Assembly: GCF_013359755.1 (NCBI RefSeq)
Contig: NZ_JABMCJ010000078.1
Span: forward strand, 62,001 to 126,000
Source of the DNA: Tardiphaga robiniae
Lineage (GTDB): Bacteria; Pseudomonadota; Alphaproteobacteria; Rhizobiales; Xanthobacteraceae
DNA: 64,000 nucleotides
Direction: 5' to 3'
Below the pieces are notes generated by a model that searched no databases, was not told the DNA's origin, and worked only from the letters and a program-made list of their open reading frames with translations. The translations under genes and the position numbers were made by a program. The stretch's first letter is position 1. Each line of letters opens with the position of its first letter. Positions 1 through 64,000 of this stretch are shown in pieces.

Positions 1-1
1 C

Positions 2-310
2 CGGCGCGACCGGCTCGAGGTCAGCCCGAATCTGTGGGCCGGCGTTGGCCTGGTGCGCGGCGGCGCCGGCACGGCGCTGGTCGGCGATCCCGCCACCGTC
101 GCCGCACGCATCCGCGAATATCAGGACCTGGGCATCGATACGTTCATCCTGTCCGGCTATCCGCATCTCGAAGAGGCCTATCGGTTTGCCGAACTGGTAT
201 TCCCGCTGCTGTCGCTGCAACAAACCAGCAATGTCCGGCAGTTCCGCGCCAATACCGGCCCGTTCGGAGAGCCACTCGCAGATCACCGCCGGGCGACCGC
301 AAAAGTTTGA
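2..310 (+). CDS. ssuD: Alkanesulfonate monooxygenase-like LLM flavoprotein, C-terminal part
   Basis: The gene enters from the left edge; about 102 codons of the C-terminus are present, ending with TGA at 308-310. The segment reads [20 protein letters not shown], then [20 protein letters not shown] and a [17 protein letters not shown] helix, the usual end of SsuD, the FMNH2-dependent enzyme that releases sulfite from alkanesulfonates. The tail runs about 35 residues beyond that point, longer than usual. It lies 59 bases before the next LLM monooxygenase on the same strand, so both are probably co-transcribed. The family assignment is secure for LLM; the choice of SsuD over another sulfonate or sulfone monooxygenase is inference from the C-terminus alone. 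Confidence 0.85.
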
Positions 311-369
311 TGCGCCGCCAGCCTTGATCCCAGCGGCGCAATGACGCCGCGGCATCTGGAGGACACCAC

Positions 370-1761
370 ATGACCAAGCAGATTCGCCTCAACGCGTTCG
401 CCATGAACTGCGTGGCGCACCAGTCGCCCGGCCTGTGGACGCATCCCGACGATCGCTCCAGCGACTATAATCGTCTGCCCTACTGGCTCGATCTGGCCAA
501 AACTCTGGAACGCGGTCGTTTCGACGGCCTCTTCCTTGCAGATGTGCTCGGCATCTACGACGTGTTCGGCGGCAATCCGGACGCGGCATTGCGCAATGCC
601 GCGCAGGTGCCGGTCAACGACCCGCTGCTGCTGGTGTCGGCGATGGCTGCCGTCACCGATAATCTCGGATTCGGCGTGACCTGTACGCTGTCCTACGAGC
701 CGCCCTATCCATTCGCCCGCCGGATGTCGACCCTCGATCACCTCACCGATGGCCGCATCGGCTGGAACATCGTTACCGGCTATCTCGACAGCGCCGCCAA
801 GGGCATGGGCAAGGCCAGCCAGAATGCCCATGACGACCGATACAACGTCGCCGAAGAATATATGGAGGTCGTCTACAAGCTGTGGGAAGGCAGCTGGGAA
901 GACGACGCCGTGCAGCGCGACAAGGCGCGCGGCATCTTCACCGAGCCGTCGCGTGTTCACCGCGTCCAGCATTGTGGCGAGAACTACACACTCGACGCCA
1001 TCCATCTCTCCGAGCCGTCACCGCAGCGAACGCCGGTGCTCTATCAGGCCGGAACGTCGCTGCGCGGAAAACTGTTCGCCGCGCAACACGCCGAATGCGT
1101 GTTCATGTCCGGTCCATCCGCAAAGGTGATCGCGCCGCGCGTCGCTGCGATCCGCGCGCTTACGGCAGAGACCGGGCGCGATCCGTCGGAAATCCTGATG
1201 TTCAGCATGATGACGGTGATCCTCGGCCGCACCGAGGAGGAAGCCGCCGCGAAACATGCGGAGTATCGTCGCTACATCAACCATGAGGGCGCCCTGACGC
1301 TGATGTCCGGCTGGACCGGCGTCGATTTCTCGACCTATGACCTCGACCAGAAGGTGGAGCACGTCCACAACGAGGCCGGCCGCACGGCGATGGACAATAT
1401 CACCCGCGCCGATCCCGATCGCACCTGGACGGTGCGCGAGGTGGCCGAGCATGTCGGCATCGGCGGCATCGGGCCAATCGTGGTCGGAACGCCCGAACAG
1501 GTAGCTGACGCCATCGAGGACTGGGTCGCGCAGACCGACGTCGATGGTTTGAACCTCGCCTTCGCGATCTCGCCCGGAAGCTTCGAGGACATCGTCGATC
1601 TGCTGGTTCCGGAACTGACCCGGCGCGGTATCTACAAGAGTGCCTATGCGCCCGGCACGCTTCGCGAAAAACTGTTCGGTGCCGGTCGCGCACGGCTGCA
1701 GTCGCCGCATCCAGCCTCCTCGTTCCGCCCCGTGCTGCCATCCGCTATCGCCGCGGAGTAA
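370..1761 (+). CDS. NtaA/SnaA/DszA-family FMN-dependent monooxygenase
   Basis: 463-residue LLM-class oxygenase using reduced FMN and O2. Typical NtaA/DszA landmarks are an N-terminal LNAFAMNC strand, the RGRFDGLFLAD segment near residue 50, the STLDHLTDGRIGWNIVTGYL block near residue 120-140 and a C-terminal GTPEQVADAIEDWV block. Length matches the family (about 440-470). The ATG has a strong ribosome binding site, GGAGG, 8 bases upstream. Relatives oxidise nitrilotriacetate, EDTA, dibenzothiophene sulfone or related chelates and sulfur compounds; the surrounding sulfonate genes favour an organosulfur substrate (inference). It is followed after 57 bases by a small hydrolase on the same strand. 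Confidence 0.9.
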   Translation: MTKQIRLNAFAMNCVAHQSPGLWTHPDDRSSDYNRLPYWLDLAKTLERGRFDGLFLADVLGIYDVFGGNPDAALRNAAQVPVNDPLLLVSAMAAVTDNLGFGVTCTLSYEPPYPFARRMSTLDHLTDGRIGWNIVTGYLDSAAKGMGKASQNAHDDRYNVAEEYMEVVYKLWEGSWEDDAVQRDKARGIFTEPSRVHRVQHCGENYTLDAIHLSEPSPQRTPVLYQAGTSLRGKLFAAQHAECVFMSGPSAKVIAPRVAAIRALTAETGRDPSEILMFSMMTVILGRTEEEAAAKHAEYRRYINHEGALTLMSGWTGVDFSTYDLDQKVEHVHNEAGRTAMDNITRADPDRTWTVREVAEHVGIGGIGPIVVGTPEQVADAIEDWVAQTDVDGLNLAFAISPGSFEDIVDLLVPELTRRGIYKSAYAPGTLREKLFGAGRARLQSPHPASSFRPVLPSAIAAE

Positions 1762-1818
1762 CGACTCGAAGTCGGCCTACCGCTCGGGCTGGCACCAAAG
1801 CAGCAGAGGGATCGACGC

Positions 1819-2421
1819 ATGCGAGGCGCTCTGATCATCCCGGGCCTTCACGGCTCGCCGGACGGCCACTGGCAGAGCCTGTTGCAGAGCCATACGCCGT
1901 TTGCGCGCCGCGTCGAGCAGGACGACTGGGACGCGCCTGTGCTCGATCGCTGGGTGGAGCGACTTCTGTCGAGCGCAGATGCCAATCCCGGCGCGATCGC
2001 AGTCGCCCACAGTCTCGGCTGTATCCTCATTGCTCATGCAGCGCTGCGGGTGCCGGACATCAAAATCGGCGGCGCACTTCTGGTCGCACCGGCCGATGTG
2101 GAAACGAACACCGACGCATTCCCGCAATTACGCAACTTTGCACCGATGCCGACGACATCCCTGCCGTTTCCGAGCATCGTCGTCGCCAGCAGCAACGATC
2201 CCTTCATGTCGCTACAGCGGGCGCGCATGCTGGCCAGGAGCTGGGGCTCGGACTTCGTCAATATGGGCGATGCCGGCCACATCAATATCGCGTCGGGCTA
2301 TGGCGCGTGGCCGGCGGCGCACCATCTGGTCGATGCGCTGACAGCGAAAGCCGAGTCGGCACAGCACCCGCCACGGCCACTCCGAAACCGGACGACCGGC
2401 AAACGGGTGCCGGCATCGTAG
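1819..2421 (+). CDS. RBBP9/YdeN-family serine hydrolase
   Basis: 200-residue alpha/beta hydrolase. It opens with the family strand LIIPGLHGSPDGHWQS, has a nucleophile elbow in the VAHSLGC motif (Ser in the H-S-L-G context) near residue 58, and a late His in MGDAGHINIASGYGAWP that would complete the triad. RBBP9-like proteins are usually 170-200 residues. A GAGGG sequence lies 8 bases before the ATG. Its position after two flavin monooxygenases suggests it cleaves an ester or thioester linked to the same sulfur substrate, but the substrate is unknown. The C-terminal 30 residues are basic and low in structure, with no family match I can recognise. Confidence 0.85.
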   Translation: MRGALIIPGLHGSPDGHWQSLLQSHTPFARRVEQDDWDAPVLDRWVERLLSSADANPGAIAVAHSLGCILIAHAALRVPDIKIGGALLVAPADVETNTDAFPQLRNFAPMPTTSLPFPSIVVASSNDPFMSLQRARMLARSWGSDFVNMGDAGHINIASGYGAWPAAHHLVDALTAKAESAQHPPRPLRNRTTGKRVPAS

Positions 2422-2448
2422 AGTGTTTCAACCGTCTTATCGTCCCGT

Positions 2449-4218
2449 TCAAACCGATCGTGCCGTCGAAAGGCCAGCCGTCGCCGCATTGGCAGACGAA
2501 CGCACGAAGGCACTCTCGATCGCGGGGATCGATGACAACAAGGCCCTGGTGTAGTCATCGGCCGGGTTGGAAAATACCTGATCGACCGGTCCGGATTCGA
2601 CGATCCGCCCGCGGTGAAACACCAGCACGCGATCCGCGATATGCTGGACGACGCCCAGATCGTGAGAAATGAAAAGCAGCGCCGTGCCGAGGCGCGCCTG
2701 CAACTCGCTCAGCAGGTCCAGCACCTGCGCCTGGATCGAAACATCCAGCGCCGACACTGGCTCGTCGCACACGATGATGTCCGGCTCCGCCGCCAGTGCA
2801 CGTGCAATGGAGACACGCTGCCGCTGGCCGCCCGACAGCGACCGCGGATAACGACCGAGATGACCGGCGTTCAGACCGACCTGATCGAGCAGCGCGACGA
2901 TGCGGTCGCGCTTTGCGCGCGCATCACCGGTCAGGTTTTCGGCAATCACATCGGCGACCCGGTAGCGCGGATCGAAACTGCTGAGCGCATCCTGCGGGAT
3001 ATATTGCAGCCTTGCGCGCAGCGCGCGCCGCTCGGCCTCCGCCACCCCGGACCACGGCTGCCCGAGCAGGCGCACCTCGCCCTCGTCCGGCGCAAGCAGA
3101 CCGAGCACGATCTTGGCGCATGTCGACTTGCCAGATCCGGACTCGCCGACAATGCCAACGACCTCGCCGGCCTTTACAGCAAAGCTGACCTGGTCCAATG
3201 CCGGAAGAGACGGTTCGCGGCCCGCGGTCCGCCGCTGGACATAACGTTTAGAAATGCCCTCAACCTGGAGCACCAAAGCTTCATCCGACGGCTTTCGGAC
3301 CGGAAGGCGCTCGCGGACGATGACAGAGCCGACGGCGCCGTCCCCTTCGACGCTTGCAACATCAAATCGGGCAGACGCGAGCAGATGTCCTTTTGAATCA
3401 GCGGATGGGATCGCAGCAAGAAGCTGGCGCGTATAGGGATGGCGCGGACGGCGCAAGACATCCGCCGTGGCTCCGCTGTCCACGATGCGGCCGTCGCGCA
3501 TCACGATCACTCGATCGGCGATTCCGGCCACGACAGCGAGATCATGGCTGATCAGCAGCAGTCCGGCGCCTTCCCGCACGCGCTCGGCCAATACGGCGAG
3601 CACCTGCGCCTGGACGGTGACGTCCAGCGATGTGGTTGGTTCGTCTGCGATAATGAGATCCGGGTCGGCCGCAATGGCCGACGCAATCAATGCGCGCTGG
3701 CGCAAACCGCCGGAGAGCTGATGCGCATATTGTGTAGCTCGATGTTCGGGATCGGGAATGCCGACCTTGCGGAGCACATCGGTGACGCGTGCGGCAACTG
3801 TGTGTCGCCCACGTAACGTCCGATGCGCGGAGAGCACCTCGCCGACTTCCTGGCCGATGGTGCGTAGCGGATCCAGCGACACCAACGCGTCCTGCATGAC
3901 AAGGCCGGTGACCGTGCCACGCAGCTTGCGCCAGTCGGCTTCGCGAAACTGCAACGCATTGCGGCCCTTGATCAGGAAGCGATCAGCGTCGACCTCGGCC
4001 CCGTCACCAGACAGATTCAGCAGACTGCGTGCCGTAATGCTCTTGCCCGATCCGGATTCGCCGACCAGCGCCACGCATTCGCCGCGGCGGATCGTCAGGT
4101 CGAAGTTGCGGACGATCGGCGTGCCGCCATTGGCGCCGGCAAAACCGATCGAGAGTCCCTCAATGTCGATCAGCAGATCATCGGGTTGTGGAATGACCAG
4201 ATATGGTTTGTCCGTCAT
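2449..4218 (-). CDS. Dipeptide/oligopeptide-type ABC transporter, fused double ATPase (DppD-DppF)
   Basis: 589 residues from the ATG at 4218, chosen because ATGA overlaps the stop of the upstream permease; a longer frame exists but has no homology-like sequence. Two complete nucleotide-binding domains are fused. The first has GESGSGKS at residues 53-60, signature LSGGLRQR at 168-175 and Walker B followed by DEPTTSLD. The second has GESGSGKS at 358-365, LSGGQRQR at 461-468 and DEPVSALD. The motif between domains ends with HPYTRQLLAAIP, the Opp/Dpp helix after the switch. It energises uptake for the family-5 binding protein encoded at the head of the operon. Last gene of a four-gene operon that converges on the hydrolase gene. 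Confidence 0.93.
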   Translation of the reverse strand: MTDKPYLVIPQPDDLLIDIEGLSIGFAGANGGTPIVRNFDLTIRRGECVALVGESGSGKSITARSLLNLSGDGAEVDADRFLIKGRNALQFREADWRKLRGTVTGLVMQDALVSLDPLRTIGQEVGEVLSAHRTLRGRHTVAARVTDVLRKVGIPDPEHRATQYAHQLSGGLRQRALIASAIAADPDLIIADEPTTSLDVTVQAQVLAVLAERVREGAGLLLISHDLAVVAGIADRVIVMRDGRIVDSGATADVLRRPRHPYTRQLLAAIPSADSKGHLLASARFDVASVEGDGAVGSVIVRERLPVRKPSDEALVLQVEGISKRYVQRRTAGREPSLPALDQVSFAVKAGEVVGIVGESGSGKSTCAKIVLGLLAPDEGEVRLLGQPWSGVAEAERRALRARLQYIPQDALSSFDPRYRVADVIAENLTGDARAKRDRIVALLDQVGLNAGHLGRYPRSLSGGQRQRVSIARALAAEPDIIVCDEPVSALDVSIQAQVLDLLSELQARLGTALLFISHDLGVVQHIADRVLVFHRGRIVESGPVDQVFSNPADDYTRALLSSIPAIESAFVRSSANAATAGLSTARSV

Positions 4219-5129
4219 GCCAGCCGTCCTTCGAACCGTTTCTGGATGGCATTGCCGACCAGCGTGAAGGCGATCACCGTCAGTGTGATGGCGAGGCCGG
4301 GAAACACGCCGGGCCACCACGCCACGCGCAGCACGTCGCGACTCTCCGCCAGCATCACGCCCCATTCCGGCGTCGGCGGCTGCGGGCCGAGCCCCAGAAA
4401 GCTGAGGCCCGACACCGCGAGGATCGTATTGCCGATATAGACCGTCGCGATCACCGGCACGGCGACCAAGACATTCGGCAGCACATGGCGGATGAAGATC
4501 TGCCAGCGGCCGAGGCCGTAGACGACCGCATGCGTCACGTAATCGGCATCGCGCACCAATTGCGTTTGGGCACGGATCACCCGGCCGAATTTCGGAATGC
4601 CGGCAATTCCCACGGCAATGGCGATGTTGAGCATACCCTGCCCCAGAAACGTGACCACCAGCATCGCCAGCAGCACGCCGGGGAATGACGACAGCACGTC
4701 GAACACGCGCGACGTCGCCTCGTCGAGGAAGCGGTTGCGCTGTCCGGCGAGAATGCCAAGCACGATGCCGAAGGCCAGACTGATCGCCATGCCGCCGAGC
4801 CCGATCAGGAGCGAATAGCGTGTGCCGTGGATGGTCCGCGCGAACACGTCGCGGCCGAGCCGGTCGGTGCCGAACAGATGCTTCCAGCTCGGCGGCTTCA
4901 GCCCCAGCGCATAGTCGCCGATCAGCGGATCGAACTGGGTGAAGGCGCGTGGGAATGCCGCGGCCAGAAGCAGCACGAACAGAAACGCCAGTGAGATCGC
5001 AAGGCCCGGCGACAGCAATCGCGGCGCGATCACGGCCGCCGTCGTCACCGGTTCCACCGCACCGGGCGGATTGACCTGCGGGTCGAGCGCGACGGACAAG
5101 TCCGCGAGCGGACGCGTTTGAATGTTCAT
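4215..5129 (-). CDS. ABC transporter permease, DppC/OppC type
   Basis: 304-residue inner-membrane permease. A cytoplasmic N-terminus of about 40 residues is followed by a first membrane segment (LAISLAFLFVLLLAAAFP), then the conserved HLFGTDRLGRDVFARTIHGTR signature of DppC/OppC proteins and five more hydrophobic spans. The EAA-type loop (GIPKFGRVIRAQTQLVRDADYV) contacts the ATPase. Start and stop both overlap neighbours by the ATGA arrangement, so it is translationally coupled to the DppB-like permease upstream and the double ATPase downstream. Substrate cannot be read from the permease; context suggests a sulfur-containing peptide, glutathione derivative or similar compound. Confidence 0.92.
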   Translation of the reverse strand: MNIQTRPLADLSVALDPQVNPPGAVEPVTTAAVIAPRLLSPGLAISLAFLFVLLLAAAFPRAFTQFDPLIGDYALGLKPPSWKHLFGTDRLGRDVFARTIHGTRYSLLIGLGGMAISLAFGIVLGILAGQRNRFLDEATSRVFDVLSSFPGVLLAMLVVTFLGQGMLNIAIAVGIAGIPKFGRVIRAQTQLVRDADYVTHAVVYGLGRWQIFIRHVLPNVLVAVPVIATVYIGNTILAVSGLSFLGLGPQPPTPEWGVMLAESRDVLRVAWWPGVFPGLAITLTVIAFTLVGNAIQKRFEGRLA

Positions 5130-6043
5130 TGCGCCCTCAGTCTCGGATCGATCAGCAAATACAGGATGTCGAGCAGGGTCGATGCGGCGACATGGATGAA
5201 AGCGGCCAGCAGCACCACGGCCAGCACCACCGGCACGTCATGGGTCAGCACGGCGCCGAGCGTCACGGTGCCGAGACCCGGACGCCCGAAGACTTTCTCC
5301 GTGATCACAGCGCCGCCGAGCAGTCCGCCGATCAGCCAGCCGCCGAGCGTCACCGCCGGCAGCAAGGCATGCCGCAGCACATGGCGCGCGCGGATCACGA
5401 GCTCGCCGACGCCGCGCGAACGCACCGTGGTGACGAAGGGCTGATCGAGCGTCTTCTCCATCGCCTCACGCAGCACCTGCGCGAGGAGGCCGGCCGTCGG
5501 CAATGCCAGTGTCAGCGACGGCAGCACGATCGACTGCCAGCCACTGGCACCGGACACCGGAAACCAGCGCAGCGTGAAGGAAAACGCCATCAGCAGCAGG
5601 ATGCCGAGCCAGAACACCGGCGTGGATGCGAACACCAGTTCCAGAAAGGATGCGATCTGGCGCGAGATGCGCCCACGGCCGGCCGTCAACAGCGCCAGCG
5701 CGATCGCAATGATGACTGCCAGTATGCCCCCGAGCAGCGCAAGCTGTACCGTCGGCATCAGTTGTGATCCCACGACCTCGGTGACGGGCTGACGCAGCAC
5801 GTAGGACGTGCCGAAATCGCCCTGCAGGATGCGCAGAAGAAAATCCAGGTACTGCGCGGGCAGACTGCGATCGAGCCCCCACTCCGCCGCAATCGCCTCG
5901 CGCAGCCCTGGATATTCCAGATCGCCCGCCAGGATATCCTGGATGCGCCCCGGCAAAGCGTGCAGCGCCAAGAATGCCGCCGTCACACTTGCCCAGGCCA
6001 CCACGAGGCTGGTGAGCAATCTGGAAATGATACGAGACCACAT
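5126..6043 (-). CDS. ABC transporter permease, DppB/OppB type
   Basis: 305-residue permease with six predicted spans. The N-terminus (MWSRIISRLLTSLVVAWASV) is the standard first membrane helix, followed by a periplasmic loop and the GDFGTSYVLRQPV motif characteristic of DppB/OppB proteins. The C-terminus holds the TTVRSRGVGELVIRARHVLR coupling loop and DILYLLIDPRLR, the usual family ending. It forms the heterodimeric channel with the downstream DppC-type protein, whose ATG overlaps its stop. It starts 8 bases after the stop of the substrate-binding protein. Confidence 0.92.
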   Translation of the reverse strand: MWSRIISRLLTSLVVAWASVTAAFLALHALPGRIQDILAGDLEYPGLREAIAAEWGLDRSLPAQYLDFLLRILQGDFGTSYVLRQPVTEVVGSQLMPTVQLALLGGILAVIIAIALALLTAGRGRISRQIASFLELVFASTPVFWLGILLLMAFSFTLRWFPVSGASGWQSIVLPSLTLALPTAGLLAQVLREAMEKTLDQPFVTTVRSRGVGELVIRARHVLRHALLPAVTLGGWLIGGLLGGAVITEKVFGRPGLGTVTLGAVLTHDVPVVLAVVLLAAFIHVAASTLLDILYLLIDPRLRAQ

Positions 6044-6051
6044 GATCTCGT

Positions 6052-7671
6052 CTACTTCGCCAGCCAGAAGTCATAGGCGCTCGACGGCGAGTCTAGACCC
6101 GCCTCGAAGCTCAGCCCGTTGACGTTGTTCTTCGCCGCCAGAAACCAGCTCGGAGCGAACATCGGCACGATGAAGGCCTGATCGACGCCGAGCTTCTGGA
6201 TTTCATCGGTGAGGGCGCGCTTCTTCGCCACGTCGGTCGAGCGCAGCGCTTCATCGATCAGACCCGTAATCTGCGGATCCGGATTGGCGATGTTGGAATA
6301 CAGAAACCCTTTGGAGCCGAGCATGTCCCACAACTCCCGCGCCGGATCCGATGGATTGTCGGTGTTCGGATAGATCGTCCAGTTGCCGTTGGCGTTGTTC
6401 TTGGCATATTCGCCAGCGGTGATGATGCGCAGGTTGAGATCGAAGCCGATATTCTTGCGCAACGCGGCCTGGATGCCCTGGATCAGCACTTCGCGGTTGT
6501 CGCGAACGTAAGGCTGCGGATAGCCGACGTCGATCTTCAGGCGCACGCCGTTCTTGGTGCGGAAGCCCTCAGAATCGCGGCCGGTCCAGCCGGCTTCGTC
6601 GAGCAGCTTGTTGGCGCCCGCGATATTGTTGCCCCACGCACCGACCAGCGCCTTGTTATAGGCCGGGTTGGCCGGGCCAATGATGGACCATGCACGCGGC
6701 ACCGTACCGAGATAGACCTGCTTGACCAGCGGCTCGAGATCGAAGCCGTCTCGCAGCGCGCGCCGGACCCGCACGTCATCAGCCGGCGGAATGGTGTAAT
6801 TGATATTGAACGTAAACGACGTGCTGGCGCCGGATGGACCGGTCAGCAATTTGAATTCGGCCTGATCTGCGAACAGCGCCACGTCGGTCGGCTGCACGCC
6901 TTCGATCAGATCGACCTGTCCCGACGTCAGCGCACCGGCCCGCACCGCGGCCTCCGGCAGGAATCGCAGCGTCACGCGATCGAGATAGGCCGGGCCGGTA
7001 TGCGCGGCATAACCCGGTCCCCACTTGTAATCCTTGTTGCGGACGAACACCGCCGACTGGCCGCGGCTGTAGCGCTCGAACACGAACGGTCCGCTGCCCG
7101 CCAGCAGCGGCCCGCCGCCGCACAGGTCACCCTTGGCGAGAGCCTTTGGCGAGATGATGCCCAGCTTGACGTTGGACGTGGACTCCAGGAACGTCGAATC
7201 CGGCTGCGTCAGGATCAATTTGACGACATAGGGCGACACGACTTCGGCGCGATCGAAATATTGCAGCAGCGCGACTGCATTGGTGGCGTTTTCCGGCTTC
7301 TTGACGAAATCGTAATTCGCCTTCACCGCCGCCGCGTCGAACTTCTCGCCGTCGTGGAAGACGACGTCCTCGCGCAGCTTGTACGTATATTCCTTGCCGT
7401 CCGGCGAGATCGACCACTCAGTCGCCAGCCATGGCGCGAAGCTGCCATCGGTCTTCTTGCCAACCAGCGAGTCGATATAGTTGCGCGCCACGAAAAATGC
7501 AGCCTGCTGCGAGGCGCGATGCGGATCGAAGCAGCTCGGTTCGGTCGCAACGCCCCATGTAATGGCGCCGCCGGAAACCGGCTTGCCTTCCTGCGCCTGC
7601 GCAAGCTGTCCGCCCAGCATGACCGACGCGATGACGATCGCAGTGCGTGGCGAAATACTAATCTTCCTCAT
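6052..7671 (-). CDS. Family-5 extracellular solute-binding protein
   Basis: 539 residues from the ATG at 7671. This start gives a clean Sec signal peptide (MRKISISPRTAIVIASVMLG, cleavage after AQA at about residue 26); the frame extends 59 codons further upstream without signal-like sequence. The SBP_bac_5 fold is shown by ATEPSCFDPHRASQQAAFFV, WSISPDGKEYTYKLREDVVF and HDGEKFDAAAVKANYDF, and length fits the family (500-550). It captures the substrate in the periplasm for the two permeases and double ATPase downstream. Its promoter must lie in the 296-base divergent region shared with the LLM gene at 7968. Family members bind peptides, glutathione, nickel or opines; a sulfur compound is inferred from context only. 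Confidence 0.92.
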   Translation of the reverse strand: MRKISISPRTAIVIASVMLGGQLAQAQEGKPVSGGAITWGVATEPSCFDPHRASQQAAFFVARNYIDSLVGKKTDGSFAPWLATEWSISPDGKEYTYKLREDVVFHDGEKFDAAAVKANYDFVKKPENATNAVALLQYFDRAEVVSPYVVKLILTQPDSTFLESTSNVKLGIISPKALAKGDLCGGGPLLAGSGPFVFERYSRGQSAVFVRNKDYKWGPGYAAHTGPAYLDRVTLRFLPEAAVRAGALTSGQVDLIEGVQPTDVALFADQAEFKLLTGPSGASTSFTFNINYTIPPADDVRVRRALRDGFDLEPLVKQVYLGTVPRAWSIIGPANPAYNKALVGAWGNNIAGANKLLDEAGWTGRDSEGFRTKNGVRLKIDVGYPQPYVRDNREVLIQGIQAALRKNIGFDLNLRIITAGEYAKNNANGNWTIYPNTDNPSDPARELWDMLGSKGFLYSNIANPDPQITGLIDEALRSTDVAKKRALTDEIQKLGVDQAFIVPMFAPSWFLAAKNNVNGLSFEAGLDSPSSAYDFWLAK

Positions 7672-7967
7672 TGGGGACCGTCCGTTGGTGTTTTTCACTA
7701 CCAACCGCAGCAGCAACGTCTCGCATTTTCTGAAGTGATCAATGGCATAGAGTTGCCACTTCATCTGAGCGCTGCAACGCGGTAGCAATTTGTAGCGCGA
7801 TCTAAATCTGCAATCCGCGCAAAGACAATGCACTTCACGCGATCTCACCGTCGCGACACCAAGTTTGAAAGATCATTCGCGATGCGATGCGATCAGTGGG
7901 CGAATGTCATACGTGCGAGCCCGAAGACAACTGGATCGCTCTCCGCCTCGCCCATCAGGAATGCTCC
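7672..7967. promoter_or_regulatory. Divergent promoter region between the family-5 transporter operon and an LLM monooxygenase
   Basis: No gene is supported here. The 296 bases separate two diverging transcription units, both fitting organosulfur use, so they probably share control elements. I could not identify a specific operator or a convincing -35/-10 pair. The frame running into 7968 from 7887 has no ribosome binding site and reads as non-homologous sequence. Confidence 0.4.
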
Positions 7968-9305
7968 ATGAGTGAACGCAAACTGCATCTCAACGTGAAC
8001 CTGCTCCATTCCGGGGTCTATGCATCGGCATGGCGGCTGCCGGACAGCGATCCCGGCGCATTCTACGATGTGCAGCATTATGTGAATGTCGCGAAGATCG
8101 CCGAGCGCGGAAAATTCGACGCGATCTTTCTCGCCGACACGCCGGCCATCACCGACCGCATCGACTTGCGGCCATTTCAATCCATGGAGCCGACCATCGT
8201 TTTGGCAAGCGTGGCTGCGGCGACCACGCATATCGGCCTGATCGCCACCGCATCCACGACCTATAACGAGCCGTACAATATCGCGCGGCGCTTCGCGACG
8301 CTCGACCATGCGAGCGGTGGCCGCGTCGGCTGGAATGCGGTGACCACGGCGGACGCGTCTGCGAGCCGCAATTTCGGCCTCTCGCACGTGCTCGAACATG
8401 GCTTGCGCTATGAGCGCGCGAAGGAATTCGCCGAGGTCGTACACGCGCTATGGGACAGTTGGGAAGACGACGCCTTTGTCGGCGACAAGGCGACGGCGCG
8501 TTTCGTCGATACGTCGAAGGTCCACGCCATCGATCATCGCGGCACGCATTACACCGTGGCCGGTGCGTTGACCGTGCCGCGCTCGCCGCAGGGACGGCCG
8601 ATCACCGTGCAGGCCGGCGGTTCAAGCGACGGCCGCGACCTCGCCGCGGCGCAGGCCGATGCGGTGTTCACGCTGTCCCAATCGATCGAGGATGGCGTCG
8701 CCTATGCGCGCGATCTGCGGGCGCGGGCCGTCGCCTATGGCCGCCCCTCGGATTCCATCGTGATCCTGCCGGGCCTTGCGACCATCATCGGCAGCACCGA
8801 GGCCGAAGCACAGCGCCGGCAGGATGAGTTGTGGGACCTGGTGCCGATCCAGTACAGCCTGTCGCGCCTGGCGGGAACACTGCATGTCTCGCCCGATATC
8901 CTCGAACTCGACAAGCCACTACCGGACATCCCACTGCCGGCCAATGCCAACCAGACGATGTTCAAGGGCACCGTTGCCATGGCCCGCAAGGATAATCTGA
9001 CGGTGCGGCAACTGCTCAAGGCGCTGGGCGGCGGCGTCGGCCATCGCATCATCGTCGGAACGCCCGAGGCGATCGCCGACGATATCGAGGCTTGGTTCAG
9101 GGCCGGTGCCGCCGATGGCTTCAACCTGATGCCTGACGTCTTGCCGACCGGTCTGGCCGTGTTCGTCGACGAGGTCGTCCCGCTGCTGCAGAAGCGCAGC
9201 ATCTTCCGCCGCGACTACGAGGGCACCACGCTGCGCGATCACTTCGGACTCGAACGTCCGCCCAGCCGCTATGCCAAGCATCCCGCAGCGGCCGTCACGG
9301 CGTGA
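7968..9305 (+). CDS. NtaA/SnaA/DszA-family FMN-dependent monooxygenase
   Basis: 445 residues starting at the ATG at 7968, which has AGGA 8 bases upstream and begins MSERKLHLNVNLLHSGVYAS, the usual N-terminus. Family landmarks are IAERGKFDAIFLADTPAI, the ATLDHASGGRVGWNAVTTAD block, a KVHAIDHRGTHYTV core segment and a C-terminal GTPEAIADDIEAWFRAGAADGFN block. It is related to the protein at 370-1761 but clearly diverged, so the two probably attack different substrates. It is transcribed divergently from the family-5 transporter, suggesting that the transporter supplies its substrate (inference). The gene is closed by a perfect hairpin at 9319-9350. Confidence 0.9.
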   Translation: MSERKLHLNVNLLHSGVYASAWRLPDSDPGAFYDVQHYVNVAKIAERGKFDAIFLADTPAITDRIDLRPFQSMEPTIVLASVAAATTHIGLIATASTTYNEPYNIARRFATLDHASGGRVGWNAVTTADASASRNFGLSHVLEHGLRYERAKEFAEVVHALWDSWEDDAFVGDKATARFVDTSKVHAIDHRGTHYTVAGALTVPRSPQGRPITVQAGGSSDGRDLAAAQADAVFTLSQSIEDGVAYARDLRARAVAYGRPSDSIVILPGLATIIGSTEAEAQRRQDELWDLVPIQYSLSRLAGTLHVSPDILELDKPLPDIPLPANANQTMFKGTVAMARKDNLTVRQLLKALGGGVGHRIIVGTPEAIADDIEAWFRAGAADGFNLMPDVLPTGLAVFVDEVVPLLQKRSIFRRDYEGTTLRDHFGLERPPSRYAKHPAAAVTA

Positions 9306-9318
9306 TATCACTATGGAT

Positions 9319-9350
9319 GACTGCTCCCGTCGCGATCGACGGGAGCAGTC
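9319..9350. terminator. Perfect 14-bp hairpin between convergent genes
   Basis: GACTGCTCCCGTCG, a 4-base CGAT loop, then CGACGGGAGCAGTC: a fully paired 14-bp stem, 13 bases after the LLM stop codon and 19 bases before the end of the convergent CmcJ-type gene. No U-tract follows on either strand, so it may act as a bidirectional or factor-assisted terminator or an mRNA end-protecting stem rather than a textbook intrinsic terminator. Confidence 0.75.
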
Positions 9351-9369
9351 ACGGTCGCGCTAACCTGCC

Positions 9370-10212
9370 CTATGGCGCGTGGAACACCAGCGCCCGCAGC
9401 TCGATGCTCTCGCGCGGCGGCGCATCCGCAGGCGCGGTCGGATCCGCAAAGGCCGTATGCGGAGCGAAACGTGCGACGCCGTCTTTGGTCGAATCATAGC
9501 ACTTCAGCAGCAGTATCTCGTCAGGCGTCATATCCGGCACGTAGTACCAGCGATGCTGCGGATTGAATTTCACCGCGTAGGTTTCACCGACCCGGTGCTG
9601 ATAGACCAGATCCGATCCGACCAGTTCGTCAAAGCGAACGGTCCGCGCATCGGCGACCGCCAGCGGCGAATCCTTCAACGGGCCGCGGATCGGACGCCAC
9701 AGATTGATGATCTGCACGCGCCCCTTGAGCAATTCTTCCGCATCCTCCGGGAGCAGATCGCGGACACGTTGCGGACCCGATCTATCGGTGTGATCGACAT
9801 GCACCCGGGCGACAGGCTGGCGCGGGCCTTCGCCGCGGTCATTGACGCCATCGACGCGCTTGCGCACGGTATGATCGAAGATGAAGACACGGCTCGCGCC
9901 GGTGATGTCTTTGAGCAGCTTCTCGGCTTCGGGATAGTAGACGTCCTTGACGTTCTCGTCGTCGTAGAAATCGGACACCGCGCTGTGCTGGTGCGCCACC
10001 GCAAAGCCGTGTTCATCGAGCGACCACTGATCGATGCTCGGTCGCGCATCATGGATCGCAACCGCATGCGGCTCCGGCTCCGCAGTGGAGCGCGGCTCGC
10101 CGGCCGGAGGATCGAATGTGTAGGTACGAGGGCGGCCATTGATCGGTGCCAGGTAGTTCAGATCCGCGGTGACGAATGCACCGGCCGTGATCTTCTCGTT
10201 GAGCAGTCCCAT
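9370..10212 (-). CDS. CmcJ/NvfI-family oxidoreductase (putative Fe(II)/2-oxoglutarate-type oxygenase)
   Basis: 280 residues from the ATG at 10212, preceded by GGGAGA; the frame continues upstream without further support. The family pattern is clear: TADLNYLAP near the N-terminus, the HGFAVAHQHSAVSDFYD segment, ARVHVDHTDRSG (putative metal-binding His-x-Asp), INLWRPIRGPLKDSPLAVAD, HRWYYVPDMTPDE with a distal His, LLKCYDSTKDG and APHTAFADP. Members include the cephamycin 7-alpha-methoxylation protein CmcJ and fungal oxygenases such as NvfI and AsaB. Its role beside sulfonate monooxygenases is unknown; hydroxylation or desaturation of an organosulfur or related natural product is plausible. It converges on the LLM gene and diverges from a small membrane-protein gene. 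Confidence 0.85.
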   Translation of the reverse strand: MGLLNEKITAGAFVTADLNYLAPINGRPRTYTFDPPAGEPRSTAEPEPHAVAIHDARPSIDQWSLDEHGFAVAHQHSAVSDFYDDENVKDVYYPEAEKLLKDITGASRVFIFDHTVRKRVDGVNDRGEGPRQPVARVHVDHTDRSGPQRVRDLLPEDAEELLKGRVQIINLWRPIRGPLKDSPLAVADARTVRFDELVGSDLVYQHRVGETYAVKFNPQHRWYYVPDMTPDEILLLKCYDSTKDGVARFAPHTAFADPTAPADAPPRESIELRALVFHAP

Positions 10213-10580
10213 GATGGTTCTCCCGATTGATATGGGCTCATCACACATTTCATGCGGCCCATTTGGTTCAATCTGATCCCGGAGACCCACCGCGCCAATG
10301 GGGCGTCTCAAATAAGAACGTCATTTCCCGTCAGCGTGAAAACGGATGATGTGATTTCAGCATCGGTATCGATTGAAGATGTTTAATGTTGTGATCACGA
10401 TCATCGTGAACAACGTTCGGCGTCGGTGCTTCTGCGCACCCGGAACATCGCTTGCATCTGCAAGCATTTGCGCCTCGTGACCGGCGCTCCGAAAGAAGGA
10501 TTGGAAGCCGTTCGGCCCAACTTTGGAATTCCCAAGCGCGCTGTGTGGAGCGTTAATGGGCGCCTTCAGGAGTCGAATTG
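10213..10580. promoter_or_regulatory. Divergent regulatory region with a strong inverted repeat
   Basis: The 368 bases separate the CmcJ-type gene (minus) from two tiny plus-strand genes. The region holds the inverted repeat at 10388-10414 and no convincing gene. A minus-strand open frame through 10357-10743 reads as low-complexity Arg-rich sequence and overlaps the small gene, so it is not accepted. Confidence 0.45.
10388..10414. repeat. Inverted repeat, candidate operator
   Basis: The core TCACGAT-C-ATCGTGA (10395-10409) is a perfect 7-bp inverted repeat around one base. It is flanked by GTTGT on the left and ACAAC on the right, extending the symmetry with a two-base bulge. It lies about 180 bases from both divergent starts, as expected for a dimeric repressor or activator site. 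The protein that would bind it is not evident in the window. Confidence 0.5.
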
Positions 10581-10784
10581 ATGCCACATCCGCCACTTCT
10601 CGCCGTTGCCATCGCAGGCGCTCTCGCGCTTGCGACGGCCGTCGAGACCTATCACGCTGCCCATCAGCCCAAGCCTGACATGTCCCGGAATGCTGCAGCC
10701 ACAGTGACGCCAGCCCAGCAACTCGATCGCGCCCTGCAGGCACTCCGTCTCGATACAGTCAGAGACAACGCATCGGCCATGTAG
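10581..10784 (+). CDS. Small exported or membrane-anchored protein
   Basis: 67 residues from the ATG at 10581, which has AGGAG 8 bases upstream. The N-terminus (PPLLAVAIAGALALATAVET) is a hydrophobic signal or anchor segment; the rest is a polar helix-like stretch (ATVTPAQQLDRALQALRLDT). I do not recognise a family. A second tiny membrane protein begins 20 bases downstream, so they form a two-gene unit between the CmcJ-type gene and an SfnG-like monooxygenase. Confidence rests on the ribosome binding site and the membrane segment only. Confidence 0.5.
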   Translation: MPHPPLLAVAIAGALALATAVETYHAAHQPKPDMSRNAAATVTPAQQLDRALQALRLDTVRDNASAM

Positions 10785-10804
10785 ACGGAAGAAGGGACCA
10801 AGGC

Positions 10805-10882
10805 ATGTATCTCGGAAAGATGATCGCTTTGGTACTGGGACACGCGACGTTCCTCAGCCTGTTCGTGTGGTGGTTTGGCTAA
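10805..10882 (+). CDS. 25-residue membrane micropeptide
   Basis: The frame MYLGKMIALVLGHATFLSLF... ends WWFG then TAA at 10880-10882. Almost the whole peptide is one hydrophobic helix with a basic N-terminus, like known bacterial single-span micropeptides. GAAGGGACCAAGGC lies just before the ATG and offers a purine-rich ribosome binding site. It follows the 67-residue protein by 20 bases. No family is recognised; conservation in related genomes would decide whether it is real. Confidence 0.4.
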   Translation: MYLGKMIALVLGHATFLSLFVWWFG

Positions 10883-10925
10883 GCGGGGCTCTCGCCGTCC
10901 GGCAAGACCGCTTCGCGGTGTCAAC

Positions 10926-11999
10926 TCAACCGCGCGAGGTCTTCAGCAAAGCTGCCTCCCTCTTCACCCGTGGAAAGATTTGCTCGGCAAAACGCTGCAT
11001 CTCCTTCTCCAATGGCTGGAATTGCAGCATGAACAACTCGATGCCGGCGGCATGGAATTCGCGGATGCGGGCCGTGACCGTATCGTAGCTTCCCACTAGA
11101 CCCGCAGCGGTGCCGCCATTGGTGCCGACCCGCGGCGACTTCTGCATCGTCTGCATCATCACGACCTTGGGATCGGTATTGGCACGCTGGATGGCCTTCA
11201 TCGGCGCGTCCTGCGTGGCAAGCGCCAGCAGACGCTGATGTACCTGCTCGGCTTCTGCGTCAGTCTCACGCACGATCACGAAGGCCGACAGGCCGAAACG
11301 CAGCGGTGCGCCGGCCCGCGGTCGTGCCGCCACATTGGCGATCAGTGCCGCGACATCGGCCAGCGGCTGGCCATTGATGAACCAGACATCGCCGTGCGCT
11401 GCCACCAGATCGCGCGCTGGCTCCGACTCGCCGCCGACATAGATCGCGGGCCGCGCGCGGTACAGGTCCTTCGGCCGCAGCGCGTAGTCTCGGACATCGA
11501 AATTTTCACCCTTGTGCGTCAGCCGTTCCCCGCTCGTCAGCTGCGCAACGATCGAGATCCATTCCTTGCCATAGGCATAGCGATCGTCATGCTCGGCAAA
11601 GCCGATACCGGCTTTCTCCAGCTCGGGCTTGTTCCAGGCATTGACGAGATTGAGCGCAAAGCGGCCGCGGCTGATATTCTCGATCTGCAGTGCCATCTTG
11701 GCGAGTACGACCGGATGAAACAGATAGGGCTTGATCGCCGCAATGATCTCGATCCGGCTGGTCAGCGCAGCCAGTGCCGCTGCAGAGCTCCAGGTCTCGA
11801 GTTGATCGAGATCCTCCTGATGCGGATTGATGGTGTGCTGCGCGATCAGGGTCGAATCGTAACCCAGTGCCTCGGCCTGCAGGACCAGCGCCTTGTTGCG
11901 CTCCCACGACGCATCATACGGCTCTTCGGGATCCCGATGCGACGCCCGTGGCCCATGCACCGGTGCCCAGACGCCAAATCGAAGAGGATTCGCGCTCAT
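10926..11999 (-). CDS. SfnG-like LLM monooxygenase (dimethyl sulfone / alkanesulfonate type)
   Basis: 357 residues from the ATG at 11999 (AGGA 5 bases upstream); in-frame ATGs at 12011 and 12017 are alternatives. It opens LRFGVWAPVHGPRASHRDPE, similar to the FAYWVPN-type start of SfnG. It carries the ISRGRFALNLVNAWNKPELE block with EHDDRYAYGKEWI, and RPAIYVGGESEPARDLVAAH in the middle. The overall pattern resembles dimethyl sulfone monooxygenase SfnG, which converts dimethyl sulfone to methanesulfinate with FMNH2. Exact substrate is uncertain. It is transcribed away from the ssuCBA operon across a 360-base gap. Confidence 0.85.
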   Translation of the reverse strand: MSANPLRFGVWAPVHGPRASHRDPEEPYDASWERNKALVLQAEALGYDSTLIAQHTINPHQEDLDQLETWSSAAALAALTSRIEIIAAIKPYLFHPVVLAKMALQIENISRGRFALNLVNAWNKPELEKAGIGFAEHDDRYAYGKEWISIVAQLTSGERLTHKGENFDVRDYALRPKDLYRARPAIYVGGESEPARDLVAAHGDVWFINGQPLADVAALIANVAARPRAGAPLRFGLSAFVIVRETDAEAEQVHQRLLALATQDAPMKAIQRANTDPKVVMMQTMQKSPRVGTNGGTAAGLVGSYDTVTARIREFHAAGIELFMLQFQPLEKEMQRFAEQIFPRVKREAALLKTSRG

Positions 12000-12359
12000 T
12001 GTCTTCCTCATATTCATGTCGCTCTCGCTATAAGACGACCCGTACACAACAATGCAAGCACCGCCATGCACTCATGACATCGGCGGCAAAATAGCGCGGA
12101 TCGAACGAGAAACTTCTTCTTCGCATGACGCATAGCACCACAAGAAAATTCCACTGCGCTTCGGGCCGATCAAATTTCAAGGCAACACGCAGCTTCATTT
12201 TCCAAAAACAAGCACTGCAAAAGATCGTTCACCTCTCAATCGCGTCGCTCGGATATCAAACTGATCTAATATCGCATGGAGAATAGTTTCGCCGAAGAAA
12301 CTGAAGACGCTGCGCTTTTCGTTGCTCTATCATCGCCGCTGAATTTCAGAACTGCAGCA
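12000..12359. promoter_or_regulatory. Divergent upstream region of the SfnG-like gene and ssuC
   Basis: AT-richer than its surroundings, with several A-tracts around 12185-12215. It separates the SfnG-like monooxygenase from the sulfonate transporter operon and should carry both promoters. An in-frame extension of ssuC back to an ATG at 12276 exists but adds sequence unlike SsuC. No operator was recognised. Confidence 0.4.
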
Positions 12360-13238
12360 ATGGATGGCAGGGTGAGCAACGTCGACTACGTCATTCAACA
12401 GGAGTATCGCGCGCCCGCAACGCCGACACCCGCGCGCAACGCTTCCGCCATTGCCAAACCCGGCCTGAAGCCAAATCTGATCGTTCTGTCCTGGATCGCG
12501 CCCATTATTCTCATTGTTGTATGGGAAGCGCTAGCGCAGGCCGGCTGGCTGTCGCCGCAAGTGCTTCCTGCCCCCTCAAAGGTGCTACGCACGGCGTGGA
12601 AATTGACCTTGTCCGGATCGCTGCTGAACGATCTCGGCGTCAGCCTGCTCCGCGCGGCCGCGGGCTTTGCAATCGGCGGCAGCATCGGCTTCATTCTCGG
12701 CACGCTGGTGGGCTTCTCGCGCATCGCCGAAGCATTGATCGATCGCAGCGTGCAGATGATCCGCGCGATCCCGTTCCTCGCCCTCGTACCCCTCGTCATC
12801 GTCTGGTTCGGCGTCGGTGAGGGACAGAAGATCTTTCTGGTCTCGCTCGGTGTCGCCTTCCCCATCTATATCAACACCACGCTCGGCATTCGTCAGATCG
12901 ATCCGAAGCTGATCGAGCTCGGCCGCGTCCAGGGGCTGTCCACGCTGCAATTGATCCGGCGCATCATCCTGCCCGGTGCGCTGCCGTCGATCCTCACCGG
13001 TGTCCGCTATTCGCTGGCGACGGCATGGCTGGCGCTTGTGGTGGCCGAGACTGTCGGCGCGCAATCAGGCCTCGGGTTCCTCGCCATGGACGCCCGCGAA
13101 TTCCTGCGCACCGACGTGATCGTGCTGACCATCGCGATCTACGCGCTGATCGGGGTTGCCGCCGACTCCATCGCCCGGCTGCTCGAACGCAAATTGCTCG
13201 CCTGGCATCCGAACTACGGCAAGGGCGCGCGATCATGA
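12360..13238 (+). CDS. ssuC: Aliphatic sulfonate ABC transporter permease
   Basis: 292 residues from the ATG at 12360; the GTG at 12372 or the ATG at 12276 are also possible, since none has a strong ribosome binding site. A polar N-terminal stretch is followed by LIVLSWIAPIILIVVWEALA as first span, then VLPAPSKVLRTAW, and five further spans. The EAA loop is ELGRVQGLSTLQLIRRIILP, and the end AETVGAQSGLGFLAMDAREF is strongly SsuC/TauC-like. It forms the homodimeric channel of the sulfonate importer. Its stop overlaps the ssuB start by ATGA, so the two are translationally coupled. Confidence 0.92.
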   Translation: MDGRVSNVDYVIQQEYRAPATPTPARNASAIAKPGLKPNLIVLSWIAPIILIVVWEALAQAGWLSPQVLPAPSKVLRTAWKLTLSGSLLNDLGVSLLRAAAGFAIGGSIGFILGTLVGFSRIAEALIDRSVQMIRAIPFLALVPLVIVWFGVGEGQKIFLVSLGVAFPIYINTTLGIRQIDPKLIELGRVQGLSTLQLIRRIILPGALPSILTGVRYSLATAWLALVVAETVGAQSGLGFLAMDAREFLRTDVIVLTIAIYALIGVAADSIARLLERKLLAWHPNYGKGARS

Positions 13239-13948
13239 GCCCGACATCTGTGACATCTAGCGAAACCGCCGTAACCGTGAGCGGCCTGACGCGGGCCTAT
13301 GGTCCGCGGGTGGTGATCGACAGGCTGGATCTCCGCATCGGGCGCGGCGAATTCGTCGCACTTCTCGGTGAGAGCGGCTGCGGCAAGACGACGTTGCTGC
13401 GCGCCCTCGCCGGCCTCGACCCGATCCAGGGCGGACATATCGATGCGCCGGGACGACCTGCCGTGGTGTTTCAGGAACATCGCCTGCTGCCCTGGGACAC
13501 GCTCTGGCAGAATGTCTCGCTCGGCCTTCCTGGCGCGGATCCGCGCAAGCGTGCCGCCGCTGCCCTGGTCGAGGTCGGACTCGGCGATCGGCTGGACGAC
13601 TGGCCGCGTAATCTGTCCGGCGGACAGGCACAGCGCGTCGCCCTCGCCCGCGCGCTGGTGCAGGAGCCCCGGTTGCTATTGCTCGACGAACCCTTCGCAG
13701 CACTGGACGCGCTGACGCGAATTCGCATGCATGTGCTGGTCAAGGAGCTGGTCGCCCGCCACCAGCCCGGCGTGCTTCTCGTCACTCACGATGTCGATGA
13801 AGCAATTGCCCTCGCCGACCGGATTCTAGTGATGCGCAACGGCCTGATCGCGTCCGAGCACCACGCCGACACTCACGGCGGGCCGGCTGCATCCCGCGAT
13901 CAACTACTTCGCGAACTCGGCGTCGCCGCCCATCTCCAGGTCGCCTGA
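13235..13948 (+). CDS. ssuB: Aliphatic sulfonate ABC transporter ATPase
   Basis: 237 residues. The start at 13235 is fixed by the ATGA overlap with ssuC. Walker A GESGCGKT lies at residues 45-52, a Q-loop in AVVFQEHRLLPWDT near 80, signature LSGGQAQR at 127-134, Walker B LLLLDEPFAALD at about 147-158 and the H-loop in LLVTHDVDEAIALADRI. QEHRLLPW is typical of SsuB. It drives sulfonate uptake with SsuC and the SsuA-like binding protein encoded 24 bases downstream. Confidence 0.93.
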   Translation: MSPTSVTSSETAVTVSGLTRAYGPRVVIDRLDLRIGRGEFVALLGESGCGKTTLLRALAGLDPIQGGHIDAPGRPAVVFQEHRLLPWDTLWQNVSLGLPGADPRKRAAAALVEVGLGDRLDDWPRNLSGGQAQRVALARALVQEPRLLLLDEPFAALDALTRIRMHVLVKELVARHQPGVLLVTHDVDEAIALADRILVMRNGLIASEHHADTHGGPAASRDQLLRELGVAAHLQVA

Positions 13949-13972
13949 TTCCACCTCACAGGAAGTTTTCTC

Positions 13973-14983
13973 ATGTCAAAACCGTTCTTCACATCGTCAC
14001 GCCGGGATTTTCTCAGTCTCGCGATGGCTGGTGTCAGCGCCTATGCCGGCATTCATCTCGCCAGCCATGACGACGCCATCGCGCAAAGCACCGGGCGAAA
14101 GACCGACAAGGTCCGTCTCACCTGGGGCTATCACGGCCTCACGCTGATCGCCAAGGAACGCGGCGAGTTCGAGAAGGCACTCGCCCAGCATGACATCAAG
14201 GTGGAATGGCTCGGCCCATTCCCGAACCACGCGCCGACCTTACAGGCAGTGACCGGTGACAGTGCTGATTTTGGCTTTGGCGGTAGCACCACGCCCGCGC
14301 TGGCGGCCATTATCGCCGGCTCTCCGCTCGTCTTCACCCAATTCGTGCTCTACGAGCCGCGCACGACGGCGATCATCGCCAAGGATGATTCCGGCATCAA
14401 CAAGGTCGAGGATCTGGTCGGCAAGTCGGTCGCGGTCAACCGCTCCGGGCTTGGCGAGTTCCTGCTCATCGCCGCGCTCGAGAAGCACAAGGTCGACCGC
14501 TCCAAGGTGAAATTCGTCTATCTCAACCCGCCGGACGCAGCGCCGGCACTCGCATCCGGCAAGGTGGATGCCTGGTCGATGTGGTCGCCGGGCGTCGACA
14601 TCGCGCGGCTGGACTACAAGGCTCACGACGTTTTCCTTGAGGGACGCGACCTGCCGTTCCAGATCGACTTCTCCTCTTACGTGACGTCCCGCAAGTTCGC
14701 GAAGGACAATCCGGCCATCGTGCGGGCGCTCAACGCGGCCTATGAGAAGGAAGCGCAGTGGGTCAACAAGAACACCACCGACGCCGAGCATCTCATCCAG
14801 AAAGTCGCGAAATATGACGACCGGATTCGCGACCAGTTCATCGAGCGCAAACGCAACTACACGCTCATCCCCGTGTCGGACAAGAAATTCGTCGGAGAAC
14901 TGCAAACCGCAGCGAACTGGCTGACCGAGCGAAAGGTCCTGCCCGAGTCCGTCACCATCTCGGATCATCTGGCCAGTCTTTAA
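13973..14983 (+). CDS. ssuA: Aliphatic sulfonate ABC transporter substrate-binding protein
   Basis: 336 residues. The N-terminus has a twin-arginine motif (SRRDFLSLA, residues 9-17) before a hydrophobic stretch and a cleavage region around AIAQS, pointing to Tat export into the periplasm. The mature part reads VRLTWGYHGLTLIAKERGEF, then LQAVTGDSADFGFGGSTTPA and VDAWSMWSPGVDIARL, all standard SsuA features. AGGAAG precedes the ATG. It delivers sulfonates to SsuBC encoded just upstream. Tat rather than Sec export is unusual for SsuA of enteric bacteria but common for the alphaproteobacterial relatives. Confidence 0.92.
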   Translation: MSKPFFTSSRRDFLSLAMAGVSAYAGIHLASHDDAIAQSTGRKTDKVRLTWGYHGLTLIAKERGEFEKALAQHDIKVEWLGPFPNHAPTLQAVTGDSADFGFGGSTTPALAAIIAGSPLVFTQFVLYEPRTTAIIAKDDSGINKVEDLVGKSVAVNRSGLGEFLLIAALEKHKVDRSKVKFVYLNPPDAAPALASGKVDAWSMWSPGVDIARLDYKAHDVFLEGRDLPFQIDFSSYVTSRKFAKDNPAIVRALNAAYEKEAQWVNKNTTDAEHLIQKVAKYDDRIRDQFIERKRNYTLIPVSDKKFVGELQTAANWLTERKVLPESVTISDHLASL

Positions 14984-15033
14984 GTTTTTATCGCCGCTCG
15001 ATCCCCCCACCGGAATCGCCGAGAAAGAATCCC

Positions 15034-16254
15034 ATGAACAAGCCCACACCGCAGCACTCGTTCGACGTGTCGCAGCCGATCCGGATCGGTTCGTCCGATC
15101 TGCAACAGTTGTTTGATCACATCGCGCAGGGCGAGGCAGAGCGCGAGCACGACCGTGTTCTGCCTTACGACATCATCGAGCTGATCCGCCGATCGCGGAT
15201 CGGCGCGCTCCGCATTCCCAAGGCCGACGGCGGCGGCGGCAGTACCGTACGAGAACTGCTCACTACGGTCATCAGGTTGGCGGAAGCCGATGCCAATGTC
15301 GCGCATATCCTGCGCAATCACTATAGCGTGGTCGAGCGCCTACTGGCCTCGCCGCCAAGCGCGCAGAATCGCAAGTGGCGCGACGACGTCGCGGCCGGCG
15401 CCATCATTGGCCTTGCCACCACCGAGCTGGGCAGCTCGCAGGTGGGAGACATCGCTCCCGCCACCACCGTCACGCCGGATGGCGACGGCTACCGCCTGAA
15501 CGGCACCAAATATTACAGCACCGGCACGCTCTATGCGGACTACGTGCTGGTGCGCGTCGCGGACGGCAATGAAGCACTCGCGACCACGATCATTCCGGTC
15601 AAGCGCGAGGGCATCGAGCTGGTCGATGACTGGGATGGTTCGGGCCAGCGCCTGACCGGAAGCGGAACCACGCATTTCCGCAACGTCCGGGTGGAAGCGG
15701 CAGAACTGATCTTCGATCAGCCCAATATCGGTTATGGGGCCGCCTATCAGAACACGTTCGCGCAACTCTACCTGACGGCCATCAATGCCGGCATCGCCGC
15801 AGCCATCCTGCGTGACGCCAGCGACCTCGTCAGGCGGCGCGCGCGCAGTTTCTATTACGCGCCCACGCTTCGCCCACGCGAGGACCCTATCCTGCAGCAG
15901 ACCGTTGGCCAGATCGCAAGCAACGCGTTCGCGGCAGAAGCAACCGTGCTGGCCGCCGCCGACGCGCTTGACGTATCGAGCAAGGCCCTTGATCGGGAAG
16001 ATACCAAGCCGGCGCTGGATGCCGCCCTCGCATCGTCCAAGGCCAAGATCGTCGTCGACGAACTGGCCATCCGCAGTGGCAGCCTGCTGTTCGACGCCGG
16101 CGGCGCATCCGCGACCAAGAAGTCCGACAACCTCGACCGTCACTGGCGCAATGCGCGAACCCTGTCGTCGCACAACCCGGTGACCTACAAGGCGCAGGCG
16201 ATCGGCGCCTATGAGATCAACGGCACGCCGCTGCCGGCCAAGGGCTTCTTCTAG
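15034..16254 (+). CDS. SfnB/DszC-like acyl-CoA dehydrogenase-fold flavoprotein
   Basis: 406 residues with the acyl-CoA dehydrogenase fold. It contains VLPYDIIELIRRSRIGALRI in the N-terminal helical domain, GLATTELGSSQVGDIAPATT leading into the middle beta domain, RLNGTKYYSTGTLYADYVLV, and a C-terminal helix bundle ending SDNLDRHWRNARTLSSHNPV. The last motif is typical of the DszC/SfnB branch, which uses reduced flavin for monooxygenation instead of dehydrogenating CoA esters. SfnB-type proteins are sulfur-starvation genes. It follows the ssuCBA operon by 50 bases on the same strand and is probably part of it. Confidence 0.88.
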   Translation: MNKPTPQHSFDVSQPIRIGSSDLQQLFDHIAQGEAEREHDRVLPYDIIELIRRSRIGALRIPKADGGGGSTVRELLTTVIRLAEADANVAHILRNHYSVVERLLASPPSAQNRKWRDDVAAGAIIGLATTELGSSQVGDIAPATTVTPDGDGYRLNGTKYYSTGTLYADYVLVRVADGNEALATTIIPVKREGIELVDDWDGSGQRLTGSGTTHFRNVRVEAAELIFDQPNIGYGAAYQNTFAQLYLTAINAGIAAAILRDASDLVRRRARSFYYAPTLRPREDPILQQTVGQIASNAFAAEATVLAAADALDVSSKALDREDTKPALDAALASSKAKIVVDELAIRSGSLLFDAGGASATKKSDNLDRHWRNARTLSSHNPVTYKAQAIGAYEINGTPLPAKGFF

Positions 16255-16322
16255 GCCATCCGGAACGCTGCGGGATCGTAGCGAGCGCGATATATTCACT
16301 TCATTCCCAACCTGGACACATC

Positions 16323-17132
16323 ATGAAAGCTGCATCTCGATTTCTCATTCTCTCCCTTTCAGCGCTTGTACTGTCGTTACCCGCCCTGCAGGCCAACGCC
16401 GCCGACAAGCCGCTCAAGGTCGGCGTTTCGGCAGGGCCCTATGGTGACATTCTTCGCGAGGCCGCGCGGCTTTCCGAGAAAGAGGGACTGAAGGCGGAGA
16501 TCATCGAGTTCAGCGACTGGAACCAGCCAAATGCAGCGCTGCAGGCAGGCGACATCGACCTCAACAACTTCCAGCACCGCTTCTATCTCGCCAATCAATC
16601 GAAGGCGCGCGGTTACAAGCTCTCCGCCCTCGATGAATCGATCCTGGTGCCGGCCGGCGTCTTCTCCAAGAAATACACCAAGGCCTCCGACATTCCCGAC
16701 GGGGCCAAGATCGCCATCCCCAACGATCCGACCAATGCAGCGCGCGCATTGTTGCTGTTTCAGACCGCTGGACTGCTCAAATTGAAGACCGATGCCGGCC
16801 TCTCGGCGAGCATTCTCGATGTGACTGAAAATCCGAAGAAGCTGCAGATCGTCGAGATCGACGCGGCCCAGTTACCGCGGTCTCTCGACGACGTGGCAGC
16901 CGCCTTTGTGTCATCCAACTACGCCTATCTCGCTGGCCTGGACCTCAACAAGGCGCTTGCGGCCGAGACCAGCGTCGTCGAAGCCAAGCCATATTATACC
17001 CTCGTCTTCGCCGCGCGTGACGATCGCAAAGACGATTCGCAGATCAAGAAATTCATCTCGATCTATCGTTCGCAACCGGTGAAGGATTTCATCCGCACCA
17101 AGTTCAACGGCTCGATCCTCGCCGCCTGGTAA
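16323..17132 (+). CDS. MetQ/NlpA-family ABC transporter substrate-binding protein
   Basis: 269 residues with a Sec signal peptide ending LQANA-ADK at residue 26. There is no lipobox Cys, so it should be a soluble periplasmic protein rather than an NlpA-type lipoprotein. Family signs are VGVSAGPYGDILREAARLSE, EIIEFSDWNQPNAALQAGDI, NFQHRFYLANQS, and KIAIPNDPTNAARALLLFQT, the block that follows the hinge in MetQ. Relatives bind L- or D-methionine. No MetN or MetI is present, so it either serves a distant transporter or presents a sulfur ligand to the SsuBC pair upstream (inference). It is the last plus-strand gene before a convergent hairpin. Confidence 0.9.
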   Translation: MKAASRFLILSLSALVLSLPALQANAADKPLKVGVSAGPYGDILREAARLSEKEGLKAEIIEFSDWNQPNAALQAGDIDLNNFQHRFYLANQSKARGYKLSALDESILVPAGVFSKKYTKASDIPDGAKIAIPNDPTNAARALLLFQTAGLLKLKTDAGLSASILDVTENPKKLQIVEIDAAQLPRSLDDVAAAFVSSNYAYLAGLDLNKALAAETSVVEAKPYYTLVFAARDDRKDDSQIKKFISIYRSQPVKDFIRTKFNGSILAAW

Positions 17133-17175
17133 TCCCAGCGGGAGGGCAGCTCGCGTGTTCTCCCTGACGCGATGT

Positions 17176-17201
17176 GGCATGGCCCGACCACGGGCCGTGC
17201 C
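17176..17201. terminator. Hairpin between convergent genes
   Basis: GGCATGGCCCG, loop ACCA, then CGGGCCGTGCC form an 11-bp stem with one G-U wobble. It lies 43 bases beyond the MetQ-type gene and 36 bases beyond the end of the convergent acetyltransferase gene. No U-tract follows, so a bidirectional factor-assisted terminator is the best reading. Confidence 0.55.
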
Positions 17202-17237
17202 TGTCACGACAGCGGCAGCGGGCCGGCTATCCAACCA

Positions 17238-18182
17238 TCATCGCGGGCTGATCTTGCTGCGCACCGATGCCTGCGTCACGAAACTGTTGGGCGGCACGTC
17301 TTCGGTCAACCAGACATTGCCGCCGATAGTGGAGCCGCTTCCGACCACGATGCGTCCTAGAATGGTTGCGCCCGCATAGATGATGACATCGTCCTCGATG
17401 ATCGGATGGCGCGCATTGCCCTTGATGGCCTTGCCCTCGTGATCGGTGGGGAAGTGCCGGGCTCCAAGCGTTACCGCCTGATAGATTCGGACGCGATCGC
17501 CGACGATGGCAGTTTCGCCGATCACGACGCCGGTGCCATGGTCGATGAAGATGCTGGCGCCAAGACGCGCGCCCGGGTGAATGTCGATTCCCGTTGCGCT
17601 ATGCGCCAGCTCGGCGATCAGCCGCGCCACCATCGTCGCCCCAAGATTGTAGAGCAGGTGCGCGACGCGGTGATGGATGATCGCCACCATGCCGGGATAG
17701 CCAATCAGGATTTCGGGGAAGCTCGTCGCAGCAGGATCCCCCACGAAGGCGGCCCTGAGATCGCTGACCAGCCTGCCTCGGATCTCCGGCAGCCGGGCGG
17801 CGAAGTCACGCGTCAGCGCAACGGCGTCCTCGAAATGTCGCTCGGTCGGCGCACCGTCGGAAACGAAAGTCTGCCCGCGGTAGACTTGCTCGAGCAAGCC
17901 ATCCAGCGCGGCGCCCAGTTTGCCTTCGACAAACGCGTCGATGCTTTCGGTGCCGAAATCGGAACGCCCGTAATGCCGGGGAAACAATGCCTCGGTGAGG
18001 CTCTTGAGCACCTCCGCGAGGGCTTCGCGCGACGGCGCCCGTCTGTTCGGCCCACGCTGCCAGATATTGTGGGCAACATCGCGGGACTCGCGCAGCCCGG
18101 CAACGATCGTACCCAGGTCCCAGAGTGGCGCCGGACCGTCCCGATCTGTGTCTTGCTTGACGTCCTCGGCAACCCTCGACAT
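17238..18182 (-). CDS. cysE: Serine O-acetyltransferase, EpsC type
   Basis: 314 residues, longer than enteric CysE because of the N-terminal helical domain typical of the EpsC/SrpH branch (about residues 1-190). The left-handed beta-helix follows, with hexapeptide turns in TGIDIHPGARLGASIFIDHG, TGVVIGETAIVGDRVRIYQA and NARHPIIEDDVIIYAGATIL. HPGA and DHGTGVVIGE hold the catalytic His/Asp and acetyl-CoA contacts. It makes O-acetylserine, the acceptor for sulfide in cysteine synthesis, so it links sulfur released by this cluster to assimilation. It converges on the MetQ-type gene. Confidence 0.92.
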   Translation of the reverse strand: MSRVAEDVKQDTDRDGPAPLWDLGTIVAGLRESRDVAHNIWQRGPNRRAPSREALAEVLKSLTEALFPRHYGRSDFGTESIDAFVEGKLGAALDGLLEQVYRGQTFVSDGAPTERHFEDAVALTRDFAARLPEIRGRLVSDLRAAFVGDPAATSFPEILIGYPGMVAIIHHRVAHLLYNLGATMVARLIAELAHSATGIDIHPGARLGASIFIDHGTGVVIGETAIVGDRVRIYQAVTLGARHFPTDHEGKAIKGNARHPIIEDDVIIYAGATILGRIVVGSGSTIGGNVWLTEDVPPNSFVTQASVRSKISPR

Positions 18183-18741
18183 CGCGGCTCCCCTGTTGCG
18201 ATCTCACGCAGCTGCAACTGTGACTCATGAGCCAGGGACAAGGAATTCCAAAAGTGCAGCATTTTCGATACGTCCATGCTTCCTTCACAGGCGCCGACCT
18301 CACGTCACATGCCTTCGCTTCCGATACGATCGCGTTCGAGCACGCGAACCGGCATGCGCGCTGCTTCCAAGGCTGTGCAAGCTGCACGGCGGAACGATTT
18401 TACCGTGATCGGATGGCTGCTGCCGTCGCCAAACAGCCGTTCATTCGCCGCACATGCCTGCGCGCAGCATCGTCGTCGTTGCGGTGCCGATAAATTTGGA
18501 TGGTCATTTCATTGACGAACGAACGCCGACGTCGGATATTCCTCACACAGATTATGCACTTCGGAATGACTGCAATGACCGCATATGAGACAACAGTAGT
18601 GAGCCAGTCGCGCAAGCGCGTGACCTGCCGCTGCGTGTCCGCGGCCACCGGCGCGTGTTGTTGATTCCGGCGTAACGACTCACACCGAACATCCCATCAC
18701 TCATTGATAGGATCGCTGCCTCGGCGGCGAACAGAACGCGC
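18183..18741. other. Intergenic stretch without supported gene
   Basis: 559 bases upstream of the acetyltransferase gene, which is read leftwards, and of a small plus-strand gene. Several open frames cross it (for example 18227-18493 and 18400-18648), but they are rich in Arg, Cys and Ser, lack ribosome binding sites and show no recognisable motif. It presumably holds the acetyltransferase promoter near its left end. Confidence 0.4.
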
Positions 18742-18957
18742 ATGTCGAATGCCTATGTCATCGAAGTCTTCAATCGCACTGCCGGAATCGTCGTCGCCGA
18801 AGAGCGCGGATTTCGTTTCTTTTCATCAGAACCTGCCTTCGACACGCTCGAAGGCGACCATTTCGGATCGGCCCGTGCAGCGGAACGCGCAGCGAAGGCA
18901 CTCATAGACCAGCGAAGTCACAAGGCTAGCCAATCCCGTATCGCCACGGCTCGCTGA
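18742..18957 (+). CDS. Small hypothetical protein
   Basis: 71 residues beginning MSNAYVIEVFNRTAGIVVAE, followed by FRFFSSEPAFDTLEGDHFGS and AARAAERAAKALIDQ-like helical sequence. The balanced composition and beta-strand-then-helix pattern look like a real soluble domain. I do not recognise the family with certainty; similar short proteins are annotated as hypothetical in Bradyrhizobium relatives. No clear ribosome binding site precedes the ATG. It stands alone between the cysE-like gene and the next small membrane-protein gene. Confidence 0.5.
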   Translation: MSNAYVIEVFNRTAGIVVAEERGFRFFSSEPAFDTLEGDHFGSARAAERAAKALIDQRSHKASQSRIATAR

Positions 18958-19148
18958 GTTCGAGACTGTCCTCGCCCGACCAGAACGACAATCAGCGTCG
19001 AACGAACAAAATTGCCCGGCGCAGACGGCATGGAGAATATTACTCCACGCCGGAACGCCCCGACGTGCTGATCATCATTATTTATGGCACGCGCTTGCGT
19101 AGACCGGATTTATCGCCTTGTTATCTGCAAATGTCGCGTTGGAGAACG

Positions 19149-19304
19149 ATGATGCGTGAACTATCGGCGGAAGCCCGGTTGCATAGCCGTGCGCGCGCGT
19201 CGTCGAACCGCACAGCGGTGCGCCTGCACACGGCTGCCGTTTACGGCGCATTTGCGCTAATCGCAGCCATCGTGTTCGGCGCGACATCGGTGCGCCCATT
19301 TTGA
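19149..19304 (+). CDS. Small single-span membrane protein
   Basis: 51 residues. The ATG at 19149, or the adjacent ATG at 19152, has GGAG 4-7 bases upstream, much better than the longer frame starting at 19065. A basic N-terminal half (ELSAEARLHSRARASSNRTA) precedes one hydrophobic helix (AAVYGAFALIAAIVFGATSV) and a short RPF tail. It is a third tiny membrane protein among the sulfur genes and lies 58 bases before the SsuD-like gene on the same strand. Function unknown. Confidence 0.45.
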   Translation: MMRELSAEARLHSRARASSNRTAVRLHTAAVYGAFALIAAIVFGATSVRPF

Positions 19305-19362
19305 TAACGGCACGGGACGGTGAGTCGCACGCAAAAATGCGATCCCATCGTCAGAGGACATC

Positions 19363-20433
19363 ATGAGCGATCGTTCGGAGTTTCTTTGGTACATCCCGAA
19401 TGACGTGAAGGCAGGTCACCGCGGCGATGTCGTCGACCCAAACCACAACAGCGTCGAGACGCTTGCCGACCAGGCGCAAGCGCTGGAACGTCATGGGTGG
19501 CAAGGCGCGCTGATCGGAACCGGCTGGGGAAGGCCGGACACATTCACCGTCGCGTCAGTACTGGCGGCCCGAACGACGCGTTTCGAGCCGCTGATAGCCA
19601 TCCGCCCGGGCTATTGGCAGCCGGCGCATTTTGCATCTGCCGCAGCCACACTGGATCAATTGAGCGGTGGCCGGGTTCGCATCAATATCGTCTCGGGCAA
19701 GGACAATCTGGCGGCTTACGGCGATGACGAAGCCGACTCGTCGCAGCGATATGCGCGGACCAAGGAGTTCATGCGCATCGTCCGGCGACTATGGACCGAA
19801 GAAAACGTCACCTATTCCGGCTCACATTTTCGCGTTTCCGACTCGACCGCGGCGCCGCGCATCGTCCAGCGCGGCAATCGCCGACATCCGAAGCTGTATT
19901 TCGGCGGGGCGTCGGACGCGGCCGAGCACGTCGCCGCAACTGAAGCCGATGTCCAGCTGTTCTGGGGCGAACCGCTTGGCGACGTCAAACAGCGCATCGA
20001 ACGGCTCAAGAGCTTAAGTCAGCGCCTTGATCGGGATCTCCCGCCCCTTGAGTTTGGACTCAGGATCACGACGCTTGTCCGGGAGAGCTCCGCCGAAGCC
20101 TGGGCTGCGGCGGAAGCCAAGGTTGCCGACATGGCGCAGAAAGCAGGCGCGGGCTGGAACGACCACGGCCCTGCCATCGCAATCGGCCAACGACGACTGC
20201 TCGACCTGCAGGCCCGCGGCGACGTCCTTGACGACAATCTCTATACGGCACCAGGAAAATTCGGCGCAGCCGGCGCCGGCACCACCTGGCTGGTCGGTTC
20301 GGCATCCGAAGTGGCCAGCTCGCTGCAGAAATACCGCGATCTCGGCATCAAGTATTTCATCCTGTCCGACACGCCCTATCTGGCGGAGATCGAGCGGCAA
20401 GGCAAAATACTCCTGCCTTTGCTTCGAGATTGA
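19363..20433 (+). CDS. SsuD-like alkanesulfonate monooxygenase
   Basis: 356-residue LLM flavoprotein. The N-terminus FLWYIPNDVKAGHRG is followed by ALIGTGWGRPDTFTVASVLA, LIAIRPGYWQPAHFASAAAT and LDQLSGGRVRINIVSGKDN, all SsuD-like. The C-terminal block ends KYRDLGIKYFILSDTPYLAE, close to the partial protein at the left edge of the window. AGAGGAC lies just before the ATG. It should oxidise alkanesulfonates with FMNH2 from a reductase encoded elsewhere. It is the fifth LLM oxygenase in 20 kb and marks the right edge of the sulfur cluster. Confidence 0.9.
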   Translation: MSDRSEFLWYIPNDVKAGHRGDVVDPNHNSVETLADQAQALERHGWQGALIGTGWGRPDTFTVASVLAARTTRFEPLIAIRPGYWQPAHFASAAATLDQLSGGRVRINIVSGKDNLAAYGDDEADSSQRYARTKEFMRIVRRLWTEENVTYSGSHFRVSDSTAAPRIVQRGNRRHPKLYFGGASDAAEHVAATEADVQLFWGEPLGDVKQRIERLKSLSQRLDRDLPPLEFGLRITTLVRESSAEAWAAAEAKVADMAQKAGAGWNDHGPAIAIGQRRLLDLQARGDVLDDNLYTAPGKFGAAGAGTTWLVGSASEVASSLQKYRDLGIKYFILSDTPYLAEIERQGKILLPLLRD

Positions 20434-20842
20434 TTTGCACGGCACCATCCGTCCTGATCCGGATTGGCACCATCATTCTCTGTCCTGTTCGAACCAGCCT
20501 ATTGCTACCTCGATCTTGCGCTCGATACGCCTGAAGAAGACGCGCATTATATAATTGATATCATTATATAATTTATGGGAGCGCCTTTAGGCTCAATCTT
20601 GCCGAGGTCCACTTTGCGGCCCGTTCGCGCTTCCAGAAGGACGATGTAGCCCGTCCGGAATGCAGCGCCAGCTTCCGCCGGATCGCTTTCGTACCGACGA
20701 GGTAACCAGGCGGATATCTCTGCCCAGTTCGCGATACTCTGGCGCGCGCGAATTTAATTGTGGCGGCCTGCCGTAAGTGATTGAATTTTCAGCAACTCGA
20801 CTCAACTAATGATGGAGATACTTCGCCAGCGAGGTTACTGCC
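20434..20842. other. Intergenic stretch with AT-rich palindrome and a doubtful reading frame
   Basis: 409 bases. The palindrome at 20546-20572 is the main structure. On the minus strand between about 20750 and 20560, one frame reads NWAEISAWLPRRYESD, then AFRTGYIVLLEARTGRKVDL. This looks protein-like but is preceded by a stop and has no start codon, so it may be a gene remnant. A second minus-strand frame starts at 20805, but its composition is poor. Confidence 0.35.
20546..20572. repeat. AT-rich nested palindrome
   Basis: ATTATATAAT (20546-20555), TGATATCA (20556-20563) and TTATATAAT (20564-20572). The outer arms are inverted repeats of each other and the centre is itself a palindrome, giving a nearly perfect 27-base symmetrical element in an otherwise GC-rich region, 113 bases after the SsuD-like gene. 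It could be a terminator-like stem or a protein-binding site. Confidence 0.6.
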
Positions 20843-21001
20843 ATGCTTGCCGAGAAGTTTTTTCTGGTGCTCGAGACAATCAGAAGCCACGCCTCCGATG
20901 ATAAGCCATCCGGTGGTAGATCATCTCCAGTCGTGACCGGTCCCGTACCGCAGATCCCGATCAAACCGCCAGGCGAAAAGCAAATTAAGACCGCCAACTG
21001 A
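20843..21001 (+). CDS. Short conserved-type protein (MLAEKFFLVLE...)
   Basis: 52 residues: MLAEKFFLVLETIRSH, then an acidic Ser/Gly-rich middle, and a Pro/Lys tail (VPQIPIKPPGEKQIKTAN). I recall very similar short proteins with the same N-terminus and a VP-x-K-P-type tail in Bradyrhizobium and Rhodopseudomonas genomes, always annotated hypothetical; this is memory, not a search. GAGG lies 8 bases before the ATG. It is too short to assign a fold; an amphipathic N-terminal helix and a disordered tail are likely. Confidence 0.55.
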   Translation: MLAEKFFLVLETIRSHASDDKPSGGRSSPVVTGPVPQIPIKPPGEKQIKTAN

Positions 21002-21167
21002 GGCAGCTTTTTGCTTTTCACGAATGTGGGCGTTCGCACCATTCGAACAGCCCTGAGTCCCGCTGGTCCCGATCGATCTGGAAATTGCCGTCGTAATTTG
21101 CCGCGTCATGCCAACGCCAACTTGGACATGTCTTGTCGTTGTCATAGAATATTCACACGGCCTTCCG

Positions 21168-22769
21168 ATGGAGCTACCGTTGAACGCCCAGCAGCCAATC
21201 CTGCCCGATTTCGGCGCGCCAATTGCCGTGCGACCGGGCGAACAGGCGGAAATCGAACTTAAGCTGCTGGCGCCGCAAGGTATCCTCGAAAAACTGCGCG
21301 AGATGCCCGTCATCGTGCAGCATGCGCGCAATCGCGGCGTGGTCCGCCGGCTGGAGACAATTTATTACGACACACCGGAGAGAGCGCTGTTTCAACGCGG
21401 CATGTCACTGCGCGTGCGACGCAGCGGCAAGCATTTCATTCAGACATTGAAGCTTCTGCCCGACATCGGGCGGCCGTTAGCGCGACGGCAGTGGGAAACA
21501 TCGGTTGACAGTATGACTCCCGATCTGGCGCGACTTCCTGGCGCCGAGATCGGCGATCCGCTGACGACGCTTACGCCCGATGCGCTCGTGCCAGCGTTTG
21601 CAACAAGAGTTCGCCGGCATGCACGGCAGCTCGATCTGCCTGATGCGTCAGTTGAAGTCGCCTTCGACGTGGGGACTATCGAGGCCGGTACGCGTCAAGA
21701 AGTCCTGTCCGAGATCGAGCTCGAATTGAAGAGCGGCAACGCCGGCGCGCTGTTTGATCTCGGAACGCAGTTGCTCGATGCCGCGCCGCTGCAGGTCGGC
21801 ACACGGAGCAAGGCAGAACGCGGTTATGCGCTGGCGTTCAATGTCATGCAACCGGCAGTGAAAGCCGAACCTGTCAACATCACTGCCGAGCGCGCGGTTG
21901 ACGACGTCATTGCGCTGCTGGGAGGCGCCTGCTGGCATCATCTCCTGCGCAATCATGCGGTGGCAAAGGCGGGATCCGACCCCGAAGGCGTGCACCAGAT
22001 GCGCATCGCTTTGCGCCGTTTGCGCACGATCTGTGCGCTGTTCCGGCGCGAGATCCCATCGCCCTCGTTTGAGGCGATCAACAGCGAAGCGAGGTGGCTG
22101 ATGCGACAGCTCGGCCGAACCCGCGATTGGGACGTTTTCGCCACCACGATCGTTTCTCGCGTGGCGACGACCACGCCGGAGGTCGACTTCGGCGGCTTGC
22201 GCGAGGCAATCGAGCGGCAGCGCAAGTCGAGCTATGGCAGCCTGCAGGCGGTTCTCGACGATCCGCGCTACAGCCGTTTTCTGCTTTCGCTCGGGCACTG
22301 GGTCGAGCGCCGCAGCTGGCGCAACGATATCGACAGCGATGCGCTGGCTGTCCTGTCGCAGCCAATACCGGCGCTCGCTGACAAAATTCTGGCGCGACAG
22401 CAGCGGAAGGTGCGCAAGCGTGGCACGCACTTCCGGCAGCTCGACACCGCTGCACGGCACAGTCTCAGGATCCAGCTCAAGAGGCTGCGCTATGCGGCAG
22501 AATTCTTCTTGCCACTTTACACCGGCCATGCGCCCGCCAAGCGCTACGTGGCTCGGCTCGCCAGACTCCAAAAAAGTCTGGGACGCGTGTGCGACATCGC
22601 AAGTATCCGCGGATTGCTCCGTTCGGTCAGGCAGGACGATCAGGCCGCGCTTCATCTCTCCATCGGCACCGTGACGGGCTGGCAGGTCCGCGACGAGATT
22701 GCAGCCGCGACAACGCTGCGCAAGAAATGGCGGCGCTTTAAGGCGACGCCGGCATTCTGGGACCGGTAA
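21168..22769 (+). CDS. CYTH and CHAD domain protein (inorganic triphosphatase-like)
   Basis: 533 residues from the ATG at 21168; an ATG at 21108 is possible but adds unrelated sequence. The N-terminal CYTH domain shows the E-x-E-x-K motif (EIELK, residues 28-32), ETIYYDTPERALFQRGMSLR and later EIELELKSG. The C-terminal CHAD domain begins about residue 245 with GVHQMRIALRRLRTICALFR and contains LGRTRDWDVFATTI and LRIQLKRLRYAAEFFLPLY, with its conserved His and basic residues. Relatives hydrolyse inorganic triphosphate or bind polyphosphate. It stands alone between poorly coding regions. Confidence 0.9.
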   Translation: MELPLNAQQPILPDFGAPIAVRPGEQAEIELKLLAPQGILEKLREMPVIVQHARNRGVVRRLETIYYDTPERALFQRGMSLRVRRSGKHFIQTLKLLPDIGRPLARRQWETSVDSMTPDLARLPGAEIGDPLTTLTPDALVPAFATRVRRHARQLDLPDASVEVAFDVGTIEAGTRQEVLSEIELELKSGNAGALFDLGTQLLDAAPLQVGTRSKAERGYALAFNVMQPAVKAEPVNITAERAVDDVIALLGGACWHHLLRNHAVAKAGSDPEGVHQMRIALRRLRTICALFRREIPSPSFEAINSEARWLMRQLGRTRDWDVFATTIVSRVATTTPEVDFGGLREAIERQRKSSYGSLQAVLDDPRYSRFLLSLGHWVERRSWRNDIDSDALAVLSQPIPALADKILARQQRKVRKRGTHFRQLDTAARHSLRIQLKRLRYAAEFFLPLYTGHAPAKRYVARLARLQKSLGRVCDIASIRGLLRSVRQDDQAALHLSIGTVTGWQVRDEIAAATTLRKKWRRFKATPAFWDR

Positions 22770-23171
22770 AGTTCGTCGCGCTCATCTACGGGCGTGACGG
22801 CGCGCACCTCAATGATCGAGAAGCACTACGCCCGTTGGATTTCTGATGCCTGGAAGAGTTAGTCGTGCGATCTGTAGTTCCACTCCTTCCTCGAGATGAG
22901 GCCTGATGCATCTTTTACGAGGGGCAGTGATTGCGGCCACAGCGTGCCACCTAAAGCAATGCCGCTCATGAAATATTGAATGAAGCAATATCGATGGCAT
23001 AGGCAGTTCCGATCAACTCGGTGTAGTTGCCGCATCTCGCGCCGGTGCCGCACGGCCGTTGGTTATCCGCACTCGGTGCCATATCAGCAGTAAGGCTTGC
23101 AAAGCTGTGGTGATGCCAGCTGCATCCTGCATTGTTTGTTGATTTTATTAGATTTTACAATTTCTTCCGGA
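22770..23171. other. Intergenic stretch without supported gene
   Basis: About 400 bases after the CYTH-CHAD gene. The short frames on both strands have no start signals or recognisable sequence. The region is AT-richer than its left neighbour, marking the passage to the sparse segment before the EPS locus. Confidence 0.35.
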
Positions 23172-23384
23172 TCAACCCCACCGTTCGCCCCAACCGCACT
23201 TTGCGCGCGCCCGATCAGGCCGCATACTTTCGCCTGTCCTGGGATTGTACCAAGCGCCTTGTCCGCCGGACCACGCCACTCGAATTCTGGAGCATCCAGC
23301 ATAGGTGGGAATGAGCTTGGCCAATCCCAAAAATCCGATCGCGAGCACAACGACGATTACAACCAGCAGGATGATGCCTAGCAC
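23172..23384 (-). CDS. Possible small single-span membrane protein
   Basis: A GTG at 23384 with GGAG 6 bases upstream would start a 70-residue protein opening with a very hydrophobic helix (LGIILLVVIVVVLAIGFLGL), followed by a Gly/Arg/Trp-rich tail (SGGQGAWYNPRTGES). The hydrophobic run resembles small proteins common in Bradyrhizobium relatives, but the tail is not family-like and may be read-through into non-coding DNA. Low confidence; it could equally be a remnant. Confidence 0.25.
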   Translation of the reverse strand: MLGIILLVVIVVVLAIGFLGLAKLIPTYAGCSRIRVAWSGGQGAWYNPRTGESMRPDRARAKCGWGERWG

Positions 23385-23499
23385 TTGCTCCAGATCGAAA
23401 TCCTTCCGGCACAAGCGACCCAATCGGTTGTATAGGCCGCAGGCCAAGCGGGCTTGAGAGTGAACTACGCACGATCACTCAGGAACTCGGGGCCTCGTT

Positions 23500-23913
23500 T
23501 TAAAATGAGGGATGGGTTCTGCGGATAGTGACCAAGGCATCCGGAAGTGGCTGAGCGCCTTCATCGGCTGCAAGAGTAATACGATCGACCTTGCTGAGGA
23601 ACACAAACGATATTTCAGCCGTGGGCCCCAAATCTTTCAAGGCGGCATAAAACGTTGCAGCCTCGCACGCGCTTGCGCCTCGCACACTGATAACCGATGT
23701 CTGCCTGAAAATTCGCTGACCGTCGCACGTCACCCTACCGAGATCCTCTCGAAACTCAGAAAGAAGACATATGCCTTTCGCGACCTCAACAGAACTCGCA
23801 TCGAACGCTAACGTCGGATGTCCATCAATCTCTACGGCAAACAACAGTCGATCACTGAAAGGATCGGTCACGAGAATATTCCTTTCCCGATAATAGTTAG
23901 TGACAGCTTCCAT
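23500..23913 (-). CDS. Hypothetical protein
   Basis: 137 residues beginning MEAVTNYYRERNILVTDPFS, with beta-rich stretches (DRLLFAVEIDGHPTLAFDAS, GQRIFRQTSVISVRGASACE) and an end ALVTIRRTHPSF. Composition is normal for a soluble protein and the opposite strand is poor, so the frame is probably genuine. No ribosome binding site is obvious and no family is recognised. The gene stands alone. Confidence 0.55.
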   Translation of the reverse strand: MEAVTNYYRERNILVTDPFSDRLLFAVEIDGHPTLAFDASSVEVAKGICLLSEFREDLGRVTCDGQRIFRQTSVISVRGASACEAATFYAALKDLGPTAEISFVFLSKVDRITLAADEGAQPLPDALVTIRRTHPSF

Positions 23914-24185
23914 AAATTGTATTCTGATACTGTTCGCAAAAACCCACTCTTAAAGGGGGATGTTTTCAAAAGCCGAGCGCACATATCCGTCGTGACGCTT
24001 AATCCAGACGATTATTTACGCCGCGAGGTACCGCGATGAAGGCTGTTAACAGCACAAGTCGATCGTGCATCTCGCGTCAATTGGCCTTTCCGTGAATCGA
24101 ATCCAGCTTATCTTGTCAATCCCATCTCCTTAACAAGAACATGAAATCAATTTCTACAATCTAAACCGAGACCCGAGCCAGACGC
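23914..24185. other. AT-rich divergent gap
   Basis: 272 bases between two diverging hypothetical genes. The plus-strand frame starting at 23818 lies mainly opposite the gene at 23500-23913 and has no independent support. Nothing else was recognised. Confidence 0.35.
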
Positions 24186-24413
24186 ATGGGCAAGACAGAG
24201 ACGACACCAACCGAAATTATCCGCATGATCTCTGCTGAAGCTACCCGACTCATCGGCCCGTGGCCCAGCAACCTGGATATATTTGTATTTCGCGTGGATG
24301 ACAGCTGGGAATGCCTGATAACACCGACCAATAATCCAACCGAAGCTAAATTCCGAGATGTGGCGTTGCAGATCGGCCTTTCACTCGAACGCAGTTTTAA
24401 GCTCAGGGTATGA
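24186..24413 (+). CDS. Small hypothetical protein
   Basis: 75 residues: TEIIRMISAEATRLIGPWPS, then LDIFVFRVDDSWECLITPTN and EAKFRDVALQIGLSLERSF. Helix-strand-helix composition is convincing for a small folded domain. Short proteins of this style occur singly in rhizobial genomes, but I cannot name a family. It ends 168 bases before the terminus of the convergent acyltransferase gene. Confidence 0.55.
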   Translation: MGKTETTPTEIIRMISAEATRLIGPWPSNLDIFVFRVDDSWECLITPTNNPTEAKFRDVALQIGLSLERSFKLRV

Positions 24414-24580
24414 AACCTATTTTTGCGGCCTCGTATTCTCCTTACCAACTCGAAATCCTCTTGCGAAATTGACACGACGTTGGGGCAACTAAGCCTCAGC
24501 ACAGCGATTTCGATCTGCTGCCTTTCCCATACTTTTGCAGGCAAGCTGTTATCCCGAGAGCTATCAGTTCGGTGTCTAGA

Positions 24581-25927
24581 TTACCGGGAATTATCGCGAG
24601 CCCCAACGGCCCGGGCGTCGGGCAAAAGTAGATCTTCTTTCCTCGTTGAGTTTGTAGTCGACGCATACTCTTCGATAACTCTCCGAGAAGCGAATGCCGT
24701 TTCTGTCTCGGTCGCTATCGTTCTCACAGCTTTCGCGACGAACGCCTTGACCGATGAAGTGTGTATTTCGAACAGGCGATAAAACGCAACAGATAGCGCA
24801 CCACAGAGCAGCATGAAGGACACGAAGCGAACGAGAGAGAACAACGTAAACTCGCTTGGGCCACTACTGAAGATAACGTTCAGCACCACCAAAATTGGAT
24901 AGTGTGTTGCATATAGCGAAAAACTATACTTCGCGCCGTTTGCGAGTGGGTGCAGCTGCCTTGGCATAGATGCACCCGAGAGGGTCAGCCCCACGATGCT
25001 GCCTGCGACAATCAGGCCGGTTGCCAGCTGGCTTGCCGCCCATTTCGGCGCCGCCCCCCCTACATAGAGCAGCCAGGCTCCAACGAGACCGACGCAGAAT
25101 AAGAACAGCCAACTCACGGCAGGCGCCCTAATGGCGTAAACTGCGGCGCCGAGGCACCATATCAAAAAGTAGAAGATGAATTTGGCTCCGATATGCGCCC
25201 CCGCCGGGTCATGTCTTTCTGCATACCAAAACAAGGCAAGAATGCCGATGATCAAAAATGTAAAACTGGGACGAGACCAAACGACGACAAGAGCAAAGAT
25301 CAGGACATAGTACCAGAATTCGTTGGAGAGGCTCCACAATACCAGATTTCCGGCAAACTCCGAGCATGCGATCGTCTGAAGAAATGCGACATTGCATACG
25401 GCCGTCGTCACCCCAGCGCTTGCAGAGAATAGTCTTCCTGCATCATATAGGTCGTGGCGCGTCGCAACAAATTCCTGCCAGTTCGGCAAATGTCTCGCCA
25501 AACTATATGCGCAGATGGACGTCACAAGTGCAGGCATTAACACCACATAGAGGCGAGCACCTCTCGCGGCGAAGTAATCAATCGCATTGAGCTGCCCCCA
25601 CCTTGCTCTGACGATCGCTGGTCCGCCCACGAGATAGCCACTCAAAACGAAGAAGACGATGACAGCGGCCATGCCATGCGCGCTGAGTATCTGTACAAGA
25701 GAGTAGAGATAGCTGACGGGAGAGCCATCTCCCGGGTCCGGAGACCTTTCCAGAAACATCAATTGGTAGGAGTGGAACGCAACCACCTCGATTGCAGCCA
25801 TCGTACGGGCGAGATCTAGCCATGAGGGCAGATTCGCCGGTGTCACGGCGTTGGTACGAAACCCAATCCAACCCTCATCCATGAGCTCGAGATCCTGCAA
25901 AGCGTCAGTCTGCAATTGGCACGTCAT
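24581..25927 (-). CDS. Acyltransferase 3 family (OafA/YrhL-type) membrane protein
   Basis: 448-residue polytopic membrane protein. The family signature is present: SWLDLARTMAAIEVVAFHSY near residue 40 (conserved His), FFVLSGYLVG around 95, YFAARGARLYVVLMPAL with the Arg motif, and WSLSNEFWYYVLIFAL near 200 with the conserved Glu, followed by further spans and a 70-residue cytoplasmic tail. Such enzymes transfer acetyl or other acyl groups to sugars during surface polysaccharide assembly. It diverges from the Wzz-like gene, and the shared 295-base gap holds two Crp/Fnr-box-like sequences. It opens the EPS locus. Confidence 0.88.
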   Translation of the reverse strand: MTCQLQTDALQDLELMDEGWIGFRTNAVTPANLPSWLDLARTMAAIEVVAFHSYQLMFLERSPDPGDGSPVSYLYSLVQILSAHGMAAVIVFFVLSGYLVGGPAIVRARWGQLNAIDYFAARGARLYVVLMPALVTSICAYSLARHLPNWQEFVATRHDLYDAGRLFSASAGVTTAVCNVAFLQTIACSEFAGNLVLWSLSNEFWYYVLIFALVVVWSRPSFTFLIIGILALFWYAERHDPAGAHIGAKFIFYFLIWCLGAAVYAIRAPAVSWLFLFCVGLVGAWLLYVGGAAPKWAASQLATGLIVAGSIVGLTLSGASMPRQLHPLANGAKYSFSLYATHYPILVVLNVIFSSGPSEFTLFSLVRFVSFMLLCGALSVAFYRLFEIHTSSVKAFVAKAVRTIATETETAFASRRVIEEYASTTNSTRKEDLLLPDARAVGARDNSR

Positions 25928-25969
25928 CGACCTGTGTGAACCAGCTAAACGCAGGCAGCACCCTTAGAC

Positions 25970-25983
25970 TTGACAACTCTCAA
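25970..25983. promoter_or_regulatory. Crp/Fnr-type box, one mismatch
   Basis: TTGAC-AACT-CTCAA differs at one position from the perfect TTGAC-N4-GTCAA palindromes found elsewhere in the EPS locus. It lies about 50 bases upstream of the acyltransferase start and 240 bases upstream of the Wzz-like start. Confidence 0.35.
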
Positions 25984-26110
25984 TACGCTGGCGTTCGAAG
26001 AGAGCGCTCCTAACCTGCCCCCACCCAATTCGATGTTAAAGCTCGGCCCAGCGCCGCTCCTGGCGGCATTTGGAGGTGCTGAGCGTTCCTGGGGAAATCG
26101 CCCCCCGAAT

Positions 26111-26124
26111 TTGACACCCATCAA
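26111..26124. promoter_or_regulatory. Crp/Fnr-type box, one mismatch
   Basis: TTGAC-ACCC-ATCAA, a hybrid of the local TTGAC-N4-GTCAA palindrome and the classical FNR half site ATCAA. It is centred about 105 bases before the Wzz-like ATG, a spacing similar to that before rfbF. Confidence 0.45.
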
Positions 26125-26222
26125 CTTTGACCCATGCGCGTCTCGCATGATCACGGCGACAGAACCCGCGTCTTCTCCAATCAGGAGAGGCCGTCGCGTC
26201 GTCCTGAATTCGGAGAATGCAC

Positions 26223-27725
26223 ATGACACGATACGGTCAGCTCCTCGGAGTCCTCTTGCCAAGCATTTGGCGCCAAAAGGGCATTGTCGTCAGCTCCATC
26301 GTTGTCGTCTCACTCCTGACCCTCATGGCCTACGCAACGATCGGTGAAAGATATGAGTCCTACACTCTGCTGCGTGTCGGCCAGGGCATCAAAGACCGGT
26401 CGTCAGGCGCAAGCGTGAATCCGTTCGCCGAGGGCGCCGACCTGTCTATCCGAATCGATTCGCTCGCTCGACTTGTTACGACTGACCACGTTGTCCGGGA
26501 AGCAGCGTCCAGCACCGGCTTTGATCGCTTCAACAAAGGCCGAGACAACAGTCTAATGGCGTCCATGAGCAAGACGATCGGGTCTATCGATCTTTCGCGG
26601 CTGCTGCCGAAGAGCGTAGCCGAAGCATTAGCGAGTTGGTCGAAGCCGGCTGACACGAACGAGGCCAGCGATCAGGCGCCAAGTAAAGAGGCGACATTGG
26701 TCGCTTCGCTCCGTGATCTGATTACCGCGAAGCAGGAGGGGCGGTCAGACCTGCTGCGCATTTCCTTTCGCTATCCCGACGCTGCTGTTGCCACACGCTT
26801 TTTAACTGAACTGGCAAATGCCCTCGTCGCCGTTCAGGCCGATCTCGTCCAGACACCTGGCGCCGATATCTTCTTTGAAGATCAGACGAGACGGCTGCAG
26901 TTGGAAGCTGAAAAGTCGGCGACCGAACTCCAGAATTTCTCGGTCGGAGCGGCGATATACTCTGTCGCGGAGCAACGCGCACTGCTCCTCAAGCGGGCAA
27001 ACGAGCTGAGTACGTTAATCTCAACGACCCGTGCGCAGATCCAGGATCGAAAGGGCCAAAAGCAGTCCATCGTTGATCAGCTCCTGATACTGAAGCCGGT
27101 TCAACAATCAAAAACGGTCACTGGTATCGTCAATAGCCTGGGTGCGCGTGATTACCCAGTTACGCCAAATGCTGCCGGGACACCTCAGAACTTTGAGGAA
27201 ACCCCTCCATTGTTGTTGATCAAAGTGTATCAGGACGCCGTCGCCACTCTCTTCAAGGTCAACACCGATCTGAACGGATCCATGAAGCTTGAGAGCCTCC
27301 TTGCTGACGAGCTCGAACATGTGAATGCCGAGCTAGCGTCATTGTCGTCCAAGGAATCCCAGTATGACCAGCTCAAGCGCGCGCTGGTCCGTGCCTCCAC
27401 GGCCGCCGATCACTACGGCGCACGAGTCATCGAGGAAAAGATCAATCTCGACATCGCCAAGAAAACTCAGTTGTCGAGCGTGCGTGTAATCCAAGCTGCC
27501 GATCGCCCTCTCCGGCCGATCTTTCCGCAGAGATTTCACTTTGTCCTGCTGGCACTGTTTGGAGGCATGATTGCGGGATCCGCAATCATCATCATGAAGG
27601 AATTGAGCCGCCTGCGCCAAGATCAGTACGAGCTTGAAGAGCGCGAGCTCGCAATGAACGAAATCGGCATCCGATCGGTTCGCGAGTACAAGGCAGCGTT
27701 GAAAGCCGCACAAGCGGCTGAATGA
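26223..27725 (+). CDS. Wzz/GumC-like polysaccharide chain-length determinant
   Basis: 500 residues from the ATG at 26223, which has GGAG 8 bases upstream; an ATG at 26217 is too close to that site. The N-terminal span (IVVSSIVVVSLLTLMAYATI, residues 21-40) is followed by a YESYTLLRVGQ strand, a long periplasmic part with a coiled coil around residues 220-390, and a second span (FHFVLLALFGGMIAGSAIII) near 440. The proline-rich RPLRPIFPQRF before that span is typical of Wzz proteins. The cytoplasmic tail of about 40 residues has no Walker motifs, so the BY-kinase part is absent. It should control EPS chain length. Confidence 0.85.
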   Translation: MTRYGQLLGVLLPSIWRQKGIVVSSIVVVSLLTLMAYATIGERYESYTLLRVGQGIKDRSSGASVNPFAEGADLSIRIDSLARLVTTDHVVREAASSTGFDRFNKGRDNSLMASMSKTIGSIDLSRLLPKSVAEALASWSKPADTNEASDQAPSKEATLVASLRDLITAKQEGRSDLLRISFRYPDAAVATRFLTELANALVAVQADLVQTPGADIFFEDQTRRLQLEAEKSATELQNFSVGAAIYSVAEQRALLLKRANELSTLISTTRAQIQDRKGQKQSIVDQLLILKPVQQSKTVTGIVNSLGARDYPVTPNAAGTPQNFEETPPLLLIKVYQDAVATLFKVNTDLNGSMKLESLLADELEHVNAELASLSSKESQYDQLKRALVRASTAADHYGARVIEEKINLDIAKKTQLSSVRVIQAADRPLRPIFPQRFHFVLLALFGGMIAGSAIIIMKELSRLRQDQYELEERELAMNEIGIRSVREYKAALKAAQAAE

Positions 27726-27787
27726 GCTGCGCTATTGCGTGACTAATTTGTCACTGTGTTTTGAAACTGAGTATACATGGACGGATT

Positions 27788-28858
27788 ATGGATCAACTCT
27801 GTTTTGATAATGATGATGACGTTCATTCGGACCCGTCTCGTTTAGACGCAGGATCAGCGCGCCCTCAGTCGCCAATGGTCACAATCGCCATTCCGACATT
27901 TAATCGCGCAAGGCATCTGCGCCATTGCATCAAGTCGGCGCTCGCTCAGACTTACGACAATTTCGAAGTTCTGGTCTCCAACAATGCATCAACGGACACA
28001 ACGCACGAGGTGCTGAACGAGTTTTCAGACGGGAGGCTTCGTATTGTCCAGCAGCAGAGCAATATTGGACTGCTTCCTAATTGGAATGCTTGTCTCGCCA
28101 ATGCAAAGGGCGATTACGTCGTTTTTCTCTCCGACGACGATCGTGTGTCGCCATTTATGATTCAGAAAGCTATCGACGTTGTCCGTAAACGACCCCGCCT
28201 GCCGATAGTCGTTACGCTGAGCAATTTGCATTCTGAAGCTGTTGGCAAGACGTTCGCGGCTCGCGGGAGCCGAAAGTTGTCGACGGGAATCTGGCCAGGA
28301 ACGGCAGTATTGGATGAGTTCCTGCAGAATAACATTACTGTCACGATGTGCAGCGTTCTGCTGCGTGTCGATTACGTTCGGGCAAATGGAGGATTTCCTC
28401 TGGAGTGTCCTCATATGGCTGATATCGCAGCCTGGGCACCACTTCTATTTCTAGGCGAAGCTGGGCTGGTGAACGAGCCATGCGCGACCTTCTCCTATCA
28501 TGGCAACTCCGAGACGTCCCGATTGAGTCCGGAGGAGCTGCTATTGGACGGACGACATATGGAGGAAATGATTTCTGACCTTGCCGTGAAGTATGTCGGA
28601 GACCCCGAGCAACAGCGTCTTCTGCAGCTCAATGCCCGTCGGTGTTTTGCACAACGAGGCTTGACCGTTCTCTCCGATTATCGATCAAGCGGCGGGAAGA
28701 TGGACCGATTTATCACCTTACTTTGGAAATTCCGCAGTTATCTGACATCCGCCGGACCAAAAGTCGGCTTACGTTTCTTCGCACTCGTCCTCTGCCCTCC
28801 TTTCATTGCAGACTATCTGCGCCAGCGGCGTCGGGGCGCGTCAGAGCAGTTGGTGTGA
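27788..28858 (+). CDS. Family 2 glycosyltransferase
   Basis: 356 residues from the ATG at 27788 with a GGACGGA sequence upstream; a TTG start at 27761 is less likely. The GT-A fold is shown by VTIAIPTFNRARHLRHCIKS near residue 30, VLVSNNASTDTTHEVLNEF, and FLSDDDRVSPFMI, whose DDD holds the metal-binding motif. The C-terminus ends with a hydrophobic helix (RFFALVLCPPFIADYL) that probably docks to the membrane. It adds one sugar to the lipid-linked EPS unit. It follows the Wzz-like gene after 62 bases and nearly touches the next gene (2 bases). Confidence 0.9.
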   Translation: MDQLCFDNDDDVHSDPSRLDAGSARPQSPMVTIAIPTFNRARHLRHCIKSALAQTYDNFEVLVSNNASTDTTHEVLNEFSDGRLRIVQQQSNIGLLPNWNACLANAKGDYVVFLSDDDRVSPFMIQKAIDVVRKRPRLPIVVTLSNLHSEAVGKTFAARGSRKLSTGIWPGTAVLDEFLQNNITVTMCSVLLRVDYVRANGGFPLECPHMADIAAWAPLLFLGEAGLVNEPCATFSYHGNSETSRLSPEELLLDGRHMEEMISDLAVKYVGDPEQQRLLQLNARRCFAQRGLTVLSDYRSSGGKMDRFITLLWKFRSYLTSAGPKVGLRFFALVLCPPFIADYLRQRRRGASEQLV

Positions 28859-28860
28859 AA

Positions 28861-29955
28861 ATGCCTGCTTGTCGGCACCCGTTTCACCCATGGACGGCAT
28901 TTTTTCCAGGCCAGAATAACACTCAACATTCCTCTGGATATCAGCGAAAATCGGTGACTGCGGCTGCTGGAACGCTTCTGCTTGCATTCAATGTTAGCGC
29001 CAACGCTTTTGACGGCTCCTCCCCTCCAGCATCTGATTCAACGCAACTCCTCACGATCGCGACGCCGCGCTCCGCTCTGGCGCAGCCTTATCGGCTGGCA
29101 GCCTATTCAGCGGACCTGGCTCCACGGCGAATTGGAATACCGCGATTCAAACCGGAGCGAGAGGTCACAATTGATACACCACTAGTAGACGCTACGGTTC
29201 AAAACACTCCGGGTTACAGCGATCAGTATCCTGCAGGCGTCCCGAAGACGTTTGCCTGGTGTGGTGGATCTTACAGGCCGCCTAACAACCGCGCGCCTCC
29301 ACCGGACTTCACCGCTGTGACCGGCTGGGGGCAAATCTATCCCGCAATAGGCGCAGCCGAATATTCCACACTCGATCCGGTCATTGAGGTCGCCAATTCA
29401 CGCACCTATGTCCACCTCAAAGGACGGAATGGTTGGGTATTGGTCCAAAGTCAGGCGCGCATACAGCTCGTCGGTGCGCATTTCGTCTCCGACTTTTCCA
29501 AGAATGCGGCGATCCGGATGGAGATTCGTCAAAGCCCAGGCGGCGCCGCGATGATTGGCGCGCCACCGCCCGGCTACAACAGCCATTTCTGGCTCGTCAC
29601 GCGCGGCACCTATCCAGCCTCTAGCGTTGACGGGGTCTACGTACAAATGGATATGCGATCGGCTGATCCCGCACTGAACGTCGTCGCTAACGTCGGGGCC
29701 GATTGGTGGCGCAACGCAACAGCCGCATTCGAAGACGGCTTCGGAAACAATCCCGGAGCCGGAATGAGCAACTGGCTCACCCTTTCGACGCAGTGGTCGA
29801 CGCTACGCTTCTACTCGACCAGCAACGACGACCTGTGGGCCGACCCACCGCCTCCCTTACTATCCACGCGGCCACCCTACATGCCTACGAAAACGAAGCG
29901 GCGCGACATTGCGAGGATACCTTGTTCCCTCAGTCGCGAAATCCAACCGCAATAG
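28861..29955 (+). CDS. Exported protein with unrecognised EPS-associated domain (paralog 1)
   Basis: 364 residues from the ATG at 28861, two bases after the glycosyltransferase stop, so probably co-translated. A Sec-type segment (SVTAAAGTLLLAFNVSANA, cleavage before FDGSS) is followed by about 50 variable residues. A domain of roughly 220 residues then runs from VQNTPGYSDQYPAGVPKTFA to STLRFYSTSNDDLWADPPPP, with VTGWGQIYPAIGAAEYS, RTYVHLKGRNGWVLVQSQA and VANVGADWWRN inside. The same domain forms the N-terminus of the next protein. The last 40 residues are basic and unrelated. I do not recognise the family; the WGQ, HFW and ADWW motifs suggest a carbohydrate-related fold (inference). Confidence 0.7.
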   Translation: MPACRHPFHPWTAFFPGQNNTQHSSGYQRKSVTAAAGTLLLAFNVSANAFDGSSPPASDSTQLLTIATPRSALAQPYRLAAYSADLAPRRIGIPRFKPEREVTIDTPLVDATVQNTPGYSDQYPAGVPKTFAWCGGSYRPPNNRAPPPDFTAVTGWGQIYPAIGAAEYSTLDPVIEVANSRTYVHLKGRNGWVLVQSQARIQLVGAHFVSDFSKNAAIRMEIRQSPGGAAMIGAPPPGYNSHFWLVTRGTYPASSVDGVYVQMDMRSADPALNVVANVGADWWRNATAAFEDGFGNNPGAGMSNWLTLSTQWSTLRFYSTSNDDLWADPPPPLLSTRPPYMPTKTKRRDIARIPCSLSREIQPQ

Positions 29956-30452
29956 CTATCTTGAAAGGCGTCTTGGAAACTGCACGCCGCGACACAGTGC
30001 CGCGATTACATTGACGTTCGCATTCAATAGCAGATGCGTTCTCTAAATGTATTATGTAGTTAGCTACTACTCGATCAGTGTATCGCTGCTGCTGCCCATT
30101 ACGCGGTGCAACACGAACACATTGAAAACAAAATGTGTTGCCACGGTTCGCTACACTATTGTTGATTCGTCAATGCACGATTTATTTGCGACTGCACAAC
30201 TACTACGCATAAGCTACGAATCGTTTCAAACGACAAGAGCCTTCGTCACATCAACCCTCATCGGCCGACATCCGGGACAGATGCAAGTTCGGTGGGCACT
30301 CGGCAAAACTCCAGTTTCGCGTCGCCCGCATGTTTCGTACGGGCATAATCTCGAAACAGTCAAAATCCCATCTTCTTGGCCGAGATGGATGCTCTTCACA
30401 GGTATTTCTTTTGAAATCGGGCGCACCAAGCAGCGACAACCGGGGACATAGG
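29956..30452. other. AT-rich intergenic stretch between the two paralogs
   Basis: 497 bases of markedly lower GC than the surrounding genes. No start-proximal or family-like sequence was found; the plus-strand frame leading into the next gene before 30453 has no ribosome binding site. It holds a small inverted repeat, AACACATT (30116-30123) and AATGTGTT (30132-30139), separated by 8 bases, and presumably the promoter of the following gene. Confidence 0.4.
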
Positions 30453-32420
30453 ATGGCAATTTCTGTTTCGGATATCATAGCTCAGAACACGATCGGTTAT
30501 AGTGAGGGTAAACCAGTTGGCGTGCCGGCGAGCTACGCATGGTACAACGGTTTGTATAGGCCAGTTGGCTATAGCGGTCCGCCATCCGACTTCACGTCGG
30601 TAACTGGATGGGGGCAAGTCTATCAGAAGGCTGGTGCCCCGGCGTATTCGAATCCAAATGCCACCATCGATGTCGCCAACGCCAAGACTTATGTGCACCT
30701 GAAGGCCACAGGTGAGTGGGTTCTGGTTCAGAATCAGGCCAATAACCAGATTGCGGGCGCGCATTTCGTCGCCGATTTCAGCGGTAACTCGGCGATCGCC
30801 ATGAAGATCGGATCCCAGGCCGCGGGGAGCGCGACAATGGCGACGCCGCCAGCCGGATATAACGACCATTTCTGGCCCAGCGCGCGCGGTATCTATGCAG
30901 CGGGGGCGGTTGATGCCGTCTATGTGCAGATGGATATGAAGGTCAGCGATCCCAATCTGCAACTGATCGCCAATGTTGGCGCCGATTGGTGGCGCACCCC
31001 TTCGGTCGGCTACGCCAACGGAATGACCAATAATCCCGGGGCAGGCATGAGCAACTGGGTCGAGCTGTCGACTCAGTGGACCACGCTCGGGTTCTATTCC
31101 TCAACGACAGCTCAATTTCAGGCAGACCTGCCACCACCGCTTGAAGGAGTGGTTACGGAAGTTCCAAAGCCTACCATCACGCTCTTCAGCGCCGATAGCG
31201 GCGTCGTCGGCGACGGCATTACGAACGCATCTGTCTTGAAGTTGACGGGGACCGCTCAGGCGGGACTCGCTGTCAACGTCTTTGACGGATCCCAGCTTCT
31301 CGGGACCACCAAGGCTGATGCGTCCGGTGCATGGACGTTTACGACGGCGCAGCTTACCAGCACGTCGCACAGCTTCACTGCAAAGGCCATCAGTGCCTCA
31401 GGAAGTACGAGCACCGCATCGACAACCCTCACTGTTCAGGTCGATACGATTGCCCCCACTGCACCGAAGCTTCTCTCGTTCTCTCCCGACACGGGCGTCG
31501 TCGGAGACGGCAAGACCGACGCGACTGTCATTAAGCTGACCGGCACAGCGGAGGCTGGCAGCGCCGTCAAGGTGTTCGATGGGGCGACCCAGATCGGGAC
31601 CGTGAGGACCGATTCGCAGGGATCATGGAGTTTGGTAACGGGGCCACTGTCGACGGCCACTCACACTTTTTCAGCTACGGCCACCGATGTCGCCGGCAAC
31701 TCAAGTACAGCGTCATCGCCGCTCAACGTCAGGGTCGATGGAGGCGGGACTTCTACGCCCCCGGTTACGGGTGAGAATCTTTTGGTCAACGGATCGTTCG
31801 AGGCATCAGCCGTGAAATCCAGCTGGTTTGCTGGATTCAGTACGATTCCGGGATGGTCGGCCGTCAGCGGTGGCACGATCGAACTTTGGAACAATTTGAA
31901 CGGCGTAAAAGCGACCAATGGCGTGAACTTTGGAGAGCTCGATTATCTTGGCGCCGATGACGGGCTCTACCAGAACGTGTTGACTATCCAGGGCCAGAGT
32001 TACGACCTCTCACTCGACGCGCGCAGTCGGCCTGGCTTTACGGGGGCAACCTGCTCCATGGAAATTCTCTGGAACGACACCGTGGTCGCGCGCGTACCAC
32101 CAGGAAATAGCTGGCAGACCTATAATTTTACGGTGACCGGCACAGGTGGGTCTGACCGTCTGACCATTCGTGAGGTCGCAGGCCAAGGCGGCGACGGCTT
32201 GGGCGCACTTTATGACAATGTGAGTTTGGTGGCCAAGCAGCCGATAACATCCGCGTCACAGGCCAGTCTGGCTCAGGCATCACGTGCCGTCGACCTTATC
32301 AATCAATATTCCGCAACAAGTGCTGTCAATTCAGATTACGGGACCAGCCCCTTGGCGAACGCGGCCGACTCCCTCACCACTCTCTCACAGACGTTAGCGC
32401 AATCGCAGCAGCACACCTGA
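30453..32420 (+). CDS. Large secreted protein: EPS-associated domain (paralog 2), two Ig-like repeats, C-terminal sugar-binding-like domain
   Basis: 655 residues from the ATG at 30453, preceded by GGGGACATAGG. Residues 1-230 (MAISVSDIIAQNTIGYSEGK to TTAQFQADLPPPL) repeat the domain of the preceding gene with well over half of positions alike by eye. Two bacterial Ig-like repeats of about 90 residues follow, each opening FSADSGVVGDG or FSPDTGVVGDG and containing KLTGTA and VKVFDG-type strands. The segment after GENLLVNGSFEAS (about residues 445-600) resembles DUF642/galactose-binding-like domains. A Ser/Gln-rich tail ends it. There is no signal peptide, so type I secretion by the nearby exporter is the best candidate route (inference). 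An adhesin or EPS-binding matrix protein is likely. Confidence 0.75.
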   Translation: MAISVSDIIAQNTIGYSEGKPVGVPASYAWYNGLYRPVGYSGPPSDFTSVTGWGQVYQKAGAPAYSNPNATIDVANAKTYVHLKATGEWVLVQNQANNQIAGAHFVADFSGNSAIAMKIGSQAAGSATMATPPAGYNDHFWPSARGIYAAGAVDAVYVQMDMKVSDPNLQLIANVGADWWRTPSVGYANGMTNNPGAGMSNWVELSTQWTTLGFYSSTTAQFQADLPPPLEGVVTEVPKPTITLFSADSGVVGDGITNASVLKLTGTAQAGLAVNVFDGSQLLGTTKADASGAWTFTTAQLTSTSHSFTAKAISASGSTSTASTTLTVQVDTIAPTAPKLLSFSPDTGVVGDGKTDATVIKLTGTAEAGSAVKVFDGATQIGTVRTDSQGSWSLVTGPLSTATHTFSATATDVAGNSSTASSPLNVRVDGGGTSTPPVTGENLLVNGSFEASAVKSSWFAGFSTIPGWSAVSGGTIELWNNLNGVKATNGVNFGELDYLGADDGLYQNVLTIQGQSYDLSLDARSRPGFTGATCSMEILWNDTVVARVPPGNSWQTYNFTVTGTGGSDRLTIREVAGQGGDGLGALYDNVSLVAKQPITSASQASLAQASRAVDLINQYSATSAVNSDYGTSPLANAADSLTTLSQTLAQSQQHT

Positions 32421-32433
32421 CAACATCAATCTT

Positions 32434-32475
32434 AGGGGCGCCGCTCCAGATGCGCGCCCCTCGAGGAGCCTTTTC
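32434..32475 (+). terminator. Rho-independent-like terminator
   Basis: AGGGGCGC (32434-32441) pairs perfectly with GCGCCCCT (32454-32461) around a 12-base loop, 14 bases after the stop codon of the secreted protein, and a CTTTTCT stretch follows at 32470-32476. This is the best candidate intrinsic terminator in the window. Confidence 0.6.
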
Positions 32476-32482
32476 TCACTCC

Positions 32483-33328
32483 TCACGGAGCGTGATTTTG
32501 CGACTGGAAATTTCTAACGATCGTGTTGTGTCGACCAACTAATTCAAGAACAGCCGGTCCATGGGCGAGAACAATACTCGTGGATCTCGCTCGCATCTCC
32601 TCGCAGCAGCGCTGGATTTCACGAGTCAGCGCCTTATCGGCTTCAGCATAGAATTCCGCGAAAGACGGCCACTCATCTGGCCAGCGACTTGCGATCCGTG
32701 GCGTATTGAGAAACGGAAACTCGGCCGATTTCGGTGAAGCCGTATACCACGGCCCCACATTTGGCAACGTCTCACCATGCGCCGCCTGCAAATTGGAGCG
32801 GATACCCGGCGTCAACGACCCAACATCGACCGGCTCTTCATCGGCAGATAGCAATTCGAGCCCAACGTTATAACAGACCCCAAAACGCATAACCGCTTCG
32901 TCGAACGAGGTGCACAGATACTCCAAATGGGAATGCACGAATCTCAGACGCTGATACGGACGGCTGGCCTCCTCTGCCTGCGTCAGACCGCTCGCGATTC
33001 TCTGAAATTCCCATGCATCTTCGCAGACCGTCTCAAATTGCAATAACGCTTCTACAATTTCCCTGAGCTTATCATGTGCCACGGCGATCGGATTTCTCGC
33101 GAATTCCGGCAACGAGCTGAGGTAGGGTGCATCGGCGACGCTCAGGCTAACCTTGGCATCATCTATGATCCGATCGAGCAAGCCTGCTGCGATCTGCGAG
33201 GCGGCAGCTTCTGCTTCAACAATGGTCATTGGCGCCGGCCTAAACAGATTGCCAGTCGGTGTGCGCACGAACCGGCGTCCAGGGTCTACGTACCGCTTCC
33301 CTTTAGCATGTTCGCACGCCGGCGCCAC
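32483..33328 (-). CDS. Hypothetical protein in EPS locus
   Basis: 281 residues; the ATG at 33229 (MTIVEAEAAASQIAAG) is an alternative start. The protein is soluble and mostly helical (LLDRIIDDAKVSLSVADAPY, LREIVEALLQFETVCEDAWE, FVHSHLEYLCTSFDEAVMRF) with a C-terminal FAEFYAEADKALTREIQRCC helix. No motif or family is recognised. It is the most downstream member of the minus-strand group that includes galE, the polymerase and the glycosyltransferases, 94 bases after galE, so it may belong to that operon. Confidence 0.6.
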   Translation of the reverse strand: MAPACEHAKGKRYVDPGRRFVRTPTGNLFRPAPMTIVEAEAAASQIAAGLLDRIIDDAKVSLSVADAPYLSSLPEFARNPIAVAHDKLREIVEALLQFETVCEDAWEFQRIASGLTQAEEASRPYQRLRFVHSHLEYLCTSFDEAVMRFGVCYNVGLELLSADEEPVDVGSLTPGIRSNLQAAHGETLPNVGPWYTASPKSAEFPFLNTPRIASRWPDEWPSFAEFYAEADKALTREIQRCCEEMRARSTSIVLAHGPAVLELVGRHNTIVRNFQSQNHAP

Positions 33329-33422
33329 CAGTGTTCAATCCGGTGCGATTTGGATAGCCGAATAATAACGGCAAACCGACAGTCTATGACTGCGTGAGAG
33401 CGCATCGCATACCGCGTCTCTC

Positions 33423-34406
33423 TCAGGTCGCTCGCTGATGCCACTTCCATGCAGAGCCGACGATGGTCGAAAGGTCGGAATACCTGGGCTGGAAGCCCAG
33501 AACTGCCTTGGCGCGCCCCGGATTTGCAACCAGAACCGGCGGATCGCCATTCCGCCGAGGCTTGATGACGAACGGCGTCTCCCTATTCGTCTCACGCCGA
33601 ATTTGACCGATAATCTCCTTGACGGAGTATCCCCTTCCCGTTCCCAGATTGAAGCATCCACCGGCCCCACCCGCGCGAAGATGCTTCAAGGCAAGGACAT
33701 GAGCCTGCGCCAGATCCGTAACGTGAATATAGTCACGTATGGCTGTGCCATCGGGAGTCGCATAGTCGTCTCCGAAAATCGCAAAATCATCCAGCTTGCC
33801 CTGCGTCGCCAGAATAGCGCGCGGGATTAGATGCGTCTCGGGGGAATGGTCTTCGCCAATCTCTCCGCCAATATCCGCACCACTCGCGTTAAAGTATCGC
33901 AGGCAGATTGTCGCCAGGCCATAGGCTTCACCGAAATCCGCCAACATGTCCTCGACGATCCGCTTGGTTCTCCCATATGGATTGATCGGCTGCAGGACTT
34001 CACTCTCTTCAATCAAATCCTTATCGACGCATCCATAGACAGCGCCGCTGCTCGAGAACACCAATGTCTTGCACGACGCATCGCGCATGGCACGCAACAG
34101 ACTCACCGTGCCTTCAACATTATTTCTGTAGTATTTTTCCGGATCACTGACGGATTCGCCGACGAGGCTCGAGGCGGCGAAGTGAAACACCGCCACGGCG
34201 CGATATTTCTCAATCGTCTCCGCCAAGCGTCGCTGATCGTGAATATCGCCTTCGATCAATGGGCCCCACTTGACCGATGATCGATGTCCCGTCGACAGAT
34301 TGTCATAGCAAATTGCACGATAGCTGGCTTCTGCAAGACCCTTGCAGCAATGCGACCCTATATACCCAGCGCCGCCCACGACCACGACATTCGGCGTCTC
34401 ACTCAT
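33423..34406 (-). CDS. galE: UDP-glucose 4-epimerase
   Basis: 327 residues from MSETPN at 34406; an upstream ATG at 34418 adds four residues. The NAD-binding GGAGYIG lies at residues 11-17, the catalytic Ser in VFSSSGAVYG near 120, and YGRTK supplies Tyr144 and Lys148. NASGADIGGEIGEDHSPETH and IRDYIHVTDLAQAHVLALKH are classic GalE segments. It interconverts UDP-glucose and UDP-galactose, providing galactosyl donors for the EPS glycosyltransferases encoded upstream. Confidence 0.94.
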   Translation of the reverse strand: MSETPNVVVVGGAGYIGSHCCKGLAEASYRAICYDNLSTGHRSSVKWGPLIEGDIHDQRRLAETIEKYRAVAVFHFAASSLVGESVSDPEKYYRNNVEGTVSLLRAMRDASCKTLVFSSSGAVYGCVDKDLIEESEVLQPINPYGRTKRIVEDMLADFGEAYGLATICLRYFNASGADIGGEIGEDHSPETHLIPRAILATQGKLDDFAIFGDDYATPDGTAIRDYIHVTDLAQAHVLALKHLRAGGAGGCFNLGTGRGYSVKEIIGQIRRETNRETPFVIKPRRNGDPPVLVANPGRAKAVLGFQPRYSDLSTIVGSAWKWHQRAT

Positions 34407-34493
34407 CATCCACCCCACACGCAGCGCTCGGCCTCACATACGGACCACCACGTTCAGCCGTTACAATCTTCACGGTTCGACATCTCGGGCCAG

Positions 34494-35765
34494 CTAGAGA
34501 AATTCTTTTTCGTCGGTCTCCCGACTGATGTATCCCGCCCTTTTCCTTACGCTCGCCTGCGCGTCGGAACGGCTTCCATGCATCACCGACGCCCGGCCCG
34601 CATAGGCAAAGTACAGGGCCATCGATGTAAAATTATCGAGAAGGTTCTCCGAGAAGAAATAGATACAGAGAACGACAAACAGAACTCGCGTCGCTCCAAC
34701 CGGAAGTGATCGGTAAACGTGGATCAGAAATGGAACGAAGATAGCGAGATTGATCAAACCGTACTCTACCAGAATGCGCAGATAGTCGTTATGCGCAACG
34801 AGCGCGGCATAAGTGACAAGCGCCGTTTGCCCCGATCCGTAACCGAAGAGAAAAACACCGGTCCCCTGGCTCGAATACACATTCCAGATATCCGTCCAAT
34901 GTATCAGACGAAAGAATGCCGAAAGATCTGTGGAACCCGTCATGGTGACAAGCTGCTTGTAGGACATTGACGCAATCGCGCTCGGATCCATGCTGAATAC
35001 CAGCATCAAGTTGTCGAACGTCGCAATTCCGCGATCTAGGGCGCCAACCGACAGCGCGACAGCACCGCCTATGCCAACGGCAATAAGAGCAACGATAGAA
35101 CTGCTCCGGATCGGCATGACGATCCACAAGCAGGATGCCACTGCTGTCGCGACGGCTGCCCCCAGCTTGTTCATGACGATAGCATTGATGAACTGGAACA
35201 GAATAACCCGGTTGCCGTAGAGCTGCGTTACCGCAAACAGAAGCGCAGAAAAATACAGAACACCGGTATTCGCGTTCGGAAAATACGAGAAGACTTCACT
35301 CGCAAAGCTCTCATTCTCGTAAACCTTGCTGCTCCCTTTGGTCAGCAAGAAAAGTATCGGCACAATGCCGAGCGCAACAATGCAGCGCAACTCGATCGGT
35401 TTCATCTTGCCACCGGTTGCGCGTCCCGCAGCATAGAACACATAGATTGACAGATACTTGAGAGCATCCGTCATCGACGCAACCTGCAGATTGTAGATGA
35501 CACTTAACGTCGTCGTCACCAGCGCGACGAGCAGATATCCCTTCGCCGCGCCGTCTTCCCGCTTCGACTGCATAATGATCTGAATTGAATATGCGATGAT
35601 CGCGAGGCTGACGGCGTTTCCCACGGCATTGAAGACTTGCGCTCCCAGAAAGTGATAAAGAAATGCGCAAAGATTGACGATCAACAAGCCGATGCAGAAC
35701 ATCGAGAAGTAAGACGATTTCGGTACCGCAACAGTGGGTCGGCCTTCGATCGCAAATTCGCTCAT
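34494..35765 (-). CDS. O-antigen ligase / Wzy-like polymerase
   Basis: 423-residue protein with about ten hydrophobic spans. A large extracytoplasmic loop in the C-terminal half carries FRLIHWTDIWNVYSSQGTGV and FGYGSGQTALVTYAALVAHN, followed by DYLRILVEYGLINLAIFVPF, the usual Wzy_C/WaaL hallmark (the loop with H-N-D-Y). Such proteins polymerise or ligate lipid-linked repeat units on the periplasmic face. Its ATG overlaps the stop of the glycosyltransferase gene upstream by 4 bases, so it belongs to the same operon. With one Wzx and one Wzz in the locus, it most likely is the polymerase. Confidence 0.8.
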   Translation of the reverse strand: MSEFAIEGRPTVAVPKSSYFSMFCIGLLIVNLCAFLYHFLGAQVFNAVGNAVSLAIIAYSIQIIMQSKREDGAAKGYLLVALVTTTLSVIYNLQVASMTDALKYLSIYVFYAAGRATGGKMKPIELRCIVALGIVPILFLLTKGSSKVYENESFASEVFSYFPNANTGVLYFSALLFAVTQLYGNRVILFQFINAIVMNKLGAAVATAVASCLWIVMPIRSSSIVALIAVGIGGAVALSVGALDRGIATFDNLMLVFSMDPSAIASMSYKQLVTMTGSTDLSAFFRLIHWTDIWNVYSSQGTGVFLFGYGSGQTALVTYAALVAHNDYLRILVEYGLINLAIFVPFLIHVYRSLPVGATRVLFVVLCIYFFSENLLDNFTSMALYFAYAGRASVMHGSRSDAQASVRKRAGYISRETDEKEFL

Positions 35766-37048
35766 CGACGGCCACTCATATCGGTGATCGCTTCCTCAGC
35801 CTTTGCCCTCATCACCGCAACCTCCGACACCACCATCGATGGTCGTCGCTTCTGCCGGCGCCCAATTGGAGGTCTGACGATGAGGTCATCCTTGTCCTTC
35901 TGCGGACGCGTTGTCGATCTGTCCGGGTGGGACGCCCCCATCACGGCATCATAAATTTCGAGCGTCTTCGAAGCGATATCATTCCAGTCATAACGGCGCG
36001 TACTCTCGTGTCGAATCGTCTCGCGCTCGGCCGCTCCCATCCGAACCGCAGTGAGAGCAGCCATCTTCGATCTGAGTTCTTCGCAATCGCCAACCGGAAA
36101 GATATTGGCTGGGTCCGTCACAACTTCGCAGTTTGACGGAATGTCACTAACCAACACCGGAAGCCCATAACTCAAGGCTTCGAGTAGGACGATTGGTAAT
36201 CCTTCATGCGACGACGGCAATACGAAAAGTCCCGCATGCGCATAGAGCTGACGCAACGTCTCGCCGCTTTGGTATCCGGCCATCACAACGTTGTCCTGGC
36301 CTTGCGCCTCGATCACAAGCCGATCTGCGTATTCGTTCTTGTGATCGATCCGCCCAACGATAACGAGCTTCCATCCATCCGATTTCAGTCCCTCGAACGC
36401 CCGCAAGAGATCGATCTGCCGCTTCTCGGGGACCAGCCGCCCAACCGTCAAGACATACCGCCCCGCTTCGAGACCCAGCGCGTTGATCTTGTCTGTGTTC
36501 AGCGGAAGCTCAGAAAATACGACCCCATTTGGTATGACATCGCACGTCTTTTCATACTTCTCCTCGATGAGCTGACCGATGCTGCGACTGACAGCTATCC
36601 GCTTATGCGCGTATCGCATTCCGAATGCCTCGCCGGTCCGCAGAATCGTCCGCGCAGCCCAACCCCATTTCTCTCGATTGTAGTCCTCGCCATGATGCGT
36701 CACGACCACGCGCAAGCCAAATAATCGCAGCAACGGCGTCACAATCGCCGGGCCGATTCCGTGAATATGCACGACGCTCGGTCGCTTAATCCCGGCGACG
36801 AGCGCACAGATCAGCGAGTGCAGCAACGTTTCGAGATACACACTGCGAACAGTCCAGAGGCGAAGGATCCTCACTCCGCGCCAAGCATCGCCTTCCTGCG
36901 CGTCCACATATGGTGATCGCACGCAGGCCGTTACACCCTGTCCGAGCTTCGCAAGCCTCGGTGCGAGATTCTCGACATGGTTCTCGATCCCGCCCTGAAC
37001 GTCCGGGAAGCCACGAAACCCGAACGTGTAGACCTCTCCCTTACCCAT
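35762..37048 (-). CDS. Family 4 glycosyltransferase (GT-B)
   Basis: 428 residues. The N-terminal domain starts VYTFGFRGFPDVQGGIENHV, a GT4 acceptor-domain opening seen in rhamnosyl- and mannosyltransferases. HIHGIGPAIVTPLLRLFGLR and VVVTHHGEDYNREKWG follow. The nucleotide-sugar domain has VLTVGRLVPEKRQIDLLRAF and the E-x7-E region in LPSSHEGLPIVLLEALSYGL. The last 60 residues are basic, Arg- and Pro-rich and probably disordered. It is coupled to the downstream polymerase gene by a 4-base overlap and lies 17 bases after the radical SAM gene. Confidence 0.9.
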   Translation of the reverse strand: MGKGEVYTFGFRGFPDVQGGIENHVENLAPRLAKLGQGVTACVRSPYVDAQEGDAWRGVRILRLWTVRSVYLETLLHSLICALVAGIKRPSVVHIHGIGPAIVTPLLRLFGLRVVVTHHGEDYNREKWGWAARTILRTGEAFGMRYAHKRIAVSRSIGQLIEEKYEKTCDVIPNGVVFSELPLNTDKINALGLEAGRYVLTVGRLVPEKRQIDLLRAFEGLKSDGWKLVIVGRIDHKNEYADRLVIEAQGQDNVVMAGYQSGETLRQLYAHAGLFVLPSSHEGLPIVLLEALSYGLPVLVSDIPSNCEVVTDPANIFPVGDCEELRSKMAALTAVRMGAAERETIRHESTRRYDWNDIASKTLEIYDAVMGASHPDRSTTRPQKDKDDLIVRPPIGRRQKRRPSMVVSEVAVMRAKAEEAITDMSGRR

Positions 37049-37065
37049 GACGCCACTCCCCGCTC

Positions 37066-38199
37066 TTAGTTGTTGATGAATGACTTCAGTGGGTAATGTT
37101 GGTCAGTTGTTATGCGCCCCTTGACCAGCTTGGCCTTGACGGTCTTGTCCAGGAATGACGGTCGCTCGACATGCGGCGACGGCCGCGCATCCGAATAGTC
37201 GATATAGCTGTCGAAGCAGATCTTCTTGCCCATCGACACCTTGGCTTTGTTTTTCAGAACCCACATCAATGGCTCCTGCTTTGGCAGTTGCGGCACGATC
37301 CGGGATCGCATCGCTGTCCGTGCGGTGGTCACCATCCAGCAGTTCTGTGCGCATCCAGCGACCTTGCCGAGCGTTTTCCGGGCGGTGTCGCTGTTGGCGA
37401 TCTCATCCCACGACTGCTTTGCAAGATTTCCCATCGGAAGATCGGACCGGACGTTGCAAGCCCAGACATCCGACCACGGATCGATGAACGCAAAATCCTT
37501 TCCGGCGCTGCAGGGAATGAGCCTGTCGTGACCGAGAATCTTCTCGATCAAACCGAGATTCAGATAGGCGCGGAACCAGTTCTTCGGCTTGTTGCTTTTC
37601 AACAGCGCCTCGACGAGCCCCTCGACCTTGCGCGCGACACTGCGCCGATCATAGAAATAGTTGTCGTTCTTGTAGAATTGCCAGGCGTTATGCAGCGTCG
37701 AGGTTGCGAGTTCGTAGCCTTCCTTGCGGGCGAATTCGTAGACATCGACCAGCTGATCGACATTCTCGTCCTGGATCACCATCGCAAAGCCAAGATCCGT
37801 GCCGCCCGCCTCCTTCAGCATCCGGAGCCCGGCGACCTTCGTGGCATAGCCGCCCTTCTCGCCCCGGATCGTATCGCTGGTTACTTGGTCACCTTCGACG
37901 GAGAACCGAACCTTGATGTTCGGATACTTCTTGATGATTGGAACCAGGCGTTCGGGATGCAGGCCATTCGACGAAATCTCGAGGACCCGCGCTTTCGGAT
38001 AAAGCAGGTCCGCGATCTCGGCGAGATCTTTGCGAAGTGTTGGCTCGCCACCCGACACATTGAGGTTGTCGAAGCCAGGTGGCAGTTTCGACAGTGTCTC
38101 GAGTGATATCTCTTCCCGCGGATCGGTCGGGTTCTGCCAAATATAGCACATCTGGCACTTGGAATTGCAGCGGAACGTCGAAATGATAGTGAGATCCAT
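37066..38199 (-). CDS. Radical SAM/SPASM protein in EPS operon
   Basis: 377 residues. The radical SAM cluster motif C-x3-C-x2-C is at Cys11, Cys15 and Cys18 (FRCNSKCQMCYIW), followed by NVSGGEPTLRKDLAEIADLL, the GGEP SAM-binding motif, and EISSNGLHPE. C-terminal Cys residues in IPCSAGKDFAFIDPWSDVWA and AGCAQNCW fit a SPASM-like auxiliary cluster site. It sits between two glycosyltransferases, with its start one base after the upstream stop. Radical SAM enzymes in polysaccharide loci may epimerise or dehydrate sugars or modify a peptide; which applies here is unknown. Confidence 0.85.
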   Translation of the reverse strand: MDLTIISTFRCNSKCQMCYIWQNPTDPREEISLETLSKLPPGFDNLNVSGGEPTLRKDLAEIADLLYPKARVLEISSNGLHPERLVPIIKKYPNIKVRFSVEGDQVTSDTIRGEKGGYATKVAGLRMLKEAGGTDLGFAMVIQDENVDQLVDVYEFARKEGYELATSTLHNAWQFYKNDNYFYDRRSVARKVEGLVEALLKSNKPKNWFRAYLNLGLIEKILGHDRLIPCSAGKDFAFIDPWSDVWACNVRSDLPMGNLAKQSWDEIANSDTARKTLGKVAGCAQNCWMVTTARTAMRSRIVPQLPKQEPLMWVLKNKAKVSMGKKICFDSYIDYSDARPSPHVERPSFLDKTVKAKLVKGRITTDQHYPLKSFINN

Positions 38200-38200
38200 T

Positions 38201-39556
38201 TTATACTCCGACTCTGTTCTGTTCCTTCAGGGGATTCACGACGCTTTGGTAGAGCGCGAGCAGCGCCGCCCCATGGGTTTGAAGCGAGTATTCGGCTTCG
38301 ACGACCTTCCTGGCCTCAGCACCAAGCCGCCCACGGAGGTCACGGTCCGCGAGCAGCAGTCGAATTTTGCTCGATAGGTCGTGAACGTCCTTCGAGGCAA
38401 ACAGCAGCCCGGTCAATCCGTCTCTGACCAACTCGGGAATTCCACCAATTCGCGATGCAAGAACGGTTTTTCCGTGCGCCATCGCCTCCAGGATCGAGAG
38501 CGGGCTGTTTTCGTGCCACTCCGAAGGCACCACAACGACGGCGGCTCCGCGAATGACACTCGTCAGATCTGCACCAGCCAGATGTCCCTTGAACTCGGCG
38601 TCTGGAAATTGCGTCTGGAGCTCAGATAACAGAGGCCCGGTCCCGGCCACCACAAGCCGCCAAATGGCACTGTCTGCAGCATGTGCTTTCAGCAGGGTGG
38701 CCACACCTTTTTCCGACGAAAGTCGCCCGAGATACAGGATATAGCCGCTATCTTCACGAGATACCTGGATCGCAGAGGCGTCGATACCATTGGGAATATG
38801 CGTGACTTTCGCGTCTCCAAACCGGCGTGCGACGGCGTCACGCATGAATCGACTGGGCGCGATGAATTGACTGACACGTTGATAACTTTGCGCCACCGCG
38901 TGATAGCGCGCTTCCGCCCAAAGTAACGCACTTCGCCCCAGCGACCCGTCCGCACATCGTTTACGCAAAATCGATTCGAAACGTCCGCTGGTGCAGTCTG
39001 TGCAGACTGCGCCATTCGACAGTTGCGTGTAGACCGGGCAAACCGGCTTGTAGTCGTGCAGCGTCAGGACGACTGGCGTATGAAGCCGCGCAGCGGCATT
39101 GATGATCGACGGCGTCAGCTGATGGTAGATGTTGTGGCAATGTAAAAGGTTGGGATTCTCGTCGCGTATGAGCGCGGAAATATTACTTACGGCTTCCTGA
39201 GACCGAACGAAGGAGATCGCGGCTTTTATTTTGCTGCTTCTCGACCCCGCCTTGTAGCTCTTCTCGGAAACGAAGTAAGATTCGTATTTCGACGGGCGAT
39301 TGCGACTGTCGCGCATGGAGAACTCCATGACGTCGATGCCGCGCCCCTTCATCCAGCCCATTTCGTCGAACATAACGGCCTCTGAGCCGCCATTCCGGAA
39401 GAAGAATTTATTCGCGACAAGGATCTTTTCGACCTGATCCGCAGCGCAACTCAGTGTCGCCCGTTGAATATCGGTGCCCCCGTCCGCGCTACGTTCGGCC
39501 TGCGACGGCCTTAGCATCACGATGTTCTCGTTGCGGAACGCGCTACTGGCGGGCAT
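38201..39556 (-). CDS. Family 4 glycosyltransferase (GT-B)
   Basis: 451 residues from the ATG at 39556; an internal ATG 13 codons later is possible. After a polar leader it reads ILVANKFFFRNGGSEAVMFD, HCHNIYHQLTPSIINAAARL and LTLHDYKPVCPVYTQLSNG, then CTDCTSGRFESILRKRCADG, a Cys-rich loop common in this GT4 subgroup. The donor domain has ILYLGRLSSEKGVATLLKAH and VVVPSEWHENSPLSILEAMA. It is the first gene of the minus-strand operon that continues with radical SAM, GT4, polymerase and galE. Its promoter lies in the 256-base gap to the type I exporter gene, which contains a perfect TTGAC-N4-GTCAA box. Confidence 0.9.
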   Translation of the reverse strand: MPASSAFRNENIVMLRPSQAERSADGGTDIQRATLSCAADQVEKILVANKFFFRNGGSEAVMFDEMGWMKGRGIDVMEFSMRDSRNRPSKYESYFVSEKSYKAGSRSSKIKAAISFVRSQEAVSNISALIRDENPNLLHCHNIYHQLTPSIINAAARLHTPVVLTLHDYKPVCPVYTQLSNGAVCTDCTSGRFESILRKRCADGSLGRSALLWAEARYHAVAQSYQRVSQFIAPSRFMRDAVARRFGDAKVTHIPNGIDASAIQVSREDSGYILYLGRLSSEKGVATLLKAHAADSAIWRLVVAGTGPLLSELQTQFPDAEFKGHLAGADLTSVIRGAAVVVVPSEWHENSPLSILEAMAHGKTVLASRIGGIPELVRDGLTGLLFASKDVHDLSSKIRLLLADRDLRGRLGAEARKVVEAEYSLQTHGAALLALYQSVVNPLKEQNRVGV

Positions 39557-39650
39557 GCGTAATGACCTCGTCTTTATGGGTTGAAGCCATCTCTCAGACG
39601 TCTCTCAAACGACCCATGAACGAAGCGTATGCGTAGGTACGACAGTGATA

Positions 39651-39664
39651 TTGACGGGCGTCAA
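39651..39664. promoter_or_regulatory. Crp/Fnr-type palindrome, perfect
   Basis: TTGAC-GGGC-GTCAA in the divergent gap between the glycosyltransferase operon (start 39556) and the type I secretion genes (start 39813). The symmetrical 5-4-5 layout matches Crp/Fnr-family sites and the same arms recur at 46850 and 57332. It could serve both directions. Confidence 0.55.
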
Positions 39665-39812
39665 CTCCGCTTAGCGCAGCGCAATAGAGTCTCTCTCAAC
39701 GATATCTGCCTGAACTTCTCCTCTATTTCGGCGCCAGAATTGGATCGGATCATTACTGCGGCTCGAGCGCGACATGGTAGCAGCACAGGTGCCGCGCGGC
39801 GCGAGGGGACCA

Positions 39813-41957
39813 ATGGAAGAGCACCTCGAGCCAACAGCAGCAAAGCCTGACGGCGGTCTTATAGCTCTCGTCATGATGCTCAGATTTCAGGGGCTGAGCA
39901 TTGACCCGGAGCGCATTCGACATCAGTTCGGTCACAAGCTCATCGGCGTGGCTGAGATGCTCCGTTGCGCCAAGGATCTCGGCCTAAAGGCGCGCATTGT
40001 GCGCAGCAGTTGGGTGCGGCTGTCCAAGGTGCCAATGCCGGCCCTGGCGCTTCTCAAGGACGGTCAGTTCCTCCTGCTCGGCAAGGTCGAGCCCGAGAGG
40101 GTCATTGTCCTGCAGCCGGGTCGATCGCAGCCGACAATGATGACGCCATCCGAGCTGACAACCGTATGGGACGGCCCGCTTCTCTTGATGACGAAACGGG
40201 CAACCCTTTCAGATCTGGCTCGGCGGTTCGACCTCACCTGGTTCATCGCGGCAATCTACAAGTACCGCTGGCTGTTGAGCGAAGTTCTCCTTGCTTCGTT
40301 CTTTCTCCAGCTATTTGCGCTGGTCTCTCCGCTCTTTTTCCAGGTTGTGGTCGATAAGGTTCTTGTTCATCGCAGTATGAGCACCCTCGACGTGCTCGCG
40401 ATTGGCCTGATTGCCATCGCTTTGTTCGAGACCGTCCTTTCGATTCTTCGGACCTATCTCCTGTCTCACACCACCAACCGCATCGACGTAGAGCTTGGCG
40501 CCCGGTTGTTCCGACATCTACTGGCGCTTCCGATCGGCTATTTCCAGACCCGGCGCGTCGGCGACTCCGTGGCGCGCGTCCGTGAGCTGGAGAACATCCG
40601 GAATTTTCTCACCAGTTCGTCTTTGACCGTTGCCATCGACCTGTTCTTCACGATCATCTTCATTGGCGTTCTGTTTGTCTATTCGCCCCTACTCACCTGG
40701 ATCGTCGTCGCCGCGTTTCCCATTTATGTCGTCATCTCTGCGGTTGCGACGCCGCTATTCCAGTACCGGCTCGATGAAAAATTCAGGCGCGGTGCCGAGA
40801 ACCAGGCATTTCTGGTCGAAAGTGTCACTGCCATCGAAACGTTGAAAGCAATGGCGGTCGAGCCCCAGATGCAGCGGCGCTGGGAGGAGCAGCTGGCAGC
40901 CTATGTGTCTGCCAGCTTTCGCGTCCTCAGTCTGGGCAATTTCACCAGCCAGTTCATTCAGTTCATTAGCAAAATCGTGAGTGCGCTGATTCTATACTTT
41001 GGCGCCAAACTGGTCATCAGTGGTGACCTGACCGTTGGCGAACTGGTGGCCTTCAATCTACTCGCGGGCCGTGTCAACGCACCAATTCTCAGACTGGCCC
41101 AACTCTGGCAGGACTTTCAGCAAACACGCCTCTCGGTTGCCCGGCTTGGTGACATCCTGAATACCGCTCCGGAGCCAGCCTATATGCCCAGTCGGATGTC
41201 GCTTGCGGCCATCAGAGGGGACGTCCGCTTTGAACATGTAACGTTCCGTTATCGCATCGATGGACCGGAAATCCTCCACAACATCAACATCTATTGTCCT
41301 GCTGGACAGGTCATTGGAGTGGTTGGCCCATCCGGGTCGGGCAAGAGCACGCTCGCAAAACTGGTTCAGCGCCTCTATGTCCCCGAAACGGGCCGGGTGC
41401 TGGTCGACGGCGTCGACATCGCACAGGTCGATCCAAGTTGGCTTCGTCGGCAGATTGGCGTTGTCCTGCAGGATAGCGTTCTGCTTAACGCTTCCATTCG
41501 CGAAAACATCGCTTTGGTTGATCCAGCGACACCTGCCGGAAAAGTTGTCGAAGCTGCCGCTCTCGCGGGCGCCCATGACTTTATCATCGAGCTTCCGGAA
41601 GGCTACGATACTGTCGTCGGCGAGCGGGGCAACACATTGTCGGGCGGCCAGCGCCAACGCGTCGCCATCGCGCGCGCGCTCATAACTGATCCCCGTATTC
41701 TAATCTTCGATGAGGCTACAAGCGCGCTCGACTACGAAAGCGAACGGATTGTCCAAAAGAATATGGCGCAGATCGCCAAGGGGCGTACAGTATTCATTAT
41801 TGCTCATCGCCTTTCCGCCCTCCGCATGGCCGATCGCATCATTACGATCGAGAATGGACGGCTGGTCGAGGACGGCACCCATCAGGAGCTCATAAAAGCC
41901 GGCGGGCGCTATGCCAAGCTTTATCGTTTGCAGGCGGGGTTTCATGACCCGGCTTGA
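39813..41957 (+). CDS. Type I secretion ABC exporter with C39-like domain (HlyB/LapB type)
   Basis: 714 residues from the ATG at 39813, preceded by GAGGGG; an ATG at 39774 is possible. Residues 12-130 are a C39-peptidase-like domain in which the catalytic Cys position is Gly (DGGLIALVMML), so it should bind substrate rather than cut a leader. Six membrane spans follow (about 150-430), with SPLFFQVVVDKVLVHRSMST and RLFRHLLALPIGYFQTRRVG typical of HlyB. The ATPase has GPSGSGKS near 505-512, LSGGQRQR near 609-616, LIFDEATSALD and AHRLS. It exports proteins across both membranes with the adaptor encoded next; no TolC-type gene is visible. Confidence 0.92.
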   Translation: MEEHLEPTAAKPDGGLIALVMMLRFQGLSIDPERIRHQFGHKLIGVAEMLRCAKDLGLKARIVRSSWVRLSKVPMPALALLKDGQFLLLGKVEPERVIVLQPGRSQPTMMTPSELTTVWDGPLLLMTKRATLSDLARRFDLTWFIAAIYKYRWLLSEVLLASFFLQLFALVSPLFFQVVVDKVLVHRSMSTLDVLAIGLIAIALFETVLSILRTYLLSHTTNRIDVELGARLFRHLLALPIGYFQTRRVGDSVARVRELENIRNFLTSSSLTVAIDLFFTIIFIGVLFVYSPLLTWIVVAAFPIYVVISAVATPLFQYRLDEKFRRGAENQAFLVESVTAIETLKAMAVEPQMQRRWEEQLAAYVSASFRVLSLGNFTSQFIQFISKIVSALILYFGAKLVISGDLTVGELVAFNLLAGRVNAPILRLAQLWQDFQQTRLSVARLGDILNTAPEPAYMPSRMSLAAIRGDVRFEHVTFRYRIDGPEILHNINIYCPAGQVIGVVGPSGSGKSTLAKLVQRLYVPETGRVLVDGVDIAQVDPSWLRRQIGVVLQDSVLLNASIRENIALVDPATPAGKVVEAAALAGAHDFIIELPEGYDTVVGERGNTLSGGQRQRVAIARALITDPRILIFDEATSALDYESERIVQKNMAQIAKGRTVFIIAHRLSALRMADRIITIENGRLVEDGTHQELIKAGGRYAKLYRLQAGFHDPA

Positions 41958-42029
41958 TCCCTGTCTCGACGCATTGCCAGATTATTCTGTATTCGGGATT
42001 CGAATTATCCCAAGAGCGAGAGACGCAGT

Positions 42030-44009
42030 TTGACCGTACTTGAGACCACATCTCTGCACAGTGGCGACGATCCTGGCTTCTTTGCCCTGGAGATACTGTT
42101 ACGCTTGGCCGGATTGGAGGTCGACGTTGCCCTGCTGCGCAGCATCAGCAACAACGGTCCCATCGATGTTGCAAGTATCCTAGCTTACGCACGGAAGGCC
42201 GAACTGTCCGCACGATGTATCGAGACAAGGTGGATTGACCTTCCCAAATATGCACTGCCGGGCATCATTCCTCTTCGCAATGGCAGTTTCTCGATTGTCG
42301 GCAGCGTCGCCGGCGAGAAGGTCATCGTTCTTCAGGCTGGTGCATCTCGTCCAAACGTTTTGAGTGAGGCGCAATTCACCTCACTCTGGGACGGACGCCT
42401 CCTTCTGATCCAAAGGTTATCTCCAGTATCAGCATCGACCCTGAGGATTCGCAAGCTGCTGACACGAATCTTCCAGAAGCCACGCCGGCTCGACCAGGCC
42501 ACGTCGCATAGCCCCCCGGGCCAGGTCGCGGTTCTGGTCACTGCACGACGGGGCGCCGCCGCAGTGTCCAGTCAAGCTCGGAAATTCGGCAGCGCTGTGG
42601 CCAGCCTGAAGCCACGAGATCAGGCGTCTCAAATTCATGAACTGGCATTTTTGCCCGCTGCCCTCGAAATCGTGGAAACTCCTCCGTCTCCAATCGGGCG
42701 CGCAGTCGCGTATACTATTGCTTCCATCTTCACATTTGCGCTCATCTGGGCAACATTCGGCACCGTCGATATTGTAGCCACCGCACCGGGAAAATTCGTC
42801 CCGAGCGGGCGCACGAAATCAATCCAGCCTCTCGAAGCCGGCGTCATTCGAGCGATCAGCGTCACGGACGGCCAGGCCGTGCGGAGCGGCGATCCATTGA
42901 TCGCGTTCGATGCCACGATGAGCACCGCAGAACTTGGCCACCTCAAAAGTGACCTCCTTGGGTCGGAGCTTGACGTGGCACGGCTGAAGGCGGCTTTGAA
43001 TAAAGCGCTGAATCCCCTGACTGCCTTTGCCCCGCCGGACCATGCGCCCTTGGCCCTCGTTGAGATGCACCGGCGCTTTCTTATCAGCCAGACCGCCGAG
43101 CAAGCTGCCAAACTCGCAACTATCAATGGCCAGATTGCACAAAAGGAGGCCGAACGAGCAACTTCCAAGGCATTGAGCGAGAAATTACGCGCCGTCTTGA
43201 ATCCCTTGCAGCAAAGGGTCGAAATCCGGGAGCAGCTGTTTCAGAAGGGCCTGGGCTCGAAGATCAATTATCTCACCGAATTGCAGGACTTGGTTACCCA
43301 ACGCCAGGAGCTGACCGTACAGGACAGCCGCCATAGCGAAGCGGAGGCTGCAATTGCGGTGTTAGTCGAAATGCGAACAAAGGCCGTCGCAGAATATGAA
43401 AGGTCGCTCTTCGAGGAATTGGCCAAGGCGGAACAGAAGGTCGCGGGGCTCACGCAGGACGTCATCAAGGCGGAGCGCCGCACCGCGCTACAGACCTTGA
43501 CGGCTCCTATCGACGGTACCGTCCAGCAACTGGCCGTTCACACTGTTGGCGGGGTCGCCACTCCTGCCCAAACGCTCATGCTGATTGTCCCGGAGGACAG
43601 CCGCCTGGAAATCGAAGCCAATATTTCCAACAGGGACATCGGGTTTGTTGAACCAGGCCAAGACGTGGCTATCAAGGTCGATACGTTCAATTTCACGCGC
43701 TACGGCCTTCTGAGCGGCAAGATTCTGAGCATCTCGAAGGATGCCATCACCCGCAACAAGCCGCCTGCCCGAGGCGTCGATTCTTCACCTGCTACAGACA
43801 CTGCCAGCAGCGAACCGGCCGGTCAGGAACTCGTATATTCCGCACGCATATCGGTGGATCGCAAACAGATGGATGTAGAAAATAGAGCCGTCGATCTTTC
43901 GGCCGGCATGGCTGTCACTGCTGAGATCAACATCGGATCACGTCGGATTATCAGCTACATCATGTCCCCGCTGCTGCGCTACAAACAAGAAAGTCTGCGC
44001 GAGCGGTAG
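42030..44009 (+). CDS. HlyD-type membrane fusion protein with an N-terminal C39-like domain
   Basis: 659 residues from a TTG at 42030 (GAGAG upstream), 72 bases after the exporter. Residues 14-130 mirror the exporter's C39-like domain almost position by position: PGFFALEILLRLAGLEVD, ASILAYARKAELSARCIETR, EKVIVLQAGASRP and SLWDGRLLLIQRL. A linker (131-222), one span (about 223-243) and a standard HlyD part follow. The HlyD part has ATAPGKFVPSGRTKSIQPLE with GVIRAISVTDGQAVRSGDPL (lipoyl half), a long coiled hairpin (about 300-480), LTAPIDGTVQQLAVHTVGG near 490 and a beta-barrel end. Usual HlyD proteins have only 20-60 cytoplasmic residues; this one has about 220. The fusion is the most unusual gene seen here. 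Confidence 0.88.
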   Translation: MTVLETTSLHSGDDPGFFALEILLRLAGLEVDVALLRSISNNGPIDVASILAYARKAELSARCIETRWIDLPKYALPGIIPLRNGSFSIVGSVAGEKVIVLQAGASRPNVLSEAQFTSLWDGRLLLIQRLSPVSASTLRIRKLLTRIFQKPRRLDQATSHSPPGQVAVLVTARRGAAAVSSQARKFGSAVASLKPRDQASQIHELAFLPAALEIVETPPSPIGRAVAYTIASIFTFALIWATFGTVDIVATAPGKFVPSGRTKSIQPLEAGVIRAISVTDGQAVRSGDPLIAFDATMSTAELGHLKSDLLGSELDVARLKAALNKALNPLTAFAPPDHAPLALVEMHRRFLISQTAEQAAKLATINGQIAQKEAERATSKALSEKLRAVLNPLQQRVEIREQLFQKGLGSKINYLTELQDLVTQRQELTVQDSRHSEAEAAIAVLVEMRTKAVAEYERSLFEELAKAEQKVAGLTQDVIKAERRTALQTLTAPIDGTVQQLAVHTVGGVATPAQTLMLIVPEDSRLEIEANISNRDIGFVEPGQDVAIKVDTFNFTRYGLLSGKILSISKDAITRNKPPARGVDSSPATDTASSEPAGQELVYSARISVDRKQMDVENRAVDLSAGMAVTAEINIGSRRIISYIMSPLLRYKQESLRER

Positions 44010-44103
44010 CACGATGATTTAATTACGACCGCCGTACTCTCCACCGCTCGGAACCAGCATATGCAGCGCTAACTCGCTTGTGCGCGGCAGACGCTGCCCC
44101 CCT

Positions 44104-45441
44104 TCAGCGCACCAGGCCGGCGGACTGCAATGCAGAAGCCGCCTCCTTGAGGGTCCCCCAGGGCAGGCTTGAGCGTTCGGCGATATCGAGCAGAGAGGTT
44201 GCACCGTCCGACATATTCAGAATCCATAGCAACGCCAACTGGTACTCACCAGCAGAACGCCCGCCAATGGTGCTGTAAAGACCATAGTCACCGAGCTTCG
44301 GCTCACACATCGGCTTCTGATTGGTATATTTTCGATTATTCTCAATCACATCGATCGCCGCGATTGCCCTGTCCAATGAATCGCGCAGAGCCGCTGGTTT
44401 CACGAATGACAGATTGTCGGCCGATGTGTGGTACTCAGGGAATTTCCCGTGCGGCGTCCTCATGAACGAGCCGACCGGGAGATTGATGCCAGGCGAGCAG
44501 TATTGTCGCTCGTCATAGCCAAATGGTGAGAAAGGCTGAATTGTGTGGGGCTCGCCACCTTGCTTCAATACATAGGTCCACGCACGATCGATTTCGGCAT
44601 TGCCTTGGCGGCTTAATTTGTATGTCGGGCTCCCAGCGTCGCCCACACACGTCAAAACGAAGCCATGCTTGATCCGGCTGAGATGCGCCTGATTCAACGC
44701 CAACCAGGTGATTGATCCGATCGTGCCGGGGATAAACACAAATCGATAAGAGTAGCGTAGATCCATGTTGCGCAAATGCTGGGCGAGTGCTGTCGCCACG
44801 GCAACTCCGGACAGATTGTCATTACAAAGAGACGGATGACACAGGTGGCAGGATATGAGGACTTCTTCTGATGAACTTCCCAGCAGCCGCAAGTCGCCAT
44901 AAGTGAGATGCCCGCGTTCAAGCATCGAGTCGATGCAAACCTCGTACTCGTCTTCTTTGAGTGCCAACAACTGCGTATGTGTGACGCAAAATCCCCAGGC
45001 GGCGTGATAATACGACGTGCGATAGGGAATGACGTCCGGATGGTCTGGATCTGAAAAGAGGTGCTTCTTCAGTTCTTCGAGATTAAGGCGCACATGAACA
45101 GGCACGCTGTAACTAACCACATGAAGATTGCACGCTCGGAAATCTACGATGCGCTCTCCAGCACTGTTCTTGATGTAAGCATCGCGGATATTCCACTCAG
45201 ATGGCACCGTCCAGTCGAACACTTTCAAACCGGACGGCACCTCACAAGTGGTAAGCGGAACATACTTCTGAATATGACGAAGGGTTTCGCGAACTCCCTC
45301 GCCGGTAATGCTCCTGCATATCGGATAGAGATCTGCAATGAAGTCATGCATGGCCTGGCCACTGCGATCGGCCGACAACTCCGTCGTCGCAGCGCCCCTC
45401 TCGAGTCGACCCGACACCACCTTCCGAACAATATCATGCAT
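44104..45441 (-). CDS. DUF4910-type aminopeptidase-like protein with C-terminal winged helix
   Basis: 445 residues. The core resembles M28-type zinc peptidases: DFIADLYPICRSITGEGVRE at the start, LISCHLCHPSLCNDNLSG with the His and Asp metal ligands, VFIPGTIGSITWLALNQ in place of the usual T-H-E segment, and PEYHTSADNLSFV near the end with another His and Asp. The last 70 residues (AGEYQLALLWILNMSDGATS) look like a winged helix. Proteins of this type recur beside C-methyltransferases and RfbC-like epimerases in surface-polysaccharide loci, where their reaction is not established. It lies 41 bases after the methyltransferase gene in the same operon and converges on the HlyD gene. Confidence 0.8.
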   Translation of the reverse strand: MHDIVRKVVSGRLERGAATTELSADRSGQAMHDFIADLYPICRSITGEGVRETLRHIQKYVPLTTCEVPSGLKVFDWTVPSEWNIRDAYIKNSAGERIVDFRACNLHVVSYSVPVHVRLNLEELKKHLFSDPDHPDVIPYRTSYYHAAWGFCVTHTQLLALKEDEYEVCIDSMLERGHLTYGDLRLLGSSSEEVLISCHLCHPSLCNDNLSGVAVATALAQHLRNMDLRYSYRFVFIPGTIGSITWLALNQAHLSRIKHGFVLTCVGDAGSPTYKLSRQGNAEIDRAWTYVLKQGGEPHTIQPFSPFGYDERQYCSPGINLPVGSFMRTPHGKFPEYHTSADNLSFVKPAALRDSLDRAIAAIDVIENNRKYTNQKPMCEPKLGDYGLYSTIGGRSAGEYQLALLWILNMSDGATSLLDIAERSSLPWGTLKEAASALQSAGLVR

Positions 45442-45482
45442 CGCCAGGTCTCATTCCACTCTCTATTCTGATGCTTTGATCG

Positions 45483-46781
45483 TCACGCGATGACAACGGG
45501 CTCCGGAATAGGAACAATAAATTTTGCTCCCCAACTGCGGGCAAATGACAGCTGGCTGATGATTTCCTGTTGCAGATTCCACGGCAGGATCAGGATATAG
45601 TCCGGCTTTGTCACCCCTATCCTTTCCGGCTCATAGATTGGGATGTGCGTTCCGGGCAATAAATGCCCCTGCTTATGTGGGTTCTTGTCGACCGTGTACT
45701 CGATGAGGTCGGGGCTGACACCGCAGTAATTCAGCAGAGTGTTTCCCTTGGCCGGCGCTCCATATCCGACGACCCGTTTACCTTCACGTTTTACTGTTTC
45801 CAGAAAGTCGATCAGCTTCCGCTTCGTCTCCAGGGCGCGCTCCTCGAAGGCCTGATAATGCTCCAGATTGGCGAACCCCGCTGCGATCTCTTTTTCTCGC
45901 AACGCTGACACCCGGCTCGACACCGCGTGACGTCCGCGACCCGTGTGCTGTGCATAGATCCGAAGCGAACCGCCGTGGGTCGACAGCTCTTCAACATCGA
46001 ACAACGTCATACTGTGGGATGCGAAGATCTTCTCAACGGTCAGAAACGAGAAGTAGGAAAAGTGCTCATGATAAATCGTATCAATCTGGCACTCGTCAAA
46101 AAGCCGCATGAGGTGCGGGAATTCCATTGTTGCCACGCCACGATCATCGAGGAGAATGCTGATCCCGCCGACAAAATCATTCAGGTTTGGCACATGCGCC
46201 AGCACGTTGTTTCCAATCAGAAGATTGGCACGCAACCCTTCGCGGCGAAGCGTCTTGGCTGACCGCTCACCGAAAAAATCGACGCGCGTGGGAATACCGC
46301 GCGCTCTGGCGACCGCGGCAACATTCTGCGCCGGCTCGATTCCGAGGACCGGGATCTCATGCTCGACAAAGTACTGGAGGAGATATCCATCATTGCTTGC
46401 GATCTCGACGACGCTCGTATCTGGACCGAGGCCAAAGCGAGTGATTACGTTGTCGACATACTTCTTGGCATGCTGAAGCCATGATTCGCTGTATGACGAG
46501 AAATACGCGTAATCGCCGAAGATGTTCTCCGGGCTTTCCCACTCTTCCAGCTGAACAAGAAAGCACTCGCTGCATACATAGGCCTTCAGCGGGAAGAATT
46601 TCTCCTTTTCTCCATTGTCATCCTTCTTCAGATAGGAATTTGCGAGAGGAGACATCCCAAGATCGAGAAACACGTTCTCCAGAGGAGCGCTACAGAATCT
46701 GCAGCTACATGTTTCATCCGAATGCGACGACGGTGTCGCCGCCGAATTGAAGGACTGCACAGCGACTTCTTGATTCAACAT
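45483..46781 (-). CDS. Sugar C-methyltransferase, NovU/TylC3 type
   Basis: 432 residues from MLNQEV at 46781. The N-terminal zinc-binding domain has CRFC and a later CSEC pair (YVCSECFLVQLEEW). The SAM-binding domain reads SVVEIASNDGYLLQYFVEHE and NVLAHVPNLNDFVGGISILL, followed by FPHLMRLFDECQIDTIYHEH. The C-terminal domain has KRVVGYGAPAKGNTLLNYCG and ILILPWNLQQEIISQLSF. This three-domain layout belongs to enzymes that C-methylate nucleotide-linked 4-keto-deoxysugars at C3. It suggests a branched sugar in the EPS. A perfect TTGAC-N4-GTCAA box stands about 75 bases before the start. Confidence 0.9.
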   Translation of the reverse strand: MLNQEVAVQSFNSAATPSSHSDETCSCRFCSAPLENVFLDLGMSPLANSYLKKDDNGEKEKFFPLKAYVCSECFLVQLEEWESPENIFGDYAYFSSYSESWLQHAKKYVDNVITRFGLGPDTSVVEIASNDGYLLQYFVEHEIPVLGIEPAQNVAAVARARGIPTRVDFFGERSAKTLRREGLRANLLIGNNVLAHVPNLNDFVGGISILLDDRGVATMEFPHLMRLFDECQIDTIYHEHFSYFSFLTVEKIFASHSMTLFDVEELSTHGGSLRIYAQHTGRGRHAVSSRVSALREKEIAAGFANLEHYQAFEERALETKRKLIDFLETVKREGKRVVGYGAPAKGNTLLNYCGVSPDLIEYTVDKNPHKQGHLLPGTHIPIYEPERIGVTKPDYILILPWNLQQEIISQLSFARSWGAKFIVPIPEPVVIA

Positions 46782-46849
46782 GGGTACGCTCCTGATGCGC
46801 GTTCGCGTTATCTCGCACCGGAACCGTATTTGTCTGCGCACCCGTTCAC

Positions 46850-46863
46850 TTGACCTCTGTCAA
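46850..46863. promoter_or_regulatory. Crp/Fnr-type palindrome, perfect
   Basis: TTGAC-CTCT-GTCAA; the symmetry extends by AC on the left and GT on the right, giving 7-base arms (46848-46865). It is centred about 75 bases upstream of the C-methyltransferase start, in the gap after the RfbC-like gene. Confidence 0.6.
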
Positions 46864-46937
46864 GTTATCACAACTACTTTATTTGACGGATGGGATTGCG
46901 GATTGGCGCGCGCGTTGCGGCAATCGTTTTCTCGATG

Positions 46938-47543
46938 TTAGTCCGCCATCGGAATGAGACTGTACGCCAATTCGCTGCTCGCAGGCGTAGACATACGCGC
47001 CCGCATTTCCGCTTCGCGGCCTTTGAGAGGCGCCCAGGCCTCATCCCGCTCGGAGATTACCGAAACAGCCGGCCAGCTGATGCCGAGGACCGGATCCTGA
47101 TATCCGATGCCTCCCTCGCCGCCGGCCATGTGAGACGTGCTCATGAAGTAAAGAAGTTCGGTATCATCAGCCAGGGTGATGAAACCGTGCGCGAACCGCT
47201 TCGGAATATAAAGCCCGCTACCGTTTTCGGCGGAAAGTTCGACGCAAACATGCCTCAAGTAGGTATTGGATTCAGGACGAAGATCCACGATGACATCCAA
47301 AACGGCGCCCCTGACACAGCGAACATATTTCTCTTCTGCGTACGGCGGATATTGGAAATGCAGTCCTCTTAGCGTTCCTGCCTTGCAGTTATAACTCAGG
47401 TTCGCTTGCCGGATTGAGGTTTCCAGCCCGGGAGCGGAGAGCTCTTCAACACAGAACACACGCGAGAAGTATCCACGTCTATCCTCGTGTCGCTCGACGT
47501 CAATGACGAAAGCGCCTGCCAGATCTGTCTCAGTAAGGATCAT
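46938..47543 (-). CDS. rfbC: RfbC-type NDP-4-keto-sugar 3,5-epimerase
   Basis: 201 residues, a cupin fold of usual size (180-205). Family motifs are DRRGYFSRVFCVEEL, RGLHFQYPPYAEEKYVRCVR with the catalytic His62 and Lys72, VLDVIVDLRPESNTY, and LYIPKRFAHGFITLADDTEL. It would epimerise an NDP-4-keto-6-deoxysugar at C3 and/or C5. No rfbA, rfbB or rfbD (dTDP-rhamnose) genes occur in the window, and rfbF does, so the natural substrate is probably the CDP-linked intermediate that the adjacent methyltransferase uses. Confidence 0.9.
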   Translation of the reverse strand: MILTETDLAGAFVIDVERHEDRRGYFSRVFCVEELSAPGLETSIRQANLSYNCKAGTLRGLHFQYPPYAEEKYVRCVRGAVLDVIVDLRPESNTYLRHVCVELSAENGSGLYIPKRFAHGFITLADDTELLYFMSTSHMAGGEGGIGYQDPVLGISWPAVSVISERDEAWAPLKGREAEMRARMSTPASSELAYSLIPMAD

Positions 47544-47650
47544 TTAGGCCTGCGAATAAGATAGTTTCATACCCACTTGGAACGGCACACGACAGCTATG
47601 CGCGTCGAGAGCTCCGCTTGGTGGTGCAAACACGCGGATGACTAACCGTC

Positions 47651-47824
47651 CTATAAGATAGCAAATTGGATAGCCGTAACGCATGCCCTGCCCAGCACAT
47701 AGATCCAGGCGATGGTTGCCCCGGTTGCCAGCAAGACAACGGCCGTTGGCCAATCGAGCCTCCGGCGCTCGCCCTTCGAGATCACGGTGTCAGCCAAGAT
47801 ATTTTGTGAGTTCAGCTTATCCAT
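47651..47824 (-). CDS. Small single-span membrane protein
   Basis: 57 residues from the ATG at 47824 (GGA about 8 bases upstream); a longer frame from 47950 is less likely. A polar N-terminal half (DKLNSQNILADTVISKGERR) precedes one hydrophobic helix (WPTAVVLLATGATIAWIYVL). It lies 107 bases upstream of the RfbC-like gene and may be the first gene of that operon. No family recognised; short proteins like this are frequent in EPS loci and could modulate a membrane partner. Confidence 0.45.
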   Translation of the reverse strand: MDKLNSQNILADTVISKGERRRLDWPTAVVLLATGATIAWIYVLGRACVTAIQFAIL

Positions 47825-48157
47825 ATGCGTCATCCACATCTGATCGTCGTGAGCAGTATAGATGCTAACTCTCTCAACTCGCCTGAACATGACAATGCTC
47901 AATAGTCGAAGACCATCATGGTCGCGCGCCCAACGCCGCAACGTGAACATCGGCCGGTCTCCGCAGCGGCCCCCCTTCCAGACCAGCTTAAGCGGGTCTT
48001 ATACAGCGTCGTGCTCGCTATGACCCATCAGCGATCGCTCGTTAATTTCGTCGAAAACGTGTTCGGACTTGACGACGCGCAAGTTTCCTCCTCGATCTGG
48101 CTGCGACAAATTATCATTGGATACTTTTGTATTGTCGCGTCGATAGAGGTTACCGTC
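47825..48157. other. Divergent gap before the aminotransferase gene
   Basis: 333 bases. The aminotransferase frame is open back to 47918, but the upstream part reads as low-support sequence and the GAGG-preceded ATG at 48158 fits the family start. Promoters for both directions should be here. A TTGAC at 48069 is followed by an imperfect half site (CGCAA), which I do not count as a box. Confidence 0.35.
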
Positions 48158-49642
48158 ATGCCCGACAGCATTTTTGAGAATGGAGTTTCATCCACTGACG
48201 CGTCCGTTCGCGAGCAATTGCGGATCCGAGCACACGCAGCAATCCCCGGCGGAGCCCACACTTATGCGAAGGGCGACGACCAGTTCCCAGTTTCCGCGCC
48301 AGCCTTCATTGCCAAAGGACTAGGCTGCCACGTGTGGGACACCGAGGGGACGGAATTCATCGAATATGGCATGGGGCTTCGCTCCGTCGGGTTGGGGCAT
48401 GCCTTCCCCCCCGTTATTGAAGCTGCGGCGGCTGAGTTACAACATGGGTCGAATTTTACCCGACCGTCGCCACTCGAAGTCGAATGCGCGGAAAGCCTGC
48501 TGGAGGTCATTCCAGGCGCCGAGATGGTAAAATTCACCAAGGACGGATCTACGGCGACCACGGCTGCAATCCGCCTCGCGCGAGCTTACACAGGACGGGA
48601 CATTGTTGCGCTCTGCTCCGACCATCCGTTCTACTCCTATGATGACTGGGCGATCGGCACGTCGCAGATGCCCGCCGGCATTCCTGAAGAGACAAAAGAC
48701 CTCACATTGACGTTCCGCTACAATGATCTGACATCGGTGGCAGTGCTGTTTGCGCTCTATCCGGGCAGGATTGCCGCCATCATTCTAGAGGCCGAAAAGG
48801 ATGTTGCGCCAACCGAAGGCTTCTTGGAGGGAATTCGCCAGCTCTGCACGAGCAACGGAACGCTTCTGATCCTCGATGAGATGATCACGGGATTTCGATG
48901 GCCGACGCGTACGGCGCAGAACTTCTACAAGGTAACGCCGGATTTGAGCACTTTCGGCAAGGCCCTTGGAAATGGCTTTGCCATTTCGGCGCTGGCGGGC
49001 AAGCGCGAGATTATGATGCAGGGTGGCCGCGATCACGACAAAGAACGCGTCTTTTTGCTGTCTACGACACATGGCGCTGAAACGCATGCACTTGCTGCCG
49101 CGCTGGCGGTGATGAAAGTCTATCGTGAAGAAGCCGTGATTGAGACATTGGAACGTCAAGGCGATCGATTGAAAGCCGGCGTAGATGCCGCAGCGGCACG
49201 CCATGGCTTGAGCCAGCTATTCAAGCTGGCCGGGCGACCGTCCAATCTCGTATACAGTTGCTGCGATGGAGACGGGATACCGTCGCAGCCATACCGCACC
49301 TTGTTCTTGCAAGAACTTTGCCGTCACGGAATTATCGCGCCTTCGCTGGTGACGAGCTATTCCCATTCCGACGACGATATCGATCAAACGATCGATGCGG
49401 TTGATCAAGCGCTCCACGTGTATCGCAAAGCACTAGAAGACGGAATTGACACATATCTGATCGGTCGCCCCGTCCGCCCCGTTTTCAATCGATATGGCGA
49501 TAGAACAAGCAGCGGGACAACCGCGCCAGCCAGCGCTCAGATCACGAAGACGCTGCTTAGACCCCGACGCAAACCACGAGCCTCCAATACTGCAGCCGGA
49601 AATCGGCGCAACTCGCGTTATGCTGAATCCACGATAGGATAA
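48158..49642 (+). CDS. Class III PLP aminotransferase, glutamate-1-semialdehyde aminomutase-like
   Basis: 494 residues from the ATG at 48158. It has IPGGAHTYAKGDDQFPVSAP, EFIEYGMGLRSVGLGHAFPP, VKFTKDGSTATTAAIRLARA (phosphate-binding region), LLILDEMITGFRWPTRTAQ with the PLP-binding Asp, and STFGKALGNGFAISALAGKR with the Schiff-base Lys. The chain is about 60 residues longer than HemL at the C-terminus, with a basic tail. HemL-like proteins inside polysaccharide loci are generally thought to aminate keto-sugars or make an amino substituent. It stands alone between two minus-strand groups. Confidence 0.88.
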   Translation: MPDSIFENGVSSTDASVREQLRIRAHAAIPGGAHTYAKGDDQFPVSAPAFIAKGLGCHVWDTEGTEFIEYGMGLRSVGLGHAFPPVIEAAAAELQHGSNFTRPSPLEVECAESLLEVIPGAEMVKFTKDGSTATTAAIRLARAYTGRDIVALCSDHPFYSYDDWAIGTSQMPAGIPEETKDLTLTFRYNDLTSVAVLFALYPGRIAAIILEAEKDVAPTEGFLEGIRQLCTSNGTLLILDEMITGFRWPTRTAQNFYKVTPDLSTFGKALGNGFAISALAGKREIMMQGGRDHDKERVFLLSTTHGAETHALAAALAVMKVYREEAVIETLERQGDRLKAGVDAAAARHGLSQLFKLAGRPSNLVYSCCDGDGIPSQPYRTLFLQELCRHGIIAPSLVTSYSHSDDDIDQTIDAVDQALHVYRKALEDGIDTYLIGRPVRPVFNRYGDRTSSGTTAPASAQITKTLLRPRRKPRASNTAAGNRRNSRYAESTIG

Positions 49643-50359
49643 AATCGAAGCTTACAGATTGCCCCGTGAGGCGTTCGAGACATTGTCGCCCGGCCGACTA
49701 CCGATCCCACAGAAGGTCGTCCGCGACCTCTGCAACTCCCTTTGCAACACAAGTGCCGCCCACGCCAAATGCGCGATAAGCCAAAGTGCGAAGATGTGCT
49801 GTATCAAAGACATATTTTGCAGATCCGCTTAAGGGGAGCAAAGACATCGTGGATGGACAACCACGGCCGCGCTGGCGGCGTATCACATACATCGACAGTC
49901 CACATCACGTAGATACCTTAAAACATGAAAATGGCAGATTTCTGCGTGATTCGACAGATTTAGATGGTAATTGGTGGTAGGAGATCGAGACTCTCTCCTT
50001 CATCGCGGCCCTTCAGCAGCGCGACGTCTCGATTTGGATCATCCTAGCCACGGTTGTTCGGAGGCCATGCCGATACAGGTGCCTTCGATGACCTTGTGCA
50101 CAGAAGCGCATTGACGCCCTATAGCTGAACGAGACTTTGCCCTGATAGCGCAATGACAATCGCGCTTACGCTCAATGCGGCTCGCACAGCAGCGCTCATC
50201 AAATGACGGGTGTGCCCGCAATCTCGCTTCAGTGCTAAGGCGCCCGACATCCCAGCGACGCGGTGGGGAAGTAAACTTACGGCTTCTCCGAACTGGCCGT
50301 CACTAGGCGTGGTGTTCTGAGGTTTCACTGCCGCCCGTGCAACAAGCTTCAACAACACA
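49643..50359. other. Long intergenic stretch without supported gene
   Basis: 717 bases between the aminotransferase and the end of the convergent priming transferase. The only frame worth naming starts with a GTG at about 49849 after GGGGAG and encodes 43 residues (VDGQPRPRWRRITYIDSPHH...). It has no recognisable sequence and I do not call it. Several other frames on both strands are Cys/Arg/Ser-rich. The stretch may be a decayed gene. Confidence 0.4.
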
Positions 50360-51844
50360 TCAATAAACGTTGTCAGTCTTCAACACCCGAAAGACCGTCA
50401 AAACCAGGATGCGAAGATCCAGCCAGATCGACCACGATTCGATATACCACAGGTCGCTTTCGACCCTCTTCTTCATCATGCCGATCTCTGGGGTTTCGCC
50501 TCGGAATCCATTGACCTGAGCCCAGCCTGTAATTCCTGGCTTGATCTTGTGCCGCATGGCATAGGTTGCAATGAGCTGATCGTATTCAGAATCGTGTGCC
50601 AATGCATGCGGCCGAGGCCCCACGAGCGACATTTCCCCGCGAAGTACGTTGATTAGCTGCGGTATCTCATCAATGCTGAGCTTTCGCAACAGCGCTCCCA
50701 GCCGCGTAATACGATGATCATTCCTCTTGGCCTGAACAATGACCGGTCCGTCGTCTCGCGTGTTCATCGTCCTGAACTTATAGATCTTGAACGGCTTTCC
50801 GTTGAAGCCTGCCCGCTGCTGGAGAAATAACGACCGGCCCGGCGACTCCAGGCGTATTGCGATGCTGATAATCGCAAACATTGGCAGTAGGACAATGAGT
50901 CCCGATGCGGCCAACAGCTGGTCCATGGATCGTTTCATTGTCCGCTGCATGGCACTCAGGGGCGCACGCTGCAGCTGCAGGGCCTTTGTCGGGCCAAAAT
51001 CGAATAGCGGTCGATCCAGCAGGCGAGCTGTCCTTTGATCAGAAACGAGTTTGATTGGAATCGGGAGAACACGCAGCTCGCTTTCGACTTGCCCGACCGC
51101 ATCGAGAAATGCCCAAGGCATTGCGATCACGACCTCGTCCACCCCGGTTTGGCGGACATAGCGAACGAGCTCGCGCATGCGTTCCTTGAGGATGGCGGGA
51201 TCGAGCAATTGGCCGGGCCCCATTGGAAGCGATACGATTTTGCAAACAGAGTAGCCATATAACTCAAGCTTACTCAGCGTTGCGTTACCGATGAGCTCTT
51301 CCTCCAGACCGACCAAAACGATCCGGTTCGGCCGAATAAGCTTCGAGCGGATGACATAGGAACAGAGTTCCGCGACGATGACTCTCAACACGGAAGAAGC
51401 AACGAGGCCGCTTACAAAGAAAAGCAAAACCCAGCCACGAGAGAAGGTCGATCCGCTCTTGAGCAAGAAAACGAGAGCCGCGAGAGACGCAAATACGGCC
51501 AACCATGTCAGTGCGGATCTGCCAACCTGCCACCGGCCTCGCAGCAGATTGGACGGTTGATACAGCTTCGAAACATGAGCAATAGCGGAATACAGAATGC
51601 CGACAGCCATTCCCGAGCCCAGGTTGTTTTCCGCGCTGCTATAGCCAGCGACAGCGGTAGCATCATAAATGATGCCCGTTGCGACCGACAGAATTACAAT
51701 CCATACTAGGTCAAGCGCCGCTACGAGCGGGGAAATCACTGACAAGGAGGACGGTACGCCGAGCTCGTGCTGACCGTGCGGTCGCTCCAGTCTCGCCGCC
51801 GCCTTTCGATCGCCCACCGGATCCATTGAATCTGCTCCTACCAA
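50360..51844 (-). CDS. Undecaprenyl-phosphate glycosylphosphotransferase (WcaJ type)
   Basis: 494 residues; an ATG six codons in is possible. Four N-terminal spans (about residues 35-150) precede a Rossmann-like CoA-binding domain (RIVLVGLEEELIGNATLSKL), a fifth hydrophobic helix (LAASGLIVLLPMFAIISIAI) and the catalytic domain. The latter has FKIYKFRTMNTRDDGPVI, LRKLSIDEIPQLINVLRGEM, SLVGPRPHA and KPGITGWAQVNGFRGET. It transfers a sugar phosphate, usually glucose-1-P, from UDP-sugar to undecaprenyl phosphate and so starts each EPS repeat unit. It follows the Crp/Fnr gene after 27 bases on the same strand. Confidence 0.93.
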   Translation of the reverse strand: MVGADSMDPVGDRKAAARLERPHGQHELGVPSSLSVISPLVAALDLVWIVILSVATGIIYDATAVAGYSSAENNLGSGMAVGILYSAIAHVSKLYQPSNLLRGRWQVGRSALTWLAVFASLAALVFLLKSGSTFSRGWVLLFFVSGLVASSVLRVIVAELCSYVIRSKLIRPNRIVLVGLEEELIGNATLSKLELYGYSVCKIVSLPMGPGQLLDPAILKERMRELVRYVRQTGVDEVVIAMPWAFLDAVGQVESELRVLPIPIKLVSDQRTARLLDRPLFDFGPTKALQLQRAPLSAMQRTMKRSMDQLLAASGLIVLLPMFAIISIAIRLESPGRSLFLQQRAGFNGKPFKIYKFRTMNTRDDGPVIVQAKRNDHRITRLGALLRKLSIDEIPQLINVLRGEMSLVGPRPHALAHDSEYDQLIATYAMRHKIKPGITGWAQVNGFRGETPEIGMMKKRVESDLWYIESWSIWLDLRILVLTVFRVLKTDNVY

Positions 51845-51871
51845 ATATTGAGAGCTTCACCACGCTATCCG

Positions 51872-52588
51872 TTATCTCTGCGCCCTTGCGCTTGCGACCT
51901 TCATCAACCCATTTTGATTGATGAAGCGAATGGTCTTCCGGCTTGGCAGATCAATTAGCTCTTTCGCTTTGAAATCAGCGAGTGCCCGACAGACAGTCTC
52001 AATTGATGTTCCGACATGATCGGCGATATCGGCCCGAGATAGTTGCAGCCGAAGCGCTTTGGGACGCTTCGGGTCCTCGCGCAAATGAGGTTGAATGCGA
52101 AGCAGAAGCCACGCAATCCGGGCAACGCAGGTTCGCTGGCTCATCGTCAGTACAAGAGAGAGTGTTTCCGACAGAACTTGATGAGTCCCGCATGGCTCGC
52201 CCTGATGACAAACGCGAGCAACGGTGGTGCGAATGACTCGGCAGTCCGTAACTGCTTCAGCTGTGAATTCTTGGCACGCCTGCTGGGTGGGCATGACAAC
52301 ATCGCCTGGCCAATAAAAGGCAAGGATTTGCCGGTTGCCGTCGGGGAGCAGACGCACTGCCCGCACGACGCCTTCGATGATTTCGATCTTCTGGTTTTGT
52401 TGCTCTCCCTCCCAGAACAGGGCTCTGCCCCGCGGAACAATCGTCGGAGTGGGAGTACGATCCAGCATTATCTTGCTGGGCAGCACAGTAAGGCCAATCG
52501 GCGCGCGTCTGCAGGACGGCTTTAGGGAAACCATGTCTAGCGGCATTGGTCCAACCCTCAACGTTAAAGCGTGCGTTGAAGGTGGCAT
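51872..52588 (-). CDS. Crp/Fnr-family transcriptional regulator
   Basis: 238 residues from 52588; ATGs at 52534 and 52468 are alternative starts. The cupin-like sensor domain includes RGRALFWEGEQQNQKIEIIE and LLPDGNRQILAFYWPGDVVM, followed by the dimer helix and a winged helix: LQLSRADIADHVGTSIETVC, then RALADFKAKELIDLPSRKTI. The recognition helix carries E-T-V-C-R, close to the E-T-V-S-R of FNR/FixK proteins, which read TTGA half sites. The N-terminal Cys cluster of FNR is absent, so oxygen sensing through 4Fe-4S is unlikely. Its gene precedes the EPS priming transferase and it is the natural candidate to bind the TTGAC-N4-GTCAA boxes of this locus. Confidence 0.88.
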   Translation of the reverse strand: MPPSTHALTLRVGPMPLDMVSLKPSCRRAPIGLTVLPSKIMLDRTPTPTIVPRGRALFWEGEQQNQKIEIIEGVVRAVRLLPDGNRQILAFYWPGDVVMPTQQACQEFTAEAVTDCRVIRTTVARVCHQGEPCGTHQVLSETLSLVLTMSQRTCVARIAWLLLRIQPHLREDPKRPKALRLQLSRADIADHVGTSIETVCRALADFKAKELIDLPSRKTIRFINQNGLMKVASARAQR

Positions 52589-52982
52589 GCAGACAACTTT
52601 AAGAAAATTCAGGCTCGTGCGCTAAGTTTTCTATGGTTCCAACTCGGCCTGATGGTCTAGACCGAATGTCAGGAAAACTATTCTGCGCTTAGCTGGCGCA
52701 CATTTTTGGTTATGATAGCGCCTATAATATTGGCGTATTGCCGCCGAGCGCAGCATTCTACGTATTTACTATCACGCACGGAATATGCGCGATTCACGTA
52801 TCGATGTCATCTTCGAATTCTGTGACGACCGTCAATTATGCACTGACCTTTTTTGATTGAATGCGGACTTCACAGATGGCCCCATCGAGTGGCTCACGCT
52901 GCTTCATGGTCATCCAGAGACGTGATCGGGTGAAGCGACATATCGCTTGAGAGTGAAGCCCTTTCACCAATCGAAAGAGCGC
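52589..52982. promoter_or_regulatory. Divergent promoter region of the Crp/Fnr and flippase genes
   Basis: 394 AT-rich bases with no supported gene. They contain a perfect 10-base palindrome GGTCTAGACC (52654-52663), a TATAAT-like element flanked by CGCC and GGCG near 52720-52735, and a one-mismatch Crp/Fnr box at 52822-52835. Such a layout fits autoregulation of the Crp/Fnr gene plus control of the flippase. Confidence 0.45.
52822..52835. promoter_or_regulatory. Crp/Fnr-type box, one mismatch
   Basis: GTGAC-GACC-GTCAA, one base from TTGAC-N4-GTCAA, centred about 155 bases before the flippase start and 240 bases before the Crp/Fnr start. Confidence 0.4.
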
Positions 52983-54248
52983 ATGCCATTGGTCAGAACG
53001 GGGCTTCTTGCCACCTCAGTCGCTATCCTCGGGATGCGGGTAACCATCTTGGCATGCAAGTTCGGGCTCGCCATCTTTGTTGGCCGCTATCTCGATCTTT
53101 CATCGCTAGGGGTCTTTGGACTCTGCGCCGGCGTTGTCGCCGTGGGACCGAGCCTGGTCGGGATGGGCATGGTCCATCTCATCGTGCGGGATGCAGTTGC
53201 GCTGCCGCTCGCTGAATTGATCGACCTGCTGCGGCACTACTGGTCCTTTGTCACCATCGTTTACGCCCTGGCGCTGGCGGTTTCCTTTCCGGTCACGCAC
53301 TTTCTGAACGGATCAAGCATATGGTCGCTGGTCATCGCGATTACGCTGCTAGAGCACTTCGGCAACGACGTTTTCCAGTTACTATCAAATTTGCAAAGGC
53401 CCCTTCTGGCCAACATGAGCGCCTTCATTCGCGGGGCCCTCTGGGTCTTGGTCTATACCCCACTGGCCATCTGGTATCCGGAACTCAGATCCATGACCGC
53501 GTTGCTGTGCTTCTGGCTCGCCGGCAGTATCGTGGCCTTGGCTCTGTTCCTTTGGACAACCAGACTGTGGCCGTGGACAGCAACCTCGCTGGCGGCGATC
53601 GACCCACAACGAATTTTCTCCACGATCAGGAAAGGTTTCGTCATTTACCTGAGCGATCTCGGTTTTGTTGCAAGCCAATATATCGATCGCTACCTGGTTT
53701 CGTTTTTCCTCGGGCTGGAGCTAACCGGCATTTACTTTCTCTATTGGTCGGCCGCAAACGCCGTGAGCACCTTCGTGAGCATTGCCGTCCTGCAGGTACA
53801 GCGTCCCATACTGATCAAGGCACACCATCATGGCGGCGATTCAGAACACCAGAAGCTGCTGATGCCGTTTCTAGGCACGACATTGCTCTCGACAATCGCA
53901 TTGGGTGCAGCGACCGGATTGGCGTTCTATCTCGTCTTGCCGTACTTGAAGCAACCAGCCATCGGAAACTTCCTGTTGGCATTCTGGCTTATCATGGCGG
54001 GAATGGCGGTGCGCAACGTCGCGGATTTTGGAGCCATGGCGTTGTTTACGGCTCGCCGAGATGGCGTTATGACGCTCACCAATCTCGCATCGGTTACTGG
54101 GCTGATCGTCGCCCAGTCACTCTGTCTTCCGCTCATGGGGCTTTATGGCGCAGGGATCGCTATGATCATCACGTTCGGGGCGATCACAATCTGGCGCGGC
54201 GCGTTGCTGTATGACCCTACGCCGAGCAAGTCGCCAGCGCTGGGATAG
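52983..54248 (+). CDS. Wzx-like polysaccharide flippase
   Basis: 421 residues from the ATG at 52983 (AAAGAG upstream); a TTG 36 bases earlier is possible. It has twelve or so hydrophobic segments, beginning TGLLATSVAILGMRVTILAC and FGLAIFVGRYLDLSSLGVFG, the usual opening of MATE-like Wzx proteins. Charged residues within the membrane (SQYIDRYLVSFFLGLELTGI) also fit. It should flip undecaprenyl-linked repeat units to the periplasm for the Wzy-like polymerase. It stands as a single plus-strand gene converging on the LuxR-type regulator gene. Confidence 0.82.
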   Translation: MPLVRTGLLATSVAILGMRVTILACKFGLAIFVGRYLDLSSLGVFGLCAGVVAVGPSLVGMGMVHLIVRDAVALPLAELIDLLRHYWSFVTIVYALALAVSFPVTHFLNGSSIWSLVIAITLLEHFGNDVFQLLSNLQRPLLANMSAFIRGALWVLVYTPLAIWYPELRSMTALLCFWLAGSIVALALFLWTTRLWPWTATSLAAIDPQRIFSTIRKGFVIYLSDLGFVASQYIDRYLVSFFLGLELTGIYFLYWSAANAVSTFVSIAVLQVQRPILIKAHHHGGDSEHQKLLMPFLGTTLLSTIALGAATGLAFYLVLPYLKQPAIGNFLLAFWLIMAGMAVRNVADFGAMALFTARRDGVMTLTNLASVTGLIVAQSLCLPLMGLYGAGIAMIITFGAITIWRGALLYDPTPSKSPALG

Positions 54249-54281
54249 CTCCAGGTTACCCAGGATCAACGACAGCTAGCT

Positions 54282-55004
54282 CTATGCCGGAAATCTCATG
54301 CGTGATCGGCCGCCATTCATACCCATCCCCTCGATCATGAAACGGGTGCTGGAAGCGCGGCTAGCAGTACGTTCTTTCGGTCCAACAATCCTTGCGGCCA
54401 TGAACGCCGCCTCGGTTCTATTGCGAGCGCCAAGCGCCCGAAGAAGTGCAGCTGTATGAATTTTGCTCGTGCCCTCGGCGATGCTCAGCTCACGTGCGAT
54501 CTCTTTGTTCGACATTCCCTGCGCCAGCAACGGCAGCACGTCATGCTGGCGACGCGTCAAACGAAGTTTGTCGACATCGACCGTCATCGTACGCTGACTG
54601 CCAACGCTGCCATGATCGCCATCTGCGAGCCATCGTGGAACATAGATACGTCCAGTGAGCAGATCGCTGATAGCCGTCAGCAACTCTTCGTCGGATTGTA
54701 GCTTGTAAACAAATCCGTGAAACCCAGCTGAGAGGCAACCAAATACGTCAGCACGGGTATTTGACGTCGACATGATAGCAACGCGCGTCGCCGGGCGCCG
54801 CTCATAAACCTGCGCGAGCACCTCAAGCGAAAGGTCGTTGAGACTTGCTCGATCCATCAGGATCAAGTCGAAACAATCATCCGTTTCGAAAACCTCGAGG
54901 CGAGACGCCTCGATTACTCTGGAGTGTGGAAGTCTTGCCTCAACAACGTCCTTGAGGCCGGCTCGATAGACGCTGTGCTGGTCGACCACTAAGATTACTG
55001 ACAC
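54282..55004 (-). CDS. LuxR-family response regulator with atypical receiver
   Basis: 240 residues. The receiver domain opens MSVILVVDQHSVYRAG, so the usual acidic D-D pair is D-Q. The phospho-acceptor Asp51 is kept (DLILMDRASLND), but the following residue is Arg rather than Leu. Thr/Ser in IMSTS and Lys in FVYKLQSDEELL are present. The GerE-type HTH is standard: LTRRQHDVLPLLAQGMSNKE, IARELSIAEGTSKIHTAALL, RALGARNRTEA. Loss of one Mg-binding Asp suggests weak or phosphorylation-independent activity. Similar LuxR-type regulators are frequent in rhizobial EPS loci. No kinase gene is nearby. Confidence 0.88.
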   Translation of the reverse strand: MSVILVVDQHSVYRAGLKDVVEARLPHSRVIEASRLEVFETDDCFDLILMDRASLNDLSLEVLAQVYERRPATRVAIMSTSNTRADVFGCLSAGFHGFVYKLQSDEELLTAISDLLTGRIYVPRWLADGDHGSVGSQRTMTVDVDKLRLTRRQHDVLPLLAQGMSNKEIARELSIAEGTSKIHTAALLRALGARNRTEAAFMAARIVGPKERTASRASSTRFMIEGMGMNGGRSRMRFPA

Positions 55005-55307
55005 GACACCAACCCCTGGTATGCGTAATCCAAATTTATGCGGTGATAATTCTGCTTCGGGCGCCCTCTACCGCCGCTCACTTTAATATTCTGCAATGCA
55101 ACAAGAATACCTACGAACGCCCCCTTGTCAACTCATTGAATTAAATGGAACTTTTCGATGACCCGTATAAATCTGGGTACACGCGCATAAATTATGCGCT
55201 CGCAATATCGACAATCGCGCACTCGGCTGGATTGCAATACCTTTATTCTACTCGGCACGAGGGTGCACATATGCAGACTGCGCGGAAACGTCGCGGTTAG
55301 TTGGCAG
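55005..55307. promoter_or_regulatory. Upstream region of the LuxR-type gene
   Basis: 303 AT-rich bases between the LuxR-type gene and the end of the upstream SDR gene on the same strand. They hold the palindrome at 55183-55199; no gene is supported (the plus-strand frame at 55194-55472 runs antisense into the SDR gene). Confidence 0.4.
55183..55199. repeat. Perfect palindrome, candidate operator
   Basis: GCGCATAA-A-TTATGCGC, a perfect 8-base inverted repeat around a single A, about 185 bases upstream of the LuxR-type regulator. Size and symmetry suit a dimeric DNA-binding protein; which one is unknown. Confidence 0.5.
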
Positions 55308-56366
55308 TCATTCCGCCGCGACTGCAGGGAACATGTCCTTCATTGGCGTCCAACGAAGCCGCGGATCCAATTGCTCTGTATCCCGCAGATGCCGGAGTTC
55401 AGCCAATCGCGTAAAGGGCGCCGCATTGAAAACTTTCTCGTCAAGCTGAATGCGCTCAAAGACGCTCTTTAGCTGCAGCGCTCCCAATCGCGCATCCCAT
55501 TTGCAACAAAAGCTTGGCAGATGCTCTTTTATCTTTGCGAATGAAACGCGATAACTACGATCGTCTGCTCCAGCAGGCCCAAAGGTCAATACGGAGCCGG
55601 CGAATGTCTCATTGACGATATTCGCAATGTCGCGGACCGCATAGTTCTGCGTCTCGTCGCCGACATTGAAGGCCTCGCCCCACACCGCTTCGCGGGGCGC
55701 TTCCAATGCGCACACAATCGCTTGGCAAATATCATCGATATGCACCAACGGTCGTAAAGGCGACCCATCACTCATCACACGCACTGTTCCAGAGGTGTAC
55801 GCGAAGCCGGACAAGTTGTTCAAGACCAGGTCAAAACGTTGCCGCGGCGAAGCGCCGAATGCCGTGGCGTTGCGAAGAAACACCGGCGTGAAGCGCGAGT
55901 CGGCCATTGCCCTTACGTCGCGCTCAACCAGAACTTTGCATTTGGCATAAGCAGTGCGCGGATCGACCAATGACGTCTCGGTCTTCAGCTCATCGCCGGA
56001 GGCGCCATAGATGCTGCATGACGACGCGTAGACAAATCGTTGAACGCCGGCATCCTTACATTTCTTTGCGAAGGCGACCGAGCCTTCGTGATTGATCTCC
56101 ATGGTCATGCCAGGGTCATTCTCGCCGAGAGGATCGTTCGACAGCTCGGCAAGGTGCACGACCGCATCAATTCCGGTAAGATCAGTCGTCGTTAGTTGGC
56201 GCGTGTCCTTCGAAATGACCATTGGCCGTGTGCAGCCATCATCAAACAACCAGCCCCGGCGGTAAAGGCCTGTGTCGATGCCAACTGCGTCATGACCGCT
56301 GCTGAGAAGCTTTGGCCCAAGTACTGCGCCAATATAGCCATCAGCTCCTGTATATAACACACGCAT
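55308..56366 (-). CDS. NAD-dependent epimerase/dehydratase (extended SDR)
   Basis: 352 residues from MRVLYTGADGYIG at 56366, where G-x2-G-x2-G (residues 7-13) binds NAD; the frame runs 32 codons further upstream without support. VVHLAELSNDPLGENDPGMT, YASSCSIYGASGDELKTETS and RTAYAKCK supply the catalytic Ser, Tyr140 and Lys144. GDGSPLRPLVHIDDICQAIV-like sequence (SDGSPLRPLVHIDDI) is typical of sugar SDRs that act with RfbF. It probably dehydrates, reduces or epimerises a CDP-sugar. It starts 10 bases after rfbF ends, so the two form an operon. Confidence 0.88.
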   Translation of the reverse strand: MRVLYTGADGYIGAVLGPKLLSSGHDAVGIDTGLYRRGWLFDDGCTRPMVISKDTRQLTTTDLTGIDAVVHLAELSNDPLGENDPGMTMEINHEGSVAFAKKCKDAGVQRFVYASSCSIYGASGDELKTETSLVDPRTAYAKCKVLVERDVRAMADSRFTPVFLRNATAFGASPRQRFDLVLNNLSGFAYTSGTVRVMSDGSPLRPLVHIDDICQAIVCALEAPREAVWGEAFNVGDETQNYAVRDIANIVNETFAGSVLTFGPAGADDRSYRVSFAKIKEHLPSFCCKWDARLGALQLKSVFERIQLDEKVFNAAPFTRLAELRHLRDTEQLDPRLRWTPMKDMFPAVAAE

Positions 56367-56376
56367 AATTTCGCCC

Positions 56377-57225
56377 TCACTTAACAGTCTGACCGGCAAA
56401 TGCCGGATCAGACATACGCGAAATATTGGACCTCGGACCCGTGGACTTCTGATCCCAGACACACCACGGTGGGTTTCCTGTATCCCACAACTCCTGCAGG
56501 ACGGCCTTGTCGCGCAGAGTGTCCATATTTTGCCAGTAGCCGTGATGCCGATAGACCGCGAGCTGATCTCGATCGATGAGCTGAGCCAACGGCTCGTTCT
56601 CCCAGCTCGTGCTGTCGCCCTCGATCACGTCGAGTGCTTCAGGCTCGACGACAAAAAAACCTCCGTTGATCACCTGCCCGTCTCGCGCATCCTTTTCCCG
56701 GAAGCGGGCCGCACGCGGACGCTCTGACGACAAATTAATCGCACCGAAGCGACCGGGCTGCTGAACGGCTGTTACCGTCGCGAGCGCTCCTTGCTCGTGG
56801 TGGAACTTGACAAGCTCCTGCACATTCACGTCGCTCACGCCATCGCCGTAGGTGAGACAGAAGGTCGAGTTTCCGATATAATCCTTCACGCGCTTCAATC
56901 GCCCGCCTGTCATGGTCTTCTCGCCGGTATCGACGAGAGTGACCTTCCATGGCTCGCTTGCATTGCGATGGATCTCGACGTCGTTACGCTGCAGGTCGAC
57001 GGTGAGATCACCCTGGTGCGGCAGATAGTTCAGAAAGTAGTCCTTGATCACCGAGCCTTTGTAGCCGCAGCAGATCACAAATTCGTTCAGACCATGATGC
57101 GAGTAGAGCTTCATGATGTGCCAGAGTATTGGACGTCCGCCGATTTCGACCAAAGGCTTGGGAACGACCGACGTATGCTCGCTGAGGCGCGTGCCATAAC
57201 CGCCTGCAAGGATCACCACCTTCAT
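56377..57225 (-). CDS. rfbF: Glucose-1-phosphate cytidylyltransferase
   Basis: 282 residues, slightly longer than the 257-residue RfbF of enteric bacteria. It has MKVVILAGGYGTRLSEHTSV, VPKPLVEIGGRPILWHIMKL, YSHHGLNEFVICCGYKGSVI, KDYFLNYLPHQGDLTVDLQR and TFCLTYGDGVSDVNVQELVK, all hallmark RfbF sequence. The end YRHHGYWQNMDTLRDKAVLQ is also conserved. It makes CDP-glucose from CTP and glucose-1-phosphate, the first step to CDP-deoxy and branched sugars. A perfect TTGAC-N4-GTCAA box lies about 113 bases upstream. No CDP-glucose 4,6-dehydratase (RfbG) gene is visible in the window. Confidence 0.94.
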   Translation of the reverse strand: MKVVILAGGYGTRLSEHTSVVPKPLVEIGGRPILWHIMKLYSHHGLNEFVICCGYKGSVIKDYFLNYLPHQGDLTVDLQRNDVEIHRNASEPWKVTLVDTGEKTMTGGRLKRVKDYIGNSTFCLTYGDGVSDVNVQELVKFHHEQGALATVTAVQQPGRFGAINLSSERPRAARFREKDARDGQVINGGFFVVEPEALDVIEGDSTSWENEPLAQLIDRDQLAVYRHHGYWQNMDTLRDKAVLQELWDTGNPPWCVWDQKSTGPRSNISRMSDPAFAGQTVK

Positions 57226-57331
57226 TATTCTCTCCTGTCCTTTGGTCGATATCGTCTGGTTTCACACATCGGATACCGTCCGGTGTGCAGATGACCTTAT
57301 TGGCAGGATAGGCAACATCACCCGTTGCGAG

Positions 57332-57345
57332 TTGACAGCCGTCAA
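57332..57345. promoter_or_regulatory. Crp/Fnr-type palindrome, perfect
   Basis: TTGAC-AGCC-GTCAA, centred about 113 bases upstream of the rfbF start, in a non-coding AT-rich region. Identical arms occur at 39651 and 46850. Confidence 0.55.
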
Positions 57346-57515
57346 ATCTGAATTTTTGTTGAGCAATAACTTTTTCGCCAACGTTCTACTTATAAATTGC
57401 CTGCGAGATTTTGATTGAGGGCCACCGATATGGTCGCCCATGCGCGACCATTGCGATTACATTGAGATCTCTGCGAGCGTCGATTGGCCAAATACGCACT
57501 GATGAGTCAGAAACG

Positions 57516-57713
57516 ATGAGTCCGGAGTTTCTACTTCTTCTCATGGCCTTTACCGCACTATGTCTGATGGTGCTGACAGCCTATTGCGGTGACGAAGATG
57601 TGAAGATGTATTGTCCGGCCGCTTCACTTCACCTTCACCTGGATACTCCCCATGTCGCCACGATTCATCACCCGCCTCATGTGACACCAGATACAGCAGA
57701 TTTCTTCAGTTGA
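57516..57713 (+). CDS. Possible small membrane protein
   Basis: 65 residues from the ATG at 57516: MSPEFLLLLMAFTALCLMVL forms one hydrophobic helix, followed by a His/Pro-rich tail (LHLHLDTPHVATIHHPPHVT). There is no clear ribosome binding site. The His-rich tail could bind metal, but composition may also reflect chance. No family recognised. Confidence 0.3.
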   Translation: MSPEFLLLLMAFTALCLMVLTAYCGDEDVKMYCPAASLHLHLDTPHVATIHHPPHVTPDTADFFS

Positions 57714-57746
57714 GACTGCGTTGAACTTAGCGTCGGGATTGGAACT

Positions 57747-58064
57747 TTGAGCAGCTCGCACTTTCTGACACCAGGTCAACTTCAGCTCCTGGCGACGGAA
57801 GTAGTCGGCCCGGCTCCAGGCTGGAATGCGAAGATCGAAATTCCCGTAGGCGGCGGCATTTTCGTCGGCGGGGAGGAAGCTTCCGATCTGTTCGCCCGCG
57901 CTCTGTTGCAGGCGACTCCCTTGCCACCGCCACATGAACAGGAATTTGATGAGGACGCGGGCTCACTCGTACTCGACCATTTATGGACCGCGACATCCGC
58001 CGGTCGCCAGGCACGCGATAACGCAATTGCATTTGATAGCGATGGGACGAGTCCGGTCCGCTGA
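57747..58064 (+). CDS. Possible hypothetical protein
   Basis: 105 codons from a TTG at 57747: LTPGQLQLLATEVVGPAPGW, VGGGIFVGGEEASDLFARAL, then an acidic segment with LVLDHLWTATSAGRQARDN. Composition is ordinary, but there is no ATG, no recognisable motif, and competing frames exist on the other strand. It may be a remnant in the degraded border of the EPS locus. Confidence 0.25.
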   Translation: MSSSHFLTPGQLQLLATEVVGPAPGWNAKIEIPVGGGIFVGGEEASDLFARALLQATPLPPPHEQEFDEDAGSLVLDHLWTATSAGRQARDNAIAFDSDGTSPVR

Positions 58065-58118
58065 TCTTAGGTCTGACGATACGCTCACCGCCTCAAGCGC
58101 ATCTGCCGAGAGGCTTCG

Positions 58119-58424
58119 TTACAGCTTGAAATCCAGCTCTACGACGCCATCGATCGGTTTCGTGCAAGCAGCACTGAGCCAGAGCTTTGGCCAAGCGATC
58201 TTGAATAACCTCACAGCAATATCTGGAGGTAGCTGCGACTCGACCTTTACGATAGCCGACTGCCTCTTCCCACAATTCCAGAACTCAAAACTGATGCAAT
58301 TTCTGCGATAATCGTATTCTGGCTCGAACAACAAGCCTCGCGGTATTGTCTCGCCACCCATAATCTGCCTCGCCCCTGCGCAACGCGTTACGTAGCCACG
58401 CGTCGTCCGATGCAGGCATTTCAT
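58119..58424 (-). CDS. Hypothetical protein
   Basis: 101 residues from an ATG at 58424; an internal ATG (MGGETIPRG) about 21 codons in is more protein-like. GLLFEPEYDYRRNCISFEFW, AIVKVESQLPPDIAVRLFKI and KPIDGVVELDFKL read like a small beta-rich domain. No family recognised and no strong ribosome binding site. Confidence 0.4.
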   Translation of the reverse strand: MKCLHRTTRGYVTRCAGARQIMGGETIPRGLLFEPEYDYRRNCISFEFWNCGKRQSAIVKVESQLPPDIAVRLFKIAWPKLWLSAACTKPIDGVVELDFKL

Positions 58425-58995
58425 ATCGATAAATTGTCGATAGGTTGACGTGCGCAGGAAGATTCGGGCTGGGTCTGTAAAATTATTTAAACCACCGGCG
58501 TCCCGGATTCATAAGCGACCGTCGATGATTGCGCCTGTGATTGATGGCAGAATGCAGCGTTTACTCTTGTGCAAATCATATCGGCCTAATCGACACAATT
58601 CTCACACCAAGGCACAGCGGGATCGCAATTGTCTATGCCGGAGGGATCCAAATTATCTTACGGCGCACCTGTTTCGCGGGATACTGTAGCGTAGGGGTGC
58701 CACATGAATTGTATCGAGCGATACTCTCTGGTTCAGCTCGTGGGGATGCATTCAATAAACGACCTTATGTCGTCGATGGACACAGGGATGAGGTCTTGTC
58801 GCGGCGCGGGAGCAACGTCAACTCCATCGGAGGTGATATATCCGCAAGTGGCGGCGGCAAACCCGCAAGAAACTGAGAGCTGGTTCCGGAATAAAAATGG
58901 ATGGTCGACCATGTCGTGGAGAGTGCGGCTTTGCGCCAGAAGCGGTCATGTGGAGATCCAAAGACAGCGGAATTTCGCGAAGTCTTGCATAAAAG
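58425..58995. other. Decayed border region of the EPS locus
   Basis: 571 bases without an intact gene, containing the fragment at 58830-58930. Plus-strand frames crossing it (58541-58876, 58704-59009) have no independent support. It separates the low-GC EPS region from the ureide operon. Confidence 0.4.
58830..58930 (-). pseudogene. Fragment of the EPS-associated exported domain
   Basis: On the minus strand this reads LSTTWSTIHFYSGTSSQFLA, then GLPPPLADISPP. It aligns directly with LSTQWTTLGFYSSTTAQFQA plus DLPPPL of the protein at 30453-32420, and with LSTQWSTLRFYSTSNDDLWA plus DPPPPL of the protein at 28861-29955. Only about 30 codons match; the sequence before LSTTW does not. It is the relic of a third copy, about 26-30 kb away and in opposite orientation. 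Confidence 0.65.
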
Positions 58996-59814
58996 GTGAC
59001 ACCAATTGAGAATGGATGGCTCATCCAGAGCTTCGGCTCGGCCAGCGGCGAGAACGTACCGTACGTCTACCGATATGGCGGCATTTCTATCCAATCGTCG
59101 AAAGCAACGTCCGTGCCCTCTGTCAACAAAGCAAAGAAATCAACCAGCAAACGCCCGTCACGGACCAATGGCAGCATAACAGACGCAACCTATTTGAAGC
59201 TGCACAACCTGATCGAGTCGCGACAGCTGCAGCCCGGCGAGGTGATCGAAGAGCGCCGCCTTGCACTGCGGCTGAAAGTCTCGCGGACACCGCTGCGGGC
59301 AGGCATCAGCCGGTTGCTGGGCGAAGGCCGGCTCGAGCAATTGTCCAACGGCACTGTGGTGGTTCGCACAATCGAGATGGCGGAATTGCTCGAATTGGTC
59401 CATCTCCGCATGGTGCTGGAGAGCGAAGCGACGTTCATTGCGGCGACCCGCATCGCGCTGGATATCCTTGCACCGATCAGGGCTGCGCTGGAGAAGATCA
59501 TTGCTGCGTCGACGGTGTCCGGGACAGCTCACTGGACTCTCGACGATGAAATTCATGATCAGATCGCGCGGCATTGCGGCAATCGCTCGCTTGAGAAACT
59601 GATTGGAGAAATCCGGCAGAAGATCCGGATGTGCAATGTGGAGCGCAACCCTGGCCGGCTGCTGCCCGCCACCCGCGAGCATCTTGCGATTATCGATGCC
59701 ATCATCGATCGTGATGCCGCCGCAGCCCGTCAGGCGATGATCCTGCATCTCACTAATGTGCGGCAAGGATTGCTCGAACGGTTCGGGATCTTCCTGCCCG
59801 AGCCTCACGGCTAG
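58996..59814 (+). CDS. GntR-family transcriptional regulator (FCD type)
   Basis: 272 residues from a GTG at 58996; other in-frame GTG codons downstream (for example near 59112) may be the real start, since the first 50 residues are not family-like. The winged helix reads ATYLKLHNLIESRQLQPGEV, IEERRLALRLKVSRTPLRAG and ISRLLGEGRLEQLSNGTVVV. The FCD effector domain follows with ELLELVHLRMVLESEATFIA, LDDEIHDQIARHCGNRSLEK and REHLAIIDAIIDRDAAAARQ, whose Asp and His residues usually bind a metal and a small carboxylate. It probably controls the ureide genes downstream on the same strand. Confidence 0.85.
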   Translation: MTPIENGWLIQSFGSASGENVPYVYRYGGISIQSSKATSVPSVNKAKKSTSKRPSRTNGSITDATYLKLHNLIESRQLQPGEVIEERRLALRLKVSRTPLRAGISRLLGEGRLEQLSNGTVVVRTIEMAELLELVHLRMVLESEATFIAATRIALDILAPIRAALEKIIAASTVSGTAHWTLDDEIHDQIARHCGNRSLEKLIGEIRQKIRMCNVERNPGRLLPATREHLAIIDAIIDRDAAAARQAMILHLTNVRQGLLERFGIFLPEPHG

Positions 59815-60013
59815 GCCACGATTAGGCAAATCCCTGCAGGTTGCATGTCCGAAAATTCTGCAGCTGCCCGCAATTTTGTCGGACTCCGTCCAAATTTAAC
59901 GCAGCTTCCCGAACTTCGCAGCTTGACTGAAATCAGCATGGGCGGTTCACTGGTATACCATTGGAATATCGAGCCGCTTCGCAGCAGGCCGACTAACCAG
60001 ATGTCCCGCCTGA

Positions 60014-60523
60014 ATGACGCCGAACCACACTGCTTCCCATACCGTCGCGGCCGAATCGCTGTCCCCGGCCGCCTTTGCCGCCTTCGGCGATGTAGCCGAG
60101 CGACCGATCGACGCGCGCCGGCGTTATCTTCCGACATCGGACGGTCGCGCCGAGGACGCCGCCATCTTTTCTTTCTGGATCAGCAGCGCCGCCAGGCTTG
60201 GTAGTCTGCCCCTGCCAATCACGACGCTGGAGCGTCATCCGTTCTCCGCCCAGACCTTCGTACCGCTCGGCAGCAGCCAATACCTGGCGATCGTGTGCCA
60301 TGCCGACCCGGATGGCCTGCCTGATGTGGCCACCCTGCGTTGCTTCATCGCCGGAGCGCATCAAAGCGTCACCTTCGCCCGCAATGTCTGGCATCATCCC
60401 ATGACCGTTCTCGGCGCGGCCATGGAATTCGCTGTCGCCATGGGCATGACCGGCCGGCAGGACGACGACGTGTTCGTCGATATCGCTGGCGACGTTCGCG
60501 CCGTGATGCCGCAGAGCGCATAG
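60014..60523 (+). CDS. allA: Ureidoglycolate lyase
   Basis: 169 residues, normal for AllA (160-170). AESLSPAAFAAFGDVAERPI at the start, then FSFWISSAARLGSLPLPITT, LERHPFSAQTFVPLGSSQYL, IVCHADPDGLPDVATLRCFI and FARNVWHHPMTVLGAAMEFA. ERHPFSAQTFVP and GVTFARNVWHHP-type motifs (here SVTFARNVWHHP) hold the cupin active site. It splits ureidoglycolate into glyoxylate and urea. It is followed 11 bases later by the allantoinase-like gene, so the two act in one ureide pathway. Confidence 0.92.
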   Translation: MTPNHTASHTVAAESLSPAAFAAFGDVAERPIDARRRYLPTSDGRAEDAAIFSFWISSAARLGSLPLPITTLERHPFSAQTFVPLGSSQYLAIVCHADPDGLPDVATLRCFIAGAHQSVTFARNVWHHPMTVLGAAMEFAVAMGMTGRQDDDVFVDIAGDVRAVMPQSA

Positions 60524-60534
60524 GGATCACAACG

Positions 60535-61446
60535 ATGCCGCATGATGATCACCTCGCCCGCGACTTCGTCGGCTACGGCCGCACCCCGCCGCATCCGCAG
60601 TGGCCGGGCGCAGCAAGAATCGCGCTCAACTTCTGCATCAACTACGAAGAAGGCTCCGAGCCGTCGTTCGCCGATGGCGACGGCGTCACCGAAACGGCCC
60701 TGACCGAAGGCGGCGGCGGCGGCTTCGAGGGCCGCGACCTCGCTGCCGAGTCGATGTTCGAATATGGCAGCCGCATAGGCTTCTGGCGCGTGCTGCGCCT
60801 TCTGTCCGAGCGCGGCATGATCGCCACCGTCATGGGCTGCGCGCTGGCGTTGGAACGCAACAACGAGGCCTGCGCCGCCATTCGCGAATACGGCTACGAC
60901 GTCTGCGCTCATGGCTGGCGCTGGGAGCGGCATCCGTTGCTGTCCGAGGCCGACGAGCGCGAGCGCATTCGCAAGACCGTCGAGAGCCTCAGGCGCACCA
61001 CCGGCGAGCGTCCGCTCGGCTGGTATTGCCGCTATGGGCCGAGCGTGAACACGCGGCGCCTCGTGGTCGAGGAAGGCGGTTTCCTCTACGACTCCGACGC
61101 CTATAACGACGAATTGCCGTACTGGACACGTGTGCTCGGCAAGCCGCATCTCGTGGTGCCTTACGGCCTTGCCAACAACGACGCAAAGTTCAGCCGCGGC
61201 GCGATGGCAACGGCGGATGATTTCTTCGTCTATCTGCGCGATGCCTTCGACATGCTCTACGCGGAAGGCGCCACCGCGCCGAAGATGATGTCGGTCGGAC
61301 TGCACACCCGCCTGATCGGCCATCCCGGCCGCGCCGCCGGCCTGCAGCGCTTCCTCGATCACGTCGCCAAGCACGACAACACCTGGGTCTGCCGGCGCGG
61401 CGACATCGCCCGTCACTGGCAGGCCACTCATCCCCCCACGCCCTGA
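60535..61446 (+). CDS. puuE: Polysaccharide-deacetylase-fold allantoinase (PuuE type)
   Basis: 303 residues from the ATG at 60535; the frame extends upstream over the allA gene but that part is a shadow. RDFVGYGRTPPHPQWPGAAR, IALNFCINYEEGSEPSFADG, FEYGSRIGFWRVLRLLSERG and GYDVCAHGWRWERHPLLSEA follow the PuuE pattern closely. The NodB-like barrel keeps the His of AHGWRWE. PuuE hydrolyses allantoin to allantoate without the classical metallo-amidohydrolase fold. Its partner AllA is encoded upstream, and a transporter downstream could import the ureide. Confidence 0.88.
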   Translation: MPHDDHLARDFVGYGRTPPHPQWPGAARIALNFCINYEEGSEPSFADGDGVTETALTEGGGGGFEGRDLAAESMFEYGSRIGFWRVLRLLSERGMIATVMGCALALERNNEACAAIREYGYDVCAHGWRWERHPLLSEADERERIRKTVESLRRTTGERPLGWYCRYGPSVNTRRLVVEEGGFLYDSDAYNDELPYWTRVLGKPHLVVPYGLANNDAKFSRGAMATADDFFVYLRDAFDMLYAEGATAPKMMSVGLHTRLIGHPGRAAGLQRFLDHVAKHDNTWVCRRGDIARHWQATHPPTP

Positions 61447-61480
61447 TCTCCACCACATCCGCACCCGAAAGGACGTCCCC

Positions 61481-62344
61481 ATGAGACTGAAACCCACGGA
61501 TTGGCTGTTCGCGCTGATGCTGTCGACTGCGGTATTCGCCGGCGGCGCCAGCGCGCAGCAAGCCGATCATCCCTCCGACAAACCAATGGTGGTCGCGTCC
61601 GACTTCGGCGTCGCGCCATGGATGGTGCGCGGCCCCAACGGCCCCGAGGGTTTCGGTGCGGACCTGATCAACGAGATCGGTAAAGATCTCGGCCGCCCGA
61701 AGGTCGAGATCGTCGACATCAATTTCTCCGGCCTATTCGCGGCGCTGTTCGCCAAGCGCGCCGAATTCCTCGTCAACCCGCTCAACCTCACTGCCGAACG
61801 CTCCGAGCGCATGCTCTATACCGAGCCGCTATTCTCCACCGGCAACGGCTTCATCGTCCGCGCCGCCGACGAGATGAAGGGCTTCGAGGATCTCAAGGGC
61901 AAGGCCGTCGCCGTCAACCGCGGCACCATCTCGGATACCTGGGCCACCACCAATGCCGAGAAATACGGCTTCGAAGTGCAGCGCTACGATGTATTCCCCG
62001 ACACGGTACAGGCCGTGCTGACGCGCCGCGCCTTCACAGCGCTAAATGAGATCCCGACGACCGTCTATGCCGCCAGCCAGAACAAGGCGATCAAGGTCGG
62101 TTTCAAGGACTTCAACGGGCGAAACTTCGCCTATGCATTCCGCCTGGAAGATACTGAGTATCGCAACAAGGTCGAGGCAGTCATCGAATGCATGAAGTTG
62201 GACGGCCGCCTGCGCAAGCTGCACGAGAAATGGTATGGCGCAACGCCCGATGCCGGCTCGGCCATCGACACTGTGTATTTCGGCTATGGTCCTCCCGGCT
62301 TCAAGGGTTTCGAGCCCACCTCGCACGTTCCGGCGTGCAAGTAG
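61481..62344 (+). CDS. Amino-acid-type ABC transporter substrate-binding protein (family 3)
   Basis: 287 residues with a Sec signal peptide (LFALMLSTAVFAGGASAQQ, cleavage after ASA). VVASDFGVAPWMVRGPNGPE, GFGADLINEIGKDLGRPKVE, FAALFAKRAEFLVNPLNLTA and RMLYTEPLFSTGNGFIVRAA are standard SBP_bac_3 segments, and KAVAVNRGTISDTWATTNAE is the ligand loop. GAAAGGACG precedes the ATG. It is 34 bases after the allantoinase gene and 75 bases before two permeases, so the ligand may be allantoin, allantoate or a related ureide (inference). Confidence 0.9.
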   Translation: MRLKPTDWLFALMLSTAVFAGGASAQQADHPSDKPMVVASDFGVAPWMVRGPNGPEGFGADLINEIGKDLGRPKVEIVDINFSGLFAALFAKRAEFLVNPLNLTAERSERMLYTEPLFSTGNGFIVRAADEMKGFEDLKGKAVAVNRGTISDTWATTNAEKYGFEVQRYDVFPDTVQAVLTRRAFTALNEIPTTVYAASQNKAIKVGFKDFNGRNFAYAFRLEDTEYRNKVEAVIECMKLDGRLRKLHEKWYGATPDAGSAIDTVYFGYGPPGFKGFEPTSHVPACK

Positions 62345-62419
62345 CACGCTTGCTCTGACAAGATAGCTGCGAACACCGGACCGGCCCGAGCCGGTCCGAC
62401 CGCGGTTGATGGACACCCG

Positions 62420-63091
62420 ATGGAGCGGATAGTCGAATACTACTTCAATGCAGAAGTCATCGCGGGCGCCTTCCCCCAGGTGCTCGCGGGCTTTCGGACG
62501 ACGGTCATCGTATCGCTTTTGATTATTTTCTGCGGCACGCTGTTCGGCCTGTTGCTGGCACTGCTGCGCTGCGCCAACCTGCGTCCCGTCAATTTCATCA
62601 TCACCGCTTATGTCGACGTGCTGCGCACGCTGCCGCAGCTGGTCGTGATCGTCTTCATCTATTTTGGCCTGCCTTATCTGGGCCCGACGCTGTCCCCCTT
62701 CGCAACCACTGTGCTGGCGCTCGGCATGGTGCTGTCGGCCTTTTCCACCGAGATCTTCTGGTCCGCGATCATGGCACTGCCGCGCGGGCAATGGGATGCC
62801 GCGAGCGCGCTCGGCTTCAGCCGGCTGCGGACACTGGTCACCATCATCCTGCCGCAGGCCATTCGCCTCGCGATCCCGCTTCTGACCAACCGCGCCATCT
62901 CCATCAGCAAGGGCACGGCGCTCGGCACCGCCGTATCGCTCCCGGAAACGCTCGGACAGGCGCAAAGCGTGATGGCGCTGGTCGCCAATCCCTCGCCGCT
63001 GACGCTGGCCGCGGCGTTCTACCTCACCTTCTTCCTACCGCTGGTGATCGCCAGCCGGTGGATCGAATATCGCTACAGCACGGGGCGTTGA
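62420..63091 (+). CDS. Amino-acid-type ABC transporter permease
   Basis: 223 residues with five hydrophobic spans. VLAGFRTTVIVSLLIIFCGT, VDVLRTLPQLVVIVFIYFGL, and the EAA loop PRGQWDAASALGFSRLRTLV with ITIILPQAIRLAIPLLTNRA identify the HisM/GlnP family. It pairs with the next permease, 9 bases downstream, and the binding protein upstream. No ATPase gene is reached before the window ends, although it may follow further right. Confidence 0.9.
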   Translation: MERIVEYYFNAEVIAGAFPQVLAGFRTTVIVSLLIIFCGTLFGLLLALLRCANLRPVNFIITAYVDVLRTLPQLVVIVFIYFGLPYLGPTLSPFATTVLALGMVLSAFSTEIFWSAIMALPRGQWDAASALGFSRLRTLVTIILPQAIRLAIPLLTNRAISISKGTALGTAVSLPETLGQAQSVMALVANPSPLTLAAAFYLTFFLPLVIASRWIEYRYSTGR

Positions 63092-63100
63092 GCGGATCGC

Positions 63101-63772
63101 ATGCAGGATTTCCTGGACAATTTCGCCAACTGGGAGTCGCTGTTGCGGGTCTATCCGCTGCTGCTGCAGGGGCTGATCTATACAGTCTGGCTCGCGGTGG
63201 TGGCGCTGCCGCTCGGCATTCTCGCCGGCCTCGCCATCGCGGTGCTCTACAGCTTCAAGAACCGCTGGGTGAATATCGCACTGCTGATCTATATCGACCT
63301 GTTCAGGTCGTTTCCCGTCGTGGTGCTGCTGATCCTGATCTTCTACGGCATGCCGTTTCTGGGCCTGACGCTCGGCAGCTTCACCGCAGCCGTGCTGGCC
63401 ATCGTGCTCAACAATTCCGGCTACTATGGCGAGATCTTCCGTGCCGGCATCCTGTCCGTGCCCCACGGCCAGACCGAGGCTGCCCGGGCGCTCGGTTTCA
63501 AGCCGCTGCATGTGGTGTTCTCCATCGTGCTGCCGCAGGCGATCCGCAACGTGCTGGCGCCGCTCGCCAGCAATTCGCTGGAACTCGTCAAGGCGACACC
63601 AATTGCCGCCTTGGTCGCGCTGCCTGAACTGCTGCGCTCAGCCCGCGTCGCCCAGGAGCAGACCTACAACCCGACGCCGCTAATGGCGGCCGCGGTGATC
63701 TTCTTCGTCATCCTTTATCCGTTCGCGCGCTGGGTGGCGCGGCTGGAACGGCAAGCACTGAAAGCCCGCTGA
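63101..63772 (+). CDS. Amino-acid-type ABC transporter permease
   Basis: 223 residues of the same family: YPLLLQGLIYTVWLAVVALP, YIDLFRSFPVVVLLILIFYG, and an EAA loop VPHGQTEAARALGFKPLHVV followed by IVLPQAIRNVLAPLASNSLE. Equal length and similar layout to its neighbour indicate a heterodimer derived from duplication. The stop codon and the next ATG are one base apart, so the downstream SDR gene belongs to the same operon. Confidence 0.9.
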   Translation: MQDFLDNFANWESLLRVYPLLLQGLIYTVWLAVVALPLGILAGLAIAVLYSFKNRWVNIALLIYIDLFRSFPVVVLLILIFYGMPFLGLTLGSFTAAVLAIVLNNSGYYGEIFRAGILSVPHGQTEAARALGFKPLHVVFSIVLPQAIRNVLAPLASNSLELVKATPIAALVALPELLRSARVAQEQTYNPTPLMAAAVIFFVILYPFARWVARLERQALKAR

Positions 63773-63773
63773 C

Positions 63774-64000
63774 ATGGCCACACTGATCACCGGCGGCAGC
63801 GGTTTCATCGGGCTCGCGCTCGCCGAACGCCTGATCGCCGACGGCGAGACCGTTATCTTGTTCGACCTCTCAGCCCCCGGCCACGACATGCTGATGCGCG
63901 CCGAGCTTGCCCGCGCTACGCTGGTCACCGGCGATGTCACAAGCGCCGACGACGTCGACCGCGCGTTGAACACGGCCGACATCGACCGCGTGGTCCACAC
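63774..64000 (+). CDS. NAD-dependent epimerase/dehydratase (SDR), N-terminal part
   Basis: The first 75 codons before the right edge: MATLITGGSGFIGLALAERL with G-G-S-G-F-I-G for NAD binding, then ILFDLSAPGHDM with an acidic residue after strand 2, favouring NAD over NADP, and GDVTSADDVDRALNTADIDR. The gene continues past the window. It overlaps the transport operon closely, so it may act on the imported compound or its product. Confidence 0.85.
   Translation, partial: MATLITGGSGFIGLALAERLIADGETVILFDLSAPGHDMLMRAELARATLVTGDVTSADDVDRALNTADIDRVVH

Follow-up and report, generated by a model that had tools for sequence, protein, structure and literature searches.

The 64,000-nucleotide stretch of DNA considered here (‘the window’) carries, at positions 42030–44009 on the + strand, a gene for an HlyD-type periplasmic adaptor with an N-terminal C39-like domain (‘CLD’). 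The open reading frame starts at TTG and specifies 659 amino acids. Upstream, with its end 72 bases from the adaptor gene, lies the gene for a type I exporter, an ABC protein of 727 amino acids (39774–41957, +). Profile matches assign the exporter to the HlyB type (1022 bits to TIGR01846, versus 389 bits to TIGR01842, the PrtD profile). It has a CLD of its own, detected by Pfam at residues 23–147 (39840–40214, +), with Gly at the Cys site. Both genes lie inside a polysaccharide cluster. On the − strand upstream are a Wzy/O-antigen-ligase-like membrane protein (34494–35765; below the Pfam cut-off), and two family-4 type glycosyltransferases that flank a radical SAM/SPASM protein (35762–39556). 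Downstream, on the same strand, are a DUF4910 aminopeptidase-like protein, a sugar C-methyltransferase and a dTDP-sugar 3,5-epimerase (44104–47543), then the initiating sugar transferase (Bac_transf) of the cluster (50360–51844). By sequence reading, neighbors of the 44104–47543 kind recur in the related loci L003–L008. Genes for a CRP-type regulator (51872–52588, −) and a LuxR-type response regulator (54282–55004, −) flank the cluster, and similar ones occur at the same cluster end in L003–L008.

From its N-terminus onwards, the adaptor consists of the ‘accessory’ CLD (residues 13–134; 42066–42431, +); a low-confidence linker of 72 residues (135–206; 42432–42647, +), supported by pLDDT values below 50, by lengths and by dN/dS; the segment FLPAALEIVETPPSP, ahead of the membrane span (207–221; 42648–42692, +); a predicted single span (222–243; 42693–42758, +), suggested by hydropathy and by a low-confidence model helix at 221–243; and the HlyD core. 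Across 13 loci with this arrangement—‘fusion’ loci, in what follows—the linker between CLD and core measures 66–106 residues. The FLPAALEIVETPPSP segment begins with FLPAA[LI]E, a motif that stands at the start of the core in 61/62 adaptors compared. The core (residues 221–659) scores 387.4 bits to TIGR01843 (type_I_hlyD), above the cut-off of 208.65, and by this profile the C-terminal two thirds of the protein is an ordinary HlyD-type adaptor. FLPAALEI is preceded by 206 residues in the fusion adaptor, versus about 20–80 in 49 adaptors from single- and tandem-CLD systems, counted from the first start codon. In adaptors of the HlyD family (TIGR01843) the cytoplasmic tail ahead of the single span is expected to be short; that of the window adaptor is long.

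An earlier note on this DNA had described the N-termini of adaptor and exporter as aligning almost without gaps, and this is borne out: by BLASTP, 47/131 positions are identical (36%), with 2 gap positions and an E-value of 9e-28. The shared motifs to which it pointed are in place, VIVLQ at adaptor residues 98–102 and WDGRLLL at 120–126. In the adaptor, Peptidase_C39 exceeds its Pfam cut-off of 22, scoring 27.1 bits with the whole protein and 31.3 bits with the N-terminus alone. When compared with PDB sequences by phmmer, the adaptor N-terminus matches the HlyB CLD (3zua; E 2.2e-5). Structure prediction gives a C39 fold: an AlphaFold2 model of residues 1–135, built from 14 aligned rows, has a mean pLDDT of 86.7, and its best VIA-align matches are HlyB chains (8dck_A, Z 16.3, 1.7 Å over 119 residues; 7sgr_A, Z 16.3; 3zua, Z 16.0). 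The full-length model has a mean pLDDT of only 61, with linker and membrane part below 50; its N-terminus resembles 3zua (Z 16.5) and its core, HlyD (5c22; Z 16.4). We regard it as confirmed that residues 13–134 are a C39-like domain. A whole such domain precedes the HlyD span, as had been supposed, so exporter and adaptor would both display a CLD to the cytoplasm.

Judged by its residues, the adaptor CLD is catalytically dead: the position of the Cys is occupied by Pro, and that of the His by Phe, in 13/13 adaptor CLDs, unlike HlyB, which keeps His83. In HlyB, His83 and Trp77 form a stacking pair. This pair is absent from the adaptor CLDs, and Trp is found at the Trp77 position in none of 97 CLDs from five groups. 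All 13 adaptor CLDs retain Asp14-Pro15-Gly16 (the ‘DPG’ motif), Trp68 and Trp120. Among the 97, a Cys occupies the catalytic position in a single CLD, the membrane-proximal one of a tandem exporter (L061, 6286–8991, −).

The fusion is seen in 15 genomes—that of the window and 14 more—and is intact in all of them, which rules out a frameshift, a mis-assembly or a false start. Named Bradyrhizobium and Rhodopseudomonas genomes, whose contigs were scanned with patterns taken from close relatives only, gave L003–L008, and the remaining fusion loci come from further genomes of the family. In an even draw of family genomes, at least 13/391 have the fusion. Fusion counts use 13 loci, leaving out the near-identical L004 and L007; by a tally of these 13 genomes, the fusion is intact over at least 8 genera, and no loss within the fusion clade was found among the loci seen. 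In 8 pairwise comparisons, some with a member in common and so not all independent, dN/dS is 0.07–0.34 for the adaptor CLD, 0.22–0.48 for the linker (the highest of the three adaptor regions in 8/8 pairs) and 0.04–0.17 for the core, which the CLD equals or exceeds in every pair. By these ratios, the adaptor fusion is evolving under purifying selection.

Beyond the family, a profile of the adaptor CLD finds matches in 28/397 genomes of the order (E ≤ 1e-10) and 37/385 of the class (E ≤ 1e-7). No fusion layout was seen outside the family in these searches, as judged from pairs of neighboring hits, with lone hits in odd-length frames inspected in two genomes (L116, L117 and L119). L116 (6346–9342, −), from another family of the order, encodes a 998-residue exporter in which the CLD, at 298–420, has about 300 unassigned residues before it. 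On plasmids, HlyD matches begin without exception at query residue 131 or later among the 60 of 990 records listed, and the CLD matches (40 listed of 123 records) fall under exporter or C39-peptidase genes, or under no gene. On plasmid NZ_CP088278.1 of Bradyrhizobium barranii, two CLD places at 159143–161922 are followed by an ordinary HlyD, a set that may be a tandem-CLD system.

Local profiles sort 62 loci into 27 with a single-CLD exporter, 22 with a tandem-CLD exporter and 13 with the fusion, numbers that are not frequencies, the tandem and single-CLD loci having been picked among the matches listed. L043 and L044 (broken frames) and L029 and L030 (distant) are not counted. In single-CLD and tandem-CLD loci the adaptor is ordinary; in fusion loci, exporter and adaptor have one CLD each. 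The co-occurrence that the earlier note suggested looking for, of adaptor CLDs with exporters lacking the catalytic Cys, agrees with this: exactly one CLD is present on the exporter in 13/13 fusion loci, and that of the window exporter is without the Cys. None of the 62 loci combines a tandem exporter with an adaptor CLD, for three CLDs in all. The tandem exporters (L019, L020, L045–L064) are 876–929 residues long, contain two C39-like domains separated by 43–94 residues, and have an ordinary HlyD next to them; at least 22 genomes of the family encode such a pair. As read from their domains, the extra CLD is here part of the exporter, whereas in fusion systems it is part of the adaptor. In L070 and L072, both single-CLD, the exporter and adaptor genes are on opposite strands, unlike the usual tandem order. 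In L043 and L044 the exporter frames are broken, and L044 has pieces of exporter and adaptor in one frame; these loci are degrading or mis-sequenced.

Trees and counts omit the near-identical L004 and L007 and the duplicates L031, L032, L033 and L035, and later trees omit the distant L028 as well. In trees of the CLD-free parts, the 13 fusion systems form one clade by exporter core (100/98) and by adaptor core (99/94). The tandem loci form one clade by exporter core (100/99); in the best adaptor tree they do not, and their monophyly is not rejected (p-AU 0.149). Because the adaptor core rejects a clade of fusion plus tandem systems (p-AU 0.0009) and the exporter core does not (p-AU 0.097), it is more likely, though not proven, that a second CLD was gained twice, with relocation after a single gain as the less likely course. 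Among the CLDs themselves, those of the adaptors form one clade (96/93); in a quick tree that includes the distant row L028 they fall in two groups. They are grouped with the outer CLDs of tandem exporters at 90/93, unstarred and with long branches in play, and the test does not reject a tree that joins them to the CLDs of their own exporters (p-AU 0.445). Long end branches indicate faster evolution of the CLD on the adaptor than of that on the exporter.

In HlyB, according to PMC11026475, which cites Zhao et al. 2022, the CLD uses a patch of basic residues (K56, K58, K62, R66 and R128) to dock on HlyD, where it meets an acidic cluster. We mapped these sites through an alignment to HlyB. On membrane-proximal exporter CLDs, the K56, K58, R66 and R128 sites are basic in 13/13 each (fusion loci) and 22/22 each (tandem loci), and on single-CLD exporters in 27, 27, 24 and 26 of 27. 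The same sites are basic in 3, 11, 6 and 8 of the 13 adaptor CLDs; in the outer CLDs of tandem exporters the first three are basic in 9, 14 and 13 of 22, and R128 is mostly a gap. The K62 site is basic in none of the five CLD groups. Comparison of exporter with adaptor CLDs in fusion loci gives Fisher p-values of 1e-4, 0.48, 0.005 and 0.04, which are rough, the rows being related. Erosion is partial: 28/52 cells in the adaptor CLDs are still basic, and the K58 site (11/13, p 0.48) differs little. With the basic patch eroded in accessory CLDs and kept on the membrane-proximal CLD of the exporter, the simplest reading of these residues is that an accessory CLD, whichever partner bears it, no longer has to hold the adaptor and has another task.

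Gene context and homologues make P0005 the most likely cargo of the window system. Its gene (30453–32420, +) lies within the polysaccharide cluster, 7.4 kb before the exporter, and encodes 655 amino acids: an N-domain, Ig-like (Big_13/Big_6) repeats, a DUF642/CBM-like region recognized through relatives, and a C-terminal motif. The motif (LINQYSA...), found by motif profiles, is a putative secretion signal (32250–32417, +). A paralogue of the N-domain is encoded at 28642–29955 (+), with 56% identity to P0005 residues 7–232; it has neither the C-terminal motif nor Ig repeats, its start could, by eye, hold a Sec-type signal, and one domain may exit by two routes. N- or C-terminal relatives of P0005 occur in 11/13 fusion genomes. 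The other two, G105 and G076, have none; a GH114-type protein is encoded directly upstream of the exporter instead (L041 and L042; Pfam on L041). Matches of any kind to P0005 occur in 28/40 genomes, many through Ig repeats alone.

The C-terminal motif shared by the candidate cargos is roughly LLxQYxA, followed by a Leu-Pro end. Its profile matches 51/1145 ORF ends (E ≤ 0.1), where 34 of the seeds and matches had been selected or retrieved with an eye to the motif or to P0005. A motif ORF lies directly upstream, on the strand of the exporter, in 21/22 tandem, 10/27 single-CLD and 2/13 fusion loci. The fusion locus L040 has a weaker motif ORF 34 bases upstream; in most fusion loci the candidate cargo is kilobases away from the exporter, not adjacent. 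A profile made from tandem cargos only finds the ends of single-CLD and fusion cargos, and vice versa. As controls, reversed ends gave 4 decoy matches (best E 0.51) and N-terminal ends none. The end of P0005 itself scores only E 0.37 and 0.25 with the other classes’ profiles, near the best decoy; relatives score 1.6e-4 (L093) and 9e-5 (L089) across classes. With a profile built on fusion-type ends, each of the 13 fusion genomes has one strong match, on the contig of the exporter, 12/13 of these genomes having contributed rows to the profile. G377 has two further weak matches, one beside its own single-CLD exporter, and in 15 genomes of the family that have no CLD-exporter match the profile found one match, weak and partial.

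Pfam detects no RTX family in P0005, nor in five other cargos of the fusion type. Fusion-type cargos contain Ig repeats and DUF642 (above cut-off in 3/4, L086 falling just below), and one is a GH114 protein. The tandem-type cargos (7 scanned) comprise two polysaccharide lyases, three GH16 proteins, one beta-helix and one without a match; of the single-CLD cargos (8 scanned), four have Ig repeats, together with a phosphoesterase in one case, three have AIDA-type repeats and one has RTX. The accessory CLD goes with cargos that act on or bind polysaccharides, an association that may reflect history rather than function, because each layout is approximately one clade. The earlier note’s ‘large substrate’ finds no support. 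The 12 candidate cargos measured for fusion systems have 448–845 residues (median 654), versus a median of 1071 in single-CLD relatives (459–2442; n = 13, of which three are truncated where the locus ends). The Mann–Whitney p-value is 0.036 for fusion versus single-CLD and 0.13 for tandem versus single-CLD. Cargo length does not support large cargos as the explanation for the extra CLD.

We class the system with the CLD-bearing adaptor as a novel form of type I secretion rather than as a separate kind of machinery. Like HlyB/HlyD, it combines a TIGR01846-type exporter that has a degenerate CLD with a TIGR01843 adaptor core, and the best structural match of the adaptor CLD is the CLD of HlyB; known HlyD, however, is without a CLD. 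Unlike type I secretion of RTX cargos, no RTX repeats (GGxGxDxUx) were found in the candidate cargo, whose link to the exporter we infer. As in Sinorhizobium meliloti, where ExpD1/ExpD2 and ExpE1 are encoded within the galactoglucan cluster, type I secretion genes lie within a polysaccharide cluster, and as with Rhizobium PrsDE, which serves the Ply glycanases and Rap proteins, the exported proteins would act on or bind polysaccharide (PMC1403797 and PMC9298526). ExpD1/ExpD2, by contrast with the HlyB-type exporter of the window, are described as PrtD/PrtE homologues. PrtD-type exporters are not known to have a CLD. PCAT1, ComA and LahT also have an N-terminal C39 fold on the exporter; there it is an active peptidase and the cargo has a leader peptide (PMC8277102), whereas here it is dead and present on the adaptor too. 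The tandem-CLD exporters are alike in having two CLDs per exporter–adaptor pair, an eroded patch on the accessory copy and the same kind of C-terminal motif on the cargo, and differ in having the second CLD at the exporter N-terminus and an ordinary HlyD. No published CLD on an HlyD adaptor, and no tandem CLDs on an exporter, were found in the literature searched, which leaves out most subscription papers.

What might the adaptor CLD do? We suggest that it is a second cargo-capture site tethered to the adaptor, a reading on which we would bet neither for nor against. Sequence, fold and conservation show that the adaptor has gained a dead CLD, held at the cytoplasmic side of the span by a flexible linker of ~70–100 residues. 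If the six-to-six stoichiometry of HlyB–HlyD (PMC11026475 and PMC9751043) applies, each complex would have twelve CLDs, six carried by the exporter near the membrane and six by the adaptor. The exporter CLD would keep the docking of the adaptor; the adaptor CLD, freed from docking, would capture or shield unfolded cargo before or during threading, and hand it to the pump. For HlyB it is established that a CLD recognizes cargo: a swap of the HlyB CLD abolished secretion (PMC11026475), and this CLD binds unfolded HlyA (PMC9751043). Going by gene context and homologues, the exported protein would bind or remodel the cell’s own exopolysaccharide, and the fusion layout probably serves proteins that act on the polysaccharide coat of the cell. 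Binding by the HlyB CLD has been mapped on RTX repeats; since none were found in P0005 and the five other fusion-type cargos scanned, the cargo-capture reading is weakened. The wider proposal is that a receptor CLD was duplicated and put on different partners in two lineages, the accessory copy becoming the cargo receptor and the docked copy serving assembly, so that the fusion adaptor also chooses cargo; this we hold tentatively, with somewhat less than even confidence.

The main rival to cargo capture is a role in assembly or regulation, in which the adaptor CLD contacts the exporter CLD or NBD, never the cargo, and strengthens the complex, or gates the ATPase or the recruitment of TolC. It gains favor because the N-terminal cytoplasmic tail of HlyD is reported to be tied to TolC recruitment and ATPase activation, not to substrate binding (PMC4446572). 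The CLD is an assembly surface for HlyD in the HlyB–HlyD structure (PMC11026475), and the accessory CLD follows the machine rather than one type of cargo, tandem cargos being lyases, GH16 proteins and a beta-helix. Yet accessory CLDs of both kinds have lost part of the patch known to serve docking, though a new surface could have evolved, and ordinary docking seems to be kept, because the FLPAALEI segment is still present in 13/13 fusion adaptors. We consider this role possible, if doubtful. Improbable, in our estimate, is a tolerated duplication with little or no function, in which a copy of the exporter CLD landed before HlyD and stayed: the faster evolution of the adaptor CLD and the loss of part of its patch would fit, but the dN/dS range, the residues kept in every adaptor CLD (DPG, Trp68 and Trp120) and the intact fusion across genera speak against it. 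Very improbable is a coupling role, in which the adaptor CLD interacts with a product of the polysaccharide cluster, in the cytoplasm or the membrane, and synchronizes the export of protein and polymer; the position of the exporter and adaptor genes inside the cluster fits, as does the need for ExpD1/ExpD2 and the cargo ExpE1 in galactoglucan production by S. meliloti (PMC1403797), but tandem and single-CLD loci have a cargo gene beside the exporter instead. An active C39 peptidase that trims cargo on the adaptor would have the right overall fold, but is excluded by the loss of the catalytic Cys and His residues, unless another set of residues carries out catalysis.

According to PMC9751043, the function of the CLD in type I secretion is not fully understood. 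It is hard to define because, in HlyB, one domain both recognizes cargo and holds the adaptor. Fusion and tandem systems seem to divide these jobs between two copies, on two proteins or on one; with the jobs so split, the accessory CLD would be separable in experiments from the CLD that serves assembly. If the accessory CLD captures cargo, the adaptor would gain a possible active part in the choice of cargo on the cytoplasmic side. And for the family to which Bradyrhizobium and Rhodopseudomonas belong, the shared motif suggests a non-RTX C-terminal signal for cargos that act on polysaccharides.
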